From NCBI RefSeq assembly GCF_014518425.1, contig NZ_JACVCU010000003.1, positions 372,001 to 436,000 on the forward strand: a DNA stretch of 64,000 nt, read 5' to 3'. A program made the translations under genes and the position numbers. The notes below the pieces were generated by a model. That model saw nothing but the letters and a program-made list of their open reading frames with translations, did not search any database and was not told the DNA's origin. Below, piece by piece: positions 1 to 64,000 of the stretch. How positions within the stretch are numbered: position 1 is the stretch's first letter; each line of letters starts with the position of its first letter. The DNA is from Terrabacter sp. MAHUQ-38. GTDB lineage: Bacteria; Actinomycetota; Actinomycetes; Actinomycetales; Dermatophilaceae.

Positions 1-822
1 CGACATGAAGACGACGTCGAAGCTGGCCAGCGCGGCGATGATCGTGATGGTGATGCAGACGCCGATCTCCTGGCGCAGCCCCGGCAGGGTGATCGCGCGG
101 AACTGCTGGATGCGGCCGGCGCCGTCGAGTGATGCCGCCTCGTAGAGGCTCCCGTCGATCTTCCCGATGCCGGCCATGAGCAGGAGCGTGCACAGGCCCG
201 TCGCGAGCCAGGTGCCGATGACGCCGACGGCCGGCAGCGCCCACGTGAAGTCGCCCAGCCACGGGCGCGCGAGCGAGCCGAGTCCCAAGGCTCGCAGCAT
301 CTGGTTCACGGCACCGTCCGGGGAGTACATCCACGTCCACGCGATGGCGGACGCGGCGCCCGGGATGATCTGTGGCAGGAACATCAGCGTTCGTGCGACA
401 GCGCCGGCCACCTTCGACCTGATCTCGCGAACGATCGAGGCAACGACGAGAGCGAGGAGCACGGGCAGGAAGGTGAAGAAGATGATGAGGATGAACGCGT
501 GGACGATCGACGCGACCAGCTGGGGCTCGGTGAAGACGCGCACGTAGTTCTCGACGCCGACCGGGGTCGCGACGCTGATGCCGTCCCAGTCGAAGAACGA
601 GTACTGCACCGCCGTGATGATCGGGTAGAGCTCGAACACGGCGTACATGACCAGGGCCGGGAGGGCGAAGAGCCAGCCCGCCCAGCGAGCGCGGCTGGGA
701 AGTGCAGTTCCCCTGAACCGGTCGCCGAGGCCAGCCCCGCGTCGGGATCCGCGACGCGGCGCGGTGGCGGACACGGTGTCGGCGACGTCGACCGGCGTGG
801 TGAGCCCGTCGACGGCGCTCAT
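1..822 (-). CDS. Sugar ABC transporter permease, MalF/UgpA-like (3' end off window)
   Basis: Inner-membrane subunit of a carbohydrate importer. The visible 274 codons begin with a basic cytoplasmic N-terminus, then several hydrophobic helices (first near residues 48-68, WLFALPALVMYAVF), and the EAA loop that contacts the ATPase (EAASLDGAG) near residue 233. The C-terminal end lies beyond base 1. The start ATG overlaps the stop of the solute-binding protein gene in an ATGA, so the two are translationally coupled. A second permease gene probably follows to the left, outside the window. Family is clear; the transported sugar is unknown. Confidence 0.9.
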   Translation of the reverse strand, partial: MSAVDGLTTPVDVADTVSATAPRRGSRRGAGLGDRFRGTALPSRARWAGWLFALPALVMYAVFELYPIITAVQYSFFDWDGISVATPVGVENYVRVFTEPQLVASIVHAFILIIFFTFLPVLLALVVASIVREIRSKVAGAVARTLMFLPQIIPGAASAIAWTWMYSPDGAVNQMLRALGLGSLARPWLGDFTWALPAVGVIGTWLATGLCTLLLMAGIGKIDGSLYEAASLDGAGRIQQFRAITLPGLRQEIGVCITITIIAALASFDVVFMS

Positions 823-2183
823 CGCTTCAGCTCTTCCTCGTACTTGGCCTGGACGTCGGTGACGAACTGCTCCGGGGTGGAGCTGCCACCGAGCAGCAGC
901 TGGGTCTCCGGGTTCCAGGCGCGGTTGGAGATGCCGGCGGTGGCGTTCTGGACGAAGGGCACCTGACCGCCGGCGGCCGAGACCTCGGCGAAGGCCTTGG
1001 TGACGTCGGCCAGGACGGATCCCTGCTTGATGGTGGGTGCGGCCTGCGACTCGAGCCCGCTGGGCATGAAGCCGTTGTCGATGGCGATCTGGCGCGCCTC
1101 GTCGCTGGAGAGGAAGTTGAGGAAGGCCGCCGCGGCGTCCTTGTTCTTCGACCTCGACGGGATCCCGAAGGCCGTGGCGGCGTCGGACATCGCCGCGACC
1201 TTGCCTCCGGCGGTGGCAGGCGGCATGGCCAGGAAGCCGACCTCACGCGGCATCGTCTTGTCGAGGCTGGCCGCCTCCCAGTTGCCCCACGGGAAGAAGA
1301 GGCCCTTGTCGTTGGCGAAGATCGCGTTGGCAGCCGTGGCGTCCAGCGCGTTGACCGACGCGGGGAAGATGCCGGCCGCGTTCCAGTCCTGGACCTGCTT
1401 CGCGGCCGCGATGGCCTCCGGTGTCTTGATCGTCGCGCCGGGCGCGTTGAACACCCACTGCGACACCTTCTCGGGACCCATCGAGGAGTTGATGAGCAGC
1501 TGGAACGGGAAGACGCCGCCACCCTCCTTGTTGTGCACGACCATGCCGGTCAGACCGGCCGCCTTCGCCTTGTCCATGAGGGCCGTGAGCTCCTCGATGG
1601 ATGCCGGGGGTGTCGTCATGCCGACCTGCGCGGCGAGCTTCTTGTTGTAGTACAGGCCCGTCATGGTGAAGCCACTGGCCTTCGCGTAGAGCGACCCCGA
1701 GCCGGCGACGCCGTCCTTGGCTCGGAACTGCGACAGCTGCGAGGTGGGCATCTTGTCCCAGCCGTATGCGGCGGCGTACGCGTCGAGGTTCGTCAGCAGG
1801 TTGTTCTTCGTCCCGGCAGTCACCGAGATGACGCGCACGAGGTCCGGCGGCGTGGCAGAGGCCAGCTGCCGCGGCTGGTTCTGGGTGGTGACGTTGTCGG
1901 GGTCGTAGGTGGGCGTGATCGTCACATTGGGGTGCTTCTTGGTGAATGCGGCGATGAGCACATCGTCGACGTTCTTGAGGCCCTGCCCGTCGTAGAGCTT
2001 GAGCGTGACCGGCTCGGTGCCGATCGACGTGCTCACCGACGTGGGCGTGGAGTCCGCGGCTGCGCCAGTGGAGGCGGCCGGGCCCGGCGCCGAGCACGCG
2101 GCGCCGCCGGCCACCGCAAGGGCACCGAACATGCCGATGACGACTCGGCGGGTCGGACGAGAGCTGATACCTGACCTGTGCAT
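819..2183 (-). CDS. Extracellular sugar-binding lipoprotein of ABC importer
   Basis: Substrate-binding protein of family 1 (454 aa). The start at 2183 gives a signal with a twin-arginine-like run (TRRVVIG) and a lipobox ending GGAAC, with the lipid-anchored Cys near residue 30, so it is probably a Tat-exported lipoprotein. The mature part has the usual features of sugar binders (KKHPNVTITPTYD, SATPPDLVRV, ending YEEELKR). A longer upstream reading frame exists but runs through the operator region and lacks signal-peptide sense. It is divergent from the LacI gene at 2407 and heads the operon with the permease. Sugar unknown. Confidence 0.92.
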   Translation of the reverse strand: MHRSGISSRPTRRVVIGMFGALAVAGGAACSAPGPAASTGAAADSTPTSVSTSIGTEPVTLKLYDGQGLKNVDDVLIAAFTKKHPNVTITPTYDPDNVTTQNQPRQLASATPPDLVRVISVTAGTKNNLLTNLDAYAAAYGWDKMPTSQLSQFRAKDGVAGSGSLYAKASGFTMTGLYYNKKLAAQVGMTTPPASIEELTALMDKAKAAGLTGMVVHNKEGGGVFPFQLLINSSMGPEKVSQWVFNAPGATIKTPEAIAAAKQVQDWNAAGIFPASVNALDATAANAIFANDKGLFFPWGNWEAASLDKTMPREVGFLAMPPATAGGKVAAMSDAATAFGIPSRSKNKDAAAAFLNFLSSDEARQIAIDNGFMPSGLESQAAPTIKQGSVLADVTKAFAEVSAAGGQVPFVQNATAGISNRAWNPETQLLLGGSSTPEQFVTDVQAKYEEELKR

Positions 2184-2261
2184 TCGATTCTCCTGCGCCG
2201 TCGAAGGAGTCGGCCACCTCGTGTCGCCGACCATGCCCTCCAAGCCGGAGGGGGAAGGTGT

Positions 2262-2275
2262 TGGAAACGCTTCCA
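2262..2275. promoter_or_regulatory. LacI-type operator 1
   Basis: TGGAAACGCTTCCA, a near-perfect palindrome with the central CG typical of LacI/GalR-family operators. It lies 79 bp upstream of the binding-protein start, where it could block that promoter. The regulator is probably the divergent LacI protein starting at 2407. Confidence 0.8.
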
Positions 2276-2382
2276 GTTGGGAACTGTGACGGGGTTCTGG
2301 CCTGGATGTCAAGAGCCTGAGCATGATTCGAGACAGTCGCAGTGCTGGCGGCAAGCGGGGACGAGATGTGTGACGGTGCTGG

Positions 2383-2396
2383 TGAAAGCGTTTCCA
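2383..2396. promoter_or_regulatory. LacI-type operator 2
   Basis: TGAAAGCGTTTCCA, matching the reverse complement of operator 1 at 13 of 14 positions. It ends 10 bp before the LacI start codon, as expected for autoregulation. The two operator centres are 121 bp apart, close to an integral number of helical turns, so looping is possible (inference). Confidence 0.8.
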
Positions 2397-2406
2397 GTGG
2401 TCTACG

Positions 2407-3438
2407 GTGGTGCGCGTGGAGGACGCGACACCGACGAAGGTGACCCTGGTCGACATCGCCCGCATGGCCGGGGTCGGCGTCGGCACCGCGTCGCGCGCCC
2501 TGAGCAACGCCAAGAACGTTGCTCCGGCGACGCGGGCGCGCGTGCTCCAGGTCGCCGAGGCGAACCACTACGTCGTCTCTCCCGAGGCCTCCCGGCTGGC
2601 CAAGGGCAACACGGGCCGCGTCGCTCTCGTCGTGCCGCACCTGTCGCGCTGGTTCTTCGGCTCGGTGGTCGAGGGCCTCGACTCCGTGCTCCGGGGGGCA
2701 GACCTCGACGTGCTGCTCTACCACGTCGGCGATGTGCGCGACCGGCACGAGTTCTTCGAGCGCCTGCCCGCGCGACGCAAGGTCGACGCCGTCGTCGTCG
2801 TCGGCTTCCAGGTCGAGGACATCGAGCGCGCGCGCCTCGAGACCCTCGGTGTGCACATCGTCGCGGCCGGCGGTCAGACCGCGGCCTATCCCTCCGTCCA
2901 CATCGACGACCGGATCGCGAGCCGGCAGGCCGTCGACCACCTCGTCCACCTGGGCCACAAACGGATCGCAATGCTCGAGGCTGTCGACCCCGACCAACCG
3001 CATCTGCCATCCACGCGCTCGCCCGGCTACCACGACGCCCTGGCCGCCGCCGGAATCGCCATCGATCCCACCCTCGTGGTCAGCGCGCCCTGGGGAGGCG
3101 AGGACGGCGCCGCCTCGATGAGCAGGCTCCTCGGCCACCCCGACCCGCCGACGGGCGTCTTCGCACACTCCGACGAGGTGGCCCTCGGAGCGGTCCGAAC
3201 CCTGCGCCGCGCCGGCCTGGAGCCCGGCCGCGACGTGTCCGTGGTCGGCATCGACGACCATCCGCTCGCCGCACTGTCCGACCTGACGACAGTGCGGCAA
3301 CGGCCCGCAGAGCAAGGCGTCCTCGCCGGCCGCCTGCTGCTCGACCTGCTCGACGGGAAGGCCCCCACAGAGGCGTCCACGACGGTGCCCACCGAACTCG
3401 TCGTGCGCGGCAGCACAGCCCCGCCGCGGCGGCCCTGA
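2407..3438 (+). CDS. LacI-family transcriptional regulator
   Basis: 343 aa. The N-terminal helix-turn-helix (VTLVDIARMAGVGVGTASRAL, residues about 12-32) is followed by the hinge and a periplasmic-binding-protein-like effector domain (VALVVPHLSRWFFGSVVEG; GVFAHSDEVALGAVRTLR; VSVVGIDDHPLA). Three consecutive GTG codons (2407, 2410, 2416) could start it; the first is used here and no strong Shine-Dalgarno decides. It sits divergent to the sugar ABC operon with two matching operators between, so local repression relieved by the imported sugar is the natural reading. Confidence 0.93.
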   Translation: MVRVEDATPTKVTLVDIARMAGVGVGTASRALSNAKNVAPATRARVLQVAEANHYVVSPEASRLAKGNTGRVALVVPHLSRWFFGSVVEGLDSVLRGADLDVLLYHVGDVRDRHEFFERLPARRKVDAVVVVGFQVEDIERARLETLGVHIVAAGGQTAAYPSVHIDDRIASRQAVDHLVHLGHKRIAMLEAVDPDQPHLPSTRSPGYHDALAAAGIAIDPTLVVSAPWGGEDGAASMSRLLGHPDPPTGVFAHSDEVALGAVRTLRRAGLEPGRDVSVVGIDDHPLAALSDLTTVRQRPAEQGVLAGRLLLDLLDGKAPTEASTTVPTELVVRGSTAPPRRP

Positions 3439-3998
3439 TCGGGCAACCAAGCTGAAGCTGACCCATGACTCATCGGCAGTCAAAGAATCCGACACCCGAT
3501 CTGCCGGATTTTCTGGACTCCCTGGCCGGAGGTCTGGATGCCGATGATCGTGGACATACCGACACAAGAATCTGAATCCGTTCTGCAGGCCTGATGCCTG
3601 GAGTCGGCTCCCCGCCCGGCCAAGAAAGACAACAGACAGACGCCGTCACACAGACGACGCATCACTTTCTTAGTCCGCCTTTGTCGTGGGTCTTTCTGTG
3701 GCGGCCCAACGTCGTCGGCACGGCGGGAGTACATATGTCGCTTGCACCACGTCCCTTACGGACCGGCACATCACCCTCAACGACAGGTCCGATCTTGAAC
3801 GCGCCCTCGCGGAAGCGTGTCCCTGGGAGTGATCCTCAGCCGGCACCGGACCACTGGGAAACCCCTTCGGCGCCGCCTGATGCCTTGACCATCCCTACGG
3901 AGTCGAGTGGCCCTCGCCGTTCACCGACCACCGGATGATGCGTCCTGCGAACCCAACTGCCCCCGGGGGAACCCCGGCGAACCTCCGCGAACGACCAG
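3439..3998. other. Gene-poor stretch, no convincing gene
   Basis: About 560 bases with more A+T than its neighbours and no reading frame with a credible start, Shine-Dalgarno or recognisable protein. Short open stretches appear in several frames and change frame, which is how a decayed gene looks, but I cannot name the ancestor. Its position beside an attachment-site-like locus suggests mobile-element debris (inference). Confidence 0.5.
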
Positions 3999-3999
3999 A

Positions 4000-4017
4000 T
4001 GAGACTGACATGAGACT
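4000..4017 (+). repeat. Paired TGAGACT repeats, left of tRNA fragment
   Basis: Two direct copies of TGAGACT begin at 4000 and 4011. The second is within ATGAGACTAG, which recurs at 4347-4356 on the other side of the tRNA-Ser fragment. Pairs of short direct repeats with one-helical-turn spacing are typical of arm-type binding sites for tyrosine integrases; that role is inference. Confidence 0.55.
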
Positions 4018-4023
4018 AGGACG

Positions 4024-4065
4024 GGAAACGCCGGTCAGCTCCCTCATTGGCTGACCGGCGTTTCC
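4024..4065. terminator. Hairpin, 16-bp perfect stem
   Basis: GGAAACGCCGGTCAGC (4024-4039) pairs perfectly with 4050-4065 around a 10-base loop. No T-run follows, as usual in high-GC actinobacteria. There is no intact gene immediately upstream on the plus strand, so it may be left from a lost gene. Confidence 0.6.
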
Positions 4066-4140
4066 GCAGGTGAATGGCGGTGGCGGTGGCAGCCGTCGCC
4101 TCCGCTTCGCTCCGGCTCCTCCCAAATCCCGCAGCGTCAA

Positions 4141-4197
4141 CACCAAATGACGCAGGACCCCGACGACAAGAGTGTCGGGGTCCTGCGTCATTTGGTG
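4141..4197. terminator. Hairpin, 24-bp perfect stem
   Basis: The arms 4141-4164 and 4174-4197 are perfect reverse complements around a 9-base loop. It directly abuts the 3' end of the tRNA-Ser fragment and reads as that tRNA's terminator. At 24 bp it is the longest perfect stem I found in the window. Confidence 0.75.
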
Positions 4198-4250
4198 GTG
4201 GCGGTGGGATTTGAACCCACGGTGGATTCACCCCCACACACGCTTTCGAG
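4197..4250 (-). pseudogene. tRNA-Ser(CGA) 3' half, not an intact tRNA
   Basis: Read on the minus strand from 4250, it gives the anticodon loop CTCGAAA, the 3' strand of the anticodon stem (GCGTG), a serine-type long variable arm, a perfect T arm (GTGGGTTCAAATCCCAC) and the acceptor strand CGCCACC. The 5' half is missing: upstream bases neither restore the acceptor partner GGTGGCG nor pair the anticodon stem (CAGAT instead of CACGC). Identity that starts at the anticodon loop and runs to the 3' end is the usual crossover block of tyrosine integrases that use tRNA genes, so this is best read as an att core. Confidence 0.75.
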
Positions 4251-4675
4251 ATCTGCTCCTGCCCGTTCGCCCGGGGTACGCCGAAGCACGTCCACGCTCA
4301 GTTGAGTCGCAATCGAACCTTCCCGAACGGGAGCGACGGCGACCGAATGAGACTAGAACTGAGACTACGGCCGTTCGAACACATGGGACCGAGCGCCAGG
4401 ATCGCTTCGACCCCCGTGCCGACGGCGCAACTGCGGACGACTCGGTGACGGCCCCATCAAAGCCGTGCAGCCGCTGGACGTGCGGGTGGATCGACAACCA
4501 ACGTCGGCGCGGTCGTCGGCGCGTCGCTCAAGGCGACCGTCCCGAGGTCGCTGAGCGTGTTCCGTGCCATCGGTGTGGTGACCCACACGCCCCGTCAGCG
4601 GGTGGGCGTGCGATGGCTGGGCGGCGCCGGGCGCCCCCTGGATTGAGCTGTTGTCGTTGACACGGCTACCCAAAG
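4251..4675. other. Gene-free stretch right of the tRNA fragment
   Basis: About 425 bases in which open frames exist but none has a credible start or recognisable product. The only structure I see is the second pair of TGAGACT repeats at 4348-4366. No integrase gene is visible on either strand. Confidence 0.5.
4348..4366 (+). repeat. Paired TGAGACT repeats, right of tRNA fragment
   Basis: Two direct copies of TGAGACT start at 4348 and 4360, in the same orientation as the left pair at 4000 and 4011. The pairs flank the tRNA-Ser 3' half at about 180 and 98 bp, an arrangement like integrase arm sites around an attP core (inference). Confidence 0.55.
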
Positions 4676-4858
4676 TCAGAGTCTGGCCGGCGGTTCCAAC
4701 TCGTGCTCGTTCCGGCGTGATGGGCGTGCGACCTGACCCGCCATACCCTGCCCTAAAACATTGGTTACGCCATAATTTTGCTTCGCGGTCCCCAGCAGGG
4801 CCGCACGCACAGCCTCGGGCGACGCGCTCGTCTCAACGTCCAGTTCGACCTTGGGCAT
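4676..4858 (-). pseudogene. Truncated SRPBCC/polyketide-cyclase-like gene
   Basis: A 60-codon frame with a good Shine-Dalgarno (GAAGGAG, 7 bp before the ATG) starts with MPKVELDVETSASPEAV, which looks like the first strand and helix of an SRPBCC (START-like) protein. After about residue 22 the resemblance stops and the DNA turns abruptly A+T-rich (about 4758-4792) before running to an unrelated stop at 4676. A full family member would be about 140 aa. I read it as a gene cut by a recombination event next to the att-like locus. Confidence 0.5.
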
Positions 4859-5107
4859 CGACCGACTCCTTCGGGCCGCGGCCTGACGCATCCAAGCGTC
4901 AAGCAACACTCCAAACCTACGCGCCGGCGTGTGAATCGACCCGTTGCTCGAGGCGTCGGCCGCGTCTGGGTCCTCGCCCGCAGCGGTGGCAGGCGCGGTA
5001 CCGGCCGTGCTCCTCGACAGCGCAATTCGATGGTGTGATCCGCGATGGCGGACCAGCATGAGCTGGTGGTGAGAGATCCCAGGTTGCCCCCTCAAGGCGG
5101 TCTGCCG

Positions 5108-6097
5108 ATGGACAGCGTCGGCCGCGTCGTCGTGGAGATCGCCTGTGACGAGTCCGGGTTCTCCGGCACCAACCTGCTGGACGCGGCCACCCCGGTGTTC
5201 ACGCACGCAAGTGTCGACCTCTGCGTCGACGAGGCGGCCCAGCTCCTCCGGGAGCTGCGGTCGGGGTTGCGAAGGTCGCTCAGCGAGGTGAAGTCCGCGC
5301 CGTTCCTCCGCGGTCCCCAAGCGGGTGAGGCGTTGGGGTGGCTGCTGGCGGCGCTGAGTGGGCGAGCGCATGTTCTCGTGGTCGACAAGGAGTACTTCCT
5401 CGTCACCCGGATCGTCGACCTGTTCCTCGTCGAGCCCTCGTACGCGGCTGGCACTCGGCTGACCCAGGACAACCGTCAGGCCGCGCTCACGCTCTATCGG
5501 GCCGGGCGGGCACATAGCCGCGAGTGGAGCGTCTTCCTCGCGGCCTTCGTCGACCTGGTCCGGACCAAGCGGAGGCATCGGCCGGATCACAGCGCTCTGG
5601 AACGCTTCTTCGAGGCCCGGGATGCGCTGGCCGTCGGGCTCGGCGCGGAAGCGACGGGTGTCCTCGACGGGCTCAGTCGCAGGCGCGTCGGCGCCCTCCT
5701 GACCCGGCTGGCGCAGGACGACCGGTCGATCCCGCCGCCGCTGGAGCCGATGCTGCCGGCGCTGGCCGAGACCGTCCTGTTCTGGAGCGCCGGACACCGG
5801 CAGGTGCTCGTGATCCACGATGAGCAGAGCGCGCTCACGGCGGGTCGGCTCAGGCGCCTCCAACAGGTCCTGACCGAGGGCACGGACTCCCCGGCCCCAG
5901 GTGCCCACGACGGCGCGGCGCGGCCGGGCCGGCTGTCACCGTTGGCTGGGCTGGTGACCGTCGACTCCCGCGACGACCCGCGGGTGCAGGTTGCGGACCT
6001 CTTGGCCGGGGTCGCCCGGCGGTTGCCAGACCTGGCCGATCAGGGCCTGCTCCAGCCCTTCCTCTCCCCCACCTCGCTGCGAGACCCCCAGCGATGA
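5108..6097 (+). CDS. DUF3800 domain protein
   Basis: About 329 aa from the ATG at 5108, which places the family-defining DESG motif at residues 13-16; an upstream in-frame ATG at 5045 is possible but has no Shine-Dalgarno and would give an unusually long lead. The C-terminal motif DDPRVQVADLLAGVARR is the other conserved block of DUF3800, a family with a predicted RNase H-like fold often found near mobile elements and defence genes. Molecular function is not established. It borders the att-like scar on its left. Confidence 0.7.
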   Translation: MDSVGRVVVEIACDESGFSGTNLLDAATPVFTHASVDLCVDEAAQLLRELRSGLRRSLSEVKSAPFLRGPQAGEALGWLLAALSGRAHVLVVDKEYFLVTRIVDLFLVEPSYAAGTRLTQDNRQAALTLYRAGRAHSREWSVFLAAFVDLVRTKRRHRPDHSALERFFEARDALAVGLGAEATGVLDGLSRRRVGALLTRLAQDDRSIPPPLEPMLPALAETVLFWSAGHRQVLVIHDEQSALTAGRLRRLQQVLTEGTDSPAPGAHDGAARPGRLSPLAGLVTVDSRDDPRVQVADLLAGVARRLPDLADQGLLQPFLSPTSLRDPQR

Positions 6098-6210
6098 CGA
6101 CCGGTCAGACCGACGAGCTGACCGGGCCGATGACGCGGTCGTGCGCGGACCCACGATCCGCCCTCGTTCGTCGGGTACCACTGCTCCGGCGGACGTCTTA
6201 CTGTCCAGAC

Positions 6211-6957
6211 ATGGCCCGTGAACTACAGAACAGACGAGGAGAACCCTCGGCGCAGAACGAGGGCTTGGCGGTCGAGCACGACCGGCTGGCGCAGGATCTG
6301 AGCGTCTTCGCCCGTCGTGTCGAAGCCGAACGCATCCCCGGGCTCGTGCTCGACGACATCGTGCGGGCGGCTGTCGAGCTGATCCCCGGCGCGGAGGAGG
6401 GCTCGATCAGCGTGGTCACCGGAAAGCGGGAGGTGACCTCCCGGCATCCGCAGGGTGGTGGGCTGCCCGCCCAGGTCGACGCCTTGCAGATGGAGACCGG
6501 GCAGGGTCCCTGCCTCGACGCGGCCTACCGGCACCAGACCGTGCGGGTGGCTGACATGACCGTGGAGGATCGGTGGCCTGAGTTCGCCTGCAGAGCGGCG
6601 GCCCTCGGCGTCATGAGCATGCTGTGCTTCCAGCTCTACGTCGAGCGTGACGATCTCGGCGCCCTCAACCTCTACAGCCGTACGCCGGGCAGCTTCGACG
6701 ACGAGTCGGAGCATGTCGGGCTGCTCTTCGCCAGCCATGCCGCGATTGCCTTTGCCGACGCCGAGAAGGTCCGAAACCTCACCATCGCCGTTCACAGGCG
6801 GGACCTGATCGGACAGGCCAAAGGCATCCTCATGGAGCGCTTCAAGATCACGCCCGACCAGGCCTTCAGCATCTTGGTGAGCGTGAGCCAGCGCACCAAC
6901 CGGAAGCTGTTCGACGTGGCCGAGGAGCTCACGGTCACCGGACGGATCGGTCCCTGA
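6211..6957 (+). CDS. GAF-ANTAR domain RNA-binding antiterminator-type regulator
   Basis: 248 aa from ATG 6211; an in-frame ATG at 6094 overlaps the DUF3800 stop and would add 39 poor-quality residues. The first three quarters are a GAF sensor domain (TGQGPCLDAAYRHQTVRV; LGVMSMLCFQLYV). The end is a three-helix ANTAR domain (RDLIGQAKGILMERFKITPDQAF) that in this family binds two-hairpin RNA structures to suppress termination. Effector and RNA targets are unknown. It converges on pnkp with only 14 bp between stops. Confidence 0.9.
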   Translation: MARELQNRRGEPSAQNEGLAVEHDRLAQDLSVFARRVEAERIPGLVLDDIVRAAVELIPGAEEGSISVVTGKREVTSRHPQGGGLPAQVDALQMETGQGPCLDAAYRHQTVRVADMTVEDRWPEFACRAAALGVMSMLCFQLYVERDDLGALNLYSRTPGSFDDESEHVGLLFASHAAIAFADAEKVRNLTIAVHRRDLIGQAKGILMERFKITPDQAFSILVSVSQRTNRKLFDVAEELTVTGRIGP

Positions 6958-6971
6958 CGCCGGCGGTCCGC

Positions 6972-9536
6972 TCACAGGCGCGGGTCGACCGGTTCTGACT
7001 CGAGGGCGAGGACGGCGAACACGGGCTCGTGCACCCGCCACAACGGTTCGCCCCGTGCGAGCCGGTCAAGCGCCTCGAGCCCGAGCGCGTACTCACGCAG
7101 GGCGAGCGAACGCTTGTGCCCGAGGTTGCGGTCCCTGAGCCGCTCGAGGTGCTCGGGCGCGGTGTAGTCGGGTCCGTAGATGATCCGCAGGTACTCGCGA
7201 CCGCGCACCTTGAGACCGGGCTGGGCGAGGCCCTGGTGCGTGCGCACCAGCCCCGCCGACGGCTTGACGACCATGCCCTCGCCGCCCACCCCGGTCAGCT
7301 CGTCCCACCAGGTGACGCCGGCCGCCACCGACTGCGGGTCGGAGGTGTCGACGACGACGCGTCCAGTGCTGCGGAAGGTCTCGGGGTCGGCCGCGGCGAG
7401 GCGGTCGGCCTGCTCGAGATGCCAGAGGTGACCTCGCTCGTGCCAGGTGCTCCCCTCGCCCGCGAGGAGCTGGAAGGGGGCCAGCTGCACACCGTCCAGC
7501 CCGTCGACCTGCCAGCAGTAGCGTCTGTAGGCGACGGTGAAGGCCTCCGCGTGGACGCGCCGCCGGGAGGTGCGGTCGAGCAGGTCAGCGACGTCCAGTC
7601 CTCGCGCGTGGGCGCGCTCCAACGTCTCGACGGCGACCGGCAACGCAGCGCGGGCAGCGGCGCCGACGGCGGCATACTGCTCGCGCAGCAGGGGCTCCGC
7701 CTTGAGCGACCACGGGAGCAGCTCGGAGTCCAGGAGCAGCCAGTCGGTGCCCAGCTCCTCCCAGAGCCCGGCGCTGTCGACCGCCGCACGGACGCGGGAG
7801 AGCAGCTGCTCGGTGAGTGGGGTGTCGAGGAAGGAGCGGCCGGTGCGAGTGTGGATCGCGCCCGTCTCGCCCGCGCCGGCCCCGAACCGTCGCACCGCCG
7901 TGTCCGCGTCGCGGCACACGAGCACGACGGCCCGTGAGCCCATGTGCTTCTCCTCGCACACGACGTCGCGGACGCCCGCGTCGGCGTATGCGGTGAACGC
8001 CTCGTCGGGGTGCTCGAGCACGTCGGGACGTTTCGAGGTCGCGACCGGCGCCATCGTCGGGGGCAGGTAGCCGAGCCACCGCGGGTGCAGGGCGAAGCGG
8101 CTCATCACCTCGAGAGCGCCCGCGGCATTCTCGGCGCGGATCGAGATGCGGCCGTGGTGCGCGGTCTCGACGACGCGGCGACCGAGCACGTCGGCCAGGT
8201 CGAGGTCGTCGTCACCCCGCGACGAGCCGTCCGTGACCACCCCAGCGGAACCGGCGACGGGGAACGGCTTGGCCGGCTCGTACCAGACCTGCTCGGCCGG
8301 CACCTGCACCACCTCCTTCTCGGGGTAGCGCAGCGCCGTGAGGTGGCCACCGAAGACACAGCCCGTGTCGAGGCACATCGTGTTGTTGACCCACTCCGGG
8401 TCGGGTGTCGGCGTGTGGCCGTAGAGCACCATCGCGCGGCCCCGGTAGTCCCGGGCCCACGGGTAGCGGACGGGCAACCCGAACTCGTCGGTCTCCCCCG
8501 TCGTGTCGCCGTAGAGCGCGAACGAACGTACGCGTCCGGACGCCCGCCCGTGGTAGGCCTCCTTGAGTCCGGCGTGCGCGACGACGAGGCGGCCGTCGTC
8601 GAGGACGAGGTGCGAGACGAGGTCGTAGCACCAGTCGCGGACGGCGACCCGGAATGCCCCCGGCTCGTCGTCGAGCTGGGCGAGGGTCGTCTCGAGACCG
8701 TGGCTGACCTGGACCCGGGCACCGTCGAGCGCGCGGACCAGCTTGTGCTCGTGGTTGCCCGGGACGGCGAGGGCGTGCCCGGCCGCCGTCATGCCCATCG
8801 CGAGACGCAGCACGCCCGGGGTGTCGGGGCCGCGGTCGACGAGGTCACCGACGAAGACGACCCGTCGTCCAGCGGGATGGGACGCGTCGACAGCCCTGCC
8901 CTCGTCGTCGCGCTCGAGGACGTAGCCGAGACGCCCGAGCAGGGCCTCGAGCTCGGACCGGCAGCCGTGCACGTCACCGATGACGTCGAAGGGGCCGTGC
9001 TCGTCGCGCCGGTCGTTGAGCAGCCTCTCGCGGACGACCTCGGCGGACGCGATCTCGTCCACTCCGCTCAGCACGTGGACCTTGCGGAAGCCTTCCCTCC
9101 CAAGGCCTTTCAGGGACCGACGAAGCTGGTCATGGTGGCGTCTGACGACGTGCGCACCGAAGTCGCGATCGGGTCGAGCCCGGTTGCGCTCCACGGCGAC
9201 CGACACCGGCACATCGAGGACGATCGCCACCGGGAGCACGTCGTGCGCCTTGGCCAGCTCGACGAGCTGACGCCGGGCGTCCTTGGAGACGTTGGTCGCG
9301 TCGACGACCGTGAGCCGTCCCGCGGCCAGGCGCTTGCCCGCGATGTAGCCGAGCACGTCGAACGCGTCCTTCGAGGCGGCCTGGTCGTTCTCGTCGTCGG
9401 CCACGAGCCCACGGCAGAAGTCGCTCGAGATGACCTCGAACCGGCCGAAGTGCTGCGCCGCGAACGTCGACTTGCCGGACCCTGAGGCGCCGACGAGGGC
9501 GACGAGGGCGAGCTCCGGAACGGCGATGCGCGTCAT
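6972..9536 (-). CDS. pnkp: Polynucleotide kinase-phosphatase-ligase Pnkp (RNA repair)
   Basis: 854-aa three-domain RNA end-healing and sealing enzyme. The kinase carries the P-loop GASGSGKST (residues 16-24). The metallophosphatase follows from about residue 183 (DVIGDVHGC, GDLVDRGPD, PGNHEHK). The C-terminal adenylyltransferase/ligase-like domain has its nucleotidyl lysine in EEKHMGSR (Lys530) and the later MVVKPSAG and GLKVRGREYLRIIYG blocks. The start at 9536 overlaps the hen1 stop in ATGA, which fixes it. In characterised systems Pnkp alone cannot seal RNA and needs Hen1, encoded directly upstream here. Length and motifs look intact. Confidence 0.95.
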   Translation of the reverse strand: MTRIAVPELALVALVGASGSGKSTFAAQHFGRFEVISSDFCRGLVADDENDQAASKDAFDVLGYIAGKRLAAGRLTVVDATNVSKDARRQLVELAKAHDVLPVAIVLDVPVSVAVERNRARPDRDFGAHVVRRHHDQLRRSLKGLGREGFRKVHVLSGVDEIASAEVVRERLLNDRRDEHGPFDVIGDVHGCRSELEALLGRLGYVLERDDEGRAVDASHPAGRRVVFVGDLVDRGPDTPGVLRLAMGMTAAGHALAVPGNHEHKLVRALDGARVQVSHGLETTLAQLDDEPGAFRVAVRDWCYDLVSHLVLDDGRLVVAHAGLKEAYHGRASGRVRSFALYGDTTGETDEFGLPVRYPWARDYRGRAMVLYGHTPTPDPEWVNNTMCLDTGCVFGGHLTALRYPEKEVVQVPAEQVWYEPAKPFPVAGSAGVVTDGSSRGDDDLDLADVLGRRVVETAHHGRISIRAENAAGALEVMSRFALHPRWLGYLPPTMAPVATSKRPDVLEHPDEAFTAYADAGVRDVVCEEKHMGSRAVVLVCRDADTAVRRFGAGAGETGAIHTRTGRSFLDTPLTEQLLSRVRAAVDSAGLWEELGTDWLLLDSELLPWSLKAEPLLREQYAAVGAAARAALPVAVETLERAHARGLDVADLLDRTSRRRVHAEAFTVAYRRYCWQVDGLDGVQLAPFQLLAGEGSTWHERGHLWHLEQADRLAAADPETFRSTGRVVVDTSDPQSVAAGVTWWDELTGVGGEGMVVKPSAGLVRTHQGLAQPGLKVRGREYLRIIYGPDYTAPEHLERLRDRNLGHKRSLALREYALGLEALDRLARGEPLWRVHEPVFAVLALESEPVDPRL

Positions 9537-11020
9537 GCCGCACCCCCGCTGACGGACGAGGTGTCGTTGCCGGCGCGCACCGACACGGCGTCGCGCCGGA
9601 ACAGCGCGAGCTGGGTGGGCGGGCCCAGCAGCGGGTCGGCCTCGCCGACGGGGCGCAGCTCGACGGCATACCCGTAGCGCTCGGCGACGTGAGCGGCCCA
9701 CACGCCGAACTCGGCCCGCGTCCACTCGAACCGGTGGTCCGGGTGGCGCATCGCGCCGCCCGGGAGCCTCTCGTAGCGGACGTTGTACTCGGCGTTCGGG
9801 GTCGTCACCACGACCGAGGCCGGCCGCGCGTGCCCGAACACACTCCGCTCGAGCGCGGGCAGCCGGTCGAGGTCGAGGTGCTCCACGACCTCCATGAGCA
9901 CCACCGCGTCATATCCCTCCAGGGCCCGGTCGCGGTAGGTCGCCGAGGACTGCCGGAGGGTCAGCCGGGCCCGCACGCTGTCAGGCATCCGCTCGAGGGC
10001 GAGCCGGCGCTCGGCGCGCTCGAGCACTCCCGCGGCCACGTCGAGGCCGACGACCTCGGTGAACGACGGGTCGGTGAGCAGCTCACGGAGCAGGGCACCC
10101 TCGCCGCAGCCGAGGTCCACGACGCGGTGGGCACCAACGTCGCGCAGGGCGCTCAGCACAGCGGCGGCACGCAGCCGGACGAGCGGCGTCGGCGGCTCGG
10201 ACCCGTCGGCCGTCGCGTCGAGCTCGGACGCGTCCGTGAACGCCGACGAGGCGGTGTCGTCGAGAGCGTCGAGACGGGCCGTGGCGTCGACGACGAACGA
10301 GCGCTGATGCGCCAGGTAGCGTCGGGTGACGAGGTCTCGCTCGGGGTGCGACGCAAGCCACGCGCCGCTGTTGCGCACCAGCTTGTCCACCTCGTCGGTG
10401 CTCACCCAGTAGTGCTTGGCGCCGTCGAGGACGGGCAGGAGGACGTACAGGTGGCTGAGGGCGTCGGCGAGCGGCATGGTGCCCTCGAGCACCAGGTCGA
10501 CGTACCGGGAGTCGCCCCACGCGGGCACCTGCGGGTCGAGCGCCACGGTGCGTGCCGTGACGTCCCAGCCCAAGGGGGCGAAGAGCCTGCCGCCGAGGTC
10601 GACGCCGCCCGAGCAGGGCACCGCCGGCACCGCGATGCGCAGCGGGAGCGGGACGCCTTCGAGGTCCGGCCTGGCCGCGCAGCGGCCCTTGAGCGCGGTG
10701 CCCCACACCTTCCCGAGCGCGACGGCGAGCATCGACGACGCGGCATACGGCCGGTCGTTGACGTACTGGGCGAGGGCGAACGCGTCGCCGCCGAACCGCT
10801 TGCCGCGGACGAGCCCGATCGGGTCCACCTCGAGCAGCAGCGCTGCGGTGCAACGGTCTTCGCTGACCTCAGGGTAGAAGACGTGCGCGGTACCGACGGG
10901 CAGGTCGAACGCCTGGACCCGGTCCGGGTGCTTGTGCAGGAGGTAGCCGAGGTCGCTCGCAGGCACACGTCCCGTGGCGGACTCCGTGGCGTTCGTGGTG
11001 ATCGTCAGCAGCACGCGCAC
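9533..11020 (-). CDS. hen1: Hen1, RNA 3'-terminal 2'-O-methyltransferase
   Basis: 495 aa, GTG start. The N-terminal half is the bacterial Hen1 domain that activates the Pnkp ligase (MRVLLTITTN..., YVNDRPYAASSMLAVALGK). The C-terminal methyltransferase has the SAM motif VVDLGCGEGALL and the metal-site motif EVVEHLDLDRL with the downstream HPDHRFEWTRAEF His block. It marks the 3' end of repaired RNA with 2'-O-methyl so that the same ribotoxin cannot cut again. It is the first gene of a two-gene operon with pnkp (4-nt overlap). Confidence 0.95.
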   Translation of the reverse strand: MRVLLTITTNATESATGRVPASDLGYLLHKHPDRVQAFDLPVGTAHVFYPEVSEDRCTAALLLEVDPIGLVRGKRFGGDAFALAQYVNDRPYAASSMLAVALGKVWGTALKGRCAARPDLEGVPLPLRIAVPAVPCSGGVDLGGRLFAPLGWDVTARTVALDPQVPAWGDSRYVDLVLEGTMPLADALSHLYVLLPVLDGAKHYWVSTDEVDKLVRNSGAWLASHPERDLVTRRYLAHQRSFVVDATARLDALDDTASSAFTDASELDATADGSEPPTPLVRLRAAAVLSALRDVGAHRVVDLGCGEGALLRELLTDPSFTEVVGLDVAAGVLERAERRLALERMPDSVRARLTLRQSSATYRDRALEGYDAVVLMEVVEHLDLDRLPALERSVFGHARPASVVVTTPNAEYNVRYERLPGGAMRHPDHRFEWTRAEFGVWAAHVAERYGYAVELRPVGEADPLLGPPTQLALFRRDAVSVRAGNDTSSVSGGAA

Positions 11021-11066
11021 AGCCTACGTACACGGCCCTCAAGGGCTCAGGTCAATTGCCTCACGG

Positions 11067-11765
11067 TCACGGGTCAACGGGGAGCTCGACCTGTTCGAGC
11101 GGTTCGACGGTGGGGCCGTCGAGGATGAACCCGTCGGCGTCGAACCGCGAGCCGTGGCAGTTGCAGTCCCAGCTGGTCTCGGCAGGGTTCCAGCGCAGGG
11201 GGCACCCCAGGTGCGTGCAGGTCGGGTGCACCGCATGCAGATCGCCGTCGGGATCGCGGTACGCGCCCAGCGTCTCGCCGTCGACGTCGACCAGGCCACC
11301 GTGGCCCGGCTCGAGCTCGGCGGCAGGGATGGCCTTGACGCGGGCGACACGGCCACCGATGAACTCCTTGCCGACCTTCAGGTTGTCCTTGATGAGCTCG
11401 CCGACGGCCTTGGCGTCGCCGATTCGGCCTGCGTCGAAGGTCGGCAGCCAGGCGTTGTCACGGCCGGCCAGCAGGTCGGCCAGCATGACTGCGGCGGCGG
11501 TGCCGTTGCTCAGGCCCCATTTGTGGAAGCCGGTCGCCACGAGCACGTTGCGGCTCAGCGGCGAATGGCCGACGTACGGCAGCCGATCGGGCGTGGAGTA
11601 GTCCTGGGACGACCAGCGGTAGTCGATGGCCTCGACGTCGAACGTCGACCTGGTCCACTGCTCCAGATCGGCATATTTCGCCTCCGTGTCCGGTTCCGCG
11701 CCGGTCTCGTGACCGTTGCCGACCACGATCAGACCGTTGGGGCCGGGCGTGGGCCGTCGACCTGT
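11067..11765 (-). pseudogene. FAD/Rieske oxidoreductase, N-terminally truncated
   Basis: The readable 219 codons (from a GTG at 11726) are the C-terminal part of an FAD-dependent oxidoreductase with a Rieske domain: the end of the FAD domain (RNVLVATGFHKWGLSNGTAAA) and an intact [2Fe-2S] site (CTHLGC ... CNCHGSRF). Homology-like sequence continues a few codons upstream (PGPNGLIVVGNGHETG) but a TAA at 11766-11768 closes the frame and the nucleotide-binding N-terminus, about 280 residues in complete relatives, is absent. Without that FAD-binding fold it should not work as an oxidoreductase. Confidence 0.75.
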
Positions 11766-11797
11766 TTAACCAGTACCCGCTGGTGTTAGAGAAGAAC

Positions 11798-12480
11798 ATG
11801 CACATCGAACGCGGGGTGCCCGGGCTGGACCGACTGGTCCGCGCCCTCGGCGAGCCGACCCGCAGGGCCGTCTACCTGGCTGTCGAGGACGCCCGGCGGC
11901 CGATGACGCGCGCCGACGTGGCGGAGACGGTCGGCATCAGCCGCCGGCTGGCTGCGTTCCACCTCGACAAGCTGACCGAGGAGGGGTTGCTCGAGGTGCA
12001 CTAGCCCGGCCGGACGAGCGGCCCGGCGGGCCGGGGACCGGGCGGTCGGCGAAGGCGTACCGCGTGGGCTCGGTCGAGTTCGACCTCACCATCCCGCCCC
12101 GCCGCACCGACATCGCCGCCCGGGTCCTCGCCCTCACCATGGAGGAGCTGGGCCCCGATGGGCCACACCGGGAGGCGCTCCTGGGCCAGGCGCGGGCCTG
12201 CGGTACCGCACTCAGCCGAGCGCGCGAGCCCGGCTCCAGCCTCACCGATCAGCTCGGTCGGCTCGGGTACCGGCCGGAGCGCCGGGCCGACGATGTCATC
12301 GAGCTGCGCAACTGCCCGTTCCACCAGATCGTCACGGTCGCCCGCGACACCGTGTGCACGATGAACCACGCCCTGCTCGCCGCCTACACCGACGAACGGC
12401 ACGAGCCTGTGACCAGCGTCCTCGAGCCGGCCGACGGCCGGTGTTGCGTCGTGCTGCGACCACTTCCCAGCGGTACCTGA
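11798..12480 (+). pseudogene. SufR/COG2345-type HTH regulator, frameshifted
   Basis: Two reading frames join into one regulator. The first (to the TAG at 12002-12004) carries the winged helix (TRRAVYLAVEDA, MTRADVAETVGISRRLAAFHLDKL). The second resumes in the +1-shifted frame (RPDERPGGPGTGRSAKAYRVG) and runs to 12480 with the cysteine block NCPFHQ...VCTMNH...CCVVLRP that in SufR-like proteins binds an Fe-S cluster. Adding one base after TA at 12003 restores a continuous frame of about 228 codons. Either a genuine loss or a sequencing error. Divergent to the truncated Rieske gene. Confidence 0.75.
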
Positions 12481-12810
12481 TCGTGACCGGCCACGCGCCC
12501 GCCGGGACGCAGCCTTCATCCGAAACACGGGGCTGAGGTCGGGACGGCCGATCGATGTCGTGGTCACGGTTCGCGCCCAGGACGGCACCACCCTGGTTCC
12601 AGCCACCCGCTCCACAGTGAGGCCCGCGATGTTCCAACCGAACGGTCCCGGCTGTGAGCCGACAGTCCGGGTCGCCGCGGTCACGGTCACACGACAGCGG
12701 TTGACGGTCGCCCGCGCCGCGACGAGCGCTTCGACCCGTGCTCTGGCACGACGGACCCTCACAGGGCAGGCAAGAATGGGTCGTCGCCGTCGTCGGCGAT
12801 CCCGAGCCCC
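12481..12810. other. Intergenic stretch, nothing recognised
   Basis: About 330 bases between the broken regulator and the end of the PRC-barrel operon. Open frames on both strands lack credible starts and show no family resemblance. I see no strong hairpin or repeat. Confidence 0.5.
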
Positions 12811-13665
12811 TCACTGGTCGAACGGATGCCGCATGTGCGTCGTCTCGACGGTGACGGTGCGGCCCGTGTCGTCAATGCCGGTGAGGGCGCTGATGGGCAC
12901 GACGCGGTCGTTGCGGTGCAACCAGCGGAAGAAGGCCCGCACCAGCGCGGGGCCCTGCCTGTCGTCGGCGGAGTAGCCGAGCTCGGCCCCGAGCCGGTGG
13001 GAGGTGAACTCGAGGTGCGTCACCCGCAGCGGCTCGGGATGCCCGTCGCGTGGACCCCCGAGCGCCCACAGGTCGCGGAGCCGGCCGAGCCGTTCTCCGT
13101 CGGGCGACAGCCCGGTCCGCCCGAGGAGGCCACTGACCGGCCGGCCGTCAGGGCGGGGGCGCAGCGCGGCCTCGCTCTCCGACCCGCCCTCCGCGGCCTC
13201 GGTCGCCTCGGACGAGGCCGACTCGACGAGGTCACCGGGCCTCTCGTCGCTCGAGCCGCCCTTCGCGCCGGGGATGCGCGAGACGACGAACTCTCGCAGC
13301 CACAGCTCGAGCCCGAGGGTGCGGGCGAGGCGCCGGGCGGCCCACTCGTCGAGGGCGACGGCGGAGCCGATGTCGGTGACGTGCTCCATCGGCACGACGA
13401 CCGGCGTCGGCTCGCGGTCGGGGTGCAGCCTGCTCCAGACCGCGTGGGTCCACGTGCCGAGCTTTCCCGGGAGCCGCTGGCTCAGCGCGGCCGGCCCGAC
13501 CATGAGACCGGTGACGAGCCAGCGTCCGTCGACCTCTGCCAGCTCCACGTCGTCGACGTTTCCGAGCAGCTCACCCTCCGGGCCCACGATCTGGTGGTCG
13601 TGGACGCGGAGCACGAGGTCGACGCGTCGAAGTGCGTCCGTCGGGTCGTTCGCTCGGTCCGGCAT
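12811..13665 (-). CDS. PRC-barrel domain protein
   Basis: 284 aa. The N-terminus reads as a PRC barrel (VLRVHDHQIVGPEGELLGNVDDVEL, DGRWLVTGLMVG), followed by a segment mentioning barrel-like VVVPMEHVTDIGSAVAL, a disordered acidic linker around residues 135-170, and a C-terminal domain ending RVVPISALTGIDDTGRTVTVET. PRC barrels occur in RNA-processing and respiratory-complex assembly proteins, so the family name does not give a function. It is the last gene of a four-gene operon, one base after the NRAMP-like gene. Confidence 0.7.
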   Translation of the reverse strand: MPDRANDPTDALRRVDLVLRVHDHQIVGPEGELLGNVDDVELAEVDGRWLVTGLMVGPAALSQRLPGKLGTWTHAVWSRLHPDREPTPVVVPMEHVTDIGSAVALDEWAARRLARTLGLELWLREFVVSRIPGAKGGSSDERPGDLVESASSEATEAAEGGSESEAALRPRPDGRPVSGLLGRTGLSPDGERLGRLRDLWALGGPRDGHPEPLRVTHLEFTSHRLGAELGYSADDRQGPALVRAFFRWLHRNDRVVPISALTGIDDTGRTVTVETTHMRHPFDQ

Positions 13666-13666
13666 G

Positions 13667-14896
13667 TCACTGACCTGCTCTCGTGATGATCATCAGCGGG
13701 ATCGCCGCCACGGCCGCGACCCCGACGACGACGAGGTAGAACGTGCCCAGGGTGTTGGCGAGCCGGCCGTTCGCGTGCCGGCCCATGTAGGTGCGGTCGT
13801 TCGCCACGACGAGGATGGGGAAGTACGTCAGCGGCAGTGCCACCGCGCTGAAGACGACGGAGTACTCGGTCAGCATGATGGGGTCGACGGTCGTGAGCAG
13901 CGTGCCCACCCCCACGATCGTCGAGAGGAGCAGCACCGTGTGGAACCGGGCCGCCCGCAGTGGCTCGACGTACTTGCCCCACTGCCAGCCGAGGTACTGC
14001 GAGATGCTGTAGCCCACCGACAGCCCTGTCTCGCACGCGGCGCCGAAGGTGGCCGCGAAGAACCCCAGCAGCACGAGGGCGAGCCCGAGCTGGCCCATAG
14101 CCATCCCGACCGGAAGGCCGATCTGTCCCAGGGTGTCGACCTGGATGCCCTGCGACTGGAAGACGACGGCGGCAGAACCAGCGATGGCGAAGGAGAGGAT
14201 GCCGCCGAGCGGGAACCCGACGAAGACATTCGCCCGCATGACGCCGAGATCCTTTGCGGTCCAATGCTCCTCGACGCCGCCGGAGGAGAAGAAGAACACC
14301 TCGTACGGTGTCATCGCCGCACCGAAGAGGGCGACGGCGTAGTAGAAGTACGTCGTGTGGCTCTCGTCGTGCGGCACGAGCGGCCGCGACGCCTGACGCC
14401 AGAGGTCCGACCAATCGGGCCCGAGCTGCCACAGGGCGACGGCGAAGACGATGAGCGCAAGGCCGGCGAGCCCGAACACGTTCTCGACCACCGAGAACTT
14501 CACGCGCCACAGCACGATCCACACGGCGGCGCCGACGACGGGGATCCACAGGTAGGGGTTGACGTTGGTCGCGAGCTGCAGCGCGAGCGCGATGCCGCCG
14601 ATCTCGGCCGTGAACGTCAGCAGCGTCACGGCCATCGAGGCCACCAGGTTGGTCAGCCCCACACGGGGGCCGAGCCGCTCGCGGATGAGGTCGAAGGTGC
14701 CGCGTCCGCTGACGGCGGCGACGCGCCCGCTCATCTCGGCGAAGACGCAGATCCCCACGACGCCGAGGACCACGACCCAACCGAGCGACAGCCCGAACCG
14801 GGCACCGACGAGACCGTTCGTGACGAGGTCACCGATGTCGACGAACCCACCGATGGCAGTGAGGATTCCGAGCGCGATGGCGAAGAACTTCTTCAT
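13667..14896 (-). CDS. NRAMP-like divalent metal (possibly Mg2+) transporter
   Basis: 409 aa with about 11 hydrophobic helices and the NRAMP fold signature. The metal-binding motifs are altered: the canonical DPGN of helix 1 is DIGD (in FVDIGDLVTN) and the canonical MPHN of helix 6 is replaced by TPYE (in AAMTPYEVFFFSS), so the coordinating Met and Asn are gone. NRAMP-related Mg2+ transporters differ from Mn2+/Fe2+ NRAMPs at these very positions, which makes Mg2+ a candidate substrate; this is inference. Start overlaps the lipoprotein stop (ATGA). Confidence 0.8.
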   Translation of the reverse strand: MKKFFAIALGILTAIGGFVDIGDLVTNGLVGARFGLSLGWVVVLGVVGICVFAEMSGRVAAVSGRGTFDLIRERLGPRVGLTNLVASMAVTLLTFTAEIGGIALALQLATNVNPYLWIPVVGAAVWIVLWRVKFSVVENVFGLAGLALIVFAVALWQLGPDWSDLWRQASRPLVPHDESHTTYFYYAVALFGAAMTPYEVFFFSSGGVEEHWTAKDLGVMRANVFVGFPLGGILSFAIAGSAAVVFQSQGIQVDTLGQIGLPVGMAMGQLGLALVLLGFFAATFGAACETGLSVGYSISQYLGWQWGKYVEPLRAARFHTVLLLSTIVGVGTLLTTVDPIMLTEYSVVFSAVALPLTYFPILVVANDRTYMGRHANGRLANTLGTFYLVVVGVAAVAAIPLMIITRAGQ

Positions 14897-15351
14897 TTCA
14901 GCGCCTCGGCGGCCTCATCCAGCTGGTCCCCCAGCTGGCGCAGCTCTTTCAGGTCGTCGCGCAACGCGTCACGGTCGTCACGGCGCACCGACAGGCGAGC
15001 CGTCGACAGGGCGTCGCTGGTGTCACCGAGCAGGCCCATCACCTGGTCACGCAAGTGGTCGTCGTCGGCGGCCGGCGGGTCGACGTTGCCGAAGCTGTCC
15101 TCGATCGGGCCGAGCGCTTCGTCATGGTCGGTGAGGAGGGTTGTCGCGTACTGCTGGGTGAGGCGGTCGCCGAGCCGTGCCTCGACGGCGAGCGCTGCCG
15201 ACCGCGCCTCGCTTCGGGCCGACTCGAGCGCCGCGACGGCGTTCTGGCGGTAGGCGCCGGTGTCCAGAGCCGGGGCGACACACCCGCCGGAGACCAGGAC
15301 GCCAGCAGCCACGAACGCGGCCAGCCTCGCGCGAGCGCCGGTGGACCTCAC
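14893..15351 (-). CDS. Small lipoprotein, unknown function
   Basis: 152 aa from a GTG at 15351 that overlaps the stop of the upstream 30-aa gene (GTGA). The N-terminus is a signal peptide with a lipobox-like end (AGVLVSGGC). The mature part is helical and charged (ALESARSEARSAALAVEARL ... LRQLGDQLDEAAEALK), with no family I recognise. A longer upstream frame exists but would swallow the small membrane-peptide gene. Operon position suggests a partner of the NRAMP-like transporter. Confidence 0.7.
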   Translation of the reverse strand: MRSTGARARLAAFVAAGVLVSGGCVAPALDTGAYRQNAVAALESARSEARSAALAVEARLGDRLTQQYATTLLTDHDEALGPIEDSFGNVDPPAADDDHLRDQVMGLLGDTSDALSTARLSVRRDDRDALRDDLKELRQLGDQLDEAAEALK

Positions 15352-15440
15352 GTGTGCTCCCGCAGCAGGAACCACGCGAGCAGCATCAGCAGCACGGCGA
15401 AGATGAGCCAGCCGCCGCCCAGGGCAAACCCTTCGGTCAT
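15348..15440 (-). CDS. 30-aa single-span membrane peptide
   Basis: Starts at ATG 15440 behind a strong Shine-Dalgarno (GAGGAGGG, 3 bp spacing from TTG ATG) and encodes MTEGFALGGGWLIF then a hydrophobic span ending AWFLLREHT. Its stop overlaps the GTG of the lipoprotein gene. One transmembrane helix (residues about 10-26), short basic end inside. It heads a four-gene operon; no family recognised. Translational coupling and the ribosome site make it a real gene despite its size. Confidence 0.65.
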   Translation of the reverse strand: MTEGFALGGGWLIFAVLLMLLAWFLLREHT

Positions 15441-15543
15441 CAACCCTCCTCGTACGCAAGCACGGCGACGCTCAACCCACTGCATACCCGCTGACGGCTC
15501 GCGCCGCGACAACGCCGACGGCGCGTCGCACACCACGATCGGG

Positions 15544-15561
15544 GCGAGAAGCGTTTCTCGC
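15544..15561. promoter_or_regulatory. LacI-type operator of the second ABC operon
   Basis: GCGAGAAGCGTTTCTCGC, palindromic apart from the central pair and with the LacI-family core AGCGTTTC. It lies 63 bp before the start of the solute-binding protein gene. Half-sites differ from the TGGAA type at 2262, so a different LacI regulator, not in this window, probably binds it. Confidence 0.7.
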
Positions 15562-15623
15562 GGTGTGTACCCGGGTACTTCTCCCCTGTCGGTGCACTCA
15601 CTGCGCCGGGGAGAGAGGCGACG

Positions 15624-16988
15624 ATGCGTTCCAAGTTCGTGGTCATGGCGGCCGCTGTCGGGCTCCTGGCGGGGTGCGCCGGCGTCGGTGGCGGAAGCGG
15701 CGATGCCGGCGCAGGTGGCGGGACGGCGGGCGGCGGGACCCCGCAGGGCTCCCTGAAGATCATGGGGTTCGGCGGCGAGGACGAGGTCGGCCAGTCGCGG
15801 GTCAACGCGTTCAAACAGGCCTACGGCGGCGTGAAGGTCAGCAACGCCAAGGGCGACTTCGACGCGCAGCAGTTCCTCACCGCGCTGGCCAGCGGCAACC
15901 CGCCGGACCTGGTCTACATGGACCGCAACCTCATCGGCACGTATGCCAAGAAGGGCGCGATCGTCCCCCTCGAGGACTGCATCTCGAAGCAGCAGATCGA
16001 CACGTCCCAGTACCGAGAGGCCGCCATGCGCTCGGTGACGCTGGCCGACAAGGTCTACGGCATCCCGGAGTTCTACATCGTCACGACGAACCTCGTCGAC
16101 GCCAAGTCCCTGAAGGCCGCCGGTGTGCCGACCAGCGAGATCCAGACGAAGGACTGGGCCGCCCTCAAGGCGACGACGGCGAAGCTCTTCAAGAAGAACG
16201 GGAACAAGCTCGAACGCATCGGCTTCGACCCGAAGCTCCCCGAGTTCTTCCCGCTGTGGGCAACCGCCAACGGCGCCACCATCGTCAAGGAGGACGGGGC
16301 GCCGAACCTCAACGACCCCAAGGCTGTCGAGGCACTCGAGTACACGATCGGGCTCGTCAACGGCCAAGGTGGATGGACGACGTTCAAGTCCTTCCGTGAC
16401 GCCTTCGACATCTTCGGCGAGAAGAACCCCCTGTCGGCCGGTTCGGTCGTCGCGTTCCCGATGGAGAACTGGTACGTCAACGTCCTCCGCGACTTCATCG
16501 GCAGCGGTCTCCAGCTCGACAGCACGCCGTTCACCGACCATGACGGCAAGCCCGTCAGCATGGTCGGCGGCAGCGCCTGGGCGATCCCCAAGGGCTCGAA
16601 GAACCCGGATGCCGCCTGCGCATGGGCCAAGACGATGACGGACAAGGCCACCTGGATGAAGGCGGCCGACGCCCGCATCGCCAAGGTCAAGCAGGACAAG
16701 AGCTTCTTCACCGGCCTCTTCACGGCGAACAAGCCTGCCGACGAGGAGATCCGGGCGAAGTACCTCACCGACGTGCCCGACGCCGGCTTCAAGCGGGCCA
16801 TCGACAACTTCTACTCCACCCTCGACGACGCCGTGGCGCTCAACCCGTCGCCGGCCGGCGCCGAGATCGACGCAGCCTGGCGCAGCGGGGTCACGCGTGC
16901 GCTCGGTGGGCAGCCCGCCCAGCAGGCGCTCGACCAGGCGCAGAAGGAGGCACAGGCGGCGTTCACCAAGGCCAGCGGCAATGGCTGA
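15624..16988 (+). CDS. Extracellular carbohydrate-binding lipoprotein of ABC importer
   Basis: 454 aa family 1 solute-binding protein. The signal MRSKFVVMAAAVGLLAGC gives a textbook lipobox (LAGC, Cys18) followed by a Gly/Ser-rich tether. Mature motifs include DFDAQQFLTALASGNPPDL and WAIPKGSKNPDAACAWAKTM. A GAGAGG ribosome site precedes the ATG. It heads an operon with two permeases, behind a LacI-type operator; no ATPase gene follows, so the importer probably shares a MsiK-like ATPase encoded elsewhere (established for many actinobacterial sugar ABCs). Sugar unknown. Confidence 0.92.
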   Translation: MRSKFVVMAAAVGLLAGCAGVGGGSGDAGAGGGTAGGGTPQGSLKIMGFGGEDEVGQSRVNAFKQAYGGVKVSNAKGDFDAQQFLTALASGNPPDLVYMDRNLIGTYAKKGAIVPLEDCISKQQIDTSQYREAAMRSVTLADKVYGIPEFYIVTTNLVDAKSLKAAGVPTSEIQTKDWAALKATTAKLFKKNGNKLERIGFDPKLPEFFPLWATANGATIVKEDGAPNLNDPKAVEALEYTIGLVNGQGGWTTFKSFRDAFDIFGEKNPLSAGSVVAFPMENWYVNVLRDFIGSGLQLDSTPFTDHDGKPVSMVGGSAWAIPKGSKNPDAACAWAKTMTDKATWMKAADARIAKVKQDKSFFTGLFTANKPADEEIRAKYLTDVPDAGFKRAIDNFYSTLDDAVALNPSPAGAEIDAAWRSGVTRALGGQPAQQALDQAQKEAQAAFTKASGNG

Positions 16989-17904
16989 GCGGTCCCGCCC
17001 GGGACTGCTGGAGCGGCGGGAGGCGCGAGCGGCATACGTCTTCATCGCCCCGTGGATCATCGGCTTCATCGTCTTCACGGCGGGGCCGATGATCGCGAGC
17101 CTGTGGCTGTCGTTCACCGACTACTCGCTCGTCGAGCCCGGTCAGGTCGTGGGCACGGCGAACTACCAGCAGCTGGTCGACGACCCACGTGTCGCGAAGT
17201 CGCTGGCAAACACGTTCGTGTATGCCGCCATGTTCGTCCCGCTGGGCACCGCGGTCGCGCTCGCGCTGGCCATGCTGCTCCACCGCGTCGGACGCGCGGC
17301 CGGGTTCTTCCGCACGGTCTTCTACCTGCCGGTGATGACGCCGGCCGTGGCCGCGGGGGCGATGTTCCTGCTCCTGCTCAACGGCCAACGTGGACTGGTC
17401 AACCAGGTGCTGGGATGGTTCGGCGTCACCGGACCGAACTGGACGACCGACCCGGCATGGCTGAAGCCGTCCCTGGCCGTGGTCAGCCTCTGGACCGTCG
17501 GGGGCAGCATCATCATCTACCTCGCCGCGCTCAACAACGTCCCGCGTCAGCTCCACGAGGCAGCCCTGCTCGACGGCGCCGGTCCGGTACGGCGTTTCGT
17601 GAGCGTCACGCTGCCGATGATCTCCGGCGCCCTGTTCTTCACGGTCATCACGCACACCATCGCGGCCATGCAGATGTTCGACCAGGCGTACACGATGTTC
17701 TACGGCCCCCAGCAGAAGTCGACCGCATCCGACGAGTCTCTCGTCTACATGGTCTACCTGTTCCAGAACGCCTTCGAGTTCTTCAAGATGGGCTTCGCCT
17801 CGGCCATGGCCTGGGTCCTGTTCCTCATCATCCTGGTCATCACCGTGATCCAGGTCAGGGTCGGCAACCGCTTCGTCTACTACGAGGGAGGCTCGACCCG
17901 ATGA
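16981..17904 (+). CDS. Carbohydrate ABC permease, MalF-like
   Basis: 307 aa with six hydrophobic segments (first AAYVFIAPWIIGFIVF) and an EAA loop (HEAALLDGAGPVRRF) near residue 190. The start at 16981 lies inside the binding-protein stop region (8-nt overlap), which supports coupling. An upstream in-frame extension is ignored because it lies within the previous gene. Partner of the permease at 17901. Confidence 0.92.
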   Translation: MAERSRPGLLERREARAAYVFIAPWIIGFIVFTAGPMIASLWLSFTDYSLVEPGQVVGTANYQQLVDDPRVAKSLANTFVYAAMFVPLGTAVALALAMLLHRVGRAAGFFRTVFYLPVMTPAVAAGAMFLLLLNGQRGLVNQVLGWFGVTGPNWTTDPAWLKPSLAVVSLWTVGGSIIIYLAALNNVPRQLHEAALLDGAGPVRRFVSVTLPMISGALFFTVITHTIAAMQMFDQAYTMFYGPQQKSTASDESLVYMVYLFQNAFEFFKMGFASAMAWVLFLIILVITVIQVRVGNRFVYYEGGSTR

Positions 17905-18830
17905 GCGTCGACACCCGGCCCGTGCCTCCGTTCACGGAGCCGCCCCCGAAGCCCGAGCCTGAGGGGCCCTCGACCCCGGTGGGTCCACCCGGACGCCGCC
18001 GGCGACTCGGCCCCGGCGCCGTCCTGCGCTGGTTGGCGCTGCTCGTCGCCACCGCCGCGTTCACCTACCCGCTCATCTGGCTCGTGAGCGCCTCGCTCAA
18101 GCCCAAGTCGCAGGTCTTCGACAACCGACTGGTGCCCGAGACGGTCCAGTGGTCCAACTTCGTCGAGGTCTGGGACGCCGGACCGGTGCTTCGTTGGCTC
18201 CTCAACTCCGGGGCGGTGTCCGTCATGGCAGCCCTCGCGGTGACGCTGTCGAGCGCCTTCGTCGCGTTCGGTTTCGCGTACTTCCGGTTCCGGCTGCGCG
18301 GCCCGCTCTTCGGGCTGGTCCTGGCCACGATGATGCTGCCGGGCGCCGTGACGATGATCCCGGTCTACCTCATCTGGCACCGGCTCGGACTCGTCGACAC
18401 CCAGGTGCCGTTGTGGGCCAACAACCTCTTCGGCTCCGCGTTCTACATCTTCCTGATGCGCCAGTTCTTCCTCGGCATCCCGCGTGAGCTCTTCGAGGCG
18501 GCCCGGATCGACGGGTGCAGCCAGCTCGGTCTCTTCAGACGCATCGCGCTGCCGCTGTGCCGCCCGGCGCTCATCATCGTCTTCATCTTCGAGCTGCAGG
18601 CGAGCTGGTCCGACCTGCTGAAGCCGCTCATCTACCTGCAGACCGAGGAGTACTTCACCATGCCGCGCGGGCTCAAGCAGGTCATCGACGGGTTCGCGCT
18701 GTCGGGCGAGTACCACTGGGAGATCGCCATGGCCGCGACGCTGGTCGCCACACTGCCCATGATCCTCGTGTTCGCGTTCGCGCAGCGCTACTTCCTCGAG
18801 GGACTGGCGACCACGGCTCGGCAGGGCTGA
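17901..18830 (+). CDS. Carbohydrate ABC permease, MalG-like
   Basis: 309 aa. A proline-rich cytoplasmic N-terminus (residues about 8-35) precedes six membrane spans and the EAA loop FEAARIDGCSQLGLF near residue 195. ATG overlaps the upstream stop (ATGA). A hairpin terminator follows directly, so the operon ends here without an ATPase gene. Confidence 0.92.
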   Translation: MSVDTRPVPPFTEPPPKPEPEGPSTPVGPPGRRRRLGPGAVLRWLALLVATAAFTYPLIWLVSASLKPKSQVFDNRLVPETVQWSNFVEVWDAGPVLRWLLNSGAVSVMAALAVTLSSAFVAFGFAYFRFRLRGPLFGLVLATMMLPGAVTMIPVYLIWHRLGLVDTQVPLWANNLFGSAFYIFLMRQFFLGIPRELFEAARIDGCSQLGLFRRIALPLCRPALIIVFIFELQASWSDLLKPLIYLQTEEYFTMPRGLKQVIDGFALSGEYHWEIAMAATLVATLPMILVFAFAQRYFLEGLATTARQG

Positions 18831-18862
18831 CGGCACACCCGGCGCGGCGGAAGGGTGTGCCG
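18831..18862 (+). terminator. Hairpin terminator after ABC operon
   Basis: CGGCACACCC (18831-18840) pairs perfectly with 18853-18862 around a 12-base loop, starting directly after the permease stop codon. Confidence 0.65.
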
Positions 18863-18908
18863 CCGGGCCAGGCCCCGCGGAATACGCCTCCTCAGACAGT
18901 CGCTTCCG

Positions 18909-19283
18909 TCAGAGCGGGTTCCGCTCGTCGTAGGTGTCTCCGTAGTAGGTCCCCACGCGGTCGCGGTACCCAGGATCCGTCAGGTCGTCCTCGCCGAGCT
19001 CTGGCGAGTCCTTGATCTGGTCCTTCGTGCGGTCGACGTAGACGCTCATGTCGTCCCAGTCGACCCGATCCACGGTGCCGGCCGGCAGCATCACCTTGCG
19101 GCCGAAGATCCACGGTCCGGTGTCGACGACGACGTAGCCTGCACCGACATCACGGCTGGCCGCGTCGATCTTGCCGATGTCGCCGTCCACGGCGTGGACC
19201 TTGAAGCCCGTCAGGTCCTCCTGGCTGGCCGAGACCCCCGTGGTCTCCCGATAGTTCCACGCGTCCCAGTTCTGGGTCGACAT
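18909..19283 (-). CDS. PRC-barrel domain protein (small)
   Basis: 124 aa. The PRC barrel spans roughly residues 25-85 (FKVHAVDGDIGKIDAASRDV, FGRKVMLPAGTVDRVDW). The tail is polar and acidic (DSPELGEDDLTDPGYRDRV). Such small PRC proteins are common stress-associated proteins in actinobacteria, but no function is established. Not closely similar to the longer PRC protein at 12811. Single gene, convergent with the ABC operon. Confidence 0.8.
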   Translation of the reverse strand: MSTQNWDAWNYRETTGVSASQEDLTGFKVHAVDGDIGKIDAASRDVGAGYVVVDTGPWIFGRKVMLPAGTVDRVDWDDMSVYVDRTKDQIKDSPELGEDDLTDPGYRDRVGTYYGDTYDERNPL

Positions 19284-19404
19284 GGTCTCTCCTCCCGTTC
19301 GAGTAGGTACTGCGCCCTTACGCCTACCCGCCGCGCGTCGGCTCTAACGGTCCGCTCGTTCACGGCGTGTCGGGGGCATCTCGGACCGGGTCACGCGTCC
19401 CCGC

Positions 19405-20295
19405 TCAGGCCGCCGAGACGGGCAGTGCGATGACCGGCACGGGTGCGCAGCGCAGGATCTTGGAGGCCCGTGACCCCAGGAACACCGACGCCAGGGGACC
19501 GTGCGAGCTGGATCCGACCACCAGCACGTCACCGAGTGACCACCGCGCCTGCCCCATGGCCTCGCGCCAGCTGTAGCCGTCACCGATGACGACCTCGAGG
19601 GGGCGCGGGACGTCGGGAAGCCGGCGCACCTGGTCGAGCTCCTCGTTGATGACCTCACTGGTCCGCTGCGACCACTGGTCCACCACCAGGTCCTCGCCCG
19701 AGCCTGCCAGAGTCGAGGCGAACAGCATCTTGGGCCGCACCGAGAACGACGCGATCCGTAAGGAGCTGGAGGTGCGGACCGCGTAGTCGGCGGCCGTGTG
19801 CACGAGAGACCGGTCCTCGGAGCTGGCGCCGAACGCGACGGTGACCCGGCGGAGCCGGCCGCCCGGCTCCGCCTGGTAGCCGCGCGGGGCCAGCGCGACC
19901 GGGACCGGTGAGCTGTGCACCATGCGGTCGGCCACGCCACCCAGGCTGACCTGGCCCAGGCCGCCGTTCTCGGAGGACCCCAGCACCAGGACGCTGGCGT
20001 CGTGTCCCTTCGCCACCTCCAGCAGCCCCGTGGGGATCGAGGCGGCGTGGTGGAGCATGAAGGTCGTCCGGACGTCGGCGGGCATCGACGCCTTGGCCTG
20101 GGCGAGAGTCTGCTCGCCCCGCTCGATCAGGTAGGCGCGGTAGTCGGCATCGATGCGTTCCGTGCTGGGAGGCCAGGCTGCTGTCACCACGACCGCGACG
20201 ACGACGTCCTCACCGGTCGACCGCGCGAGCATGGCGGCCAGCTCGAGGGACGCGGTGCCGCCCTCCTTGAGGGTGCACCCGGCGACGATGGTCAC
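19405..20295 (-). CDS. Tandem universal stress protein
   Basis: 296 aa with two USP domains. Domain 1 covers residues 1-140 and domain 2 about 150-296, each ending in the nucleotide-binding signature; the second is clearest (VVGSSSHGPLASVFLGSRAS). GTG start at 20295 overlaps the stop of the amino-acid permease gene (GTGA), so the pair is coupled. USP proteins coexpressed with transporters are thought to adjust transport to energy or stress state; here the permease also carries its own USP-like tail. Confidence 0.88.
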   Translation of the reverse strand: MTIVAGCTLKEGGTASLELAAMLARSTGEDVVVAVVVTAAWPPSTERIDADYRAYLIERGEQTLAQAKASMPADVRTTFMLHHAASIPTGLLEVAKGHDASVLVLGSSENGGLGQVSLGGVADRMVHSSPVPVALAPRGYQAEPGGRLRRVTVAFGASSEDRSLVHTAADYAVRTSSSLRIASFSVRPKMLFASTLAGSGEDLVVDQWSQRTSEVINEELDQVRRLPDVPRPLEVVIGDGYSWREAMGQARWSLGDVLVVGSSSHGPLASVFLGSRASKILRCAPVPVIALPVSAA

Positions 20296-22115
20296 GAGTC
20301 CTCCACGAGGGCGGGCACGGCACGGTGGGCGATCACGTGCGTGACCGGGATCGGGTAGGTGCTGCGGGCGCGGTCGACCACGTCGTAGCGCTGCCAGACG
20401 GAGTCCTCCAGCGGCCGGGTGGCGATCACGATCTGGTCGGGACGGAACGTCTCGACCGCCTGCTCGAGCGCGCGCAAGGGGCGGTAGTCGCCCAGCTCTC
20501 CCTCGACGCTGAGGCTGTCCGAGCGGAGCGACGTGAGCGTGTGCTCCAGTCGCTGCCGGGCCGCCTCGGCGGTCGCGTTCCAGACCTGCAGCGGACCGTT
20601 GACGGCGGCCTGGCCGGTCTCGACCGGGCTGGCGGGCACGCAGACGAAGTACTCGGCCGCTCCCTCGGCGTCGATGCGGCGCAGCTCGTCGAGGAGCTCG
20701 CCCGAGTTGACGGTCTCGTTGGCCAGCACGAGCACCCGGCGCGCGTGGTCGGTTCCTGGAACCGCAGCGCCGCCGCGCCGCGCCAGGGCGAACTTGTTCA
20801 CGGCGTACAGCACGAGGACCACGGCCCACGACAACAGGCTCAGCACCAGCTGCGAGCGCACACTCTCGGTGATCCCCATCTGCAGCAGCACCCCGACGAT
20901 CGCCACCGCCGTCAGGATGGACAGCCCCGGGAAGAGCCACATCTTGACCTTGAGCGTCGACTCGTCGGTGCGCATCCGAAGCCGGATCTGGGAGATGGAG
21001 ATGAGCAGGTAGACGAACAGGATGATGGCGCCCGAGGAGTTGAGCAGGAACAGGAACACCCCGTCCTCGTCGATGGCCGCCGCGATGACACAGAGGAAGC
21101 CCACGACCGACGAGGCGAGGATGGCGGTCCTCGGCACCCCGCGACCGGTCACCTTGACGAGCTGGGCCGGCGCCTCGCGTCGGGCCGCCAGCACGAACAG
21201 CATCCGCGAGGACGTGTAGAGGCCGGAGTTCAGGCAGGAGAGCACCGCGGTGAGGACGACGGCGTTCATGATGTCGTCCGCGTACGGGATGCCCATCTCG
21301 GTGAACGCAGCGACGAAGGGCGAACCGGAGAGGTCCTGCGAGTTCCACGGCAGGATGACGGCGAGCAGGAACACGGAGCCCACGAAGAACAGGCAGATGC
21401 GGGTGATGACCGAGTTGGCGGCCTTCGCCACGGCACGCTCGGGGTTCTCCGACTCGGCTGCCGCGATGGTCGCCACCTCGGCACCCACCATCGAGAAGAT
21501 GACGGTGACCACTCCTGCCGTGAGTGCGGTCGGGCCGTGTGGCATGAAACCACCGTGGCTCCACAGGTTGCTGAGATCGAAGCCCTTGTCGGGCCAGGCA
21601 CCGACGACGAACAGGGTGCCGCACACGATGAAGAAGATGATGGCCGCGACCTTGATGCCGGCGAACCAGAACTCGAACTCACCGAAGGACGACACCGAGA
21701 TGAGGTTGGTGGCCGTCATCAGCAGCATCAGGACCAGGGCCGACGACCAGAGCGGGACGTCGACCCAGTACTGGATGATCTTGGCGCCGGCGACTGCCTC
21801 GAACCCGACGACGATCACCCAGAAGTACCAGTAGAGCCAGGCCACCGAGAACCCGGCCCACCCCCCGAGCGCGTTGCGGGCGTAGTCGGCGAACGAGCCC
21901 GTGGACGGGTTCGCCACGGCCATCTCGGCCAGCATCCGCATCACCATGATGATCAGGACACCGGTCACGGCGTAGGTGAGGAACGCGCCAGGGCCGGCGT
22001 CGTTGATCACCGCACCGGAACCGACGAACAGTCCTGCTCCGATGACGCCCCCCATGGCGATCATCGACAGTTGTCGTTGGGTCAGGGTCTTCTTCAGCTC
22101 AGGTCCAGCTGACAT
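20292..22115 (-). CDS. APC-family amino-acid permease with C-terminal USP-like domain
   Basis: 607 aa. Residues 1-450 are a 12-helix amino-acid permease of the GabP/AAT type (GGVIGAGLFVGSGAVI, FSMVGAEVATIAAAESENP, SCLNSGLYTSSRMLFVLA). A soluble tail from about residue 465 (RRVLVLANETVNSGELLDEL ... DQIVIATRPLEDSVWQRYD) has the alternating strand-helix layout of USP domains. A Shine-Dalgarno GGAG lies 9 bp before ATG 22115. Substrate unknown; proline or lysine/pipecolate would fit the neighbours. The promoter region carries a 19-bp element shared with the LysR/dehydrogenase promoter at 37741. Confidence 0.87.
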   Translation of the reverse strand: MSAGPELKKTLTQRQLSMIAMGGVIGAGLFVGSGAVINDAGPGAFLTYAVTGVLIIMVMRMLAEMAVANPSTGSFADYARNALGGWAGFSVAWLYWYFWVIVVGFEAVAGAKIIQYWVDVPLWSSALVLMLLMTATNLISVSSFGEFEFWFAGIKVAAIIFFIVCGTLFVVGAWPDKGFDLSNLWSHGGFMPHGPTALTAGVVTVIFSMVGAEVATIAAAESENPERAVAKAANSVITRICLFFVGSVFLLAVILPWNSQDLSGSPFVAAFTEMGIPYADDIMNAVVLTAVLSCLNSGLYTSSRMLFVLAARREAPAQLVKVTGRGVPRTAILASSVVGFLCVIAAAIDEDGVFLFLLNSSGAIILFVYLLISISQIRLRMRTDESTLKVKMWLFPGLSILTAVAIVGVLLQMGITESVRSQLVLSLLSWAVVLVLYAVNKFALARRGGAAVPGTDHARRVLVLANETVNSGELLDELRRIDAEGAAEYFVCVPASPVETGQAAVNGPLQVWNATAEAARQRLEHTLTSLRSDSLSVEGELGDYRPLRALEQAVETFRPDQIVIATRPLEDSVWQRYDVVDRARSTYPIPVTHVIAHRAVPALVEDS

Positions 22116-22536
22116 ACGTGTCTCCAAGGGGAGGGCCTGCGAAGGCGGGGAGGATTCCGGTTGGTCTCGATGGACGTCGTGCCGGGATGGTCCGCGGAGG
22201 TCCGCGACCACCGGCCGGACCGGGAGTTGGTGGCGCTCACGGGTCGGAGCGCCGGGCGCGGACCGTCGGTGTCGCCTCGTGCTGCTCCGCGCTCTGGTGA
22301 AGCCTGTCGCCCTCTCCGGTCGCGTGGAAAGTGGCGGGAGCACGTGGCGTTCTGGGCCTTTCGTAAGCACTCCTGGTGCTCACCTGGCCGGGACAGGCCA
22401 CGCCACAGGCTGATGGTGGGCCGCTGCGCGAAAACTCCTGGCCGGCAGGTGCCCCGACGCTAGTGCCTCGGCGTGGACACCGCGAGTTACAGGCGTACGA
22501 ACGTCGCGCAGCGTTTTGTGACAGATGTCGAACGGC
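22116..22536. other. Promoter region of the amino-acid permease
   Basis: About 420 bases between the PucR stop and the permease start, both genes on the minus strand. No gene seen. It contains the inverted-repeat element at 22363-22381 described separately. The length suggests a regulated promoter rather than readthrough. Confidence 0.55.
22363..22381. promoter_or_regulatory. Putative LysR operator (copy 1)
   Basis: A 19-base element holding the perfect inverted repeat AGCAC-N5-GTGCT (22366-22380). It matches the element at 37741-37759 at 16 of 19 positions; all three differences fall in the spacer side. It sits about 250 bp upstream of the permease start. Confidence 0.6.
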
Positions 22537-23724
22537 TCAGATCTCGCCGTGCTCCGTCACGAACGGAGCCATCGTGAGGCCGAGGTGGAGCACGAGGCGG
22601 TGGTCACCGCGGGTGAGGGCGAGCCCGGTGACCTGTTCGACCTTCTGCAGCCGGTAGTACACCGTCTGCCGGTGCACGTTCAGCGCGGCAGCGGTCTCCT
22701 GCACGTTGCCGCCGGCCTCCAGGTAGACCAGCGCCGTCTGGCGAAGATCGGGATCGCGCTGCTCGAGCAGGCGTCGCACGGCGGGGTCGAGCACTGCGCT
22801 GGCCAAGGCCCTCTCCGGGCCGCAGGCCAGCAGCCGGTAGACCCCCAGCTCGGGCCAGGTGGCGATGGGCCGCAGCGACTCGACGACCTCGGCCACCCGG
22901 GTGGCCAGCCGCGCCTCGTGCCAGCTCCCCCGAGCCTGGGCCAGGTTCGGGCGGATGCCGCCGACCCCGACCACGAGCGTGCTTCGCGCCGCGGGTGGCA
23001 GGCGTTCCGAGTACAGGTCCAACGCCTGACGGGCGATGTCGCGTGCCGCCTGGAGGCCGCCCCCGTCGACCGGCACGAGGAACGTGTGCTGCTCGTCCCC
23101 CCTCGCGGCCAGCACCGACCTCGGAAGCCGCCACAGGTTCATCGGCACGGGGGTGGCGGGCTCGATGGCAGCGGGCTCCGTGCTGGCCAGCCGAAGCACC
23201 ACGGCGGCGAACGGGACCTCCCGCCCCACGATGCCGAGGTCGTGGATGGCCTCGGCGGCCCGCTCGACCGCTTCCGGGTCCGCGGACAGGAGGTCCTCGA
23301 CCGTGTAGCCCAGCTCCTCGCGCGAACGTGCCTGCTGGGCCATCAGTGCGCCGGCCCGCTCGGCCAGTGCCTCCGCCGCAGGCAACCGGGCCTCGTCGAT
23401 GCCGCCGTGCTCGTCGAGGAGCCAGAGGTAGCCGTAGGTGACTCCCTTCCAGCGGGCCGGCAGGCACAGCCGACCGAGCACCCCGAGCTCCGGCGACGCC
23501 GGGGTGCGCACCGGGACCTCGCTCGTCGCGATGCCGAACCCCTCGAACCAGTCCTGCACCTCGCGGGTCGAGTGCCGCTGCAGGATCGAGCGCAGGCGAA
23601 CCTCGTCGACGTGCGCCTCGTGGGAGCAGAACGCGACGAGGTTGAAGTCGCGGTCCTCGAGCGTCGTCGGCCGCGCCAGCAGCCGGGCCACGTCCTCCAC
23701 GATGTCCTGGAACTCCGGTCGCAT
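22537..23724 (-). CDS. PucR-family regulator of proline utilisation
   Basis: 395 aa from ATG 23724. The N-terminal two thirds are a sensor region (VRLRSILQRHSTREVQDWF), and the C-terminus is the PucR-type helix-turn-helix (RQTALVYLEAGGNVQETAAALNVHRQTVYYRL has the core at about residues 335-370). It is divergent from proline dehydrogenase with 160 bp between, the usual position of the PutR/PucR activator that responds to proline (family knowledge). An upstream extension of the frame lacks support. Confidence 0.88.
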   Translation of the reverse strand: MRPEFQDIVEDVARLLARPTTLEDRDFNLVAFCSHEAHVDEVRLRSILQRHSTREVQDWFEGFGIATSEVPVRTPASPELGVLGRLCLPARWKGVTYGYLWLLDEHGGIDEARLPAAEALAERAGALMAQQARSREELGYTVEDLLSADPEAVERAAEAIHDLGIVGREVPFAAVVLRLASTEPAAIEPATPVPMNLWRLPRSVLAARGDEQHTFLVPVDGGGLQAARDIARQALDLYSERLPPAARSTLVVGVGGIRPNLAQARGSWHEARLATRVAEVVESLRPIATWPELGVYRLLACGPERALASAVLDPAVRRLLEQRDPDLRQTALVYLEAGGNVQETAAALNVHRQTVYYRLQKVEQVTGLALTRGDHRLVLHLGLTMAPFVTEHGEI

Positions 23725-23884
23725 GGTCTCCTCCAGGGTTCCGGCCGCGTGTCTGCGGGCATCCTCGCAGGCGCTTTGAGCAGATGTCCAAGAGCTCGTC
23801 GAACCTGTGTGGCACCTGTCCGGTGCTCCCCCGTCGCCTCGGCGCGTAGGTTCGCCGCCAAGCACCCCGCCCGGAGGAGACACC

Positions 23885-24811
23885 ATGCTCGGATCCACGC
23901 TGCTGACGGCCTCTCGAAGCCCGCGCGTACGCCGCCTCGTCACGAGCGCGCCCGGCTCTCGGCCCCTGGTGGAGCGCTTCGTCGTCGGGGAGACCACGGC
24001 CGAGGCCCTCGACGCGACGCGCGTGCTCACCGGGAGCGGCCTGGCGGTGACCCTCGACCATCTCGGCGAGGACACGCTGGACGTGGCCCAGGCCCGCGCC
24101 ACCCGTCAGGTGTACGTCACGTTGCTCGGCGGCCTGGCCGAGCTCGGGCTGGCTGACCGCGCCGAGGTCTCGCTCAAGCTGTCAGCGGTCGGCCAGGCGC
24201 TGCCGCGCGACGGTCACGACCTCGCCCTCGAGAACGCCCGCGCCGTCGCCGCCGCCGCCGAACAGGCGGGAACCACGGTGACCCTCGACATGGAGGACCA
24301 CACGACCGTCGACTCCACCCTCGCCATCCTCCGCGAGCTGCGGGTCGACTTCCCCGGCACGGGAGCGGTGCTGCAGTCCTGCCTGTACCGCACAGAGGCG
24401 GACTGCCGTGACCTGGCCCATTCGGGCTCCAGGGTCCGTCTCGTGAAGGGCGCCTACGCCGAGCCGCCGTCGGTGGCGTACCCCGCCAAGTCGGACGTCG
24501 ACCTCGCCTACGTCCGCTGCCTGAAGATCCTCATGGCCGGCGACGGCTATCCCATGGTCGCCAGCCACGACCCGCGGATGATCGAGCTGGCCGGCGTGCT
24601 GGCCGAGCGGAACGGACGCGCATCCGGCAGCTATGAGTACCAGATGCTGCACGGCATCCGCACCGGCGAGCAGCGCCGACTCGCCGCCGCCGGGGAGCGG
24701 GTCCGGGTGTACGTGCCGTACGGCGCCGACTGGTACGGCTACTTCATGCGCCGTCTGGCCGAGCGTCCGGCCAACGTCGGCTTCTTCCTCCGCTCGCTCT
24801 TCACGCGCTGA
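23885..24811 (+). CDS. putB: Proline dehydrogenase, monofunctional
   Basis: 308 aa FAD-dependent enzyme oxidising L-proline to 1-pyrroline-5-carboxylate at the membrane. Family blocks are present: EVSLKLSAVG, VTLDMEDHTTVDSTL, AVLQSCLYRTEADC, RLVKGAYAEPPSVAYP, and the C-terminal YEYQMLHGIRTGEQRRLA and RVYVPYGADWYGYFMRRLAERPAN, the last containing the proline-binding RR. A GGAGGAGA ribosome site precedes ATG 23885. Followed 43 bp later by P5C dehydrogenase; together they convert proline to glutamate. Confidence 0.95.
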   Translation: MLGSTLLTASRSPRVRRLVTSAPGSRPLVERFVVGETTAEALDATRVLTGSGLAVTLDHLGEDTLDVAQARATRQVYVTLLGGLAELGLADRAEVSLKLSAVGQALPRDGHDLALENARAVAAAAEQAGTTVTLDMEDHTTVDSTLAILRELRVDFPGTGAVLQSCLYRTEADCRDLAHSGSRVRLVKGAYAEPPSVAYPAKSDVDLAYVRCLKILMAGDGYPMVASHDPRMIELAGVLAERNGRASGSYEYQMLHGIRTGEQRRLAAAGERVRVYVPYGADWYGYFMRRLAERPANVGFFLRSLFTR

Positions 24812-24854
24812 GCCCACTGCCCTCCCCGCACCCCTGACCACCGAAAGGACCCCC

Positions 24855-26483
24855 ATGGATGCCGTCACCCAGGTGCCCGTTCCCGCGAACGAGCCGATCA
24901 ACGACTTCGAGCCCGGAAGTGCCGCTCGCGCCCGGCTCGAGCTGGCCCTCAAGGAGCAGGCCAGCCGCCACGTCGAGCTGACCGCCACGATCGGAGGCGA
25001 GCAGCGCCACGGCGGCGGCCCCGAGATCGCGGTGGTGCAACCGCACGACCACAGCCAGCGGCTCGGCACCCTGCGCGGCGCGACCCACGACGATGCCCAG
25101 GCCGCGATCGCCGCCGCCCGCGACGCCGCCCCCGCCTGGCAGGCCATGAGCTTCGACGACCGGGCGGCGATCCTGCTCAAGGCCGCCGAGCTGCTGTCGG
25201 GCCCCTGGCGCGACACCCTCAACGCGGCGACGATGCTCGGGCAGAGCAAGACCGCCGTGCAGGCCGAGATCGACTCGGCGTGCGAGCTCATCGACTTCTG
25301 GCGTTTCAACGTCGCCTTCGCCCGGCAGATCCTCGCCGAGCAGCCGGCGGCCAACGCGCCCGGCGTGTGGAACCGGCTGGACCACCGCCCACTGGAGGGG
25401 TTCGTCTACGCCGTCACGCCGTTCAACTTCACCGCGATCGCGGGCAACCTGCCCACGGCTCCGGCACTCATGGGCAACACCGTGGTCTGGAAGCCGGCCC
25501 CGACCCAGCAGCTTGCGGCGCACCACACGATGCGGCTCCTGGAGGAGGCTGGCCTGCCACCGGGGGTCATCAACATGCTGCCCGGTGACGGTTTGGCGGT
25601 CTCCGAGGTGACACTCGCGGACCCCGCCCTTGCCGGCATCCACTTCACCGGCTCCACCCCCACCTTCCAGCGCCTGTGGCGCACGGTCGGTGAGAACGTC
25701 GCCGGGTACCGCTCCTACCCGCGGATCGTCGGTGAGACCGGCGGCAAGGACTTCGTGCTGGCGCACCCGTCGGCCGATCCGGCCGTCGTGCGGACCGCCC
25801 TGCTGCGCGGCGCGTTCGAGTACCAGGGACAGAAGTGCTCGGCAGCGTCGCGCGCGTACGTCGCCCGCAGCGTCTGGGAGCGGATGCGTGACGACCTCGT
25901 CGCCGAGACCGAGGCCCTGGCGGTGGGCGATGTCACCGACCTCGGCAACTTCATGGGCGCGGTGATCGACGAGCGTGCGTTCGCGAAGCACCGCGCCGCG
26001 ATCGACCGCGCCCACGCCGACCCCACCATCACCGTGCTGGCCGGGGGCACCTACGACGACTCCGTCGGCTACTTCGTGAGGCCGACCATCCTGGGGTGCA
26101 CCGACCCCGACAACGAGGTGTTCACCACCGAGTACTTCGGTCCGATCCTCGCGGTCCACGTCTACGACGACGCCGACTTCGAAGGGGTCGTCCACGCGAT
26201 GGAGTCGGCCTCCGCGTACGGCCTGACCGGTGCTGTCATCGCGCAGGACCGCGCGGCGATCGCCTACGCCACCAAGGCCCTTCGGTTCGCGGCCGGCAAC
26301 TTCTACGTCAATGACAAGCCCACCGGCGCGGTCGTCGGTCAGCAACCCTTCGGCGGCGCGCGGGGGTCGGGCACGAACGACAAGGCCGGTTCGGCCCAGA
26401 ACCTGATGCGGTGGACGTCGACCCGCGTCATCAAGGAGACGTTCGTGCCGGCCACCGCCCACCACTACCCGCACATGGGGTGA
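24855..26483 (+). CDS. pruA: 1-pyrroline-5-carboxylate dehydrogenase
   Basis: 542 aa aldehyde dehydrogenase of the P5CDH group, producing glutamate from glutamate semialdehyde with NAD+. Key blocks: FNFTAIAGNLPTAPALMGNT, the general-base Glu in GETGGKDFVLAHP, the catalytic Cys in GQKCSAASRAY, and YFGPILAVHVYDD. The C-terminal VVGQQPFGGARGSGTNDKAG is typical. AAAGGA precedes ATG 24855. Same transcript as putB. Confidence 0.95.
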   Translation: MDAVTQVPVPANEPINDFEPGSAARARLELALKEQASRHVELTATIGGEQRHGGGPEIAVVQPHDHSQRLGTLRGATHDDAQAAIAAARDAAPAWQAMSFDDRAAILLKAAELLSGPWRDTLNAATMLGQSKTAVQAEIDSACELIDFWRFNVAFARQILAEQPAANAPGVWNRLDHRPLEGFVYAVTPFNFTAIAGNLPTAPALMGNTVVWKPAPTQQLAAHHTMRLLEEAGLPPGVINMLPGDGLAVSEVTLADPALAGIHFTGSTPTFQRLWRTVGENVAGYRSYPRIVGETGGKDFVLAHPSADPAVVRTALLRGAFEYQGQKCSAASRAYVARSVWERMRDDLVAETEALAVGDVTDLGNFMGAVIDERAFAKHRAAIDRAHADPTITVLAGGTYDDSVGYFVRPTILGCTDPDNEVFTTEYFGPILAVHVYDDADFEGVVHAMESASAYGLTGAVIAQDRAAIAYATKALRFAAGNFYVNDKPTGAVVGQQPFGGARGSGTNDKAGSAQNLMRWTSTRVIKETFVPATAHHYPHMG

Positions 26484-26488
26484 GACCG

Positions 26489-26590
26489 ATGGGCGAGTGC
26501 CACTGCGGGGACCACTTGAGGCGCTGCGCGGGGTGCGGGCAGGCGCGCTGCCTGCGCTGCGACCCGTACGTCTCCGACGACTGCCGCTAG
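26489..26590 (+). CDS. 33-aa cysteine-rich peptide
   Basis: Starts 5 bp after the pruA stop and encodes 33 residues with seven cysteines and two histidines arranged as CHC, CAGC and CLRC pairs, a zinc-ribbon-like pattern, ending YVSDDCR. It lies in the 119-bp gap between pruA and the RCK-protein gene, in the same direction. No family recognised. Density of Cys pairs is far above chance for a random frame, though expression is unproven. Confidence 0.45.
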   Translation: MGECHCGDHLRRCAGCGQARCLRCDPYVSDDCR

Positions 26591-26602
26591 GTCGGCCGGC
26601 GC

Positions 26603-27952
26603 GTGTCCAGCGAGCCGGCGCCGGGTGGCCCCTACGTCGTCATCGGCGAGACGCACGTGGCGCGGCGCGTCTGCGCGTCCCTGCACCACCGCGGGTGCGA
26701 GGTGTTGCACCTCGTCGCACCCGGCGACGAGGAGCTGCGCACGGCGATGACCCGGCAGCCGCGAGGAGTCGCCGTCCTGCTGCACGACGACGTCGCGGCG
26801 CTGCGCTACGCACTGGCCTCGGCCCACATCGACCCGACGGCCGAGCTCGTCGTCACGATCTTCGACCAGACCGTCGCAGACCAGCTCGTACGTCTCCTGC
26901 CGCACTGTCACGTGACCTCGCCGGCGCAGCTGGCTGCAGCCTCGCTCGTCGCACCCTGCCTGGCGCCGGATGCCCTCGCCATCCGTCGCACCGGTGGGGA
27001 GGCCCGGGCACTGCGACGGTCCGGCGACGCCCTCGCCGCCGCACCCTGGGCCCTCGGTCGACGGGCCCGGTGGCAGGCTCGGGTCGGCCGGGTAGCGGGC
27101 CAGCTGCGCCCGCACGACACCGGGAGCCGCATCCTCGTCGCCGGGCTCGCGGGGCTTCTCGCCGTCCTGCTCGGCGACTGGGCCTGGCTGACGCTGGTGG
27201 CCGGACACGCGTCAGCAGAGGCGTTCCACGAGGCTGCGCGGGTGGTGGCCACGGTGGGACCGGCCACGGCTGAGGGAGAGCCGATGCGCTACCTGCTGGT
27301 GTCCGCCCTGGCCATGCTCGTCACCGTCGTCCTCACCGCGACGTTCACCGCAGGTCTCGTCGACCGGCTCCTCGGACCGCGCCTCGTCGGTCTCGTGGGT
27401 GCGCGCGCCCTGCCTCGGTCAGGGCACGTCGTCGTCGTCGGGCTGGGACAGGTCGGCCTGCGCCTGTGCCAGGAGCTGCAGCGGCTGGGGGTGGCCGTCG
27501 TCGGCGTCGAACGAGACCCGCACGCCCCGAACCTCCGGCTCGCCCGGACCCTGCGGGTGCCCGTCGTCATCGCACACGGCGGCGACCGCGCGGTGCTCGA
27601 GCGAGTGCGGCTGCATCGGGCCCAGGCGCTGGCCGCGGTGGGTTCCGACGACCTCGACAACATCGCCGTCGCGGTGGCAGCCCACGGTGTCGCCCCCGGG
27701 ACACGCGTCGTGCTTCGCGCGGGTGAGCACGAGGCGATCGCCGAGACCCGGTCGCTCCTGTCCCTCGGCACGACGCGCGACGTGACCCGCCTGAGCACGA
27801 CGTACGTCGTCGCGCGGCTGCTCGGGATCCCGGCGGTGACAGCCGTCGCCGGGCAGGAGGACGGCGACTACGTCGCCGTCCCGGACGAGGGCGGCGAGGG
27901 TTTCGTCCGGTGGCCGACCTCCCCGCGCGAGCAGTGCTGCCACGTCGACTGA
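26603..27952 (+). CDS. RCK/TrkA-N domain membrane protein (ion-channel-like)
   Basis: 449 aa, GTG start 13 bp after the small Cys-rich frame. Residues 10-130 resemble a Rossmann-like first domain (GPYVVIGETHVARRVCASL). Two hydrophobic segments follow (about 175-195 and 233-255) with a short extracellular loop, then an RCK domain with the dinucleotide motif GHVVVVGLGQVGLRL and VVGVERDP. The layout of RCK domains around two helices recalls potassium-channel-type proteins, but no TVGYG selectivity filter is present (the loop has VVATVGPATAEG), so channel activity is uncertain. Confidence 0.7.
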   Translation: MSSEPAPGGPYVVIGETHVARRVCASLHHRGCEVLHLVAPGDEELRTAMTRQPRGVAVLLHDDVAALRYALASAHIDPTAELVVTIFDQTVADQLVRLLPHCHVTSPAQLAAASLVAPCLAPDALAIRRTGGEARALRRSGDALAAAPWALGRRARWQARVGRVAGQLRPHDTGSRILVAGLAGLLAVLLGDWAWLTLVAGHASAEAFHEAARVVATVGPATAEGEPMRYLLVSALAMLVTVVLTATFTAGLVDRLLGPRLVGLVGARALPRSGHVVVVGLGQVGLRLCQELQRLGVAVVGVERDPHAPNLRLARTLRVPVVIAHGGDRAVLERVRLHRAQALAAVGSDDLDNIAVAVAAHGVAPGTRVVLRAGEHEAIAETRSLLSLGTTRDVTRLSTTYVVARLLGIPAVTAVAGQEDGDYVAVPDEGGEGFVRWPTSPREQCCHVD

Positions 27953-28024
27953 TCCGGCCCCCGCCCACCGGTGGCGCACTGGCGGATCCACCGCGATCGG
28001 CCAGGACCGTCGCGCGCCCCGCCC

Positions 28025-30931
28025 TCAGGGGGATGTACCTGCAGAGACCGGATCCGAGGGAAGCGCCGAGGCCAGCAGCTCGGCGAGGTGGAGGGCCTTC
28101 ACGTCCGCGAGGTCGTCGAGCTGGGTCCGGCACGAGAACCCGTCGGCGAGGACCACTGCATGCGGTTGCTTGCGCACGGCGGGGAGCAGATGCTGTTCGG
28201 CCACGGCGACGGAGACCTCGTAGTGCCCCTTCTCGACCCCGAAGTTCCCGGCGAGCCCGCAGCATCCGGACAGCGCGGTGACGGTGGCGTTCGCGCGCGC
28301 CAGCAGGGCCTTGTCGACGTCCCAACCCATGACAGCGTGCTGGTGGCAGTGCGGCTGGGCGATGACGTCGACTCCTCCCAGGTCCGGGGGCGTCCAGCCC
28401 GACCGGGTCAGCAGCTCGCTCAGCGTCACGGTCGCTGCGGCGACCCGGCGGGCGTCATCGGTGCCCAGCAGCTCGACGGCATCGGAACGCAGCACCGCGG
28501 TGCACGACGGCTCCAGCCCGACGATCGGCACACCGGCCGCCGCGTGCTCTGCCAGGGAGGCCACCGTCCTGGCCAGGAGCTTCTTCGCCGCGTCGAGCTG
28601 CCCGGTCGTGATCCAGGTCAGGCCGCAGCAGTGCGACCGGCTCACGAGCTCGGCGCGGTAGCCCGCGTCGGCGAGGACACGGACGGCAGCGTGCGCTGCA
28701 CCGGGTGAGAAGCTCTCGGTGAAGGTGTCGACGAAGAGGATCGCCGGTGCGAGGTCAGCGCGCGCCGTGGCGGCGTGCGTGCGGCGGAAGGTGCGCGTCG
28801 CGAAGGTCGGGAGGTTGCGACGCGGGTCGACGCCGGCCGCACTGAGCGCCACACGGGACAGGCCCGGTGCCCGCATCAGCGCGTTGACCACTCGAGGGGC
28901 ACGGGAGGCGATCCTCGACCAGCGGGGCAGCCAGCCCAGCGAGTAGTGCGAGACCGGGCGCAGCCGGCCCTTGTACGTCTGGTGCAGCACCTCGGACTTG
29001 TAGGTGGCCATGTCGACACCGGTCGGGCAGTCCGACGCGCAGCCCTTGCAGGCGAGGCACAGGTCGAGGGTGTCGTGCACGGCCTTGGAGGCCCAGCCGT
29101 CGGTGACGAAGGTCCCGTTGACCATCTCCTGCAGGACGCGGGCCCGACCGCGGGTCGAGTCCTTCTCGTTGCGGGTGGCGACGTAGGAGGGGCACATCAC
29201 GCCCTGGTCGTTGTCGGCGCGGCACTTGCCGACCCCGGTGCACCGGTGCACGGCCTCACTGAAGTCGCCGGAGTCGTGCGGATAGGCGAAGGCGAGCTGT
29301 CGCCGCAACGGCGGCGCCTGCAGGACCCGGACCGCCTCCGTCACCGGCGGCGGGTCGATGATGACGCCGGGGTTCAGCACCGCGTCCGGGTCGAAGACCC
29401 GCTTGACGCCGGCGAAGAGCTCGAGCGCCTGGGGCGAGTACATCAGCGGCAGGAACTGGCTCCGGGCGCGACCGTCGCCGTGCTCGCCGGACAGGGAGCC
29501 GCCGTACTTCGCGACGAGCTGGGCCGCCGCGGTCAGGAACTGCTCGAGGACGACGGCGCCGTCCGGCCGGTCCAGGGGGAAGTCGAGGCGCACGTGCATG
29601 CACCCGTCGCCGAAGTGCCCGAACGGGAATCCCGCCAGCTGGTGGGCCTGCAGCAGGTCCTCGAAGTCGCGCAGGTACGCGCCGAGCCGGGCTGGTGGGA
29701 CCGCGGCATCCTCCCAGCCGGCGTGTGCCGGCCGGTTCGCGGTGCTGCGCCCGGACAACCCGGCGCCGTCGGCGCGGATCTGCCACAACGCGTTCGCCTC
29801 CTGCGCGTCGAGGACCACGCGGGCTTCGACGCAGGGGATGGAGGCGCTCAACCGGACGGCCTTGGCCTCGCACTCGGCGGCCGTGTCACCGGCGACCTCG
29901 ATGAACAGCCACGCGCGCCCACCGGGGAGCGGCGGGACAGCGGAAGGCCCACGACGCGCCCGGACCACGTCCACGATCCGCGCGTCGAGCCCCTCGCAGG
30001 CCGTCGGCCCGTGTTCCATGACGTCCAGGACGACGTCCGCGGCGTCCGGCATGGTGTCGAACCCGAGCACGACGAGGGTGCGGTACCTGGGCGCCGCGAC
30101 GAGGTTGACGCTCGCTTCCGTCACGACCGCGAGCGAGCCCTCGCTGCCGACGAGGAAGCGGGTCACGTCGAAGCCGTTCTCCGGCAGCAGGTGCTCGAGG
30201 GCGTACCCCGACACCTGCCGCCCGAAGGTGGCGAACTCGGTGCGGATGACGCTGAGGTTGGCGCGCACCAGCTGTTCCAGGTCCGCGAGGAGCCGCCCGG
30301 CGTCACCGTCATGGGCCGCGACGGCCGGCGTCCCGGACTTCAGGGCGAGCGACGCACCGGCAGCGGTCAGGGCCTGCAGCGCGACGACGTTGTCGGAGGT
30401 CCTGCCGTAGCCCAGGCTGCGGCTGCCGCACGCGTTGTTGCCGATCATCCCGCCGATGGTGCAGCGCGACATCGTCGACGGGTCAGGGCCGAACAGCAGC
30501 CCGTGTGCTCGGGCGGCGCGCTGCAGGCTCGCCTGGACGACACCCGGCTCGACCCGGGCCGTGCGGGCGGACGGGTCGATCTCGAGGATGCGGTTCATGT
30601 GGCGTGAGAAGTCCACCACGATGCCTGAGCTGATGGCGTTCCCCGCCACGGACGTGCCGGCGCCGCGGGCGACGAGGGGGATCCCGTGGGCGCGGGCCAC
30701 GGCGAGCGTGGCGCCCACCTCCTCCGCGTCACGAGGACGGACGACAGCCGTCGGGACCAGCCGGTAGAGGGACGCGTCGCTCGAGTAGTGCGCGCGGGAC
30801 GCGTCGTCGGTGAGCACGTCACCCACGCCGGCGCGGGCCAGCGCGTCCGAGACCGCGGCCACCGTCTCCCTGGACGCGGCCGTCGACGTGACGGAGGAAC
30901 CGGGAAGAGTGAGCGGGTCGAGGTCACTCAT
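28025..30931 (-). CDS. FAD and Fe-S D-2-hydroxyglutarate dehydrogenase (YdiJ-type)
   Basis: 968 aa fusion of a GlcD-like FAD oxidase and a GlcF-like Fe-S/CCG half. FAD domain: VARGAGTSVAGNAISSGIV and CTIGGMIGNNACGSRSLGYG (residues about 80-175). Fe-S ligands near residue 563 (CTGVGKC...CPSY) and 624 (CLACKGCASDCPTG). CCG motifs at about 764 (SHCCGL) and 890 (GCCGLAGNFG). YdiJ-like enzymes oxidise D-2-hydroxyglutarate to 2-oxoglutarate (established in Pseudomonas and E. coli relatives); D-lactate is the main alternative substrate. The nearby hglS gene makes D-2-hydroxyglutarate, which decides for that substrate here. Confidence 0.82.
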   Translation of the reverse strand: MSDLDPLTLPGSSVTSTAASRETVAAVSDALARAGVGDVLTDDASRAHYSSDASLYRLVPTAVVRPRDAEEVGATLAVARAHGIPLVARGAGTSVAGNAISSGIVVDFSRHMNRILEIDPSARTARVEPGVVQASLQRAARAHGLLFGPDPSTMSRCTIGGMIGNNACGSRSLGYGRTSDNVVALQALTAAGASLALKSGTPAVAAHDGDAGRLLADLEQLVRANLSVIRTEFATFGRQVSGYALEHLLPENGFDVTRFLVGSEGSLAVVTEASVNLVAAPRYRTLVVLGFDTMPDAADVVLDVMEHGPTACEGLDARIVDVVRARRGPSAVPPLPGGRAWLFIEVAGDTAAECEAKAVRLSASIPCVEARVVLDAQEANALWQIRADGAGLSGRSTANRPAHAGWEDAAVPPARLGAYLRDFEDLLQAHQLAGFPFGHFGDGCMHVRLDFPLDRPDGAVVLEQFLTAAAQLVAKYGGSLSGEHGDGRARSQFLPLMYSPQALELFAGVKRVFDPDAVLNPGVIIDPPPVTEAVRVLQAPPLRRQLAFAYPHDSGDFSEAVHRCTGVGKCRADNDQGVMCPSYVATRNEKDSTRGRARVLQEMVNGTFVTDGWASKAVHDTLDLCLACKGCASDCPTGVDMATYKSEVLHQTYKGRLRPVSHYSLGWLPRWSRIASRAPRVVNALMRAPGLSRVALSAAGVDPRRNLPTFATRTFRRTHAATARADLAPAILFVDTFTESFSPGAAHAAVRVLADAGYRAELVSRSHCCGLTWITTGQLDAAKKLLARTVASLAEHAAAGVPIVGLEPSCTAVLRSDAVELLGTDDARRVAAATVTLSELLTRSGWTPPDLGGVDVIAQPHCHQHAVMGWDVDKALLARANATVTALSGCCGLAGNFGVEKGHYEVSVAVAEQHLLPAVRKQPHAVVLADGFSCRTQLDDLADVKALHLAELLASALPSDPVSAGTSP

Positions 30932-31047
30932 GGCCGCGGCATACGTGTGCTGCCTGGCACGATCGGCGCGCCTCTTGTCGGTGGGCGATGGTGTTCATCG
31001 TTCGTCCTCGGGGTCGCATCGCGGCGACCAGCACGTGCGGCGGTCGT

Positions 31048-31086
31048 CGACAGGATGGGGAGGCCAGTGTCCTCCCCATCCTGTCG
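31048..31086 (-). terminator. Hairpin terminator after aldehyde dehydrogenase
   Basis: Arms 31048-31063 and 31071-31086 form a perfect 16-bp stem with a 7-base loop, immediately after the stop codon of the aldehyde dehydrogenase gene (minus strand). It separates that transcript from the dehydrogenase gene at 28025. Confidence 0.85.
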
Positions 31087-31088
31087 TC

Positions 31089-32624
31089 TCAGACCGTGAA
31101 GTTCACACCCTGGGCAAGGGGCAGCTCGCCGGAGTAGTTGACGGTGTTGGTCGATCGTCGCATGTACGCCTGCCAGGCATCAGACCCGGACTCGCGGCCG
31201 CCGCCGGTCTCCTTCTCACCGCCGAACGCGCCACCGATCTCGGCACCCGACGTGCCGATGTTGACGTTGACGATGCCGCAGTCGGACCCCTCCGCAGACA
31301 GGAACCTCTCGGCCTCTGCCTGGTCGCTGGTGAAGATGCTCGACGAGAGGCCCTGCGGGACATCATTGTTCAGCGCGATCGCCTCCTCGAGGGTCTCGTA
31401 GGGCAGGACGTAGAGCAGGGGCGCGAAGGTCTCCTGCGTCACCACCGCTGTCTGGGAGTCGATCCGCACGATGGCCGGTGTGACGTAGTACGCGTCGGGG
31501 GCGACGTCCTGCAGGGCGCGGTCGCCGCCGGCGACGAGCTTGCCACCCTCCTCCGCTGCCTGGGCGATGGCCTTCTGCATGGCCTCGTACGCACCGGCGT
31601 GGATGAGCGGACCCACGAGCGTTCCCTCACTCATCGGGTTGCCGATCGGCAGCCGGGCGTAGGCCGAGACGAGCCGGTCGGTCAGCGCGTCGATCACGGA
31701 GGTGTGCGCGATGACCCGGCGCATCGTGGTGCACCGCTGGCCCGCGGTCCCGGCAGCGGAGAACACGATGCCCCGGACTGTCAGGTCCAGATCTGCGGTC
31801 GGGCTCACGACGGCGGCGTTGTTGCCGCCGAGCTCGAGCAACGAGCGCCCGAAGCGGTCCGCCACCCGAGGCCCGACCGCCCTGCCCATCCGGGTGGAGC
31901 CGGTTGCCGAGAGGAGGGCGACACCGGGGTGGTCGACGAGTGCCCGGCCGACGTCGGCGCCGCCGACGAGCACCTGGGACAGGTCGGCCGGCGCGCCGAC
32001 CTCCGCGATGGCCCGAGCGAGGATGGCGTTGCTGGCCAGGGCCGTCAGCGGCGCGAGCTCGGACGGCTTCCAGATGACGGGGTCACCGCAGACCAGCGCG
32101 ATGGCCGTGTTCCACGACCAGACGGCTGCCGGGAAGTTGAACGCGGAGATGACCCCCACGACACCGAGCGGGTGCCAGTTCTCCATCAGCCGGTGGCCGG
32201 GCCGCTCGGAGACCATCGTCCTGCCGTACAGCTGTCGCGACAGGCCGACGGCGAAGTCGCAGATGTCGATCATCTCCTGGACCTCACCGAGCGCCTCGGA
32301 GGTGATCTTGCCGACCTCGAGGCTGATCAGGGTGCCCAGGTCCTGCTTGTGCTCGGCGAGCAGCTCACCGAGGCGCTTGACCAGTGCGCCGCGAGCGGGT
32401 GCGGGGACGGTCCGCCAGGCCAGGAAGGCCGCCCCCGCTCGGACCACGGCCTCGTCGACGGCGCCACCGTCGACCCACCGCACCGAGGACAGCGGCAGGC
32501 CGTTGACCGGGGACGGGGTCACGGCGTCGCCGCTGATCGCGTCGAGGTCGACGCCGCAGCGGCGTGCCGTCTCCGCGGCCAGGTCGGCGAGGGCGGTCGT
32601 GTCGGTGAGCTGTTGCGTGCTCAT
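31089..32624 (-). CDS. Aminoadipate-semialdehyde/piperideine-6-carboxylate dehydrogenase (ALDH7-like)
   Basis: 511 aa. Residue blocks are those of ALDH7/AmaB enzymes rather than general ALDHs: VISAFNFPAAVWSWNTAIAL, the Glu in LLELGGNNAAVVSP, the catalytic Cys in GTAGQRCTTMRRV, and the end INIGTSGAEIGGAFGGEKETGG-like segment (VNIGTSGAEIGGAFGGEKE). It would oxidise 2-aminoadipate 6-semialdehyde (in equilibrium with piperideine-6-carboxylate) to 2-aminoadipate with NAD+. AAAGGAG precedes ATG 32624. Preceded at 70 bp by the FAD amine oxidase, same strand. Confidence 0.88.
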   Translation of the reverse strand: MSTQQLTDTTALADLAAETARRCGVDLDAISGDAVTPSPVNGLPLSSVRWVDGGAVDEAVVRAGAAFLAWRTVPAPARGALVKRLGELLAEHKQDLGTLISLEVGKITSEALGEVQEMIDICDFAVGLSRQLYGRTMVSERPGHRLMENWHPLGVVGVISAFNFPAAVWSWNTAIALVCGDPVIWKPSELAPLTALASNAILARAIAEVGAPADLSQVLVGGADVGRALVDHPGVALLSATGSTRMGRAVGPRVADRFGRSLLELGGNNAAVVSPTADLDLTVRGIVFSAAGTAGQRCTTMRRVIAHTSVIDALTDRLVSAYARLPIGNPMSEGTLVGPLIHAGAYEAMQKAIAQAAEEGGKLVAGGDRALQDVAPDAYYVTPAIVRIDSQTAVVTQETFAPLLYVLPYETLEEAIALNNDVPQGLSSSIFTSDQAEAERFLSAEGSDCGIVNVNIGTSGAEIGGAFGGEKETGGGRESGSDAWQAYMRRSTNTVNYSGELPLAQGVNFTV

Positions 32625-32694
32625 GGGCGGTGCTCCTTTGTTCTGGGGTCGGTCGGGTGCGCCGCGGCGCTGGCGGGATCCGCGCCGGCGCGGG

Positions 32695-33858
32695 TCACAC
32701 GATGTTCAGCTCGGGTCGCGTCTCGCTGGCGGCGAAGCGCTCGGCGTGCAGGCTGGAGATGTCGACGACCGGGGGCCTGCCGAGGTAGAGGTCGCGCATC
32801 ACCTCGCCGATGGCCGGGCCCATGAGGAACCCGTGGCCGGAGAACCCGGTGGCGTAGAGGAACCGGGACACCTCGCGGGCTTCTCCGACGAGCGCGTTGT
32901 GGTCCGGTGTCATCTCGTACAGGCCTGCCCAACCGGCGCCCAGACCCGTCTCGGCCAGCGCGGGGACCCGGTGCTCGATGGCGTCGGCGAGTCGCGGCAG
33001 CCAGCCGTCGGACCGCTTCAGCTTGAAACCGGGCGTCTCGTCGGGGTCGGACATGCCCAGCAGCAGTCCCGGACCCTCGCAGTGGAAGTAGAGGCTGGTG
33101 GAGAAGTCGATGGTGAACGGGGTCCTGGGGTCGAGGCCCGGCATGGGCTCGGTGGTGAGGATCTGGCGGCGCATCGGCTCGACCGGCAGGTCCACGCCGA
33201 CCATGTCACCCACCGCCCTGGACCAGGCGCCCGCCGTGCAGATCACCGTGTCCGTGGCGATCGTGCCGCGGTCGGTCACCACTGCGGTGACGGCGCCGCC
33301 CGTCGAGGCGATGTCGCTGACCGTGCAGCCGCGAAGGAGGTGGGCGCCGGCACGACGAGCGGCACCGGCATACCCGAGCACGACCGACTCCGGCGTGCAG
33401 TGACCGTCGGTCGGGGACCACGAAGCGGCGAGGAGCCCCTCGGTGCTGACCAGCGGTGAGAGTGCCTTGGCCTCGTCGACCTCGATCATGCGGCTCGGCA
33501 CGCCGAGCTCGTTCTGCAGGGCAACGTTCCGCTCGAACGCGGCCACGTGGTCCGGCTGGTCGAGCAGGAACAGGTAGCCGACCTGGTGCAGGTCGATCTC
33601 CTGGCCGAACGTCTCCCTGAACGTCTCGAACGTCCTGAGGCTGCGCAGCCCCAGCTCGATGTTCACCCGGTCGGAGAACTGCGCCCGCACTCCTCCGGCC
33701 GCCTTGCACGTCGAGCCGGAGCCGAGCTCGTCCTTCTCGACCAGGACGACGTCGGTGACGCCCGCGCGTGCCAGGTGGTACGCGGTGGACACGCCCATGA
33801 CACCGCCGCCGATGATGACGACGGACGCGTGGCTCGGGAACTCCGGGCGCTGCGCCAT
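32695..33858 (-). CDS. FAD-dependent amine oxidase, sarcosine-oxidase-beta-like (candidate pipecolate oxidase)
   Basis: 387 aa DAO-superfamily enzyme. FAD motif VVIIGGGVMGVSTAYHLA (residues 14-31), then GSGSTCKAAGGVRAQFSDRVN typical of heterotetrameric sarcosine oxidase beta relatives, and a C-terminal YEMTPDHNALVG and ATGFSGHGFLMGPAIGE. Substrates in the family include sarcosine, proline, dimethylglycine and pipecolate. The directly downstream ALDH7-like gene consumes the product of pipecolate oxidation, so pipecolate is favoured by context (inference). ATG 33858 has GAGG upstream; an upstream in-frame extension is not credible. Confidence 0.75.
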   Translation of the reverse strand: MAQRPEFPSHASVVIIGGGVMGVSTAYHLARAGVTDVVLVEKDELGSGSTCKAAGGVRAQFSDRVNIELGLRSLRTFETFRETFGQEIDLHQVGYLFLLDQPDHVAAFERNVALQNELGVPSRMIEVDEAKALSPLVSTEGLLAASWSPTDGHCTPESVVLGYAGAARRAGAHLLRGCTVSDIASTGGAVTAVVTDRGTIATDTVICTAGAWSRAVGDMVGVDLPVEPMRRQILTTEPMPGLDPRTPFTIDFSTSLYFHCEGPGLLLGMSDPDETPGFKLKRSDGWLPRLADAIEHRVPALAETGLGAGWAGLYEMTPDHNALVGEAREVSRFLYATGFSGHGFLMGPAIGEVMRDLYLGRPPVVDISSLHAERFAASETRPELNIV

Positions 33859-33984
33859 GGGGGGCCTCGATTCGTCTGGCGTCGTGAGGGGCGGGCTGGA
33901 GCGAAGGCGGTGGTCCCGTTCCGGCGGGGTGCCGGCCCTGCGCGTCCGACGGGCTCTCTCGCCCCATCGTCCGGGCATCGCATG

Positions 33985-34034
33985 CTTCACGACAAGCGAA
34001 CCTTTCTGGGCTTTGATGTTTAGAATCCGTGAAG
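33985..34034. promoter_or_regulatory. Divergent promoter region with CTTCACG inverted repeat
   Basis: CTTCACG (33985-33991) and CGTGAAG (34028-34034) form an inverted repeat 36 bases apart in the 203-bp gap between the amine oxidase and the LysR gene. A -10-like TAGAAT (34021-34026) sits beside the right arm. The layout suits a LysR-controlled divergent promoter; binding is unproven. Confidence 0.4.
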
Positions 34035-34061
34035 TCCCGTCAGCGTCGGAGAGGGTTGCAC

Positions 34062-35006
34062 GTGATCGCGTCCTCGCGGTTGAACCTCACGCAGCTCGCC
34101 ACCCTGCGCGAGCTCGTCCGCAGGGGGACGCTGGCTGCGGCGGCCGAGCACCTCGGATACACCCCGGGCGCCGTCTCGCAGCACATCTCCTCGCTGGAGC
34201 AGGCACTGGGCGTGCCCCTCGTGCAGCGCTCTGGGCGACAGCTCGTCCTCACGGACGCCGGACGGATCATGGCCGACTACGCCAGCCGGCTGCTGTCACT
34301 GGAGGCTGAGGCGATCGCCGTCACGAGGTCCGTCGAGGGCGGTGCGTCCGGGCCTCTGGTCGTCGGCACGTGGGGCAGCACCGCCGTGGGCCTGCTGGCC
34401 CCGATCGTGGAACGCATGGCGTCCGAGTACCCCGACGTCGTCGTGTCGTCGCGGGAGGTCGACGTGGACGAGGCGTCCGGCTCGGTGCGCCACGGCGACG
34501 TCGACATCGCGTTCGGCCTCGACTACGCCGACGCGCCGATGCGACGCCAGCCGGGCCTGTCCGTCGTCGAGCTGCACCACGAGACGTTCGTGGTCGCACT
34601 GGCCTCGACGAGCGAGACGTCGGGGCGTCGCCGGAAGGTGGCCACCGCCGAGGAGCTGGCTGCCCTGAGCTGGATCCTCGCACCGGAGTCCAGCCAGTTC
34701 GGGCGGGCGGTGCGGGCGGGCTTCCGCCGCCGCGGGTTCGAGCCCCGCGTGCTGCACGAGGTCACCGACACGGGTGCCTCGCTGCAGCTCGCGGCCTCCG
34801 GGCTGGGAGCGACGGTCGTGACGGACCTCATGCGCCGGCTCAACCCCAGCCTCGAGCTGGCGACGCTGGAGATGGCCGACCCCCTGACCCGTCAGATCGT
34901 GCTCATCACCCGTGGCGGATCGAGGCCGCGAGAGCCCGTCAGGGTGTTCGTCGAGGTGGCCCAGGACCTTGTGGCCGAGATGCTCGGTCCCGAGGCTCGC
35001 GCCTGA
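34062..35006 (+). CDS. LysR-family regulator of the amine oxidase/ALDH operon
   Basis: 314 aa from the GTG at 34062, chosen because GGAGAGGG lies 6 bp upstream; an in-frame GTG at 34029 would start inside the probable promoter. Helix-turn-helix at residues about 18-37 (GTLAAAAEHLGYTPGAVSQH), then the effector domain (GPLVVGTWGSTAVGLLAPIV). Divergent from the amine oxidase gene, so it probably controls that operon and itself. Confidence 0.9.
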   Translation: MIASSRLNLTQLATLRELVRRGTLAAAAEHLGYTPGAVSQHISSLEQALGVPLVQRSGRQLVLTDAGRIMADYASRLLSLEAEAIAVTRSVEGGASGPLVVGTWGSTAVGLLAPIVERMASEYPDVVVSSREVDVDEASGSVRHGDVDIAFGLDYADAPMRRQPGLSVVELHHETFVVALASTSETSGRRRKVATAEELAALSWILAPESSQFGRAVRAGFRRRGFEPRVLHEVTDTGASLQLAASGLGATVVTDLMRRLNPSLELATLEMADPLTRQIVLITRGGSRPREPVRVFVEVAQDLVAEMLGPEARA

Positions 35007-35046
35007 GACTGCGGCGACTGACCTCGCGACGACCGCAGGGCTCGGG

Positions 35047-36501
35047 CTAGGGCGAGATCGTGCGCCCGAGCACTGCCTCTGCAGCGCTCAGCGACGCCGC
35101 CGACTCCTGCGCGTAGATGTCCTCCGGCACGTTCACCTCTTGGCCCAGGACGTCTTCCATCCAGGACAGATCACGTTCGGCACCGCCGTGCTCCGCGTCC
35201 ACGGCGCCGCGATCCGTGAGGTTCGACGCGAAGATGCCCGCGGCTGACCGGGGCAGGAAGTCCTCGTAGACGATCGGTTCGGGACGCAGCACGTCGGTCG
35301 CGACCAGGCCCGCGACCGTGCCTCGTCCGAGAGCGGCCACCTGCTCTGGGGCGGCCGTGCCCCCGGCGACCGCGTCGTCGACGGTGAAGGCGAAGAATCC
35401 CAGGCCCTGCGTGCACAGCTCTCGTTCGGTCGCCGGGAACCCCTGCGCCCACACCTCGGGGGCGATGTCGGCCCGGCTCAGCTCCGGGTTCGCGGCGACC
35501 CGGCGGTCGGCCTCGGCCGTCACCGCGTCGAAGCGGTCGCGCCCGGCGGGCGTCAGCGCGACCCCCCGGGCCTCGACCTCGCCGAACCGCACGCGCAGCG
35601 CGCCCTCGGTCACGCTGCCGTCCGGGTGACGGAACCTGCGGGGCTCGGACAGCGCCCGGAACGACGTCTGGCGCAGGAGCACATCGGGGCCGTCCCACCG
35701 AGGCGGCCCCTGGATCTCGTCGATCATCTCGACCCCTCGCGCCTGCATCGAGGCGTAGAGGTCGTCGATGTCGAGGACGCGTGGGGTGAGGTGGTTGATG
35801 TGGGTGGTCGTGACTCCCCCGATGTCGGCGGCCACTCCGGAGACCCGTTCCAGCTCGGCGTACCACGTGCGGTCGACCGGCTCGGGCGACAGCGCGAACG
35901 CGGCCGTCGCCAGGTCCAGGTAGCGGTCCGCGTCGGCGGACGACAGCTCGCCGTGGGCGACGGCGCGGTCGGCCAGCGCGAGCAGCTCGGGGGGGAACAG
36001 CTCTCGGGCCTCGATGAAGCGCTTGAGCCTGCCCTCGAGATCGACGTCGAAGAACCGGCGGTCCTCCGGGACGAGGACGGAGGTGAACACCCTGAACGGG
36101 TTCACGGCGAGCTCGGCCCGGTCAAGGGGACGGAACGCCGTGGACACCACCGGGATCGGCGCCGGAGCCGCGTCGCGCAGGTCGTAGAACCCGCACGGGA
36201 ACATGCCGAGGGCGCCGAACACCCGAGAGACCTGTTGGAGCTCGCGCGGCGACCCGACGCGGATCGCTCCGTGGCGTTCGGCGGTTACCCGCTCCATGCT
36301 GCCGAGCCGCGCGGCGTCGGCGCCGCGGCGGGACATGACCCGCTGGTTCACCTCCTGCGACACCGTGACCAGCGTGGTGTAGGCCGGCACCTCGCTGCCG
36401 TACAGCGACGACAGGCGGGCCGCGAACCTGGCGCGCAGGTCGGTGCTGCTGACGGTCGTGGCGCTGCGCGCCTGCGGTCCGACTGCGTTCGGGCTCTTCA
36501 T
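35047..36501 (-). CDS. hglS: 2-oxoadipate dioxygenase/decarboxylase HglS (DUF1338)
   Basis: 484 aa Fe(II) enzyme converting 2-oxoadipate to D-2-hydroxyglutarate. The metal and substrate residues described for the Pseudomonas enzyme are visible: His77 in AERHGAIR with Arg81 four residues on, a second His at about 236 in THINHLTPRVLD, and the FGEVEARGVALTPAGRDRFD block carrying the Glu ligand. ATG 36501 is chosen because GGAAGG lies 8 bp before it; a GTG at 36510 overlaps the previous stop. Only 5 bp separate it from the amino-acid dehydrogenase gene, so they are one transcript. Confidence 0.9.
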   Translation of the reverse strand: MKSPNAVGPQARSATTVSSTDLRARFAARLSSLYGSEVPAYTTLVTVSQEVNQRVMSRRGADAARLGSMERVTAERHGAIRVGSPRELQQVSRVFGALGMFPCGFYDLRDAAPAPIPVVSTAFRPLDRAELAVNPFRVFTSVLVPEDRRFFDVDLEGRLKRFIEARELFPPELLALADRAVAHGELSSADADRYLDLATAAFALSPEPVDRTWYAELERVSGVAADIGGVTTTHINHLTPRVLDIDDLYASMQARGVEMIDEIQGPPRWDGPDVLLRQTSFRALSEPRRFRHPDGSVTEGALRVRFGEVEARGVALTPAGRDRFDAVTAEADRRVAANPELSRADIAPEVWAQGFPATERELCTQGLGFFAFTVDDAVAGGTAAPEQVAALGRGTVAGLVATDVLRPEPIVYEDFLPRSAAGIFASNLTDRGAVDAEHGGAERDLSWMEDVLGQEVNVPEDIYAQESAASLSAAEAVLGRTISP

Positions 36502-36506
36502 GGACG

Positions 36507-37652
36507 TCACCTTCCGTCGACCTGGCCCCGGAGCCGCATCGCGGCGCGCACGCGTTCCTGCGCGATCTCCCGGGCCGTGGCGTGAGTGGTCAGGTCGCGG
36601 GCGCGGGCCTCGGTCACGACCGTGACGGTGTTCTGCCGCAGCTTGGCCGAGATCATCGGGAAGACGTCGTCGGGGTCGACGGTGAAGGGTGAGTACCTCG
36701 CATCCATCGAGTGGGCGGCAGCCACGATGCCGCCGGCGTTCGCGACGAAGTCGGGCACGACAGTGACGCCCCGGCGGTGCAGCACGTCGAGCGCGTCAGG
36801 GGTCGTCGGCAGGTTGGCGCCCTCGACGACCAGCCGGGCGGTCGTCCTGAGTGCCAGGTCCCTGTCGATGACGTCCTCCCGGGCCGCCGGGATGAGGATC
36901 TGGGCATCGGCGGCGAGCGCGGCAGCAGCGGCCACGGCACCGCCGTACTCGACGACGCAGTCGTCACCGGCCTGCTGGCGCAGGTCCACGAGCTTGCCGA
37001 TGTCGATGCCGCCTGCATCGACGACAGCGCCGCGGGAGGTCGACACGGCCGTGACCACGGCGCCGAGCTCGTCGAGCCTCTCGGCCGCGGCCTGACCAAC
37101 GGCACCGAAGCCCTGGATGGCGACCGTCGCCCCCCGGATCGGCAGCGAGATCGCGGACGCTGCGGCATCCGTGGCCTCGGCGACCCCGAAGCCCGTGACG
37201 CCGAGCTCGTCGTAGGGCAGGCCGCCCAGGACCCGCGGCAGGCCCACGGCGGCGCCGCGGTCGCCGAGCTCGTCGACGAAGATCGCGGCGTCGGACTCGG
37301 TCAGCCCCATGTCGAGGCCGAAGACGTACTCGGTGGGCACCTCGTTCGAGAGGGCTCGCGCGAACGCCCGGAGGATCTCCTCCTTGTTCGGTGCGGTCGG
37401 GTCGCCGAGGATGCCGGCCTTCGCGCCTCCATGGAAGAGGTCGACCCCCGCCCACTTCCACGTCATCGTCCGAGCCAGCCGTGCGACCTCCGGAACGCTG
37501 AGGTCCGGGCTCATCCGGGTGCCGCCCTTGCCGACACCGCGAGCAGTGTTGTCGATGACGAGGACGCCGCGCAGCCCCGACCTGCGGTCGGAAACGCATA
37601 CGACCTTCTCGGGCCCCCACTCGTCGATGAGCTGGAGGGTGTCGACCTGCAT
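36507..37652 (-). CDS. Glu/Leu/Phe/Val dehydrogenase-family enzyme (candidate 2-aminoadipate dehydrogenase)
   Basis: 381 aa NAD(P)-dependent amino-acid dehydrogenase. N-terminal catalytic domain with GVGKGGTRMSPDLS and KWAGVDLFHGGAKAGILGD, Rossmann domain from about residue 175 (GATVAIQGFGAVGQAAAERL), and AARE, VVEGANLPTTPDAL and VPDFVANAGGI typical of the family. AAGGAG before ATG 37652. It is the first gene of an operon with hglS, whose substrate 2-oxoadipate is the deamination product of 2-aminoadipate. That makes 2-aminoadipate a likely substrate; glutamate is the default alternative. Confidence 0.85.
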   Translation of the reverse strand: MQVDTLQLIDEWGPEKVVCVSDRRSGLRGVLVIDNTARGVGKGGTRMSPDLSVPEVARLARTMTWKWAGVDLFHGGAKAGILGDPTAPNKEEILRAFARALSNEVPTEYVFGLDMGLTESDAAIFVDELGDRGAAVGLPRVLGGLPYDELGVTGFGVAEATDAAASAISLPIRGATVAIQGFGAVGQAAAERLDELGAVVTAVSTSRGAVVDAGGIDIGKLVDLRQQAGDDCVVEYGGAVAAAAALAADAQILIPAAREDVIDRDLALRTTARLVVEGANLPTTPDALDVLHRRGVTVVPDFVANAGGIVAAAHSMDARYSPFTVDPDDVFPMISAKLRQNTVTVVTEARARDLTTHATAREIAQERVRAAMRLRGQVDGR

Positions 37653-37740
37653 GCCGTTCTCCTTCGTTCGTCCCCGTCCAGCCTGCCGCGGCACGGGACC
37701 CTCCGGAAGGTGCTGCAGCCCTCGCCGTTCTGGATGCCCG

Positions 37741-37759
37741 GTAAGCATCTCTGGTGCTC
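37741..37759. promoter_or_regulatory. Putative LysR operator (copy 2)
   Basis: GTAAGCATCTCTGGTGCTC, with the inverted repeat AGCAT-N5-GTGCT (one mismatch). It lies between the divergent amino-acid dehydrogenase (start 37652) and LysR (start 37877) genes, where a LysR autoregulatory site is expected, and matches the permease-promoter element at 22363 at 16 of 19 bases. Confidence 0.65.
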
Positions 37760-37876
37760 GCAGAGACGACCGCCGACTATCCTCGGCGGTGCACGCGCCG
37801 TTGGTCGTCGCCGAGCTGGTCCTCGACCCGTCGAACACGAGGTGGCCACTGCGACACGGAGGGATCAGGACTCGTA

Positions 37877-38806
37877 ATGCTCAACCCGGTGCACCTGCTG
37901 ACCCTTACGACAGTGGTCAGGTGCGGGTCCTTCGCCGATGCCGCACGCCAGCTCGGCTACACGCCGTCGGCCGTCTCGCAACAGATCTCGACGCTCGAAC
38001 GCGGCCTTCGGGTGCAGCTGTTCGAGCGCGACGCACGCAGCATCCGGCCCACGCCCGCGGCGGAGTTCATCGTCGCGAACTGCGGCGCCGCGTTGGGTTC
38101 GCTGCGCACTCTCGAGGACGACGTCAACCTGCTGCTCGGGGGCGTCATAGGACGCCTCAGGGTGGGCAGCTTCCCCTCGGCGAGCGAGCGGCTCCTGCCT
38201 GCTGCACTGTCGGAGTTCAGGCGTGACAACGAGCGCGTCGAGATCGGTCTGGACGAGGGTGAGTCCCATGAGCTGATGCCGCTGCTGCTGGCTCGCGAGC
38301 TCGACGTGGCGCTCGTCTACCGGTACGCGCTGGTGCCGCGCCCGTGGCCCCGTGGCGTGATGACGCGGCGCCTGCTCACCGAGGACCTCCTGCTCGTCCT
38401 CCCAGCCGATCACCCCCAGGCCGGCCACGACGTGGTCGACGTCTCGAGCCTCGCCGGCGAGACGTGGGTCTCGACGCGCAACGGGACGGCGGCTGCCACG
38501 ATGCTGCGCCAGCTGTGCCGCGGTCACGGGTTCGAACCGTCGGTCTCCTACCGCAGCAACAACTACGGCGTCATCCAGGGCCTGGTGCGCGCCGGTCTGG
38601 GTGTCGCCGTCATCCCGGCGCTCGGTCACCAGCCGCACGACCAGCTGGCGGTCGCCCGAGTGGGCCCCGAGCCGACTCACCGTCACGTGTTCCTGGCGGT
38701 CTCGCCGACTGCACCACCACCACTCGTCAACGCCATCACGACGGCTCTGGAGCAGGCGAGCCGGGATCTGGCCGCGTCGGCCCTCGGCGTCTCGTCGACC
38801 GAGTGA
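37877..38806 (+). CDS. LysR-family regulator of the dehydrogenase/hglS operon
   Basis: 309 aa. Helix-turn-helix at residues about 17-36 (GSFADAARQLGYTPSAVSQQ) and an effector-binding domain (GRLRVGSFPSASERLLPAAL; GLVRAGLGVAVIPALG). Divergent from the amino-acid dehydrogenase, with a shared inverted repeat between. Probably activates that operon in response to a lysine-pathway intermediate (inference). Related to but clearly distinct from the LysR at 34062. Confidence 0.9.
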   Translation: MLNPVHLLTLTTVVRCGSFADAARQLGYTPSAVSQQISTLERGLRVQLFERDARSIRPTPAAEFIVANCGAALGSLRTLEDDVNLLLGGVIGRLRVGSFPSASERLLPAALSEFRRDNERVEIGLDEGESHELMPLLLARELDVALVYRYALVPRPWPRGVMTRRLLTEDLLLVLPADHPQAGHDVVDVSSLAGETWVSTRNGTAAATMLRQLCRGHGFEPSVSYRSNNYGVIQGLVRAGLGVAVIPALGHQPHDQLAVARVGPEPTHRHVFLAVSPTAPPPLVNAITTALEQASRDLAASALGVSSTE

Positions 38807-38994
38807 GTAGCAGTCCGGTGCCGAGGGCCGACCAGCCTATGGCGGGCACGCTCCCCTGCCCCTGCGTCCGGTTGGCCCAGGGTGACCGTGGTGAGCTCGC
38901 GTCTGCCGAGTCCGACAAAACCCTCGTCCGGAGACGCTCGGCTGCCTACGCTCGTGGTCATGGTGGGGTGCAGGCGGCCGGACAGCTCCCGAAG

Positions 38995-41244
38995 ATGACA
39001 CAAGGCGTGGACGCAGCGGGAACGTCGGGTCCTGTCGGCGTGCCCGCGACTGGTCGCGCCGAAGCAACCAGACGCCACAGCGGCGGCACAGGTGCCACCA
39101 TCATCGAGACCAGCGCCGCCACCAGCACGTCCACCCGTGCCCTTCGGCTCGTCGGCATCGCCGTCGCCTACTACCTCGGGGCCCGGCTCGGCCTCAACCT
39201 GCCCCTCGTCGGCAACGACGTCACACCGCTGTGGCCGCCGACCGGGATCGCCGTGGCCACGCTGCTCGTCGCGGGCCGTTCCTACTGGCCGGCCGTCGCC
39301 GTCGCCGCCCTGGCCGTCAACCTCCCGATCAGTGCGACGCCGCTGGCCGCGGCCGTGACGGCCGTCGGCAACACCCTGGCACCCGTGGTGGCCGTCACCC
39401 TCCTGAACCGGGTCGGTTTCCGCCGCCAGCTCGACCGGCAGCGCGACGCGATGGCGATCGTCTTCCTGGGGGCCCTGGGGAGCATGCTGATCAGTGCCAC
39501 CATCGGCTCGGTCACGCTCGTCGCGTCAGGCGCCATCTCGGTGCAGCAGCTGCCCACGGCGATGGCGGTCTGGTGGACGGGCGACGCGATGGGGGTCCTC
39601 GTCGTCGCGCCCTTCCTGCTCTGCCTGCCGCTGTTCTGGGAGCAGCCGCGCTGGCCGACGGTGCAGTGGGTCGAAGGGGCGGCGATCCTCATGGTGGCGA
39701 CCGGCGTCGTGACGGTGGCCTCGTTGACCGACCTGCCCATCCTCTTCCTCACCCTCCCGGTGGTCGGCTGGGCGGCGTGGCGGCTGCAGCTGCGCGGCGC
39801 CGCTCCGGCGGCTCTCATCGCCTGCCTCGTCGCGACGTGGTCGGCCGCCACGATGTCCGGCCCTTTCGAGGGCATGAGCCTGTTCGCGCAGATGGTCACC
39901 CTCCAGGGCTTCAACGCCTCCGTCGCCCTGACGTCGTTCTTCCTCGCCGCACTCGTGAGCGAGCGCATGGCCGCTGCCGCTGCCCTTTCCGACGCCGCCG
40001 CCGAGCTCGAGGCGCGGGTCGAGCATCGCACCGCGCAGCTGGCTGCCGCCAACACCCGGCTCGTCCAGGAGATCCATGAGCGGTCCGCGGCACAGGAGCT
40101 GCTGGGCCACGAGGAGGCCCGCGCCCAGCGCGAGCACCAGATCGCCGAAACCCTCCAGCGCAGCCTCCTGCCGGACCGCCTCCCCGACGTGCCGGGCGTG
40201 GCCCTCGCCGCGCGCTACGTCCCGGCGACGGCGGACCTCCAGCTCGGCGGCGACTGGTACGACGTCGTCCAGCTTCCCGACGGACTCATCGGCCTCGCCA
40301 TCGGTGACGTCGCCGGGCACGGGCTCCAGGCGGCGGCGACCATGGTCCAGGTCCGGATGGCCCTGCGGGCCTATGCCCTCCAGGACCCGTCACCCCCGCA
40401 GGTCATGCTCGGCGTGCACGGGCTCGTCGCACAGCTCCCCGTGCCGGAGATGGTGACGCTGCTCTACCTCGTGTTCGACCCCTCGACGCGCCGCGTTCGC
40501 TGGACGAACGCCGGCCACCCGCCGGCCCTGGTCATCGGCGACGGGGCGGGAGCCTTCCTCACCGGCGGCCTGTCCCCGCCGATCGGTGTCACCGTCGACG
40601 GCGGCTTCACCGAGCAGACCCGCGTCCTCGAGCAGGGCGCGACGCTCCTGCTCTACACGGACGGTCTCGTCGAGCGGAGAGGCGTGTCGATCACCGAGGG
40701 CCTGGACCGGCTCCGCCGTGAGGCGGCCGCCGCTCCTGCCGACGCCGACCTCGAGTCGCTGTGCGACCTGCTTCTCGACACCTTCCTCGTCGAGCACCAC
40801 GTCGAGGACGACGTCGCGATCATCGCCATGCGCCCGGCGGCATCCGTCGACGGCGAGCTGACCCTGCGCCTGCCGGCCGAGGCCCGCAACCTCGTCCAGG
40901 TGCGCGGCGCCCTGCGCCGCTGGCTGCGCGAGAACGGCGTGCCCGAGACCGATGTCAACGAGGTCCTCGTCGCCGCCGGCGAGGCGTGCGCCAACGTGGT
41001 GCAGCACGCCTACAGCGCCCAGGCCGACGCCGGCGACCTCGACGTCGAGGCCCGACTCGGAGACGGTGGGCTCGAGGTTCTCGTGCGCGACCATGGCCAG
41101 TGGCGCCCGGCCGCCGACCGCGGCGGAGGCTGGGGGCTGCAGCTCATGGAGGCGCTGATGGACGGGGTCGATGTCGAGCAGACGCCCGGGGGCACGGAGG
41201 TCCACCTGCACCGCCGCGTCGAGACCGGGGTGTCGCGTGAGTGA
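38995..41244 (+). CDS. MASE1 sensor with SpoIIE phosphatase and HATPase domains
   Basis: 749 aa from ATG 38995 (GTG 38968 is an alternative). Residues about 45-325 are a MASE1-type eight-helix membrane sensor (LGARLGLNLPLVGNDVTPLWPPTGI). A coiled coil (ALSDAAAELEARVEHRTAQL, about 325-380) leads to a PP2C-type SpoIIE/RsbU phosphatase (LGGDWYDVVQLPDG, GDVAGHGLQAA, WTNAGHPPAL, LLYTDGLVERR, EDDVAIIAMR). The end is an RsbW-like HATPase (VAAGEACANVVQHAY, VRDHGQWRP, GWGLQLMEALMDGV). It can both phosphorylate and dephosphorylate partner-switch proteins; the STAS protein encoded next is the obvious partner. Confidence 0.9.
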   Translation: MTQGVDAAGTSGPVGVPATGRAEATRRHSGGTGATIIETSAATSTSTRALRLVGIAVAYYLGARLGLNLPLVGNDVTPLWPPTGIAVATLLVAGRSYWPAVAVAALAVNLPISATPLAAAVTAVGNTLAPVVAVTLLNRVGFRRQLDRQRDAMAIVFLGALGSMLISATIGSVTLVASGAISVQQLPTAMAVWWTGDAMGVLVVAPFLLCLPLFWEQPRWPTVQWVEGAAILMVATGVVTVASLTDLPILFLTLPVVGWAAWRLQLRGAAPAALIACLVATWSAATMSGPFEGMSLFAQMVTLQGFNASVALTSFFLAALVSERMAAAAALSDAAAELEARVEHRTAQLAAANTRLVQEIHERSAAQELLGHEEARAQREHQIAETLQRSLLPDRLPDVPGVALAARYVPATADLQLGGDWYDVVQLPDGLIGLAIGDVAGHGLQAAATMVQVRMALRAYALQDPSPPQVMLGVHGLVAQLPVPEMVTLLYLVFDPSTRRVRWTNAGHPPALVIGDGAGAFLTGGLSPPIGVTVDGGFTEQTRVLEQGATLLLYTDGLVERRGVSITEGLDRLRREAAAAPADADLESLCDLLLDTFLVEHHVEDDVAIIAMRPAASVDGELTLRLPAEARNLVQVRGALRRWLRENGVPETDVNEVLVAAGEACANVVQHAYSAQADAGDLDVEARLGDGGLEVLVRDHGQWRPAADRGGGWGLQLMEALMDGVDVEQTPGGTEVHLHRRVETGVSRE

Positions 41245-41653
41245 CCTCGCCCGCATCGAGGCCCGGCGCACGGGCCCGGCCCACGTCGTCCATGTCACGG
41301 GCGAGGTCGACCTGTCCAACGCCCAGGAGCTGACCGATGCCGTCGCCCGCGACGTCCCCGACGACGTGACCCTCGTCGTTCTCGACCTCACCGGCACGAC
41401 CTACGTCGACAGCGCGACCATCGCGACGCTCTTCCGCCTCTCGTCCCGGCTGCGCGAGCGCCGCCAGGAGCTGCGGCTCGTCGTGCCTCCGGACTCGCCG
41501 ATCCGCGCGGTTCTCGAGCTGACTCACCTGAGCCACGTCATCCCGATCGACGAGCAGCCGTATGCCGTCCCGTCGGAGCCGCCGGAACCGCCGGAGCTGC
41601 CGGAGCCGCCGGCGCCACGAGCGCCGGGCGGCGTCGATCAGAGCAGCGGGTAG
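41237..41653 (+). CDS. STAS-domain anti-sigma-factor antagonist
   Basis: 138 aa, GTG start overlapping the sensor gene stop by 8 nt. STAS domain spans residues 1-105 with the phosphorylatable Ser in LDLTGTTYVDSATIATLF. The tail is a Pro/Glu-rich stretch (EPPEPPELPEPPAPRAPGG) unusual for the family. The last 16 bp overlap the 3' end of the convergent sigma-factor gene. Partner-switch component downstream of the SpoIIE/HATPase sensor. Confidence 0.9.
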   Translation: MSDLARIEARRTGPAHVVHVTGEVDLSNAQELTDAVARDVPDDVTLVVLDLTGTTYVDSATIATLFRLSSRLRERRQELRLVVPPDSPIRAVLELTHLSHVIPIDEQPYAVPSEPPEPPELPEPPAPRAPGGVDQSSG

Positions 41654-43407
41654 CCGCCGGATCCCGCCAGGAGCTCCCCCGACTGGTCCTCGAACGCTGC
41701 GCTGAGCTCGCCGGTCGGCCCGGACCGGGTGCGCGTCACCTCGATGACGAGCTGACCCGCGCGGAGCCGGTCGTCCAGGACCCGGGCCGGGCTCGAGACG
41801 TGCTCGGACGTCCGCGCCCCGTGCCGGTCGAGCACCGACGTGATGAGCCAACCATCCGGCACCTCCAGGTGCGCTTGGTACGTGCCCTGGTCGCCCGGTG
41901 CGAGCACCAGCCGCGTCACGGTCCCGACCAGGCCCGGGGGTGGCTGTGTGGTCGTCGCCGGCGACGTGCTGGAGGTGCTGGAGGTGCTGGAGGTGCTCGA
42001 CGGGCTCGCGGCTGTCGAGGTGGCCGCCGAGGTCGTCGTCCCGGGTGGGTCCACGGTGCCGCCCTGCACGCGGGCCGGCTCGAGCAGCCCGGCCTCCTCG
42101 GCCGTCGCGACGCCGATGACGGGACCCGGGCCGCGGCCGGCGCCCGTCGCACTCGTCTCGGTGGCCTGGGTGGCCTCGGTGGCCTCGGTGGCCTCGGTCG
42201 TGTTCGGCCACGCCGACTCCGAGCCACCCGGCGCACGGGACCGCGAGTCGCGCCCGGTCGACGCGTCGGCCGCCACCTGGCCCGCAGGCTGGGACTGGAG
42301 CAGGAAGAGCGCGGCCGCCACGATGATCGCGACCGCTGCGACGACGGCGGCCGCCGAGCGGCCGGGCACCGAGAGCACCTTCCCGACGACGGTCGACCCT
42401 CCCGGCGCGGCCCCCACGTCGACGCCCAGTCCCTCGATGTCGTCGAGGAACGCCTCGACGCCGAGGACCGGCTCGGGTGTCCCTCCGGCTTCTGACCACA
42501 CTGCCGCACCGAGGTGCCCCGCCCCGAGCGCACCCGGGGCCGAGGACCCGACACCGGCGCCCGCTCCTGCGGCCGCGGCGAACGCGCCAGGCAGCAGCGC
42601 CGGGGCGACCCGCAGCCGGATCGCGGCGTCGACGTCGATGACGTCGAGCACCGCCGCACGACACCGCGCACACCCGTCGAGGTGCTCGTCGACGCGCTGC
42701 CGCGCCTTGGCCGTCAGCGAGTCACGCACGTAGCCGCCGAGCTGGCGCCGCACCTCCCGGCACTGCAGGTCACCGGCGTTCGCGACGAGCTCTGACAGGA
42801 ACACCTGGCGCAGCCGCTCACGCGCGCGCTTGCTGCGGCTGGCCACGCCGTTGGGGGTCGTGCCGAGGCGCGGGGCGAGCCGGTGCGGCTTCTCCTCGTG
42901 GACGACGAGCTCCCACAGCAGTGACCGGGACTCGTCCGGTAGTGACCGCCAGGCTGCCCACACGGCATCGCGTTCCTCGGCCTCGACAGCCGCGTCCTCC
43001 GCGGACGCGTCCGACACGCTGTCGACGGCTGCCTCGTCGTCGGTGAGCACGACCCGGCTCGTGTAGCGGCGGGCCACGTCGATGTTGACCCGGCGCAGCG
43101 TCGTCAGCAGGTAGGGCCGGAACGCCGTGTCGGGGCCGCCGCCCGATCGGATCGCGTCGAGGGTCCGGGTGAAGCTCTCGCTGACGAGGTCGTCGACGTC
43201 GCTCGGTGAGGCGATCCGGGTGGCGAGCCGCCGTGCCGCCGGCTCATGCCGCGTCCAGAGCTCGGCGTATGCCGTGTCGTCCCCGCTGCGCACGCTGTCC
43301 ACAAGAGTCGCGTCGCGCGCCGGTACACCGAATGCTGACGCGTCCTCGACCCCCACCACGCCGGACACGCCTGCGTCGTCGCCGTTCTCTTCGTGCGCCC
43401 GCTCCAC
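41638..43407 (-). CDS. ECF sigma factor fused to zinc-finger anti-sigma, TM and extracellular domain
   Basis: About 589 aa; start uncertain (GTG 43407 used, ATG 43518 possible). Residues about 30-190 form sigma2 (DVDDLVSESFTRTLDAI) and sigma4 (LLWELVVHEEKPHRLAPRLG). A zf-HC2/ZAS finger follows (CREVRRQLGGYV ... HLDGCARC), then one transmembrane helix (AAAVVAAVAIIVAAALFLL, near residue 350), a Ser/Thr/Glu repeat linker, and a C-terminal extracellular beta-rich domain. This sigma-plus-anti-sigma single-chain layout is known for ECF53-like groups, thought to be released by proteolysis. Signal unknown. Confidence 0.82.
   Translation of the reverse strand: MERAHEENGDDAGVSGVVGVEDASAFGVPARDATLVDSVRSGDDTAYAELWTRHEPAARRLATRIASPSDVDDLVSESFTRTLDAIRSGGGPDTAFRPYLLTTLRRVNIDVARRYTSRVVLTDDEAAVDSVSDASAEDAAVEAEERDAVWAAWRSLPDESRSLLWELVVHEEKPHRLAPRLGTTPNGVASRSKRARERLRQVFLSELVANAGDLQCREVRRQLGGYVRDSLTAKARQRVDEHLDGCARCRAAVLDVIDVDAAIRLRVAPALLPGAFAAAAGAGAGVGSSAPGALGAGHLGAAVWSEAGGTPEPVLGVEAFLDDIEGLGVDVGAAPGGSTVVGKVLSVPGRSAAAVVAAVAIIVAAALFLLQSQPAGQVAADASTGRDSRSRAPGGSESAWPNTTEATEATEATQATETSATGAGRGPGPVIGVATAEEAGLLEPARVQGGTVDPPGTTTSAATSTAASPSSTSSTSSTSSTSPATTTQPPPGLVGTVTRLVLAPGDQGTYQAHLEVPDGWLITSVLDRHGARTSEHVSSPARVLDDRLRAGQLVIEVTRTRSGPTGELSAAFEDQSGELLAGSGGYPLL
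41966..42001 (-). repeat. 9-bp tandem repeat coding TSS units
   Basis: Four near-identical copies of GTGCTGGAG encode repeated Ser-Ser-Thr units in the linker of the fused sigma factor. Such in-frame repeats change length easily by slippage. Confidence 0.8.
42161..42196 (-). repeat. 9-bp tandem repeat coding TEA units
   Basis: Four copies of GTGGCCTSG (S=G or C) encode TEATEATEATQ in the same extracellular linker, between the membrane helix and the C-terminal domain. Confidence 0.8.
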
Positions 43408-43770
43408 GCTCTCCCGTCCCTGGTCTGCCGGCCTGCTTCCGGCACATCGACCCGTCGTCCCGACTGGTGCATGGCCGGGCGCCGGGTCTCGTCCCCGACC
43501 CGGTCCGCGCGTCAGCAACGCACCTCACGCATCCTTCCCCTTGGAGACGCCGCAGGGGGCGAATCATGGCGCGACATGCCCACGGATGTGCACGGTCCAC
43601 GCGGCTTGTGCGGGTTTGGGAGCGTTTGCGACACAGCTCGCCCGGATCGGCGTCTCCTCGTGTGACGCACTCTCTCGGACGGCGCGCCGGCCAGGGGGCC
43701 GACGCAGCCGTGGGGGCCGGGCCGAGGGTGCGTGACGGCCGGCCGCGATGGGCGCGGTCGGCCGAACGGT
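43408..43770. other. Intergenic stretch before the sigma-factor gene
   Basis: About 360 bases between the sigma-factor start and the terminator of the DsbA-like gene. It must hold the sigma-factor promoter, but I see no clear autoregulatory ECF motif or gene. Confidence 0.45.
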
Positions 43771-43807
43771 GGTGGGTGCTCCCGCGGAGGGGACGGGAGC
43801 ACCCACC
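43771..43807 (-). terminator. Hairpin terminator after DsbA-like gene
   Basis: GGTGGGTGCTCCCG (43771-43784) pairs perfectly with 43794-43807 around a 9-base loop, 46 bp past the DsbA-like stop. Confidence 0.8.
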
Positions 43808-43853
43808 GAAACCGGGCGCTCCCGGTTGCTCCCCGGGCGCGTGGCGAGGCCGG

Positions 43854-44537
43854 TCAGGCGGTCTGGGTCGCGACCCCGCGCAGCAGCGCCAGGTAGTCCT
43901 CGACCGGGCGCGCACCCGACAGGGCGGCATACCCGTTGGCGACGACGAACGGTGTCGACGTGACGCCCATCGACCGCGCCCGCTGCTCGTCGGCTCGCAC
44001 CTCGTCGGCGTAGACGTCGGAGGCGAGCACGGCGGAGACGCGCCGCTCGTCGAGGCCGCACTCGGCGGAGAGACGCTGGAGCACCTCGTGGTCGTCGATG
44101 GCGAGGCCCTCGCGGAAGTGGGCCGAGTGGAAGCGCTCCACGGCGGCGGACCGCAGCGCCGGGCCACCCATCTCGCCGCCGAGCACGCAGAGCCGGTGGG
44201 CGTCGAAGGTGTTGGCCCGCACGGCGCAGTCCCAGTCGAAGATGAGGTCGTCGGCCTCGGCGACCTCGCTCGCCGTCGCGTTCATGAGCCGGCCCGTCGC
44301 CCGGTCCGCGCCGTGCCGGGCGCCCACGTGCTCGTCGACGGGCACGCCCCCACCGACCGGGACGTCTGGGTCCAGCTCGAACGAGCGGAGCCGGACGCTG
44401 ACGTGGTGGGGACGCTCGAACGCTGCGACGGCCGCCTCGATGCGCCGCTTCGCGGCCCATGAGTAGGGGCAGACCAGGTCGCTCCAGAGCTCGAGCTCGA
44501 TGAGGGTCGTGGACTCGGCGGCAGGCTGCACGGTCAT
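43854..44537 (-). CDS. DsbA-family FrnE-like oxidoreductase
   Basis: About 227 aa from ATG 44537 (TTG 44549 and GTG 44531 are alternatives). Thioredoxin-fold protein of the FrnE/HCCA-isomerase group: SDLVCPYSWAAKRRIEAAV near the N-terminus and GVTSTPFVVANGYAALSGA with the cis-Pro near residue 190. The CxxC is CPYS, so only one redox cysteine remains, compatible with a glutathione/mycothiol-type or isomerase-like chemistry rather than disulfide formation. No signal peptide, so cytoplasmic. Confidence 0.85.
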   Translation of the reverse strand: MTVQPAAESTTLIELELWSDLVCPYSWAAKRRIEAAVAAFERPHHVSVRLRSFELDPDVPVGGGVPVDEHVGARHGADRATGRLMNATASEVAEADDLIFDWDCAVRANTFDAHRLCVLGGEMGGPALRSAAVERFHSAHFREGLAIDDHEVLQRLSAECGLDERRVSAVLASDVYADEVRADEQRARSMGVTSTPFVVANGYAALSGARPVEDYLALLRGVATQTA

Positions 44538-44576
44538 CACCTCAGTCAACCATGGACCGGTCTGGCCCCGGAAAGA

Positions 44577-44612
44577 CGTTGCGCCCCCACCGGACTCGGT
44601 GGGGGCGCAACG
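44577..44612 (-). terminator. Hairpin terminator after NlpC/P60 gene
   Basis: Arms 44577-44592 and 44597-44612 form a perfect 16-bp stem with a 4-base loop, 21 bp after the stop. Confidence 0.88.
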
Positions 44613-44633
44613 GGAGGGTGCGGGAGCGAGCGC

Positions 44634-45398
44634 TCAGATGCGGCCGTACATCGACGGCGTGGTCCAGATGGAGTGGTTGCCGATCACGGTGCCGGTGCGC
44701 TGCGCGTCGATCATGCGGCCGGGGCTGACGTAGATGCCCACGTGGTAGATCGGCGAGCCGAAGAAGACGAGGTCGCCGGGGCGCGGGCTGCTGACCGGCG
44801 TCGAGGCCGCGGCCTGCGCCGACGCGGTGCGCGGGATCGAGATGCCGGCCTGGCGGTAGACGTAGGAAGTGAAGCCCGAGCAGTCGAAGCCCGACGGCGT
44901 CGTGCCGCCGTAGACGTACGGGACGCCGAAGAGTGACTGGGCGATGCCGATGATGCCGGTGGCGCTGGGGTCGGGGGCGACGTTGAGGGCGGTACGGCTC
45001 GCGGAGCGCGATGCGCGGTCGGACGCGGCCTCGCGCTCGGCGGCGGCCTCCTCGGCGGCCTTCTTCTCGGCGCGCTCGGTCTTGACCTTGATGTCCTCGA
45101 TGACGACCGGCTTGACCGTCGCCGCCTTGAGAGCGGGCTTGGCGTAGCCGATGGCGGAGAGGGCGTTCGACGCCTTCAGGGTGCCGACCTGGGGGCCGAC
45201 GACCGCCGGGCCTGCGACGGTGGAACCGTCTGCGGCGCTCGCCGGGCCGGCGAAGGTGGCCACGAGGCCACCCGAGGCCGCGACGATGGCGGCACCCTTC
45301 ACGGCAGGCTGAGCAGACTCCTTGGCGATCGTCTTGAGCTCGGAGATCGCGTTGAATCGACCGGGGGCGCGGTGGCGCCCGGGAACGTTCTGAGCCAC
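44634..45398 (-). CDS. Secreted NlpC/P60 (C40) peptidoglycan endopeptidase
   Basis: 254 aa, GTG start with GAGAGG 6 bp upstream. A long N-terminal signal ends near AGPASA (residues about 48-53). A helical Ala/Glu-rich linker (TERAEKKAAEEAAAEREAAS) precedes the C-terminal NlpC/P60 domain with catalytic Cys in FDCSGFTSYVYRQ and His in IYHVGIYVSPG; the third polar residue is probably GNHS. It cuts stem peptides during growth or resuscitation. Its 5' leader carries a c-di-AMP riboswitch, the usual actinobacterial control of cell-wall hydrolases. Confidence 0.93.
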   Translation of the reverse strand: MAQNVPGRHRAPGRFNAISELKTIAKESAQPAVKGAAIVAASGGLVATFAGPASAADGSTVAGPAVVGPQVGTLKASNALSAIGYAKPALKAATVKPVVIEDIKVKTERAEKKAAEEAAAEREAASDRASRSASRTALNVAPDPSATGIIGIAQSLFGVPYVYGGTTPSGFDCSGFTSYVYRQAGISIPRTASAQAAASTPVSSPRPGDLVFFGSPIYHVGIYVSPGRMIDAQRTGTVIGNHSIWTTPSMYGRI

Positions 45399-45412
45399 GT
45401 TTGACCTCTCGA

Positions 45413-45591
45413 CGCCTACGAGGTGAGCTGTCGGGTTCGGGCTGGAGGTACTCGCCCGGCCTTCGCTCGGACCCGTTCGGGTCCACGGAGGGCTTCACCC
45501 CGAGGACGTCTCTCGACGCCCGGAGAAAGTGGTTCCCCCGCTCCTGCCATGCGGTTCGTACTGAGCCTCAGGTCGATGGCAGGACTAGGCG
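45413..45591 (-). promoter_or_regulatory. c-di-AMP riboswitch (ydaO/yuaA class)
   Basis: Read on the minus strand, the leader has P1 closed by CGCCTA (5', 45591-45586) and TAGGCG (3', 45418-45413), and the class-specific blocks GGAGCGGGGGAACC, GGGGTGAAGCC and CCCGACAGCTCACCTCG in the right order. In actinobacteria this class turns off cell-wall hydrolase genes when c-di-AMP is high. It ends 14 bp before the NlpC/P60 start. Confidence 0.92.
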
Positions 45592-45636
45592 GTCCGACCC
45601 GGGGCACTCGCTCGACGGGGAGAGCAAGTGCGGCCA

Positions 45637-45665
45637 ACCGTACCCAACCCCATGGTGCTTGTCAC
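45637..45665 (-). promoter_or_regulatory. Sigma-A-type promoter for the riboswitch leader
   Basis: On the minus strand, -35 GTGACA (45665-45660), a 17-bp spacer and -10 TACGGT (45642-45637). Transcription would start near 45630, leaving about 40 nt before the riboswitch P1. Confidence 0.6.
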
Positions 45666-45773
45666 CTTGGGGTCCACCGAAGTCAAAGAATTTTCATCGA
45701 CCGCGCACGAGGTGTGGCAAGGCATGCCAAGCGAACGCCCGGAGTGGGGCAAACCATGACGGACACGGCGTGT

Positions 45774-46475
45774 TCAGGCGGCCTGGCAGAAGACGTGGAC
45801 GGCGACGTCCTGAGGCAGGGAGACACCCGTGGACGGCTCACTGCCCTCACGCACCGCCACGACGCGGCCGCCGTCACGCACGACCTCCACGCGAGCCCCG
45901 GGCACGACGCCTGCGCTCGTCAGCAGCGCGAGCGCCTCCGGGTCGACCTGCACGGGCTCGCCGATGCGGCGGATCGTGACCACCGCCGGCACGTCGCCGA
46001 CCACTGCGCTCAGGGTGCTGAGGCCGCTGAGGAAGTCCTCGTCCTGGCTCACGCCGAGCTCGGCGAGACCCGGGATCGGGTTGCCGTAGGGCGACTCCAG
46101 GCCTTCGCCGATGAGGCCGAGGATCTTGCGCTCGACCTTCTCGGACATGACGTGCTCCCACCGGCACGCCTCGTCATGGGCGTACTCCCACTCGAGGCCG
46201 ATGACGTCGACGAGCAGACGCTCGGCGAGGCGGTGCTTGCGCATGACGCGCGTGGCGAGCAGCCGCCCGTGGTCGGACAGCTCGAGGTGACGGTCACCGG
46301 AGACCGCGACGAGGCCGTCGCGCTCCATCCGGGCGACGGTCTGCGAGACCGTCGGACCGGAGTGGCCGAGACGCTCCGCGATGCGCGCGCGCAGAGGGAC
46401 GATGCCCTCCTCCTCGAGCTCGTAGATCGTGCGCAGGTACATCTCGGTGGTGTCGATCAGGTCCGTCACGGTCAT
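45774..46475 (-). CDS. ideR: DtxR/IdeR-family iron-dependent regulator
   Basis: 233 aa. N-terminal winged helix (TEMYLRTIYELEEEGIVPLRARIAERLGHSG split here, recognition helix SGPTVSQTVARMERDGLV), metal-binding dimerisation domain (HRLAERLLVDVIGLEW, CRWEHVMSEKVERKI, PYGNPIPG) and a C-terminal SH3-like domain (PAVVTIRRIGEPVQVDPEAL). Full length, so an IdeR rather than a short MntR. It represses iron uptake and activates storage genes; a ferritin gene lies at 59059. Same direction as the MFS gene 22 bp upstream. Confidence 0.92.
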   Translation of the reverse strand: MTVTDLIDTTEMYLRTIYELEEEGIVPLRARIAERLGHSGPTVSQTVARMERDGLVAVSGDRHLELSDHGRLLATRVMRKHRLAERLLVDVIGLEWEYAHDEACRWEHVMSEKVERKILGLIGEGLESPYGNPIPGLAELGVSQDEDFLSGLSTLSAVVGDVPAVVTIRRIGEPVQVDPEALALLTSAGVVPGARVEVVRDGGRVVAVREGSEPSTGVSLPQDVAVHVFCQAA

Positions 46476-46497
46476 ACCTTCTCAGAATCCTGGAGCG

Positions 46498-47724
46498 TCA
46501 GCGTCCGCTCGTCGCCGTGCCACGTGTGGGGTCGTGTCGTGGCACCCAGATGCGCAGCCATCCCGCCCCGACGAGCGCCCCCGCGCCGAGCACGACCGCG
46601 GAGGCGCCGAGGGACATGATGGTGCTCAGCCCTGACAACGCCAGGGGGCCCGCGGCCCTTCCCACGTCGGCGCAGAGGCGCCACCCACCGAGGAACTGCG
46701 TCCGGCCGTCGGCGGGGGACGCGTCCGCGCCCAGCGTCATGATCAGCCCTGCACCGAGCCCGTTGCCGACTCCGAGGACGGTCGCGGCCGCGGTCACCGC
46801 GACGAGGCTCGTCGCGAGCGGCAGCAGCGCCATGCCGAGGCCGAGCACCACCATGCTCGGCACGGCCGCGGCGACCCGGCCGTAACGGTCCATGAGCCAG
46901 CCTGACGGGTAGAACAGCGCCATGTCGATGGCGCCGGCCACGCCGAAGACGAGCGAGGTCTGCGCGGGCGAGAAGCCGACCGACTCAGCCCACAACGGCA
47001 CGAGCGCCTCGCGGATGGCCCGCGCTCCCGCCACGCACATCGCGCCGGTGCCGAGCGTGAGCAGCACGTGCCTGTGCTGGATCAGGACCGACGCGACGCT
47101 GCGCGGCGCCCCCGCCGCCGCGAGCCGCTCGGCCGACCGGGTGACGTCGGGCGCGACGAGGACCAGCACGAAGGCGGCGATGCTCGCGACACCGCCCACG
47201 GCATACGCCGACTCCGTACCCCAGCGCGTGATGGCGAGCGAGCCGATGAACGGCCCGACGAAGTAGCCGATGCGGTGCACGCCGCCGAGCGTCGACAGGG
47301 CGCGGGCGCGCATCGGGACCGGCACCGCCTCGGTGAGGTACGCCTGTCGCGCGAGCCCGAAGAGCGAGCCGGCCAGGCCGATGACGAGCACCCCTGCGAA
47401 CAGCACGGCGAGCCCGCCCGCGAGCGCCGCCACGAGCATGCCGACCGCCTCGACGACCGCCGCCACCAGCAGGGCCCGCCGCTCGCCGATGCGAGCCGCG
47501 AGAGCACCGGACGGGAGGTCGCCGAGGAGCTGGCCGAGTCCCATCATCCCGACGAGGAGGGCGGCCACCCCGACCGAGGCACCGAGCTCACGCGCCGAGA
47601 TCGCGACGATCGGGGACACCGCGCCCGCGCCCGTCGAGCCCAGGAGCGTCGGGCCGTACGCCGAGAGCGCGATCGCGCGCAGACTGCCGGCCCGCTCGTC
47701 CCCGCCGCCCCGAGTATCGGTCAC
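46498..47724 (-). CDS. MFS transporter
   Basis: 408 aa, GTG start. Twelve hydrophobic helices, with MFS loop motif between helices 2 and 3 (GDLPSGALAARIGERRALL) and its weaker repeat (LMDRYGRVAAAVPSMV). Drug-efflux-like arrangement. Followed 22 bp later by ideR, which may mean it exports a metal-related compound such as a siderophore, but nothing in the protein proves this. Confidence 0.88.
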   Translation of the reverse strand: MTDTRGGGDERAGSLRAIALSAYGPTLLGSTGAGAVSPIVAISARELGASVGVAALLVGMMGLGQLLGDLPSGALAARIGERRALLVAAVVEAVGMLVAALAGGLAVLFAGVLVIGLAGSLFGLARQAYLTEAVPVPMRARALSTLGGVHRIGYFVGPFIGSLAITRWGTESAYAVGGVASIAAFVLVLVAPDVTRSAERLAAAGAPRSVASVLIQHRHVLLTLGTGAMCVAGARAIREALVPLWAESVGFSPAQTSLVFGVAGAIDMALFYPSGWLMDRYGRVAAAVPSMVVLGLGMALLPLATSLVAVTAAATVLGVGNGLGAGLIMTLGADASPADGRTQFLGGWRLCADVGRAAGPLALSGLSTIMSLGASAVVLGAGALVGAGWLRIWVPRHDPTRGTATSGR

Positions 47725-47802
47725 GCCACAGGACCCTAACGATTGGGTTTCTCGGCTGGCCCGGCCGACCGGGCGACGAAACCATGGGCGGATGGCAAGA
47801 AC

Positions 47803-48141
47803 TCAGAGGACGAGCAGACCGAGGGCGGTGGAGGCGGCGTTGGCGGCGACGACTGCCAGGGCCAGCGTCACCGTGTCCTCGCGACCCCTGACGTGCCACC
47901 ACCAGACGAGCAGCAGGGTCTCGACGGCGACCACGACCGTCTCGGCCCCGACGAGCTGCCACGGTGACCCGAAGCCGGCCGACACCGCATACAGCACAGG
48001 GTGGGTCACGGCGTTGACGCCGACCGCGCCGGCAACCGCGCGGCGCTTGCCCACCCACCTCGCCAGCCACGCGAAGGCGACGACCACCGGTACCTCGACC
48101 ACCAGGGTCAGCGCCAGGGCCACGAGCGCGGCCGGGGTCAC
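47803..48141 (-). CDS. Small four-helix membrane protein, unknown
   Basis: 112 aa from a GTG at 48141, nearly all hydrophobic, with a conserved-looking GVNAVTHPVLYAV segment in the middle and polar ends. It starts three bases away from the divergent GTG at 48145. No family recognised. A much longer frame in the same register runs through the divergent gene and is ignored. Confidence 0.6.
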   Translation of the reverse strand: MTPAALVALALTLVVEVPVVVAFAWLARWVGKRRAVAGAVGVNAVTHPVLYAVSAGFGSPWQLVGAETVVVAVETLLLVWWWHVRGREDTVTLALAVVAANAASTALGLLVL

Positions 48142-48144
48142 CGC

Positions 48145-49335
48145 GTGACCACGCAGACCCGGCCGCTCGGCACCAGCACCGACCCGGACATCGCCGCTCC
48201 GCGCTCGCGCGCCATCACGCTCCTCGTGCTCGGGACCGTCGCCGCGTCGCTCGCCGTCGCGCTCGGTTCTCCCATCGCGACGGCCGTCATCGGCCTCATC
48301 CTCTTCGGCATCCTGCACAACCTCCTCGAGATCCGCTACGTCGCGGGCCGCTTCTCCGGCGTGCTCGGCCGGCCGTTCCTCGACCTGCTCGTCGCGCTCA
48401 TCACGGGCATCGTCGTGTGCCGGCTCCTCGTCGGAGTCCTCGGGCGACCGGCGCAGCTCGCCGAGATCCTCCTCGGCTACGGCGTTGTCGCCGCGGCGGC
48501 CTGGCACGGGCTCGACGGACGTCGGCGCGTCGCGGCCTGGGCCGTCGTGGGATCGGCGTCGGTCGTGTCGCTCGCCTTCCCGGCGTACCACTTCGTCGTG
48601 CTGACCCACCTGCACAACGTCGTCCCGCTGTTCTTCCTGTGGGAATGGTCGCGGCGCATCGTCTCGCGGCGGGGGCGGCAGGCCTTCCGCATCGTTCAGC
48701 TCCTGTGGGTCGTCGCCGTGCCGGCCGTCATCCTGCTCGGGCTGCTCGACGGGTCGCTCAACGCCGACCCGAGCCTCGTGCGCAGCGTCGTCGGTGACGG
48801 GCAGACGGTGCTGGCCTCGAGCGCCCCACCGGGTGCCGCGGCCACGGTCGTCGGCATGCGCTTCCTGACCGTCTTCGCGTTCATGCAGACGATGCACTAC
48901 GTCGTCTGGGTCGCCCTCCTCCCCCGGGTCGCCCCCGATGCATCGGCGGCGTTCGAGGCTCGTGTGCCGTGGGTGACGGGCCCCAGGTTGTGGGCGATGG
49001 GCTTCATGGCGGCGGCCGTCTTCGCCGTCCTCTTCGGCGTCGACTTCGTCCAGGGCAAGGCGCTGTATGCCGCGCTGGCCAGCTACCACGCGTACCTCGA
49101 GCTACCCGTGCTGCTGGCCATGCTCGTCGGGGCGCGCGGTCTGGCCTCGGCGACGTCGGGCGGACCCGGCGACCTGACGGACGTCCCCGCGGACGTCCCC
49201 GCGGACGGCCCGGGCGGCGGAACGTCCGTAGGCCATCTCACGGCGGCACCGGTCGGCGCCGGGGCCGGCACGGGTCGCGGCCTCGGTCGGGACACTGCCG
49301 CAGCCGTCGCCCCTGAGGCGGAGGTCCATCCGTGA
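48145..49335 (+). CDS. Histidine-rich polytopic membrane protein, unknown
   Basis: 396 aa, GTG start. About nine membrane helices with histidines placed in or near them: FGILHNLLEIRY, AAWHGLDG, YHFVVLTHLHNVVP, MQTMHYVVW and ASYHAYLELP. That spacing recalls membrane di-metal or haem enzymes, but no family is recognised and function is open. The last 60 residues are a disordered Gly/Ala/Pro tail. The stop overlaps the GTG of the next gene (GTGA), so they are coupled. Confidence 0.7.
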   Translation: MTTQTRPLGTSTDPDIAAPRSRAITLLVLGTVAASLAVALGSPIATAVIGLILFGILHNLLEIRYVAGRFSGVLGRPFLDLLVALITGIVVCRLLVGVLGRPAQLAEILLGYGVVAAAAWHGLDGRRRVAAWAVVGSASVVSLAFPAYHFVVLTHLHNVVPLFFLWEWSRRIVSRRGRQAFRIVQLLWVVAVPAVILLGLLDGSLNADPSLVRSVVGDGQTVLASSAPPGAAATVVGMRFLTVFAFMQTMHYVVWVALLPRVAPDASAAFEARVPWVTGPRLWAMGFMAAAVFAVLFGVDFVQGKALYAALASYHAYLELPVLLAMLVGARGLASATSGGPGDLTDVPADVPADGPGGGTSVGHLTAAPVGAGAGTGRGLGRDTAAAVAPEAEVHP

Positions 49336-49604
49336 CGTTCGCCGGCTCATTGCTCGTGCCCGCCGACGCTGCCGCACCGCCGGAACAGACGTGGGGACCG
49401 ATGCTCGTCGTCGCACTCCTTGTCGTGGCCGTCGTCGCGCTCATCATCGGCTTCGGGCGGATCACGCGACGGCCCAGGTCCGGCGAGGACGTGCCCGGCC
49501 GCCCCGAGGCGTCGGCGTCCCCGCCCCCGGGTGCCGGCGACCCGGACGGCGAGACGACGACCGACGACCCGCTGCCCACGGATCCGCCGGAGGGCCGTCC
49601 GTAA
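49332..49604 (+). CDS. Small single-span membrane protein with acidic tail
   Basis: 90 aa, GTG start coupled to the previous stop. One helix (MLVVALLVVAVVALIIGFG, residues about 24-42), basic stop-transfer ITRRPR and a Pro/Asp/Thr-rich cytoplasmic tail. Probably an accessory of the histidine-rich protein; no family. Confidence 0.65.
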   Translation: MTFAGSLLVPADAAAPPEQTWGPMLVVALLVVAVVALIIGFGRITRRPRSGEDVPGRPEASASPPPGAGDPDGETTTDDPLPTDPPEGRP

Positions 49605-49611
49605 AAAGGTC

Positions 49612-49641
49612 TTGCCGCCCGATTCGGGGGCGACGTACGGT
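49612..49641 (+). promoter_or_regulatory. Candidate promoter of the 12-codon ORF transcript
   Basis: -35 TTGCCG (49612-49617), 18-bp spacer, -10 TACGGT (49636-49641), 37 bp before the small ORF start. The -10 is identical to that of the NlpC/P60 leader. Confidence 0.5.
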
Positions 49642-49677
49642 CGAGTCGTCGAACAACGAAGGGAGGTGATCCGAGAA

Positions 49678-49716
49678 GTGATTTCTTCCGGAGCGTGTGA
49701 GGTGGCCACGCGATAG
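49678..49716 (+). CDS. 12-aa peptide ORF with near-perfect Shine-Dalgarno
   Basis: GTG start at 49678 preceded by GGAGGTGATC (49662-49671), complementary over 10 bases to the 16S anti-Shine-Dalgarno, at 6-bp spacing. It encodes M-ISSGACEVATR and stops at TAG 49714. A promoter lies upstream and a hairpin terminator 30 bp downstream, so this is a self-contained short transcript of about 130 nt. I recall similar short ORFs in other actinobacterial genomes but cannot name a described family. Could be a peptide gene, or an RNA whose ribosome site is the functional part. Confidence 0.55.
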   Translation: MISSGACEVATR

Positions 49717-49746
49717 CCGCGTCCCCATCCACACCCATGGATGAAG

Positions 49747-49777
49747 CAGGGCAGTCCGACCTCGTCGGGCTGCCCTG
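49747..49777. terminator. Hairpin terminator of the small transcript
   Basis: CAGGGCAGTCCGAC (49747-49760) pairs with 49764-49777 (one T:G wobble) around a 3-base loop, followed by TTCC. It can also serve the convergent pdxH gene. Confidence 0.85.
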
Positions 49778-49803
49778 TTCCCTGTCCGGGCGGCACCCGG
49801 TGC

Positions 49804-50508
49804 TCAGGGTTGGAGGCGCACCATCGTCCATGCGGTCTGGTCGGCGAGGTCGCCAGGCCCCTTGCGACGGAAGACGATCCGGTCATGGAGCCGGTTGCTG
49901 CGCCCCGCCCAGAACTCGACCTCGTGGCACACGATGCGCCACCCGCCCCAGAAGTCGGGGACGGGCACGTGGCCGCCGCTCTCCGTGTCGGGGAACCGCT
50001 CCAGCGCGGCCTGCCACCTGCGTTCCAGCTCGGCCCGGTCGGCGGCCGGCCGGGACTGGTCCGAGGCCCACGCCGACAGCCGGGAGCCGTAGGGGCGCGA
50101 GTCGAAGTACGCCTCGACCTCATCGCGGCCGATGAGCTCGGCGGTGCCACGGAAGCGGATCGCGCGGTAGATGGCGGGCCACGTCAACGAGGCCGCGATG
50201 TGGGGGTTCGCCTGCAGCTGCACGCTCTTCGCGGACTCGAGGTTGGTCACGAAGCCCGGCCCGCGCTCGTCGAAGAAGCGCATGAGGACGGTCCTCACGT
50301 CGGGTGCCCCGCTCGTGTCGACCGTCGCGACCGACATCGCGGTCGGCTCCGGCACGTCGAGGCGCTCGGCGGCGGCGGCGACTGCGGCGTCGACCCAGGC
50401 ACTCGCCTGCAGGTACGGCGACGGGGCCACATCGGACTCGACGAGCCCGTCGCCGCGGTAGTCGACGCGGCGCACCACCGCGAGCCCGTCGTCGGGTGAG
50501 CTGTCCAT
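49804..50508 (-). CDS. pdxH: Pyridoxamine 5'-phosphate oxidase
   Basis: 234 aa FMN enzyme making pyridoxal 5'-phosphate. Family blocks: PTAMSVATVDTSGAPDVRTVLM, GPGFVTNLESAKSVQLQANP, SRLSAWASDQSRPAADRAEL and the C-terminal VPVPDFWGGWRIVCHEVEFWAGR and NRLHDRIVFRR, which hold the FMN- and substrate-binding Arg/His. ATG 50508. Single gene. Confidence 0.95.
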   Translation of the reverse strand: MDSSPDDGLAVVRRVDYRGDGLVESDVAPSPYLQASAWVDAAVAAAAERLDVPEPTAMSVATVDTSGAPDVRTVLMRFFDERGPGFVTNLESAKSVQLQANPHIAASLTWPAIYRAIRFRGTAELIGRDEVEAYFDSRPYGSRLSAWASDQSRPAADRAELERRWQAALERFPDTESGGHVPVPDFWGGWRIVCHEVEFWAGRSNRLHDRIVFRRKGPGDLADQTAWTMVRLQP

Positions 50509-50616
50509 GAGCCCAGACTAGGGTTGACGCGAGAAGGACCGCACGGGCGTCAGGCCACGGCGCGCGCGGACCCTGCGACGAGCCCCGGCACGCCCGGGGC
50601 TGTGAGGAGTCAGACG

Positions 50617-51021
50617 ATGGCAGGCAAGGGCAAGCTCGTCACCCAGACCGTCAAGCTCGGCATCAAGTACGGCCCCCAGATCTGGGTGGCCACCCAGGCG
50701 CTGCGCGAGCCCGCGAAGCAGGCGGCGAACAAGGCGATCTCCAGCGAGCGGGCCCGGCGCCAGGCCATGGCCCACGCCACGTCGCTCGCCGACGGCAGCA
50801 TCCTCAAGGTCTACCAGGGCGATGCCTCGCTCTGGGTGGTGTTCAGCGGCGACGAGCCGGTCGGCGTCCACCCGGAGACAGACCTGCCGCTCACGGCCCT
50901 CGTCGAGCGCGCCGACCTGACGAAGCGGATCCGTCCGCAGGACAAGGTGAAGGCCACCGACCGCGCCAAGGACGCCGCGACCGCTGCCCTGCGCCGGGGC
51001 AAGCCCAACCAGATCAACTGA
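50617..51021 (+). CDS. Conserved actinobacterial hypothetical protein
   Basis: 134 aa from ATG 50617 with GAGGAG upstream. Basic, helical N-terminal half (KLGIKYGPQIWVATQALREPAKQ), then a beta-rich middle (GSILKVYQGDASLWVVFSGDEPVGVHPE) and a basic tail. No domain I can name; pattern known to me only from actinobacterial genomes. Cytoplasmic. Confidence 0.7.
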   Translation: MAGKGKLVTQTVKLGIKYGPQIWVATQALREPAKQAANKAISSERARRQAMAHATSLADGSILKVYQGDASLWVVFSGDEPVGVHPETDLPLTALVERADLTKRIRPQDKVKATDRAKDAATAALRRGKPNQIN

Positions 51022-51036
51022 CACGCTGCGCAGACG

Positions 51037-51663
51037 TCAGTCGGCGATCGCGATCCCCAGCTCGGTGGCGAACGCGTCGGCGAGGTCGATGACCTGGTGG
51101 CGGCTGAGCGTCGCGCCCCTGAGCCCGGCCAGCCCGACCGGCGAGCGCAGCGTCGCCCCGGAGAGGTCAAGCGCGGCATACGTCCCGCGTCCGAAGGACG
51201 GCTGGACCAGCGTGCAGCCCTCGAAGGTCAGCCCTTCGACCGTCGCCTCCTGCAGGTCGAGCTCGGTGACGACGCAGTCGACGAAGGCGACGTCCTTGAG
51301 CTTCGCCCCCCGCAGGTTGAGGAAGTCGACCTTGCCGCCGCGCACCGTGACGTCGCGCCACGTCGAGCCCCAGGCCGAGACGGCAGCGAGCCGGCACCCC
51401 TCGAAGGTGGTGTCGGCGAGGCTTGCCTCGACGAGCGTCAGGCCGACACCGCCCACCCGCACCCACTCGGACTCGGACCACCGCGAGCCCTCGAGGTGCG
51501 CCTCGTCGAGCGTGCTGCCGACGAGCGAGCACTCGAGGAACGTGTGGCCCTCCGCGCGAGCCCGGGTGAAGTCGGTGCCGTCGAAGCGGACGGCGTCGTG
51601 GTAGTCGTCCCGCGTGGCGAACACCGCATCACGAAACTTGATCTGGTCGGCGGGTGACGGCAT
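51037..51663 (-). CDS. Pentapeptide-repeat protein
   Basis: 208 aa. Residues about 20-190 consist of A(D/N)LXX-type repeats (TDFTRARAEGHTFLECSLVGS; ASLADTTFEGCRL; LDLQEATVEGLTFEGC; LDLSGATLRS), predicted to fold as a right-handed beta-helix. QNR/MfpA relatives mimic DNA and protect gyrase, but most members have no known role. Convergent with the hypothetical gene at 50617. Confidence 0.85.
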   Translation of the reverse strand: MPSPADQIKFRDAVFATRDDYHDAVRFDGTDFTRARAEGHTFLECSLVGSTLDEAHLEGSRWSESEWVRVGGVGLTLVEASLADTTFEGCRLAAVSAWGSTWRDVTVRGGKVDFLNLRGAKLKDVAFVDCVVTELDLQEATVEGLTFEGCTLVQPSFGRGTYAALDLSGATLRSPVGLAGLRGATLSRHQVIDLADAFATELGIAIAD

Positions 51664-51762
51664 ACGGTGAGTCTGGCAGCCACGACCGACGAGCCACCGC
51701 TCCCGGTCGCCGGCTGCCGGCCTCCACACCGCGGTGGTACCGCCTGCACAGCAAGGACCGAC

Positions 51763-52884
51763 ATGGCAGACAGCACGCCCGACCCTGACTTCAAGCCCGG
51801 ACTCGAAGGCGTCATCGCCTTCGAGTCCACCATTGCAGAGCCGGACAAGGAGGGCGGGGCGCTGCGCTATCGCGGCGTCGACATCGACGACCTCGTCGGC
51901 CACGTCGACTTCGGCCACGTCTGGGGACTGCTCGTCGACAACGAGTTCGACCCCGGCCTGCCGCCCGCCGAGCCCTACCCGCTGCCGGTCCACACCGGCG
52001 ACGTGCGCGTCGACGTCCAGTCCGCGCTCGCGATGCTCGCCCCCGTCTGGGGGTTCAGGCCGACGCTCGACATCGATGCAGACGAGGTACGCGACAACCT
52101 CGCCCGGGCGGCCGTCATGGCGCTCTCGTTCGTCGGCCAGTCGGCGCGCGGCCTCGACAAGCCGATGGTCCCGCAGCGCGAGGTCGACAAGGCGCGCACC
52201 ATCACCGAGCGGTTCATGATCCGCTGGCGGGGCGAGCCCGACCCGCGGCACGTCGAGGCCGTCGACGCGTACTGGGTCTCTGCTGCCGAGCACGGGATGA
52301 ACGCCTCCACCTTCACGGCGCGCGTCATCACCTCGACCGGCGCCGACGTGGCGGCCGCCCTCTCCGGCGCGGTCGGTGCGATGTCCGGCCCGCTCCACGG
52401 CGGCGCGCCCTCGCGCGTGCTGCACATGCTCGACGGCGTCGAGCAGCTCGGCGACGCCACGGCATACGTCAAGGGTGTCCTCGACAAGGGCGACCGGCTC
52501 ATGGGCTTCGGCCACCGCGTCTACCGCGCCGAGGACCCGCGCGCCCGCGTGCTCCGCTCGACCTGCGAACGCCTCGGCGCCCCGCGGTACGAGGCTGCCG
52601 CGGCGCTCGAGCAGGCCGCCCTGGACGAGCTGCACGCCCGACGACCCGACCGCGTGCTCGCGACGAACGTCGAGTTCTGGGCTGCCGTCATCCTCGACTT
52701 CGCCGAGGTGCCGCCGTCGATGTTCACGCCGATGTTCACATGTGCACGCACGGCCGGCTGGTCGGCGCACATCCTGGAGCAGAAGCTGACCGGTCGGCTC
52801 ATCCGTCCCTCGTCGCGCTACGTCGGTGCGGGTGAGCGCCGTCCCGAGGACGTCGCCGGCTGGACGCCGGACATCGGCCGCTGA
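51763..52884 (+). CDS. citA: Citrate synthase 2
   Basis: 373 aa. Citrate-synthase blocks: FESTIAEPDKEGGALRYRGVDI (N-terminal), AEHGMNASTFTARVITSTGAD with the first active-site His, GPLHGGAPSRVLHML with the second, MGFGHRVYRAEDPRA with the third and Arg residues, and NVEFWAAVILDF with the catalytic Asp region. The shorter type II-like actinobacterial form. ATG 51763 with AAGGA. A 7-bp hairpin follows. Confidence 0.93.
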   Translation: MADSTPDPDFKPGLEGVIAFESTIAEPDKEGGALRYRGVDIDDLVGHVDFGHVWGLLVDNEFDPGLPPAEPYPLPVHTGDVRVDVQSALAMLAPVWGFRPTLDIDADEVRDNLARAAVMALSFVGQSARGLDKPMVPQREVDKARTITERFMIRWRGEPDPRHVEAVDAYWVSAAEHGMNASTFTARVITSTGADVAAALSGAVGAMSGPLHGGAPSRVLHMLDGVEQLGDATAYVKGVLDKGDRLMGFGHRVYRAEDPRARVLRSTCERLGAPRYEAAAALEQAALDELHARRPDRVLATNVEFWAAVILDFAEVPPSMFTPMFTCARTAGWSAHILEQKLTGRLIRPSSRYVGAGERRPEDVAGWTPDIGR

Positions 52885-52896
52885 CCGTCCCCGCCT

Positions 52897-52919
52897 GCCC
52901 GCTGCTTCGACGAGCGGGC
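52897..52919 (+). terminator. Short hairpin after citrate synthase
   Basis: GCCCGCT (52897-52903) pairs with 52913-52919 around a 9-base loop, 13 bp after the stop. Short stem, so only moderately convincing. Confidence 0.45.
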
Positions 52920-52980
52920 TGGCGTCCTCGCGCGTAGCCTCGCGACAGGAGTCACGAGGTCACTGAGTCGGGGAGACACG

Positions 52981-54984
52981 ATGGTGCGGCGACTGCGAGT
53001 CCGAGGTTCGATCGCGCTGGCGGGCACGCTGCTCGCCGGAGCCGCGCTGGTCGCCCCGCACCCGCCGGCGGCCGAGGCCGCCCCCACGCTGCAGGTCACC
53101 ACGGTCGTGTCCGGCCTCAGCTACCCGTGGGACATCACGTGGGTCGGCGACCTCATGCTCTACGACCTGCGTGGCGGGCAGGTGTGGAGCAAGCGCGGCG
53201 GCAACGCTCCCCGACGCGTCAGCATCTCCGGGTTCCCGGCGATCTACGTCAACAGCGAGGGAGGCCTGCTCGGTCTCGTCGCCGACCCCGCGGCATCGAC
53301 GAACAAGCGCTTCTACACGTGCCAGTCGGTCCGCAGCTCGTCGGGCGGCGCCCTCGACGTACGAGTCCTGCGCTGGCGGCTGACGAGCGACACGAGCGCC
53401 GTGTCGGACGGCGCGCCAGTCGTCACCGGCCTGCCGATCACGACCGGGCGCCACTCCGGCTGCCGACTGCGGTTCGGCACCGACGGCAAGCTCTACGTCG
53501 GTACCGGCGACGCCGCGGTCGGCACCAACCCGCAGAACCTCGGATCGCTCGGCGGCAAGGTGCTCCGGGTCGGCTGGAACGGCACCATCCCCACCGACAA
53601 CCCGTTCTACTCGCGCGGCGGCAACGCCCGCTACGTGTGGCAGTACGGCCACCGCAACATCCAGGGGCTCGCGCTGCGACCCGGCACGAGCGAGCTGTGG
53701 ACCGCCGAGCACGGCACCAGCCGCGACGACGAGGTCAACCTCTCGCTGCGCGGCGCCAACTACGGCTGGGACCCCGTGCCCGGCTACGACGAGTCGACCC
53801 CGATGACCGACCTGTCGAAGTTCCCGTCGGCCCGGGTGGCGATGTGGTCGTCGGGCTATCCGACCGTCGCGACGAGCGGTACGACGTTCCTGCGCGGGTC
53901 GGCGTGGGGTGAGTGGCAGGGCGCCCTGGCCGTCGGCCTGCTCAAGGGCGAGGGCATCTACCTCATGCGGTTCAACCCGTCGCCGACGACGACCCGCGTG
54001 GCGTCGGTGACACGGCTCGCGGCCGCCCAGGGCTACGGCCGCATCCGGGCCGTGCAGCTCGGACCCGACGGGTCCCTCTACTTCACGACCTCCAACGGCA
54101 GCAACGACAAGATCGTGCGCATCCGGCCCACCGCCTCCGTGCCGAGCAGGTCGGGAGGCAGCCTCATCTCGCCGGTCGGCGTCACCGCGGCGCGCACGGG
54201 CACGCAGGTGGTGACCTTCGCCCGCGGCACCGGCGACGCCGTCTCGTTCCGTCGCAGCACCAACGACGGCTCCTCCTGGGGCGCCTGGACGTCTGCCGGT
54301 GTCACCTCGACCGACGCGCCCTCGGCGACGAGCTCGCGCCCGGGCCGCGTCGACCTCTTCACCCGCAACGCGTCACGCCAGCTCGTCCACACGTGGTTCC
54401 AGGACGGCATACGCAAGGGGTCGGCCAACCTCGGCGGCACCGTCATCGCCCAGCACGGCGCGTCGCTCGGCAACGGGACGATCGACGTGTTCGCCGTGGC
54501 CAGCACCGGCTCGGCCTGGCGCAAGCACTTCAACGGCACGAGCTGGAGCGGCTGGGTGTCCGCGGGTGGGGTCTTCACCTCAGGACTGTCCGCGTCGGCG
54601 AAGGCGGCCAACGGCACGATCCTCGTGACCGGGCGCGGCACGAACGGAGCGACGTACGAGCGCGTCTTCACCCCGAGCGGGGCGAGCACCGGTTGGGTGC
54701 GGCGCTACGACAACCTCGCGGCATGGTCCGACCGAGCGCTGGGAGACACGTGGCCGGGGCGGGCGCTCGTGGCGGTGGGCAACGGGGTCGACCGGCACGC
54801 GGTCCTCCAGCGCGGCAGCACCCTGACCGGGCTGGCGCCGGTCTTCACCTCGGCACCCGACGTCGTGACCCGGGCCGACGGCACGTTCCTGCTCTTCGGA
54901 CGGGGCGCCGACGGGCACCTCTGGGTCTACAGCGGCAGGCCCGGCGCATACACCAGCACGTCCCTCGGCGGCACCGTCCGTTGA
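52981..54984 (+). CDS. Secreted PQQ-type sugar dehydrogenase with C-terminal lectin-like propeller
   Basis: 667 aa. Signal peptide to about residue 34 (GTLLAGAALVAPHPPAAEA). Residues 40-385 are the six-bladed soluble aldose dehydrogenase (GLSYPWDITWV, TTGRHSGCRLRFGTDGKLYVGTGD, YGHRNIQGLALRP, AEHGTSRDDEVN), including the catalytic His of the GRHSG block. Residues about 395-667 are repeats of the W-W-G type (SSWGAWTSAGVTS, SWSGWVSAGGV, LFGRGADGHLWVYSG), a PLL-like carbohydrate-binding propeller. The fusion suggests oxidation of sugars bound on a surface. ATG 52981. Confidence 0.87.
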   Translation: MVRRLRVRGSIALAGTLLAGAALVAPHPPAAEAAPTLQVTTVVSGLSYPWDITWVGDLMLYDLRGGQVWSKRGGNAPRRVSISGFPAIYVNSEGGLLGLVADPAASTNKRFYTCQSVRSSSGGALDVRVLRWRLTSDTSAVSDGAPVVTGLPITTGRHSGCRLRFGTDGKLYVGTGDAAVGTNPQNLGSLGGKVLRVGWNGTIPTDNPFYSRGGNARYVWQYGHRNIQGLALRPGTSELWTAEHGTSRDDEVNLSLRGANYGWDPVPGYDESTPMTDLSKFPSARVAMWSSGYPTVATSGTTFLRGSAWGEWQGALAVGLLKGEGIYLMRFNPSPTTTRVASVTRLAAAQGYGRIRAVQLGPDGSLYFTTSNGSNDKIVRIRPTASVPSRSGGSLISPVGVTAARTGTQVVTFARGTGDAVSFRRSTNDGSSWGAWTSAGVTSTDAPSATSSRPGRVDLFTRNASRQLVHTWFQDGIRKGSANLGGTVIAQHGASLGNGTIDVFAVASTGSAWRKHFNGTSWSGWVSAGGVFTSGLSASAKAANGTILVTGRGTNGATYERVFTPSGASTGWVRRYDNLAAWSDRALGDTWPGRALVAVGNGVDRHAVLQRGSTLTGLAPVFTSAPDVVTRADGTFLLFGRGADGHLWVYSGRPGAYTSTSLGGTVR

Positions 54985-55094
54985 CCGCCACCGTCACTCG
55001 TCGCCGCACCCCTTCGTCGTCGACGCACCTCCTGCAGCGGGTGTAGCCACGACCGGAGGTATGCCGGGCTGCTGGGCCTGCCGGCCGCGCGGGC

Positions 55095-55982
55095 TCAACC
55101 GGCACGCCTGCTCAGGGCCACCGCCTCGTTGATCCGGCGAGCGATGCGGTCGGGATGGCGCAGGTCCGCCCACACGAACCGCACCACGACCCAGCCCTCA
55201 CGGCGCAGGGCGTCCTCCCGCCGCTTCTCGTCGAAGAGCGCCCGCGAGCCGTCGTACTTGACCTCTCCGTCGAACTCCACGAGGACCCGCGTGCCGTCCA
55301 CTGCGAAGTCCGCTCGGAAGATGCCCGAGTCCGTGCTCACGCGGGCCTGCGGCGTGAAGGCGATGCCGAGCAGCCGCAACGCGTGCGCCAGCAGCGACTC
55401 ACCGACGGACTCGATCCGCCCGTCCGCGTGGGCCAGCACTGCCCGCACCTGCGCGACGCCCGGGCGCCCGTCGAACGCGACAACCGCCGTCGACAGCTCA
55501 TCCGATGTGACCATCGTGCGGTGCAGCGCGGCATCGGCGGCGACCAGGGCGGTCAGCGGCGAGCCGACGAGCCCGGCCTGGACGATGGCGATCGCAGTCG
55601 GGACACGGTCTCCGTCCGGCAGGCCGCCGACCGCCCGCGAGACGTGCAGCCCCCGCGAGCTCTTGTCGGACAGCCGGGTGCGATGGGTCAGATGCACGAC
55701 CTCGAGGCCCGCGGCGTACGTCGGCAGTCCCTGCAGGACGAGGCAGCTGTGGTGGCTGACGACCGCGCGCCCACCCAGGCGGCGGAAGGCGGCCAGAGTG
55801 CGGAGTGCATGCAGGTCACGCTCGTCACGAGGGATCCGCGTGCTGTAGTAGCCGCGCAGGAGTGGCACGAGCGACCCGGCGGCCACCAGGCGAGCGAGGC
55901 CGTCGCCGCTCACTCCCCACCGCCGGGCGTCCGCGGCGGCAAGCACGTCGTCTCGGGCGATCGAGTCAAGATCGAGATCCAT
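55095..55982 (-). CDS. AbiEi-like HTH plus DUF559 (Vsr-like) endonuclease-fold protein
   Basis: 295 aa. The N-terminus resembles the AbiEi antitoxin winged helix (VSGDGLARLVAAGSLVPLLRGYYS). The C-terminus is a DUF559/Vsr-like fold with the Asp/Glu-x-Lys-type core (RVLVEFDGEVKYDGS) and EDALRREGWVVVRFVW. Very common as a single gene in actinobacteria; DNA cleavage has not been shown for this architecture. No partner toxin adjacent. Confidence 0.82.
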   Translation of the reverse strand: MDLDLDSIARDDVLAAADARRWGVSGDGLARLVAAGSLVPLLRGYYSTRIPRDERDLHALRTLAAFRRLGGRAVVSHHSCLVLQGLPTYAAGLEVVHLTHRTRLSDKSSRGLHVSRAVGGLPDGDRVPTAIAIVQAGLVGSPLTALVAADAALHRTMVTSDELSTAVVAFDGRPGVAQVRAVLAHADGRIESVGESLLAHALRLLGIAFTPQARVSTDSGIFRADFAVDGTRVLVEFDGEVKYDGSRALFDEKRREDALRREGWVVVRFVWADLRHPDRIARRINEAVALSRRAG

Positions 55983-57459
<1,477 letters not shown>

Positions 57460-57475
57460 GTCCCCGCGCAGGTCC

Positions 57476-57516
57476 CGAGAGGGCCGGCTCCCGGATGCCG
57501 GGTGCCGGCCCTCTCG
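57476..57516 (+). terminator. Hairpin terminator after serC
   Basis: CGAGAGGGCCGGC (57476-57488) pairs perfectly with 57504-57516; the 15-base loop itself can form CCCGG/CCGGG, extending the stem. Confidence 0.88.
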
Positions 57517-57611
57517 CGTGTCCTCGCCCCCGGGTGCGTGACCTTTCGCGGGCGAGCGTCGTTGACCCCGGAAGACCGCCAATGGGGGCGGCAGTCGTTC
57601 GAGGAGTCACC

Positions 57612-58964
57612 ATGGTCCGCATCGTCCGCGCACGCACCACCGCGCGCCGGGTCGCTGCCGCCCTGCCCGTCATCGCCCTGGCGAGCGCCGGCATCGCGTT
57701 CGCCGCCACGCGGGGGCCCGACGCGGTCACGCCGACGTCGATCACGGTGCCCGACGCGGCGATCCAGGAGGGCAGCCCCCTCTACCCGCAGGCCGGTCCC
57801 GCACCCGCCCCGATGCAGCTGCCCCCGATCTACCAGACCTTCACGCCCGACTACGCGCGCGTCGACGTGCCCGCCGAGGCCCGAGGCGCCGTGACGGCCA
57901 TCAGCGGGTTCGCGCCCGTGCGGCTCGACGCCAACGGCATTCCCTCGGTCGCCGTCGCGGCCTACCAGCGTGCTGCCGGCGTCCTCGGCAGGGTCAAGCC
58001 GGGCTGCGGTGTCGACTGGGCGCTGCTCGGTGCGATCGGCCGGGTCGAGAGCAACCACGCGCGCTTCGGCGGCAACGTCCTCGACGCCGGCGGTATCGCC
58101 CGGCCCGGCATCATCGGCATCCCGCTCGACGGCTCGCGTGGCACGGCCCGGATCACCGACACGGACGACGGCACCCTCGACCGCGACTCGGTGTTCGACC
58201 GCGCCGTCGGCCCGATGCAGTTCATCCCGACGTCCTGGCAGCTGGCCGGCCGTGACGGCGACGGCGACGGTGTCGCCAACCCGCAGAGCCTCACCGACGC
58301 CGTCACGGGCGCCGGCGTGCTGCTGTGCTCCGGCGGCACGGACCTGCGCCGGCCGGGCGCGGCATACCGTGCCGTGCTGCGCTACAACCACTCCGACTCG
58401 TACGTCCGCACGGTCCTGTCGATCGCCGACGCCTACCGCCGCGGCGTCACGGTCGTCCCCATGAACGCGATCCCCGCCGCCCGCCCCGCAGCCGGGAGCG
58501 GCTCGGCCACCCCCGAGGGCTCGGGGTTCGCGTATGCCGGCTCGCCGGCTCCCCGTCCGACGGCTTCGCCGAGCGCACGCCCCACACCGAGCTCCTCGGC
58601 GAAGCCGTCACACTCACCGTCAGCCAGGCCCGAGCCGTCCTCGTCGCCGAGGCCGTCGGGCGAGCCGAAGCCGGCACCCGAACCGTCACCGACGAAGCGC
58701 TCCCCCGGCATCACCGTGCCGCTGCCCTCGGTGCCCGGCGTGCCGCTGCCCTCGGTGACGGTACCGGTCCCGGTGCCGCCGGCGCCGATCCCGTCACCGA
58801 CGGTGCCCGAGGAGATCGTCCGGCTGCTCGCCCTGCCGCACCTGCCGCTCCTGCCCGGCGACCCGAAGGACCTCGTCCGCGTGCTCGACCCTCGGACCGC
58901 GAAGCTGGTCTGCGTCCTCGACGAGAAGGTCGTCACGTGCCCCACGGGTGGCGTGCTCGGCTGA
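57612..58964 (+). CDS. Secreted lytic transglycosylase (MltB/SLT-like) with Pro/Ser tail
   Basis: 450 aa. Signal peptide to about residue 32 (ALASAGIAFA). Residues about 110-285 are the MltB-like domain with the catalytic Glu in GAIGRVESNHARFGG and the FDRAVGPMQFIPTSW block. The last 150 residues are Pro/Ser-rich (SARPTPSSSAKPSHS), likely crossing the wall, and end in a small CVLDEKVVTCPTG motif that may form a disulfide. Cleaves glycan strands. ATG 57612 after GAGGAG. Confidence 0.9.
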   Translation: MVRIVRARTTARRVAAALPVIALASAGIAFAATRGPDAVTPTSITVPDAAIQEGSPLYPQAGPAPAPMQLPPIYQTFTPDYARVDVPAEARGAVTAISGFAPVRLDANGIPSVAVAAYQRAAGVLGRVKPGCGVDWALLGAIGRVESNHARFGGNVLDAGGIARPGIIGIPLDGSRGTARITDTDDGTLDRDSVFDRAVGPMQFIPTSWQLAGRDGDGDGVANPQSLTDAVTGAGVLLCSGGTDLRRPGAAYRAVLRYNHSDSYVRTVLSIADAYRRGVTVVPMNAIPAARPAAGSGSATPEGSGFAYAGSPAPRPTASPSARPTPSSSAKPSHSPSARPEPSSSPRPSGEPKPAPEPSPTKRSPGITVPLPSVPGVPLPSVTVPVPVPPAPIPSPTVPEEIVRLLALPHLPLLPGDPKDLVRVLDPRTAKLVCVLDEKVVTCPTGGVLG

Positions 58965-59005
58965 CCTCCCCCACCGAGGCCGAGCAGCACCCCTGCGAAA
59001 GCGGG

Positions 59006-59033
59006 AGCGGCCGCCCCGTCCCGGGCGGCCGCT
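59006..59033. terminator. Bidirectional hairpin terminator
   Basis: AGCGGCCGCCC (59006-59016) pairs with 59023-59033, between the convergent transglycosylase and ferritin genes. Confidence 0.75.
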
Positions 59034-59058
59034 TCCGTCGTCTGCGGGCTGGTCGGCG

Positions 59059-59592
59059 TCAGGCGCCGGCGCCGGCGATCGGCGGGGCCGAGGAGTCGTC
59101 AGCCGCGCTGCCGCCGCCCTCGCGCCGGAGGTACTCCTCGATGGTCTCCAGGTCGTCGCGGTTGCGCTCGACGATGGTCAGCAGGTCCGACATCGAGCTG
59201 ACCTCCTCGACCTGCTCCTTGATGAACCACTGCATGAACTGGTCGGACGCGAAGTCGTGCTCGTCGCGGGCCACGGCCGTCAGGGCGTTGACCTGGTCGC
59301 TCACCCGCTTCTCCTGGGCGAGCGCGAGCTTCACCGGCTCGACGACGTCGGAGAACGAGTTCGTCGGCGCGCCGACGCCGGGGACCGCCACGGTCGAGTC
59401 GGTGTCGAGGAGGTACTGCACCATCATCATCGCGTGGTCGCGCTCCTCGAGCGCCTGACGGTAGAAGAGCGCCGCCATCTGCGGCATCGTCAGGGTGTCG
59501 TAGTAGACCGCGATCGCGACGTACTGCTGGTGGGCAGCGAACTCGTGGCCGATCTGCTCGTTGAGCAGGTCGACGAACTTCTGGGCAGCCAT
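59059..59592 (-). CDS. Ferritin
   Basis: 177 aa non-haem ferritin (BfrB type). Four-helix bundle with ferroxidase residues in LNEQIGHEFAAHQQY, ALEERDHAMMMVQYL (Glu-x-x-His) and FMQWFIKEQVEEVSSM (Glu, Gln). Stores Fe(III) in a 24-subunit shell. Likely activated by IdeR, encoded at 45774, though I did not find a clear box in front. Confidence 0.95.
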   Translation of the reverse strand: MAAQKFVDLLNEQIGHEFAAHQQYVAIAVYYDTLTMPQMAALFYRQALEERDHAMMMVQYLLDTDSTVAVPGVGAPTNSFSDVVEPVKLALAQEKRVSDQVNALTAVARDEHDFASDQFMQWFIKEQVEEVSSMSDLLTIVERNRDDLETIEEYLRREGGGSAADDSSAPPIAGAGA

Positions 59593-59663
59593 GATGGCTC
59601 CTCCGCACTGGCTTCGACGGGGTGGGCGGGTCCCATCCTAGGGACCCGGCCGCGCCCGCCCGG

Positions 59664-59753
59664 TCAGCGGTTCACGATCGCAGCGATGACCGCGATCGCG
59701 ATGAAGAGCACGAGCGCGGCGAGCGTGATGGCATGTCGGAACTTGAAGCTCAC
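59664..59753 (-). CDS. 29-aa single-span membrane peptide
   Basis: GTG start at 59753 overlaps the MFS stop (GTGA). Encodes a basic start (VSFKFRHA) then one hydrophobic helix (LVLFIAIAVIAAIV) ending NR. Coupling to the transporter gene is the main support; small regulators of this size occur beside efflux pumps. No family. Confidence 0.5.
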   Translation of the reverse strand: MSFKFRHAITLAALVLFIAIAVIAAIVNR

Positions 59754-61036
59754 TTCGTCACCTCGGGGGCCGTCGGGACCTCCGAGGCGAGCTGGATGCG
59801 GAGCCGGGGTCGCGCTTGCGTCTGGAAGGTCACCGCGACATTCTGCCGACGCGCGACCCACAGGGCGACCGCGACCAGGCTCAGGCCGACTGCGACGGTG
59901 CCGATGCCGATGGTCCAGCGAGGTCCCCAGACGTCGCCGATCCAGCCGATCACCGGCGCACCCACCGGGGTGCCACCCATGAAGATGGCCATGTAGAGCG
60001 CCATGACGCGGCCGCGCATGACCGGGTCCACGCTCACCTGCACCATGGCGTTGGCCGTCGTGAGGGCGGTGAGCGCGGCCAGGCCGGTGGGCACGAGCAG
60101 GACCGCGAAGAGCACGTAGCTCGGCGCGATCGACAGGAAGGCGGTCGAGACCGTGAAGCCGAGGAGCGCGAGCAGCAGGACGCGAAGGCGTGGACGCGCC
60201 CGGCGGGCCGAGAGCAGCGCCGCCGTGAGCGAGCCGACGGCCATGACGGAGCCGAGCAGGCCGTACTCCCCCGCGCCCTTGTCGAAGACCTTCGTGGCCA
60301 TGAGCGCCATCGTCAGCTGGAAGTTCATGCCGAAGGTGCCGAGCACGAAGACGAGCGCCATGACGAGGATGAGGTCGGGGCGACCCTTGACGTAGCGCAG
60401 GCCCGCCCGGATCTGTCCCTTGCCTCGCGCCCTCGGTGACGGGGTGAGCAGGGCGGTGTTCATCCGCAGGAGCGCGGCGAGCACGAAGACGAACGTCGCG
60501 GCGTTGGCGTAGAGCGCCGGAGCGATGCCGAACCAGGCGATGACGAGGCCGGCGACGCCCGGGCCGACGAGGCGGCCGAGGTTGAACGACGCGCTGTTGA
60601 GCGCGACGGCGTTGGGCAGGTGCTCGGTGTCGACCATCTCCGAGACGAACGTCTGGCGTGCGGGGTTGTCGACGGCGGTCGCGACACCCTGGATGAACGC
60701 GAGCGCGTAGACGTGCCAGAGCTGCACGACCTCAGTCGCGGTGAGGACCGCGAGAAGTAGCGCCGTGACGAGCAGGGCGGTCTGGGTCAGGAAGAGGATG
60801 CGACGCTTGGGGAAGCGGTCGACGAGCATCCCCGCGAAGGGCGCGAGGACGAGGAACGGGAGGAACTGGAGTCCTGTGACGATCCCGAGCGCGGTCGCCG
60901 AGTGGTCGGTGAGGACGGTGAGCACGAGCCAGTCCTGGGCGACCCGGCCCATCCACGTGCCGACGTTGGAGACGATCGCGCCGGAGGCGTAGATGCGGTA
61001 GTTCGGGATGGAGAGGGAGTGGAAGGTGGGGCTCAT
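59750..61036 (-). CDS. MFS transporter of the MarR operon
   Basis: 428 aa with 12 helices. DHA3/EntS-like features: FHSLSIPNYRIYASGAIVSN start, GMLVDRFPKRRIL loop, and FIQGVATAVDNPARQTFVSEMV. EntS-type members export siderophores, others export drugs. Its ATG overlaps the MarR stop (ATGA), so it is the MarR-controlled pump; substrate unknown. Confidence 0.9.
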   Translation of the reverse strand: MSPTFHSLSIPNYRIYASGAIVSNVGTWMGRVAQDWLVLTVLTDHSATALGIVTGLQFLPFLVLAPFAGMLVDRFPKRRILFLTQTALLVTALLLAVLTATEVVQLWHVYALAFIQGVATAVDNPARQTFVSEMVDTEHLPNAVALNSASFNLGRLVGPGVAGLVIAWFGIAPALYANAATFVFVLAALLRMNTALLTPSPRARGKGQIRAGLRYVKGRPDLILVMALVFVLGTFGMNFQLTMALMATKVFDKGAGEYGLLGSVMAVGSLTAALLSARRARPRLRVLLLALLGFTVSTAFLSIAPSYVLFAVLLVPTGLAALTALTTANAMVQVSVDPVMRGRVMALYMAIFMGGTPVGAPVIGWIGDVWGPRWTIGIGTVAVGLSLVAVALWVARRQNVAVTFQTQARPRLRIQLASEVPTAPEVTK

Positions 61037-61482
61037 TCGCTGGCCACCTTGGCCAGCACGTCGGCCGCGCGCTGCAGCAGCTCCCGCTCCTCGTCCGTGA
61101 GGTGCTCGAAGCGCGAGAGCATCCACTCGTCGCGGTGCCGGCGGATGCGGCGCAGCGCCTTGCGCCCTTCGGGCGTGAGCGACAGGATCACCTGCCGCCC
61201 GTCGGTCGGGTCGTCGGCGCGGGCGACGTAGCCGCGCTCGACGAGGGCGCTCGTCGTTCGCTTCATGCTCGGCGCCGACACGCGCTCGATGTCGGCGAGC
61301 TCGCTGTTGGTGCGCGTGGTGTCCTCGAGGCGGGCCAGCACCGAGAAGTGGTGCGGCGGCAGCTCGCGGTCGGACTCGAAGCGGACGCGGCGCGAGATGC
61401 GCATGCACGCGAGGCGGATGTCGTTGGAGAGCGAGACGAGCTCAGCCCTCGAGAGGGAGGCGATCTGGGTCTTGGTACGCAA
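61033..61482 (-). CDS. MarR-family regulator
   Basis: 149 aa, TTG start (61482). Winged helix-turn-helix: LPPHHFSVLARLEDTTRTNS, SAPSMKRTTSALVERGYVAR, DPTDGRQVILSLTPEGRKAL (the wing). First gene of the operon with the MFS pump. An AT-rich inverted repeat lies 30 bp upstream and is the probable operator. Confidence 0.9.
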   Translation of the reverse strand: MRTKTQIASLSRAELVSLSNDIRLACMRISRRVRFESDRELPPHHFSVLARLEDTTRTNSELADIERVSAPSMKRTTSALVERGYVARADDPTDGRQVILSLTPEGRKALRRIRRHRDEWMLSRFEHLTDEERELLQRAADVLAKVASE

Positions 61483-61511
61483 GGTGGTCCTCGGAAGTAC
61501 AGTCTGGTGAT

Positions 61512-61539
61512 GCTTAGCCTAACTCATTACCTCGGCTAA
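61512..61539. promoter_or_regulatory. Inverted repeat upstream of the marR operon
   Basis: TTAGCC (61514-61519) and GGCTAA (61534-61539) in an A+T-rich stretch 32 bp before the marR start. The left part read on the minus strand, GTTAGGCTAAGC, also resembles the core of a DtxR/IdeR box. MarR autoregulation or iron control are both possible. Confidence 0.5.
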
Positions 61540-61574
61540 CCATTCCCCCATTTCGCGTTGGACCTCTGGGTACG

Positions 61575-61612
61575 CGTGAAGGCCCCCTCCCCAGCGGGAG
61601 GGGGCCTTCACG
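61575..61612 (-). terminator. Hairpin terminator after the nucleobase permease
   Basis: Arms 61575-61591 and 61596-61612 form a perfect 17-bp stem with a 4-base loop, 21 bp after the permease stop. Confidence 0.9.
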
Positions 61613-61633
61613 GCATACGACGTCGGGGTTGTC

Positions 61634-63133
61634 TCAGGTGAGGACCGACTCCAGCGGGGTCTTGAGGAAGTACACGACGAAGAATGCCGCCACGACCCAC
61701 AGCAGCGGGTGGACCTGGCGCGCGTGACCCTTCGCCACCTTGACGAGCACCCAGGCGATGAACCCCGCGCCGATGCCGACGGTGATGTTGTAGGTGAACG
61801 GCATGAGCACGATCGTGAGGAAGGCCGGCAGCGCAACCTCCATGTCGTCCCACTCGATGTTCTTGACCTGGGTCATCATCAGGAAGCCGACGACGACCAG
61901 TGCCGGTGCTGCGGCCTCGGAGGGCACGACCGCGAAGAGCGGGGCGAGGAACGTCGCGAGCAGGAAGAGCACACCGGTCACGATCGAGGCGAGCCCCGTT
62001 CGGGCCCCTTCCTCGACACCCGCCGCTGACTCGATGTAGGACGTGTTGCTGCTGACGCCGCCGGCGCCACCCGCGATCGCGGCGACCGAGTCGACGACGA
62101 GGATGCGGTCGGTGTGCGGCGGGTTGCCCTGGGCGTCGAGGAGCCTGGCCTCGGTGCCGATGGCGACGACGGTGCCCATTGTGTCGAAGAAGTCGGCGAG
62201 GAGCAGCGAGAAGACGAACATGGCGGCCGTGACGAGGCCGAGCTTCTCGAACGAGCCGAGCAGGCTGAACTGGCCGAGGATGCCGAGGTCCGGGGTGTTC
62301 GTGATCGACGGCGGGAGCGCGGGAACGGTGAGCTGCCAGGTGTCGGGGTTGGTGAGAGCGCCCTTGTCGTCGTACACACGCGGGCCGAGCTCGAAGATCG
62401 CCTCGAGGACCATGGCGAGCGCTGTCGCCGCGACGATGCCGATGAGGATCGCGCCCTTGACCTTGCGGATGAGCAGCACGGCGATGAGGAAGACGCCGAC
62501 GACGAAGACCAGCGTCGGCCAGCCGTTGAGGCTGCCGCCGATGCCGAGCTCGCTCGGGACGGCGCCCGGCGTCGTGGGGCGGCGCGCGAAGCCCGCGTCG
62601 ATGAGGCCGATGTAGGCGATGAAGAGGCCGATGCCCACCGAGATCGCGACCTTGAGCGGCGCCGGAATCGCTCTGAAGACGGCCTTGCGGAAGCCGGTCA
62701 GCACGAGCACGAGGATGATGACGCCCTCGATGACGACCAGGCCCATGAGGTCGGCGTACGTGATCTTGTCGGCCGCGTGGGTGATCACCATGCCGGTGAT
62801 CAGGCCGTTGATGCCCAGGCCGGCCGCCAGGGCGATCGGGAAGTTCGCGAAGAGCCCCATCGCGATGGACATGACGCCCGCGATGACGGCCGTGCCGACC
62901 GCGACGAGCAGCTTGCTGTGGATCAGGTCGGTCGTGCCGCCGATCATCGTGCCCGAGCCGTCGACGACACCGGACAGGATGATCGGGTTGAGGACCACGA
63001 TGTAGACCATCGTGAAGAACGTGACGAAGCCGCCCCGGACCTCCCGCGCGAGGGTCGACCCGCGCTCGGTGATCTTGAAGAAGCGGTCCAGCCCGGCCGC
63101 GGCCGCCGGACGAGTGCGCGTATCGGTGGACAT
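61634..63133 (-). CDS. NCS2-family purine permease (AzgA-like)
   Basis: 499 aa from ATG 63133. AzgA-type proton symporter for adenine, guanine or hypoxanthine: ERGSTLAREVRGGFVTFFTMVYIVVLNP start, GLGINGLITGMVI, and DFFDTMGTVVAIG with the ligand-contacting acidic residue; ESAAGVEEGARTGLASIV is the second signature. About 12-14 membrane helices. Single gene with own terminator. No purine riboswitch seen in the short leader. Confidence 0.92.
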   Translation of the reverse strand: MSTDTRTRPAAAAGLDRFFKITERGSTLAREVRGGFVTFFTMVYIVVLNPIILSGVVDGSGTMIGGTTDLIHSKLLVAVGTAVIAGVMSIAMGLFANFPIALAAGLGINGLITGMVITHAADKITYADLMGLVVIEGVIILVLVLTGFRKAVFRAIPAPLKVAISVGIGLFIAYIGLIDAGFARRPTTPGAVPSELGIGGSLNGWPTLVFVVGVFLIAVLLIRKVKGAILIGIVAATALAMVLEAIFELGPRVYDDKGALTNPDTWQLTVPALPPSITNTPDLGILGQFSLLGSFEKLGLVTAAMFVFSLLLADFFDTMGTVVAIGTEARLLDAQGNPPHTDRILVVDSVAAIAGGAGGVSSNTSYIESAAGVEEGARTGLASIVTGVLFLLATFLAPLFAVVPSEAAAPALVVVGFLMMTQVKNIEWDDMEVALPAFLTIVLMPFTYNITVGIGAGFIAWVLVKVAKGHARQVHPLLWVVAAFFVVYFLKTPLESVLT

Positions 63134-63192
63134 GGCGCACACCCTAGTGGCGCGCCGTTCGGGCCGGGTGCCGAGACCCTAGGCTGTCTGCC

Positions 63193-63447
63193 GTGACCGA
63201 CGAGCCCACCCACGACGAGCCGACGACGCCCCAGCAGATCGAGCCGCTCCACGTGCCGATGCTGCGGATCGTCGAGGTCGGAATCGCCCTGTGGGTCGTC
63301 GCGCTCGTCATCACGCTCGCCGTGCCCGCACTGCACGAGGGCGGCCGTGACTGGTGGCCGTGGGCCTGCGTCGCCGGCGTCCTGCTGGGCGGCATGGGGT
63401 GGGCCTACGTGCGCCGGGGCCGGGGCAACGCGCGCGACGCCGCCTGA
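63193..63447 (+). CDS. DUF2530 membrane protein
   Basis: 84 aa, GTG start. Polar N-terminus (PTTPQQIEPLHVPMLRIVEVG), two membrane helices (WVVALVITLAVPAL; WACVAGVLLGGMGWAYV) and a basic end RRGRGNARDAA, the pattern of DUF2530, found only in actinobacteria. Function unknown. Convergent with DUF3027. Confidence 0.85.
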   Translation: MTDEPTHDEPTTPQQIEPLHVPMLRIVEVGIALWVVALVITLAVPALHEGGRDWWPWACVAGVLLGGMGWAYVRRGRGNARDAA

Positions 63448-63477
63448 GCGCCCTCTCGCGACCCGACGGCCCCAGAA

Positions 63478-63514
63478 CGGACGAACCACCCGGTATGCCG
63501 GGGTGGTTCGTCCG
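63478..63514. terminator. Bidirectional hairpin terminator
   Basis: CGGACGAACCACCC (63478-63491) pairs perfectly with 63501-63514 between convergent DUF2530 and DUF3027 genes. Confidence 0.88.
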
Positions 63515-63526
63515 AGGTCAGGGCAG

Positions 63527-64000
63527 TCAGTCGGTGACCGGGTCGTCGGAGCCGTGCTGCTCCTCGTCGGGCGCCTCGACCGACGACGTCTCCTCCGTCG
63601 GGAGCTCCTCGACCGGGATCTCCTCGACCGGGGTCTCGTCCTCGCCGGTGGGCTCGGCCGGGGTCGCGTCCTCGGCGGCGCGCTCGGCCGGCTCGAGGTC
63701 GACGGCGAACTCGTCGACGATCGGGTCGCCGACCGACGTCGGCTCGGGGTGGTCCATGTCGGTCTCGGAGTGGGCGCCGCAGCCGTGGTCGAGCGAGACG
63801 ACGCGGCCGTCGGACGGGCTCCACTCGTTGGCGCACACCCCGAACGTCGCGCGCAGGGCGCCGGCCATCGGCAGGAAGTAGCCGCAGGTCGTGCACTGCG
63901 CGGTGGCCTTGAGCGCGATCTCGGACGTCGGGCCCGCCTCGCCTTCGTACCACCGGGTCGCGGCGACCTCGCGGCCCTCGGCCGAGAGCACGCGTGGCCG
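63527..64000 (-). CDS. DUF3027 protein, 5' end off window
   Basis: The visible 157 codons continue past base 64000. They hold the family's cysteine-containing core (QCTTCGYFLPMAGALRATFG, VCANEWSPSDGRVVSLDHGCGAHSE), probably a metal-binding fold, then an acidic disordered tail (EEIPVEELPTEETSS). DUF3027 is actinobacterial and of unknown role, often beside DUF2530 as here. Confidence 0.88.
   Translation of the reverse strand, partial: RPRVLSAEGREVAATRWYEGEAGPTSEIALKATAQCTTCGYFLPMAGALRATFGVCANEWSPSDGRVVSLDHGCGAHSETDMDHPEPTSVGDPIVDEFAVDLEPAERAAEDATPAEPTGEDETPVEEIPVEELPTEETSSVEAPDEEQHGSDDPVTD

Follow-up and report, generated by a model that had tools for sequence, protein, structure and literature searches.

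A putative pipecolate-degradation cluster with an ELFV-superfamily dehydrogenase in Terrabacter sp. MAHUQ-38

The gene cluster and its organization

There are five enzyme-encoding genes, all on the minus strand, in a 10-kb cluster of the window, the whole 64,000-nucleotide stretch of Terrabacter sp. MAHUQ-38 DNA that was analysed. Two LysR-type regulator genes are present among them on the plus strand (Table 1). An earlier note on this DNA had listed the same five enzymes within 10 kb and two LysR genes, and all were found where it placed them.

Table 1. Features of the cluster, with window positions and the basis of each assignment.
Feature	Position	Strand	Assignment and basis
YdiJ-like FAD/4Fe-4S dehydrogenase, 968 aa	28025..30931	-	Proposed D-2-hydroxyglutarate dehydrogenase; Pfam, NCBIfam and linkage
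Inverted repeat directly behind ALDH7	31048..31086	-	Perfect 16-bp stem, 7-nt loop, without a T run
ALDH7-type L-piperideine-6-carboxylate (2-aminoadipate semialdehyde) dehydrogenase, 511 aa	31089..32624	-	NF050084, 6rtr
FAD-dependent amine oxidase/dehydrogenase, 387 aa from ATG	32695..33858	-	DAO domain; proposed to form piperideine-6-carboxylate (P6C) from L-pipecolate (or saccharopine)
Gene for regulator LysR1, transcribed away from the oxidase gene	34062..35006	+	HTH_1 and LysR_substrate
HglS, 2-oxoadipate dioxygenase/decarboxylase, 484 aa from ATG	35047..36501	-	NF050083, PF07063, active-site residues
ELFV-superfamily amino-acid dehydrogenase, 381 aa from ATG	36507..37652	-	ELFV domains; proposed L-2-aminoadipate dehydrogenase
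Gene for regulator LysR2, transcribed away from the ELFV gene	37877..38806	+	HTH_1 and LysR_substrate

Likely starts were assigned with a codon-usage gene caller trained on seven genes of the window. The caller favored the ATG at 33858 over the GTG at 33990 for the oxidase, the ATG at 37652 for the ELFV gene, and the ATG at 36501 for HglS, for which a GTG at 36510 is also possible. The gaps between genes are 5 nt (HglS-ELFV), 70 nt (oxidase-ALDH7), and 157 nt (ALDH7-YdiJ-like). The cluster likely consists of three predicted transcription units. The inverted repeat behind ALDH7 is a possible transcript end; scans for consensus terminators and promoters returned no site.

The regulators are also found in related loci. 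LysR1-like genes adjoin the oxidase (DAO) or HglS gene in L004, L005, L007, L025, L028, L029, L042, L043, L143, and L148, and LysR2-like genes are present in L002, L003, L004, L031, L032, L040, L067, L069, and L070. The earlier note held that its reading would fail if these genes did not co-occur in related genomes. The same genes were found to recur together across several genera, which is more than chance.

Families of the encoded enzymes

HglS scores above the cut-off of the curated model NF050083 (676 bits; cut-off 600) and below that of a second HglS model, NF049974 (359 against 550). It also matches PF07063 (HGLS) with 429 bits. Alignment to 6w1g indicates that the His/His/Glu metal ligands and the substrate arginine are present. 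The ligands of the Pseudomonas putida enzyme, which we take to be H70, H226, and E294, correspond to H77, H237, and E308 (ATG numbering). R74 and S403 correspond to R81 and S419, and the V402 position is occupied by arginine; this numbering, and the role of Arg74, are those given in PMC7286885. The residues previously expected, His77, Arg81, and His about 236, are therefore numbered correctly to within one residue. The ALDH7 protein has an Aldedh domain and exceeds the cut-off of NF050084 for P6C dehydrogenase (801 bits; cut-off 730), and its best solved relative is 6rtr, 'Semialdehyde dehydrogenase Pcd' (763 bits). The predicted activities of ALDH7 and HglS are supported by family membership.

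The oxidase and the last enzyme had been likened to AmaA and YdiJ. The oxidase possesses a DAO domain by Pfam and scores 57 bits with the AmaA model NF050086 (cut-off 600). The YdiJ-like protein contains FAD_binding_4, FAD-oxidase_C, Fer4_8, and CCG domains and scores 493 bits with its best NCBIfam model, NF049975 YdiJ (cut-off 1350). Because both cut-offs are missed, the likeness is a functional analogy at most.

The oxidase family occurs in 45 of 394 class genomes and in several contexts. In the 44 genomes other than our own, its neighbors are ALDH7 or HglS (12), a saccharopine-type gene pair (8), another ALDH (14), or none of these (10). The family is broader than the pipecolate/lysine pathway, and the oxidase alone was rejected as a pathway marker on account of these varied contexts. 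A role in proline or sarcosine oxidation was set aside, not disproved. Because dedicated genes for a proline dehydrogenase and an ALDH lie at 23969-26483 of the window, proline breakdown would not depend on the oxidase.

The ELFV protein carries ELFV_dehydrog domains and falls below the cut-off of every NCBIfam model that it matched. It is an unassigned branch of the ELFV superfamily, outside the tested curated families. At E<=1e-60, and with its own genome counted each time, it was found in 1 of 198 phylum genomes, 8 of 394 class genomes, and 12 of 186 family genomes, and on these counts a common housekeeping gene was rejected. Three of the eight class-level matches are of a diverged, unlinked kind.

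Related loci and exchange of the pathway end

Searches with the ELFV protein alone covered 394 class genomes and 186 family genomes, and linkage of the gene was counted on the loci that they returned. Seventeen loci chosen by HglS were excluded as evidence for HglS linkage; L028, L029, and L032 came up with HglS as well as with ELFV as the query. There are 14 other loci of the ELFV clade, and 11 have a likely 2-oxoadipate-consuming module nearby. This is HglS in four (L028, L029, L032, and L043) and a fused 2-oxoacid dehydrogenase E1 in seven (L040, L042, L067+L076, L068+L077, L069, L070, and L071), and the two never occur together in these 11. Neither was found near ELFV on the short contigs L041, L066, and L072. 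Glutaryl-CoA dehydrogenase (GCDH) is present in four of the seven E1 loci, and the one in L040 matches the solved GCDH 3swo with 601 bits. From the shared core and this enzyme, we infer that the fused E1 consumes 2-oxoadipate.

An ELFV tree that also takes in L002, L003, and L004, known from the HglS searches, has 18 inner branches, nine starred and six open. The starred branches force at least two changes of the HglS/E1 label. The end of the pathway seems to be exchanged between relatives, with HglS and the YdiJ-like enzyme in some and E1/GCDH in others.

OCD/mu-crystallin-type genes, a family that includes ketimine reductases, accompany ELFV at seven of its 14 loci, which speaks for the proposed route. 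As no scanned OCD protein reached a curated cut-off, reduction of piperideine-2-carboxylate by these proteins is a guess. OCD genes are absent from the window, and the genome's one match is on another contig. L066-L069 possess a gene for an OYE-type flavoprotein, whose nearest models, mycofactocin- and BaiCD-type, score below cut-off. Homostachydrine/N-methylpipecolate was considered as an upstream substrate because of this gene; no report of its catabolism was recognised among the literature matches listed. Entry through lysine 6-aminotransferase (LAT) was rejected for this genome, which has no match over the cut-off (best 158 of 520.8 bits).

Proposed pathway, alternatives, and known systems

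We consider it probable, at roughly 0.6, that the cluster encodes the C6 part of lysine catabolism, in which pipecolate, a lysine derivative, is broken down to 2-oxoglutarate. In this scheme, the FAD oxidase would convert L-pipecolate to P6C/2-aminoadipate semialdehyde, which ALDH7 would oxidize to L-2-aminoadipate. The ELFV dehydrogenase could then yield 2-oxoadipate by oxidative deamination, releasing ammonia and reduced nicotinamide cofactor and needing no transamination partner. HglS would use O2 and Fe(II) to form D-2-hydroxyglutarate and CO2 from 2-oxoadipate, and the YdiJ-like FAD/FeS enzyme would return D-2-hydroxyglutarate to 2-oxoglutarate. The ELFV, YdiJ-like, and oxidase steps are proposed from gene linkage and residues. 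Most of this chemistry is known; in one step, an ELFV dehydrogenase seems to replace an aminotransferase. The earlier note had proposed the same route and order and is partly supported. Comparative genomics supports the route through gene linkage, two curated family matches, and the 2-oxoadipate-module swap in relatives; the oxidase may act on L-pipecolate or on saccharopine.

From its sequence and linkage, the ELFV protein is best read as a putative L-2-aminoadipate dehydrogenase. Another is that it is a glutamate dehydrogenase (GDH) recycling glutamate from an unlinked 2-aminoadipate aminotransferase. In favor of this, K89 (in the usual GDH numbering), the side-chain lysine common to GDHs, is retained; its best PDB matches are also GDHs, and it is the sole full-length PF00208 match in a genome search that did not cover the large NAD-GDH family. 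K89, K113, K125, and D165 are kept in 18 of 18 linked ELFV proteins, and K89 is isoleucine in three unlinked relatives (L044-L046; ELFV 45-46% identical). However, Ser380 is alanine and Ala163 is glycine, so that the GDH pair of K89 and Ser380 is present in its lysine only. These two changes are not specific to linked proteins: Ser380 is alanine in all 21, linked and unlinked, and the Ala163 change is likewise seen in unlinked relatives. The protein also misses the GDH equivalog cut-offs scored (best 175 bits; cut-off 620), no aminotransferase is among the called genes at 28025-38806 in the window cluster, and linkage to 2-oxoadipate consumers together with rarity in the family is ill-suited to a housekeeping role. 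The GDH reading is unlikely. Somewhat better than even is the broader proposal that the lysine-bearing clade is an unnamed family of dedicated L-2-aminoadipate dehydrogenases, belonging to the constant core of a pathway in Actinobacteria that has changed its tail at least twice. Less probable than the GDH reading is a YdiJ-like enzyme with D-lactate or glycolate as its substrate that lies in the cluster by chance. The protein is far under the YdiJ cut-off, the PDB entry that it matches best is a subunit of a lactate dehydrogenase (7qh2), and a paralogue about 50% identical is encoded elsewhere in the genome. The gene is missing from 11 HglS loci without ELFV and from three more. Yet seven of the eight HglS+ELFV loci, in several genera, carry it and none of the seven E1 loci does, the loci not being phylogenetically independent; in L006 a GlcD-type FAD enzyme takes its place between HglS and ALDH7.

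For the oxidase, P6C as product is better supported than any substrate, which may be L-pipecolate or saccharopine. Both are candidates because relatives 66-69% identical adjoin saccharopine dehydrogenase-type genes in eight of eight loci of one genus, probably Streptomyces. In the same pathway, it could instead be a saccharopine oxidase, forming 2-aminoadipate semialdehyde and glutamate from saccharopine made elsewhere. The gene pair in those loci combines an AlaDh_PNT_N-type gene with one that encodes a saccharopine dehydrogenase C-terminal domain (Pfam, one copy each), and PMC9854754 describes an FAD-dependent saccharopine oxidase from a fungus. Against this, the pair has no match of at least 100 bits in 29 HglS, ELFV, or E1 stretches and no match in the window, and the probable Streptomyces loci already contain two saccharopine-type enzymes. 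The OCD genes beside half of the ELFV loci also speak against it, as does the closest solved chain, 1y56_B (223 bits), which we take to be an L-proline dehydrogenase subunit. A saccharopine oxidase is doubtful. The DAO tree comprises 42 proteins. Thirteen of 40 newly fetched loci (L127, L134, L136, L138, L140, L141, L142, L144, L145, L147, L149, L150, and L153), as well as L031 (two aligned pieces) and L042, are missing from it because the gene caller, trained on the seven window genes, overlooked them or because of a 330-aa limit; their neighbors were judged by tblastn only.

The proposed pipecolate route resembles several known systems in part. The D-lysine route of P. putida uses AmaA, AmaB, an aminotransferase, and YdiJ. 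It also proceeds from 2-oxoadipate through HglS and D-2-hydroxyglutarate to 2-oxoglutarate, according to PMC7286885, and these elements recur in the route proposed here. In contrast, the window has the ELFV dehydrogenase at the expected aminotransferase step, an oxidase and a last enzyme that the AmaA and YdiJ models do not cover, and its genes together within 10 kb. In the mycobacterial-type LAT-HglS-ALDH7 group (L009, Mycolicibacterium; L026 and L027 in similar order), HglS adjoins ALDH7 and entry is by L-lysine 6-aminotransferase (TIGR03251, 733 bits in L009; L026 and L027 by similarity to L009). No oxidase, ELFV, or YdiJ-like gene is present in the stretches read of that group, whereas the Terrabacter genome is without a LAT over the cut-off. 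In the 2-oxoadipate dehydrogenase/GCDH route of relatives, E1, often with GCDH, lies beside the same oxidase-ALDH7-ELFV core; HglS and the YdiJ-like gene occupy that place in the window. With glutamate/leucine dehydrogenases, the ELFV protein has family domains and the catalytic Lys and Asp in common, its K89-type lysine being as in GDH, but it forms a separate branch in which no curated model is reached and Ser380 is replaced by Ala.

If the proposed pathway is correct, the unnamed ELFV dehydrogenase clade would gain a function, and Actinobacteria would have a way of turning 2-aminoadipate into 2-oxoadipate without a transaminase. The O2-dependent (HglS) and CoA-dependent (E1/GCDH) tails would be interchangeable parts, and a 2-aminoadipate dehydrogenase would be a handy tool for the assay and synthesis of 2-aminoadipate and 2-oxoadipate.

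The cluster and its five enzymes

The genome that holds the window is 5.16 Mb in 18 contigs and, judging from its relatives, actinobacterial. The minus strand carries five enzyme genes at 28025-37652; of two LysR genes, both on the plus strand, one is placed among them and the other behind them. The earlier note had described this arrangement correctly: the five enzyme frames are open, and they and the two LysR genes have the expected Pfam domains.

Features in and around the cluster, with the loci of a gene trio that recurs in relatives
Feature	Position or loci	Strand	Remark
FAD amine oxidase start	ATG 33858	minus	most likely start
HglS start	ATG 36501	minus	most likely start
ELFV dehydrogenase start	ATG 37652	minus	most likely start
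Perfect inverted repeat, 16 bp	31048-31086		immediately after ALDH7; no T run
Usp gene, amino-acid permease, PucR-type regulator, then proline dehydrogenase and ALDH gene	19405-26483		adjoins cluster; likely a proline catabolic group
MASE1-SpoIIE-HATPase protein and sigma-70 region 2/zinc-finger protein	39007-43407		downstream of second LysR gene
Oxidase relative, other ALDH family, TPP decarboxylase-like gene	L127, L130, L133, L141, L144, L145, L147, L149, L150, L152		recurring trio

Judged by sequence, two of the five family assignments are firm. ALDH7 scores 801 bits against the piperideine-6-carboxylate (P6C) dehydrogenase model (cut-off 730) and 763 bits against the solved Pcd 6rtr. The putative 2-oxoadipate dioxygenase/decarboxylase, HglS, passes NF050083 (676 bits, cut-off 600) and does not reach a second HglS model, NF049974 (359/550 bits). 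Two His, the Glu, and the 2-oxoadipate-binding Arg are all present in the alignment. PMC7286885 assigns 2-oxoadipate binding to Arg74 and describes HglS from P. putida and plants. Among the matches listed from the open-licence literature, no description of a 2-aminoadipate dehydrogenase or of an actinobacterial HglS cluster was recognised.

AmaA, AmaB, and YdiJ are members of the P. putida pathway. The likenesses drawn previously to AmaA and YdiJ were too strong: the oxidase (57/600 bits against the AmaA model) and the FAD/4Fe-4S dehydrogenase at 28025 (493/1350 bits against the YdiJ model) are not members of those families. The ELFV-superfamily amino-acid dehydrogenase is likewise no member of the best-matching glutamate dehydrogenase (GDH) model (175/620 bits). 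A YdiJ-like paralogue, about 50% identical, is found on contig 17 of the same genome (L074, 9455-15137), followed by ALDH-like and lysine 6-aminotransferase (LAT)-like genes.

Gene neighborhoods in relatives

HglS is rare, being found in 4/198 phylum genomes and 6/99 family genomes with the source genome counted. Its 17 other loci (9 from another search, 3 from the phylum search, 5 from the family search), several of which stop at a contig end, contain within the stretch read ALDH7 (13), the oxidase (7), ELFV (6), the YdiJ-like gene (5), and LAT (3).

The ELFV search (query P0006, the window's protein; E<=1e-60) matched 8/394 class genomes and 12/186 family genomes, with the source genome and G207 in both. 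It gave 14 other clade loci and three diverged loci (L044-L046, 45-46% identical). This is the stronger neighborhood test, since HglS had no part in the choice of loci. The oxidase and ALDH7 are both within reach in 11/14, counting L042 (oxidase in two frames), L066 (ALDH7 cut by the contig end), and L070, an E1-type cluster (14110-17083) where the ALDH7 match ends at residue 140 beside genes that by eye are transposase-like. L072 has ALDH7 without the oxidase; L032 and L041, whose contigs span 6.8 and 3.2 kb, have neither. The predicted co-occurrence in relatives is borne out, and the complete set of five recurs in L028, L029, and L043, the last found through ELFV. None of these neighbors, nor the E1 and GCDH genes described below, accompanies the three diverged genes, one of which (L044) has a contig of 3.7 kb. 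ELFV was found in 0/8 other same-genus genomes listed in the family search, which makes the distribution of the cluster patchy and its acquisition a possibility.

HglS is near ELFV in 4/14 loci (L028, L029, L032, L043). A fused 2-oxoacid dehydrogenase (E1) is near it in seven (L040, L042, L067+L076, L068+L077, L069, L070, L071), four of which also have glutaryl-CoA dehydrogenase (GCDH; L040, L042, L067, L071). E1_dh, Transket_pyr, and Transketolase_C domains were found in the two E1 copies scanned, and other copies were assigned by similarity. HglS and E1 occur together in 0/14. Neither is present in L041, L066, or L072 (contigs of 3.2, 8.6, and 10.2 kb), where L066 and L072 have one visible flank of several kb. 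The genome of L041, G643, carries the oxidase and HglS together on another short contig, L148.

The YdiJ-like gene is present in 7/8 loci with HglS and ELFV (window, L002, L003, L004, L028, L029, L043) and missing from the eighth, L032, on its short contig. It is found in 0/7 E1 loci, 0/11 HglS loci without ELFV, and 0/3 further such loci (L125, L143, L148). This distribution, in loci related by descent and for a protein below the YdiJ cut-off, would fit a D-2-hydroxyglutarate dehydrogenase. In L006 (4491-8604), HglS and ALDH7 are separated by a gene for a GlcD-like FAD enzyme, possibly a replacement for the YdiJ-like one.

The oxidase and its substrate

As sole query, the oxidase was found in 45/394 class genomes. 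The contexts of the 44 others (40 new stretches and four earlier ones, L025, L040, L042, L043) include ALDH7 in 11 and HglS without ALDH7 in one more (L148). Another ALDH type is beside the oxidase in 14, 10 of which also have a TPP-dependent decarboxylase-like gene. Ten loci have none of ALDH7, HglS, the saccharopine pair discussed below, or other ALDH, L131 showing a weaker ALDH match (295 bits).

Either L-pipecolate or saccharopine could be the substrate, and P6C fits as the product of both. Saccharopine is suggested by eight of the 44 genomes, all of genus g6 (L114-L121), in which the oxidase adjoins an AlaDh_PNT_N-type gene and another that encodes a saccharopine dehydrogenase C-terminal domain. 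The former, presumably of saccharopine-dehydrogenase type, matched no NCBIfam model; the two are read as a saccharopine pair. The g6 oxidases are among the closest to that of the window (66-69% identity) and form one clade (100/100). The window contains no match to the pair, and the 29 stretches examined around HglS, ELFV, or E1 contain none of at least 100 bits. L-pipecolate appears more likely than saccharopine. Genus g6 is probably Streptomyces, since the gene order of its member G171 is common to S. spirodelae. L116 also carries LPG-synthase-like and glycosyltransferase-like genes. Streptomyces pipecolate and LAT/Pcd background is given in PMC9854754.

Genes of the ornithine-cyclodeaminase/mu-crystallin (OCD) type are present in 7/14 ELFV loci; piperideine-2-carboxylate reductase models are among the matches of three proteins scanned from these, all below cut-off. 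An OYE-type flavoprotein gene is found in L066, L067 (7468-18993), L068, and L069; L067-L069 also have OCD genes and, by eye, ABC-transporter-like genes, and L067 has a DadA-like gene below cut-off. The extra genes of L066-L069 could possibly serve entry of D-lysine or N-methylated pipecolate.

A candidate aminoadipate dehydrogenase

HglS and E1/GCDH, unrelated enzymes, each accompany the same oxidase-ALDH7-ELFV core. They are expected to meet at 2-oxoadipate, the inferred substrate of E1, and therefore the core probably makes 2-oxoadipate. ALDH7 would yield 2-aminoadipate, which leaves ELFV as the enzyme for its deamination to 2-oxoadipate.

In the tree of 21 ELFV proteins, a 100/100 branch separates the 18 linked proteins from the three unlinked ones; the starred branches require at least two changes of HglS or E1 label. 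At the position equivalent to K89, the GDH lysine that binds the side-chain carboxylate, Lys is found in 18/18 linked proteins and Ile in 3/3 unlinked ones. Ser380 is replaced by Ala and Ala163 by Gly, which could widen the pocket; these do not discriminate linked from unlinked proteins, as they are present in all 21.

The pathway proposed in the earlier note is mostly upheld, apart from the AmaA and YdiJ family likenesses and with L-pipecolate or saccharopine as oxidase substrate. Its points of interest are a candidate L-2-aminoadipate dehydrogenase and an apparently exchangeable pathway tail.
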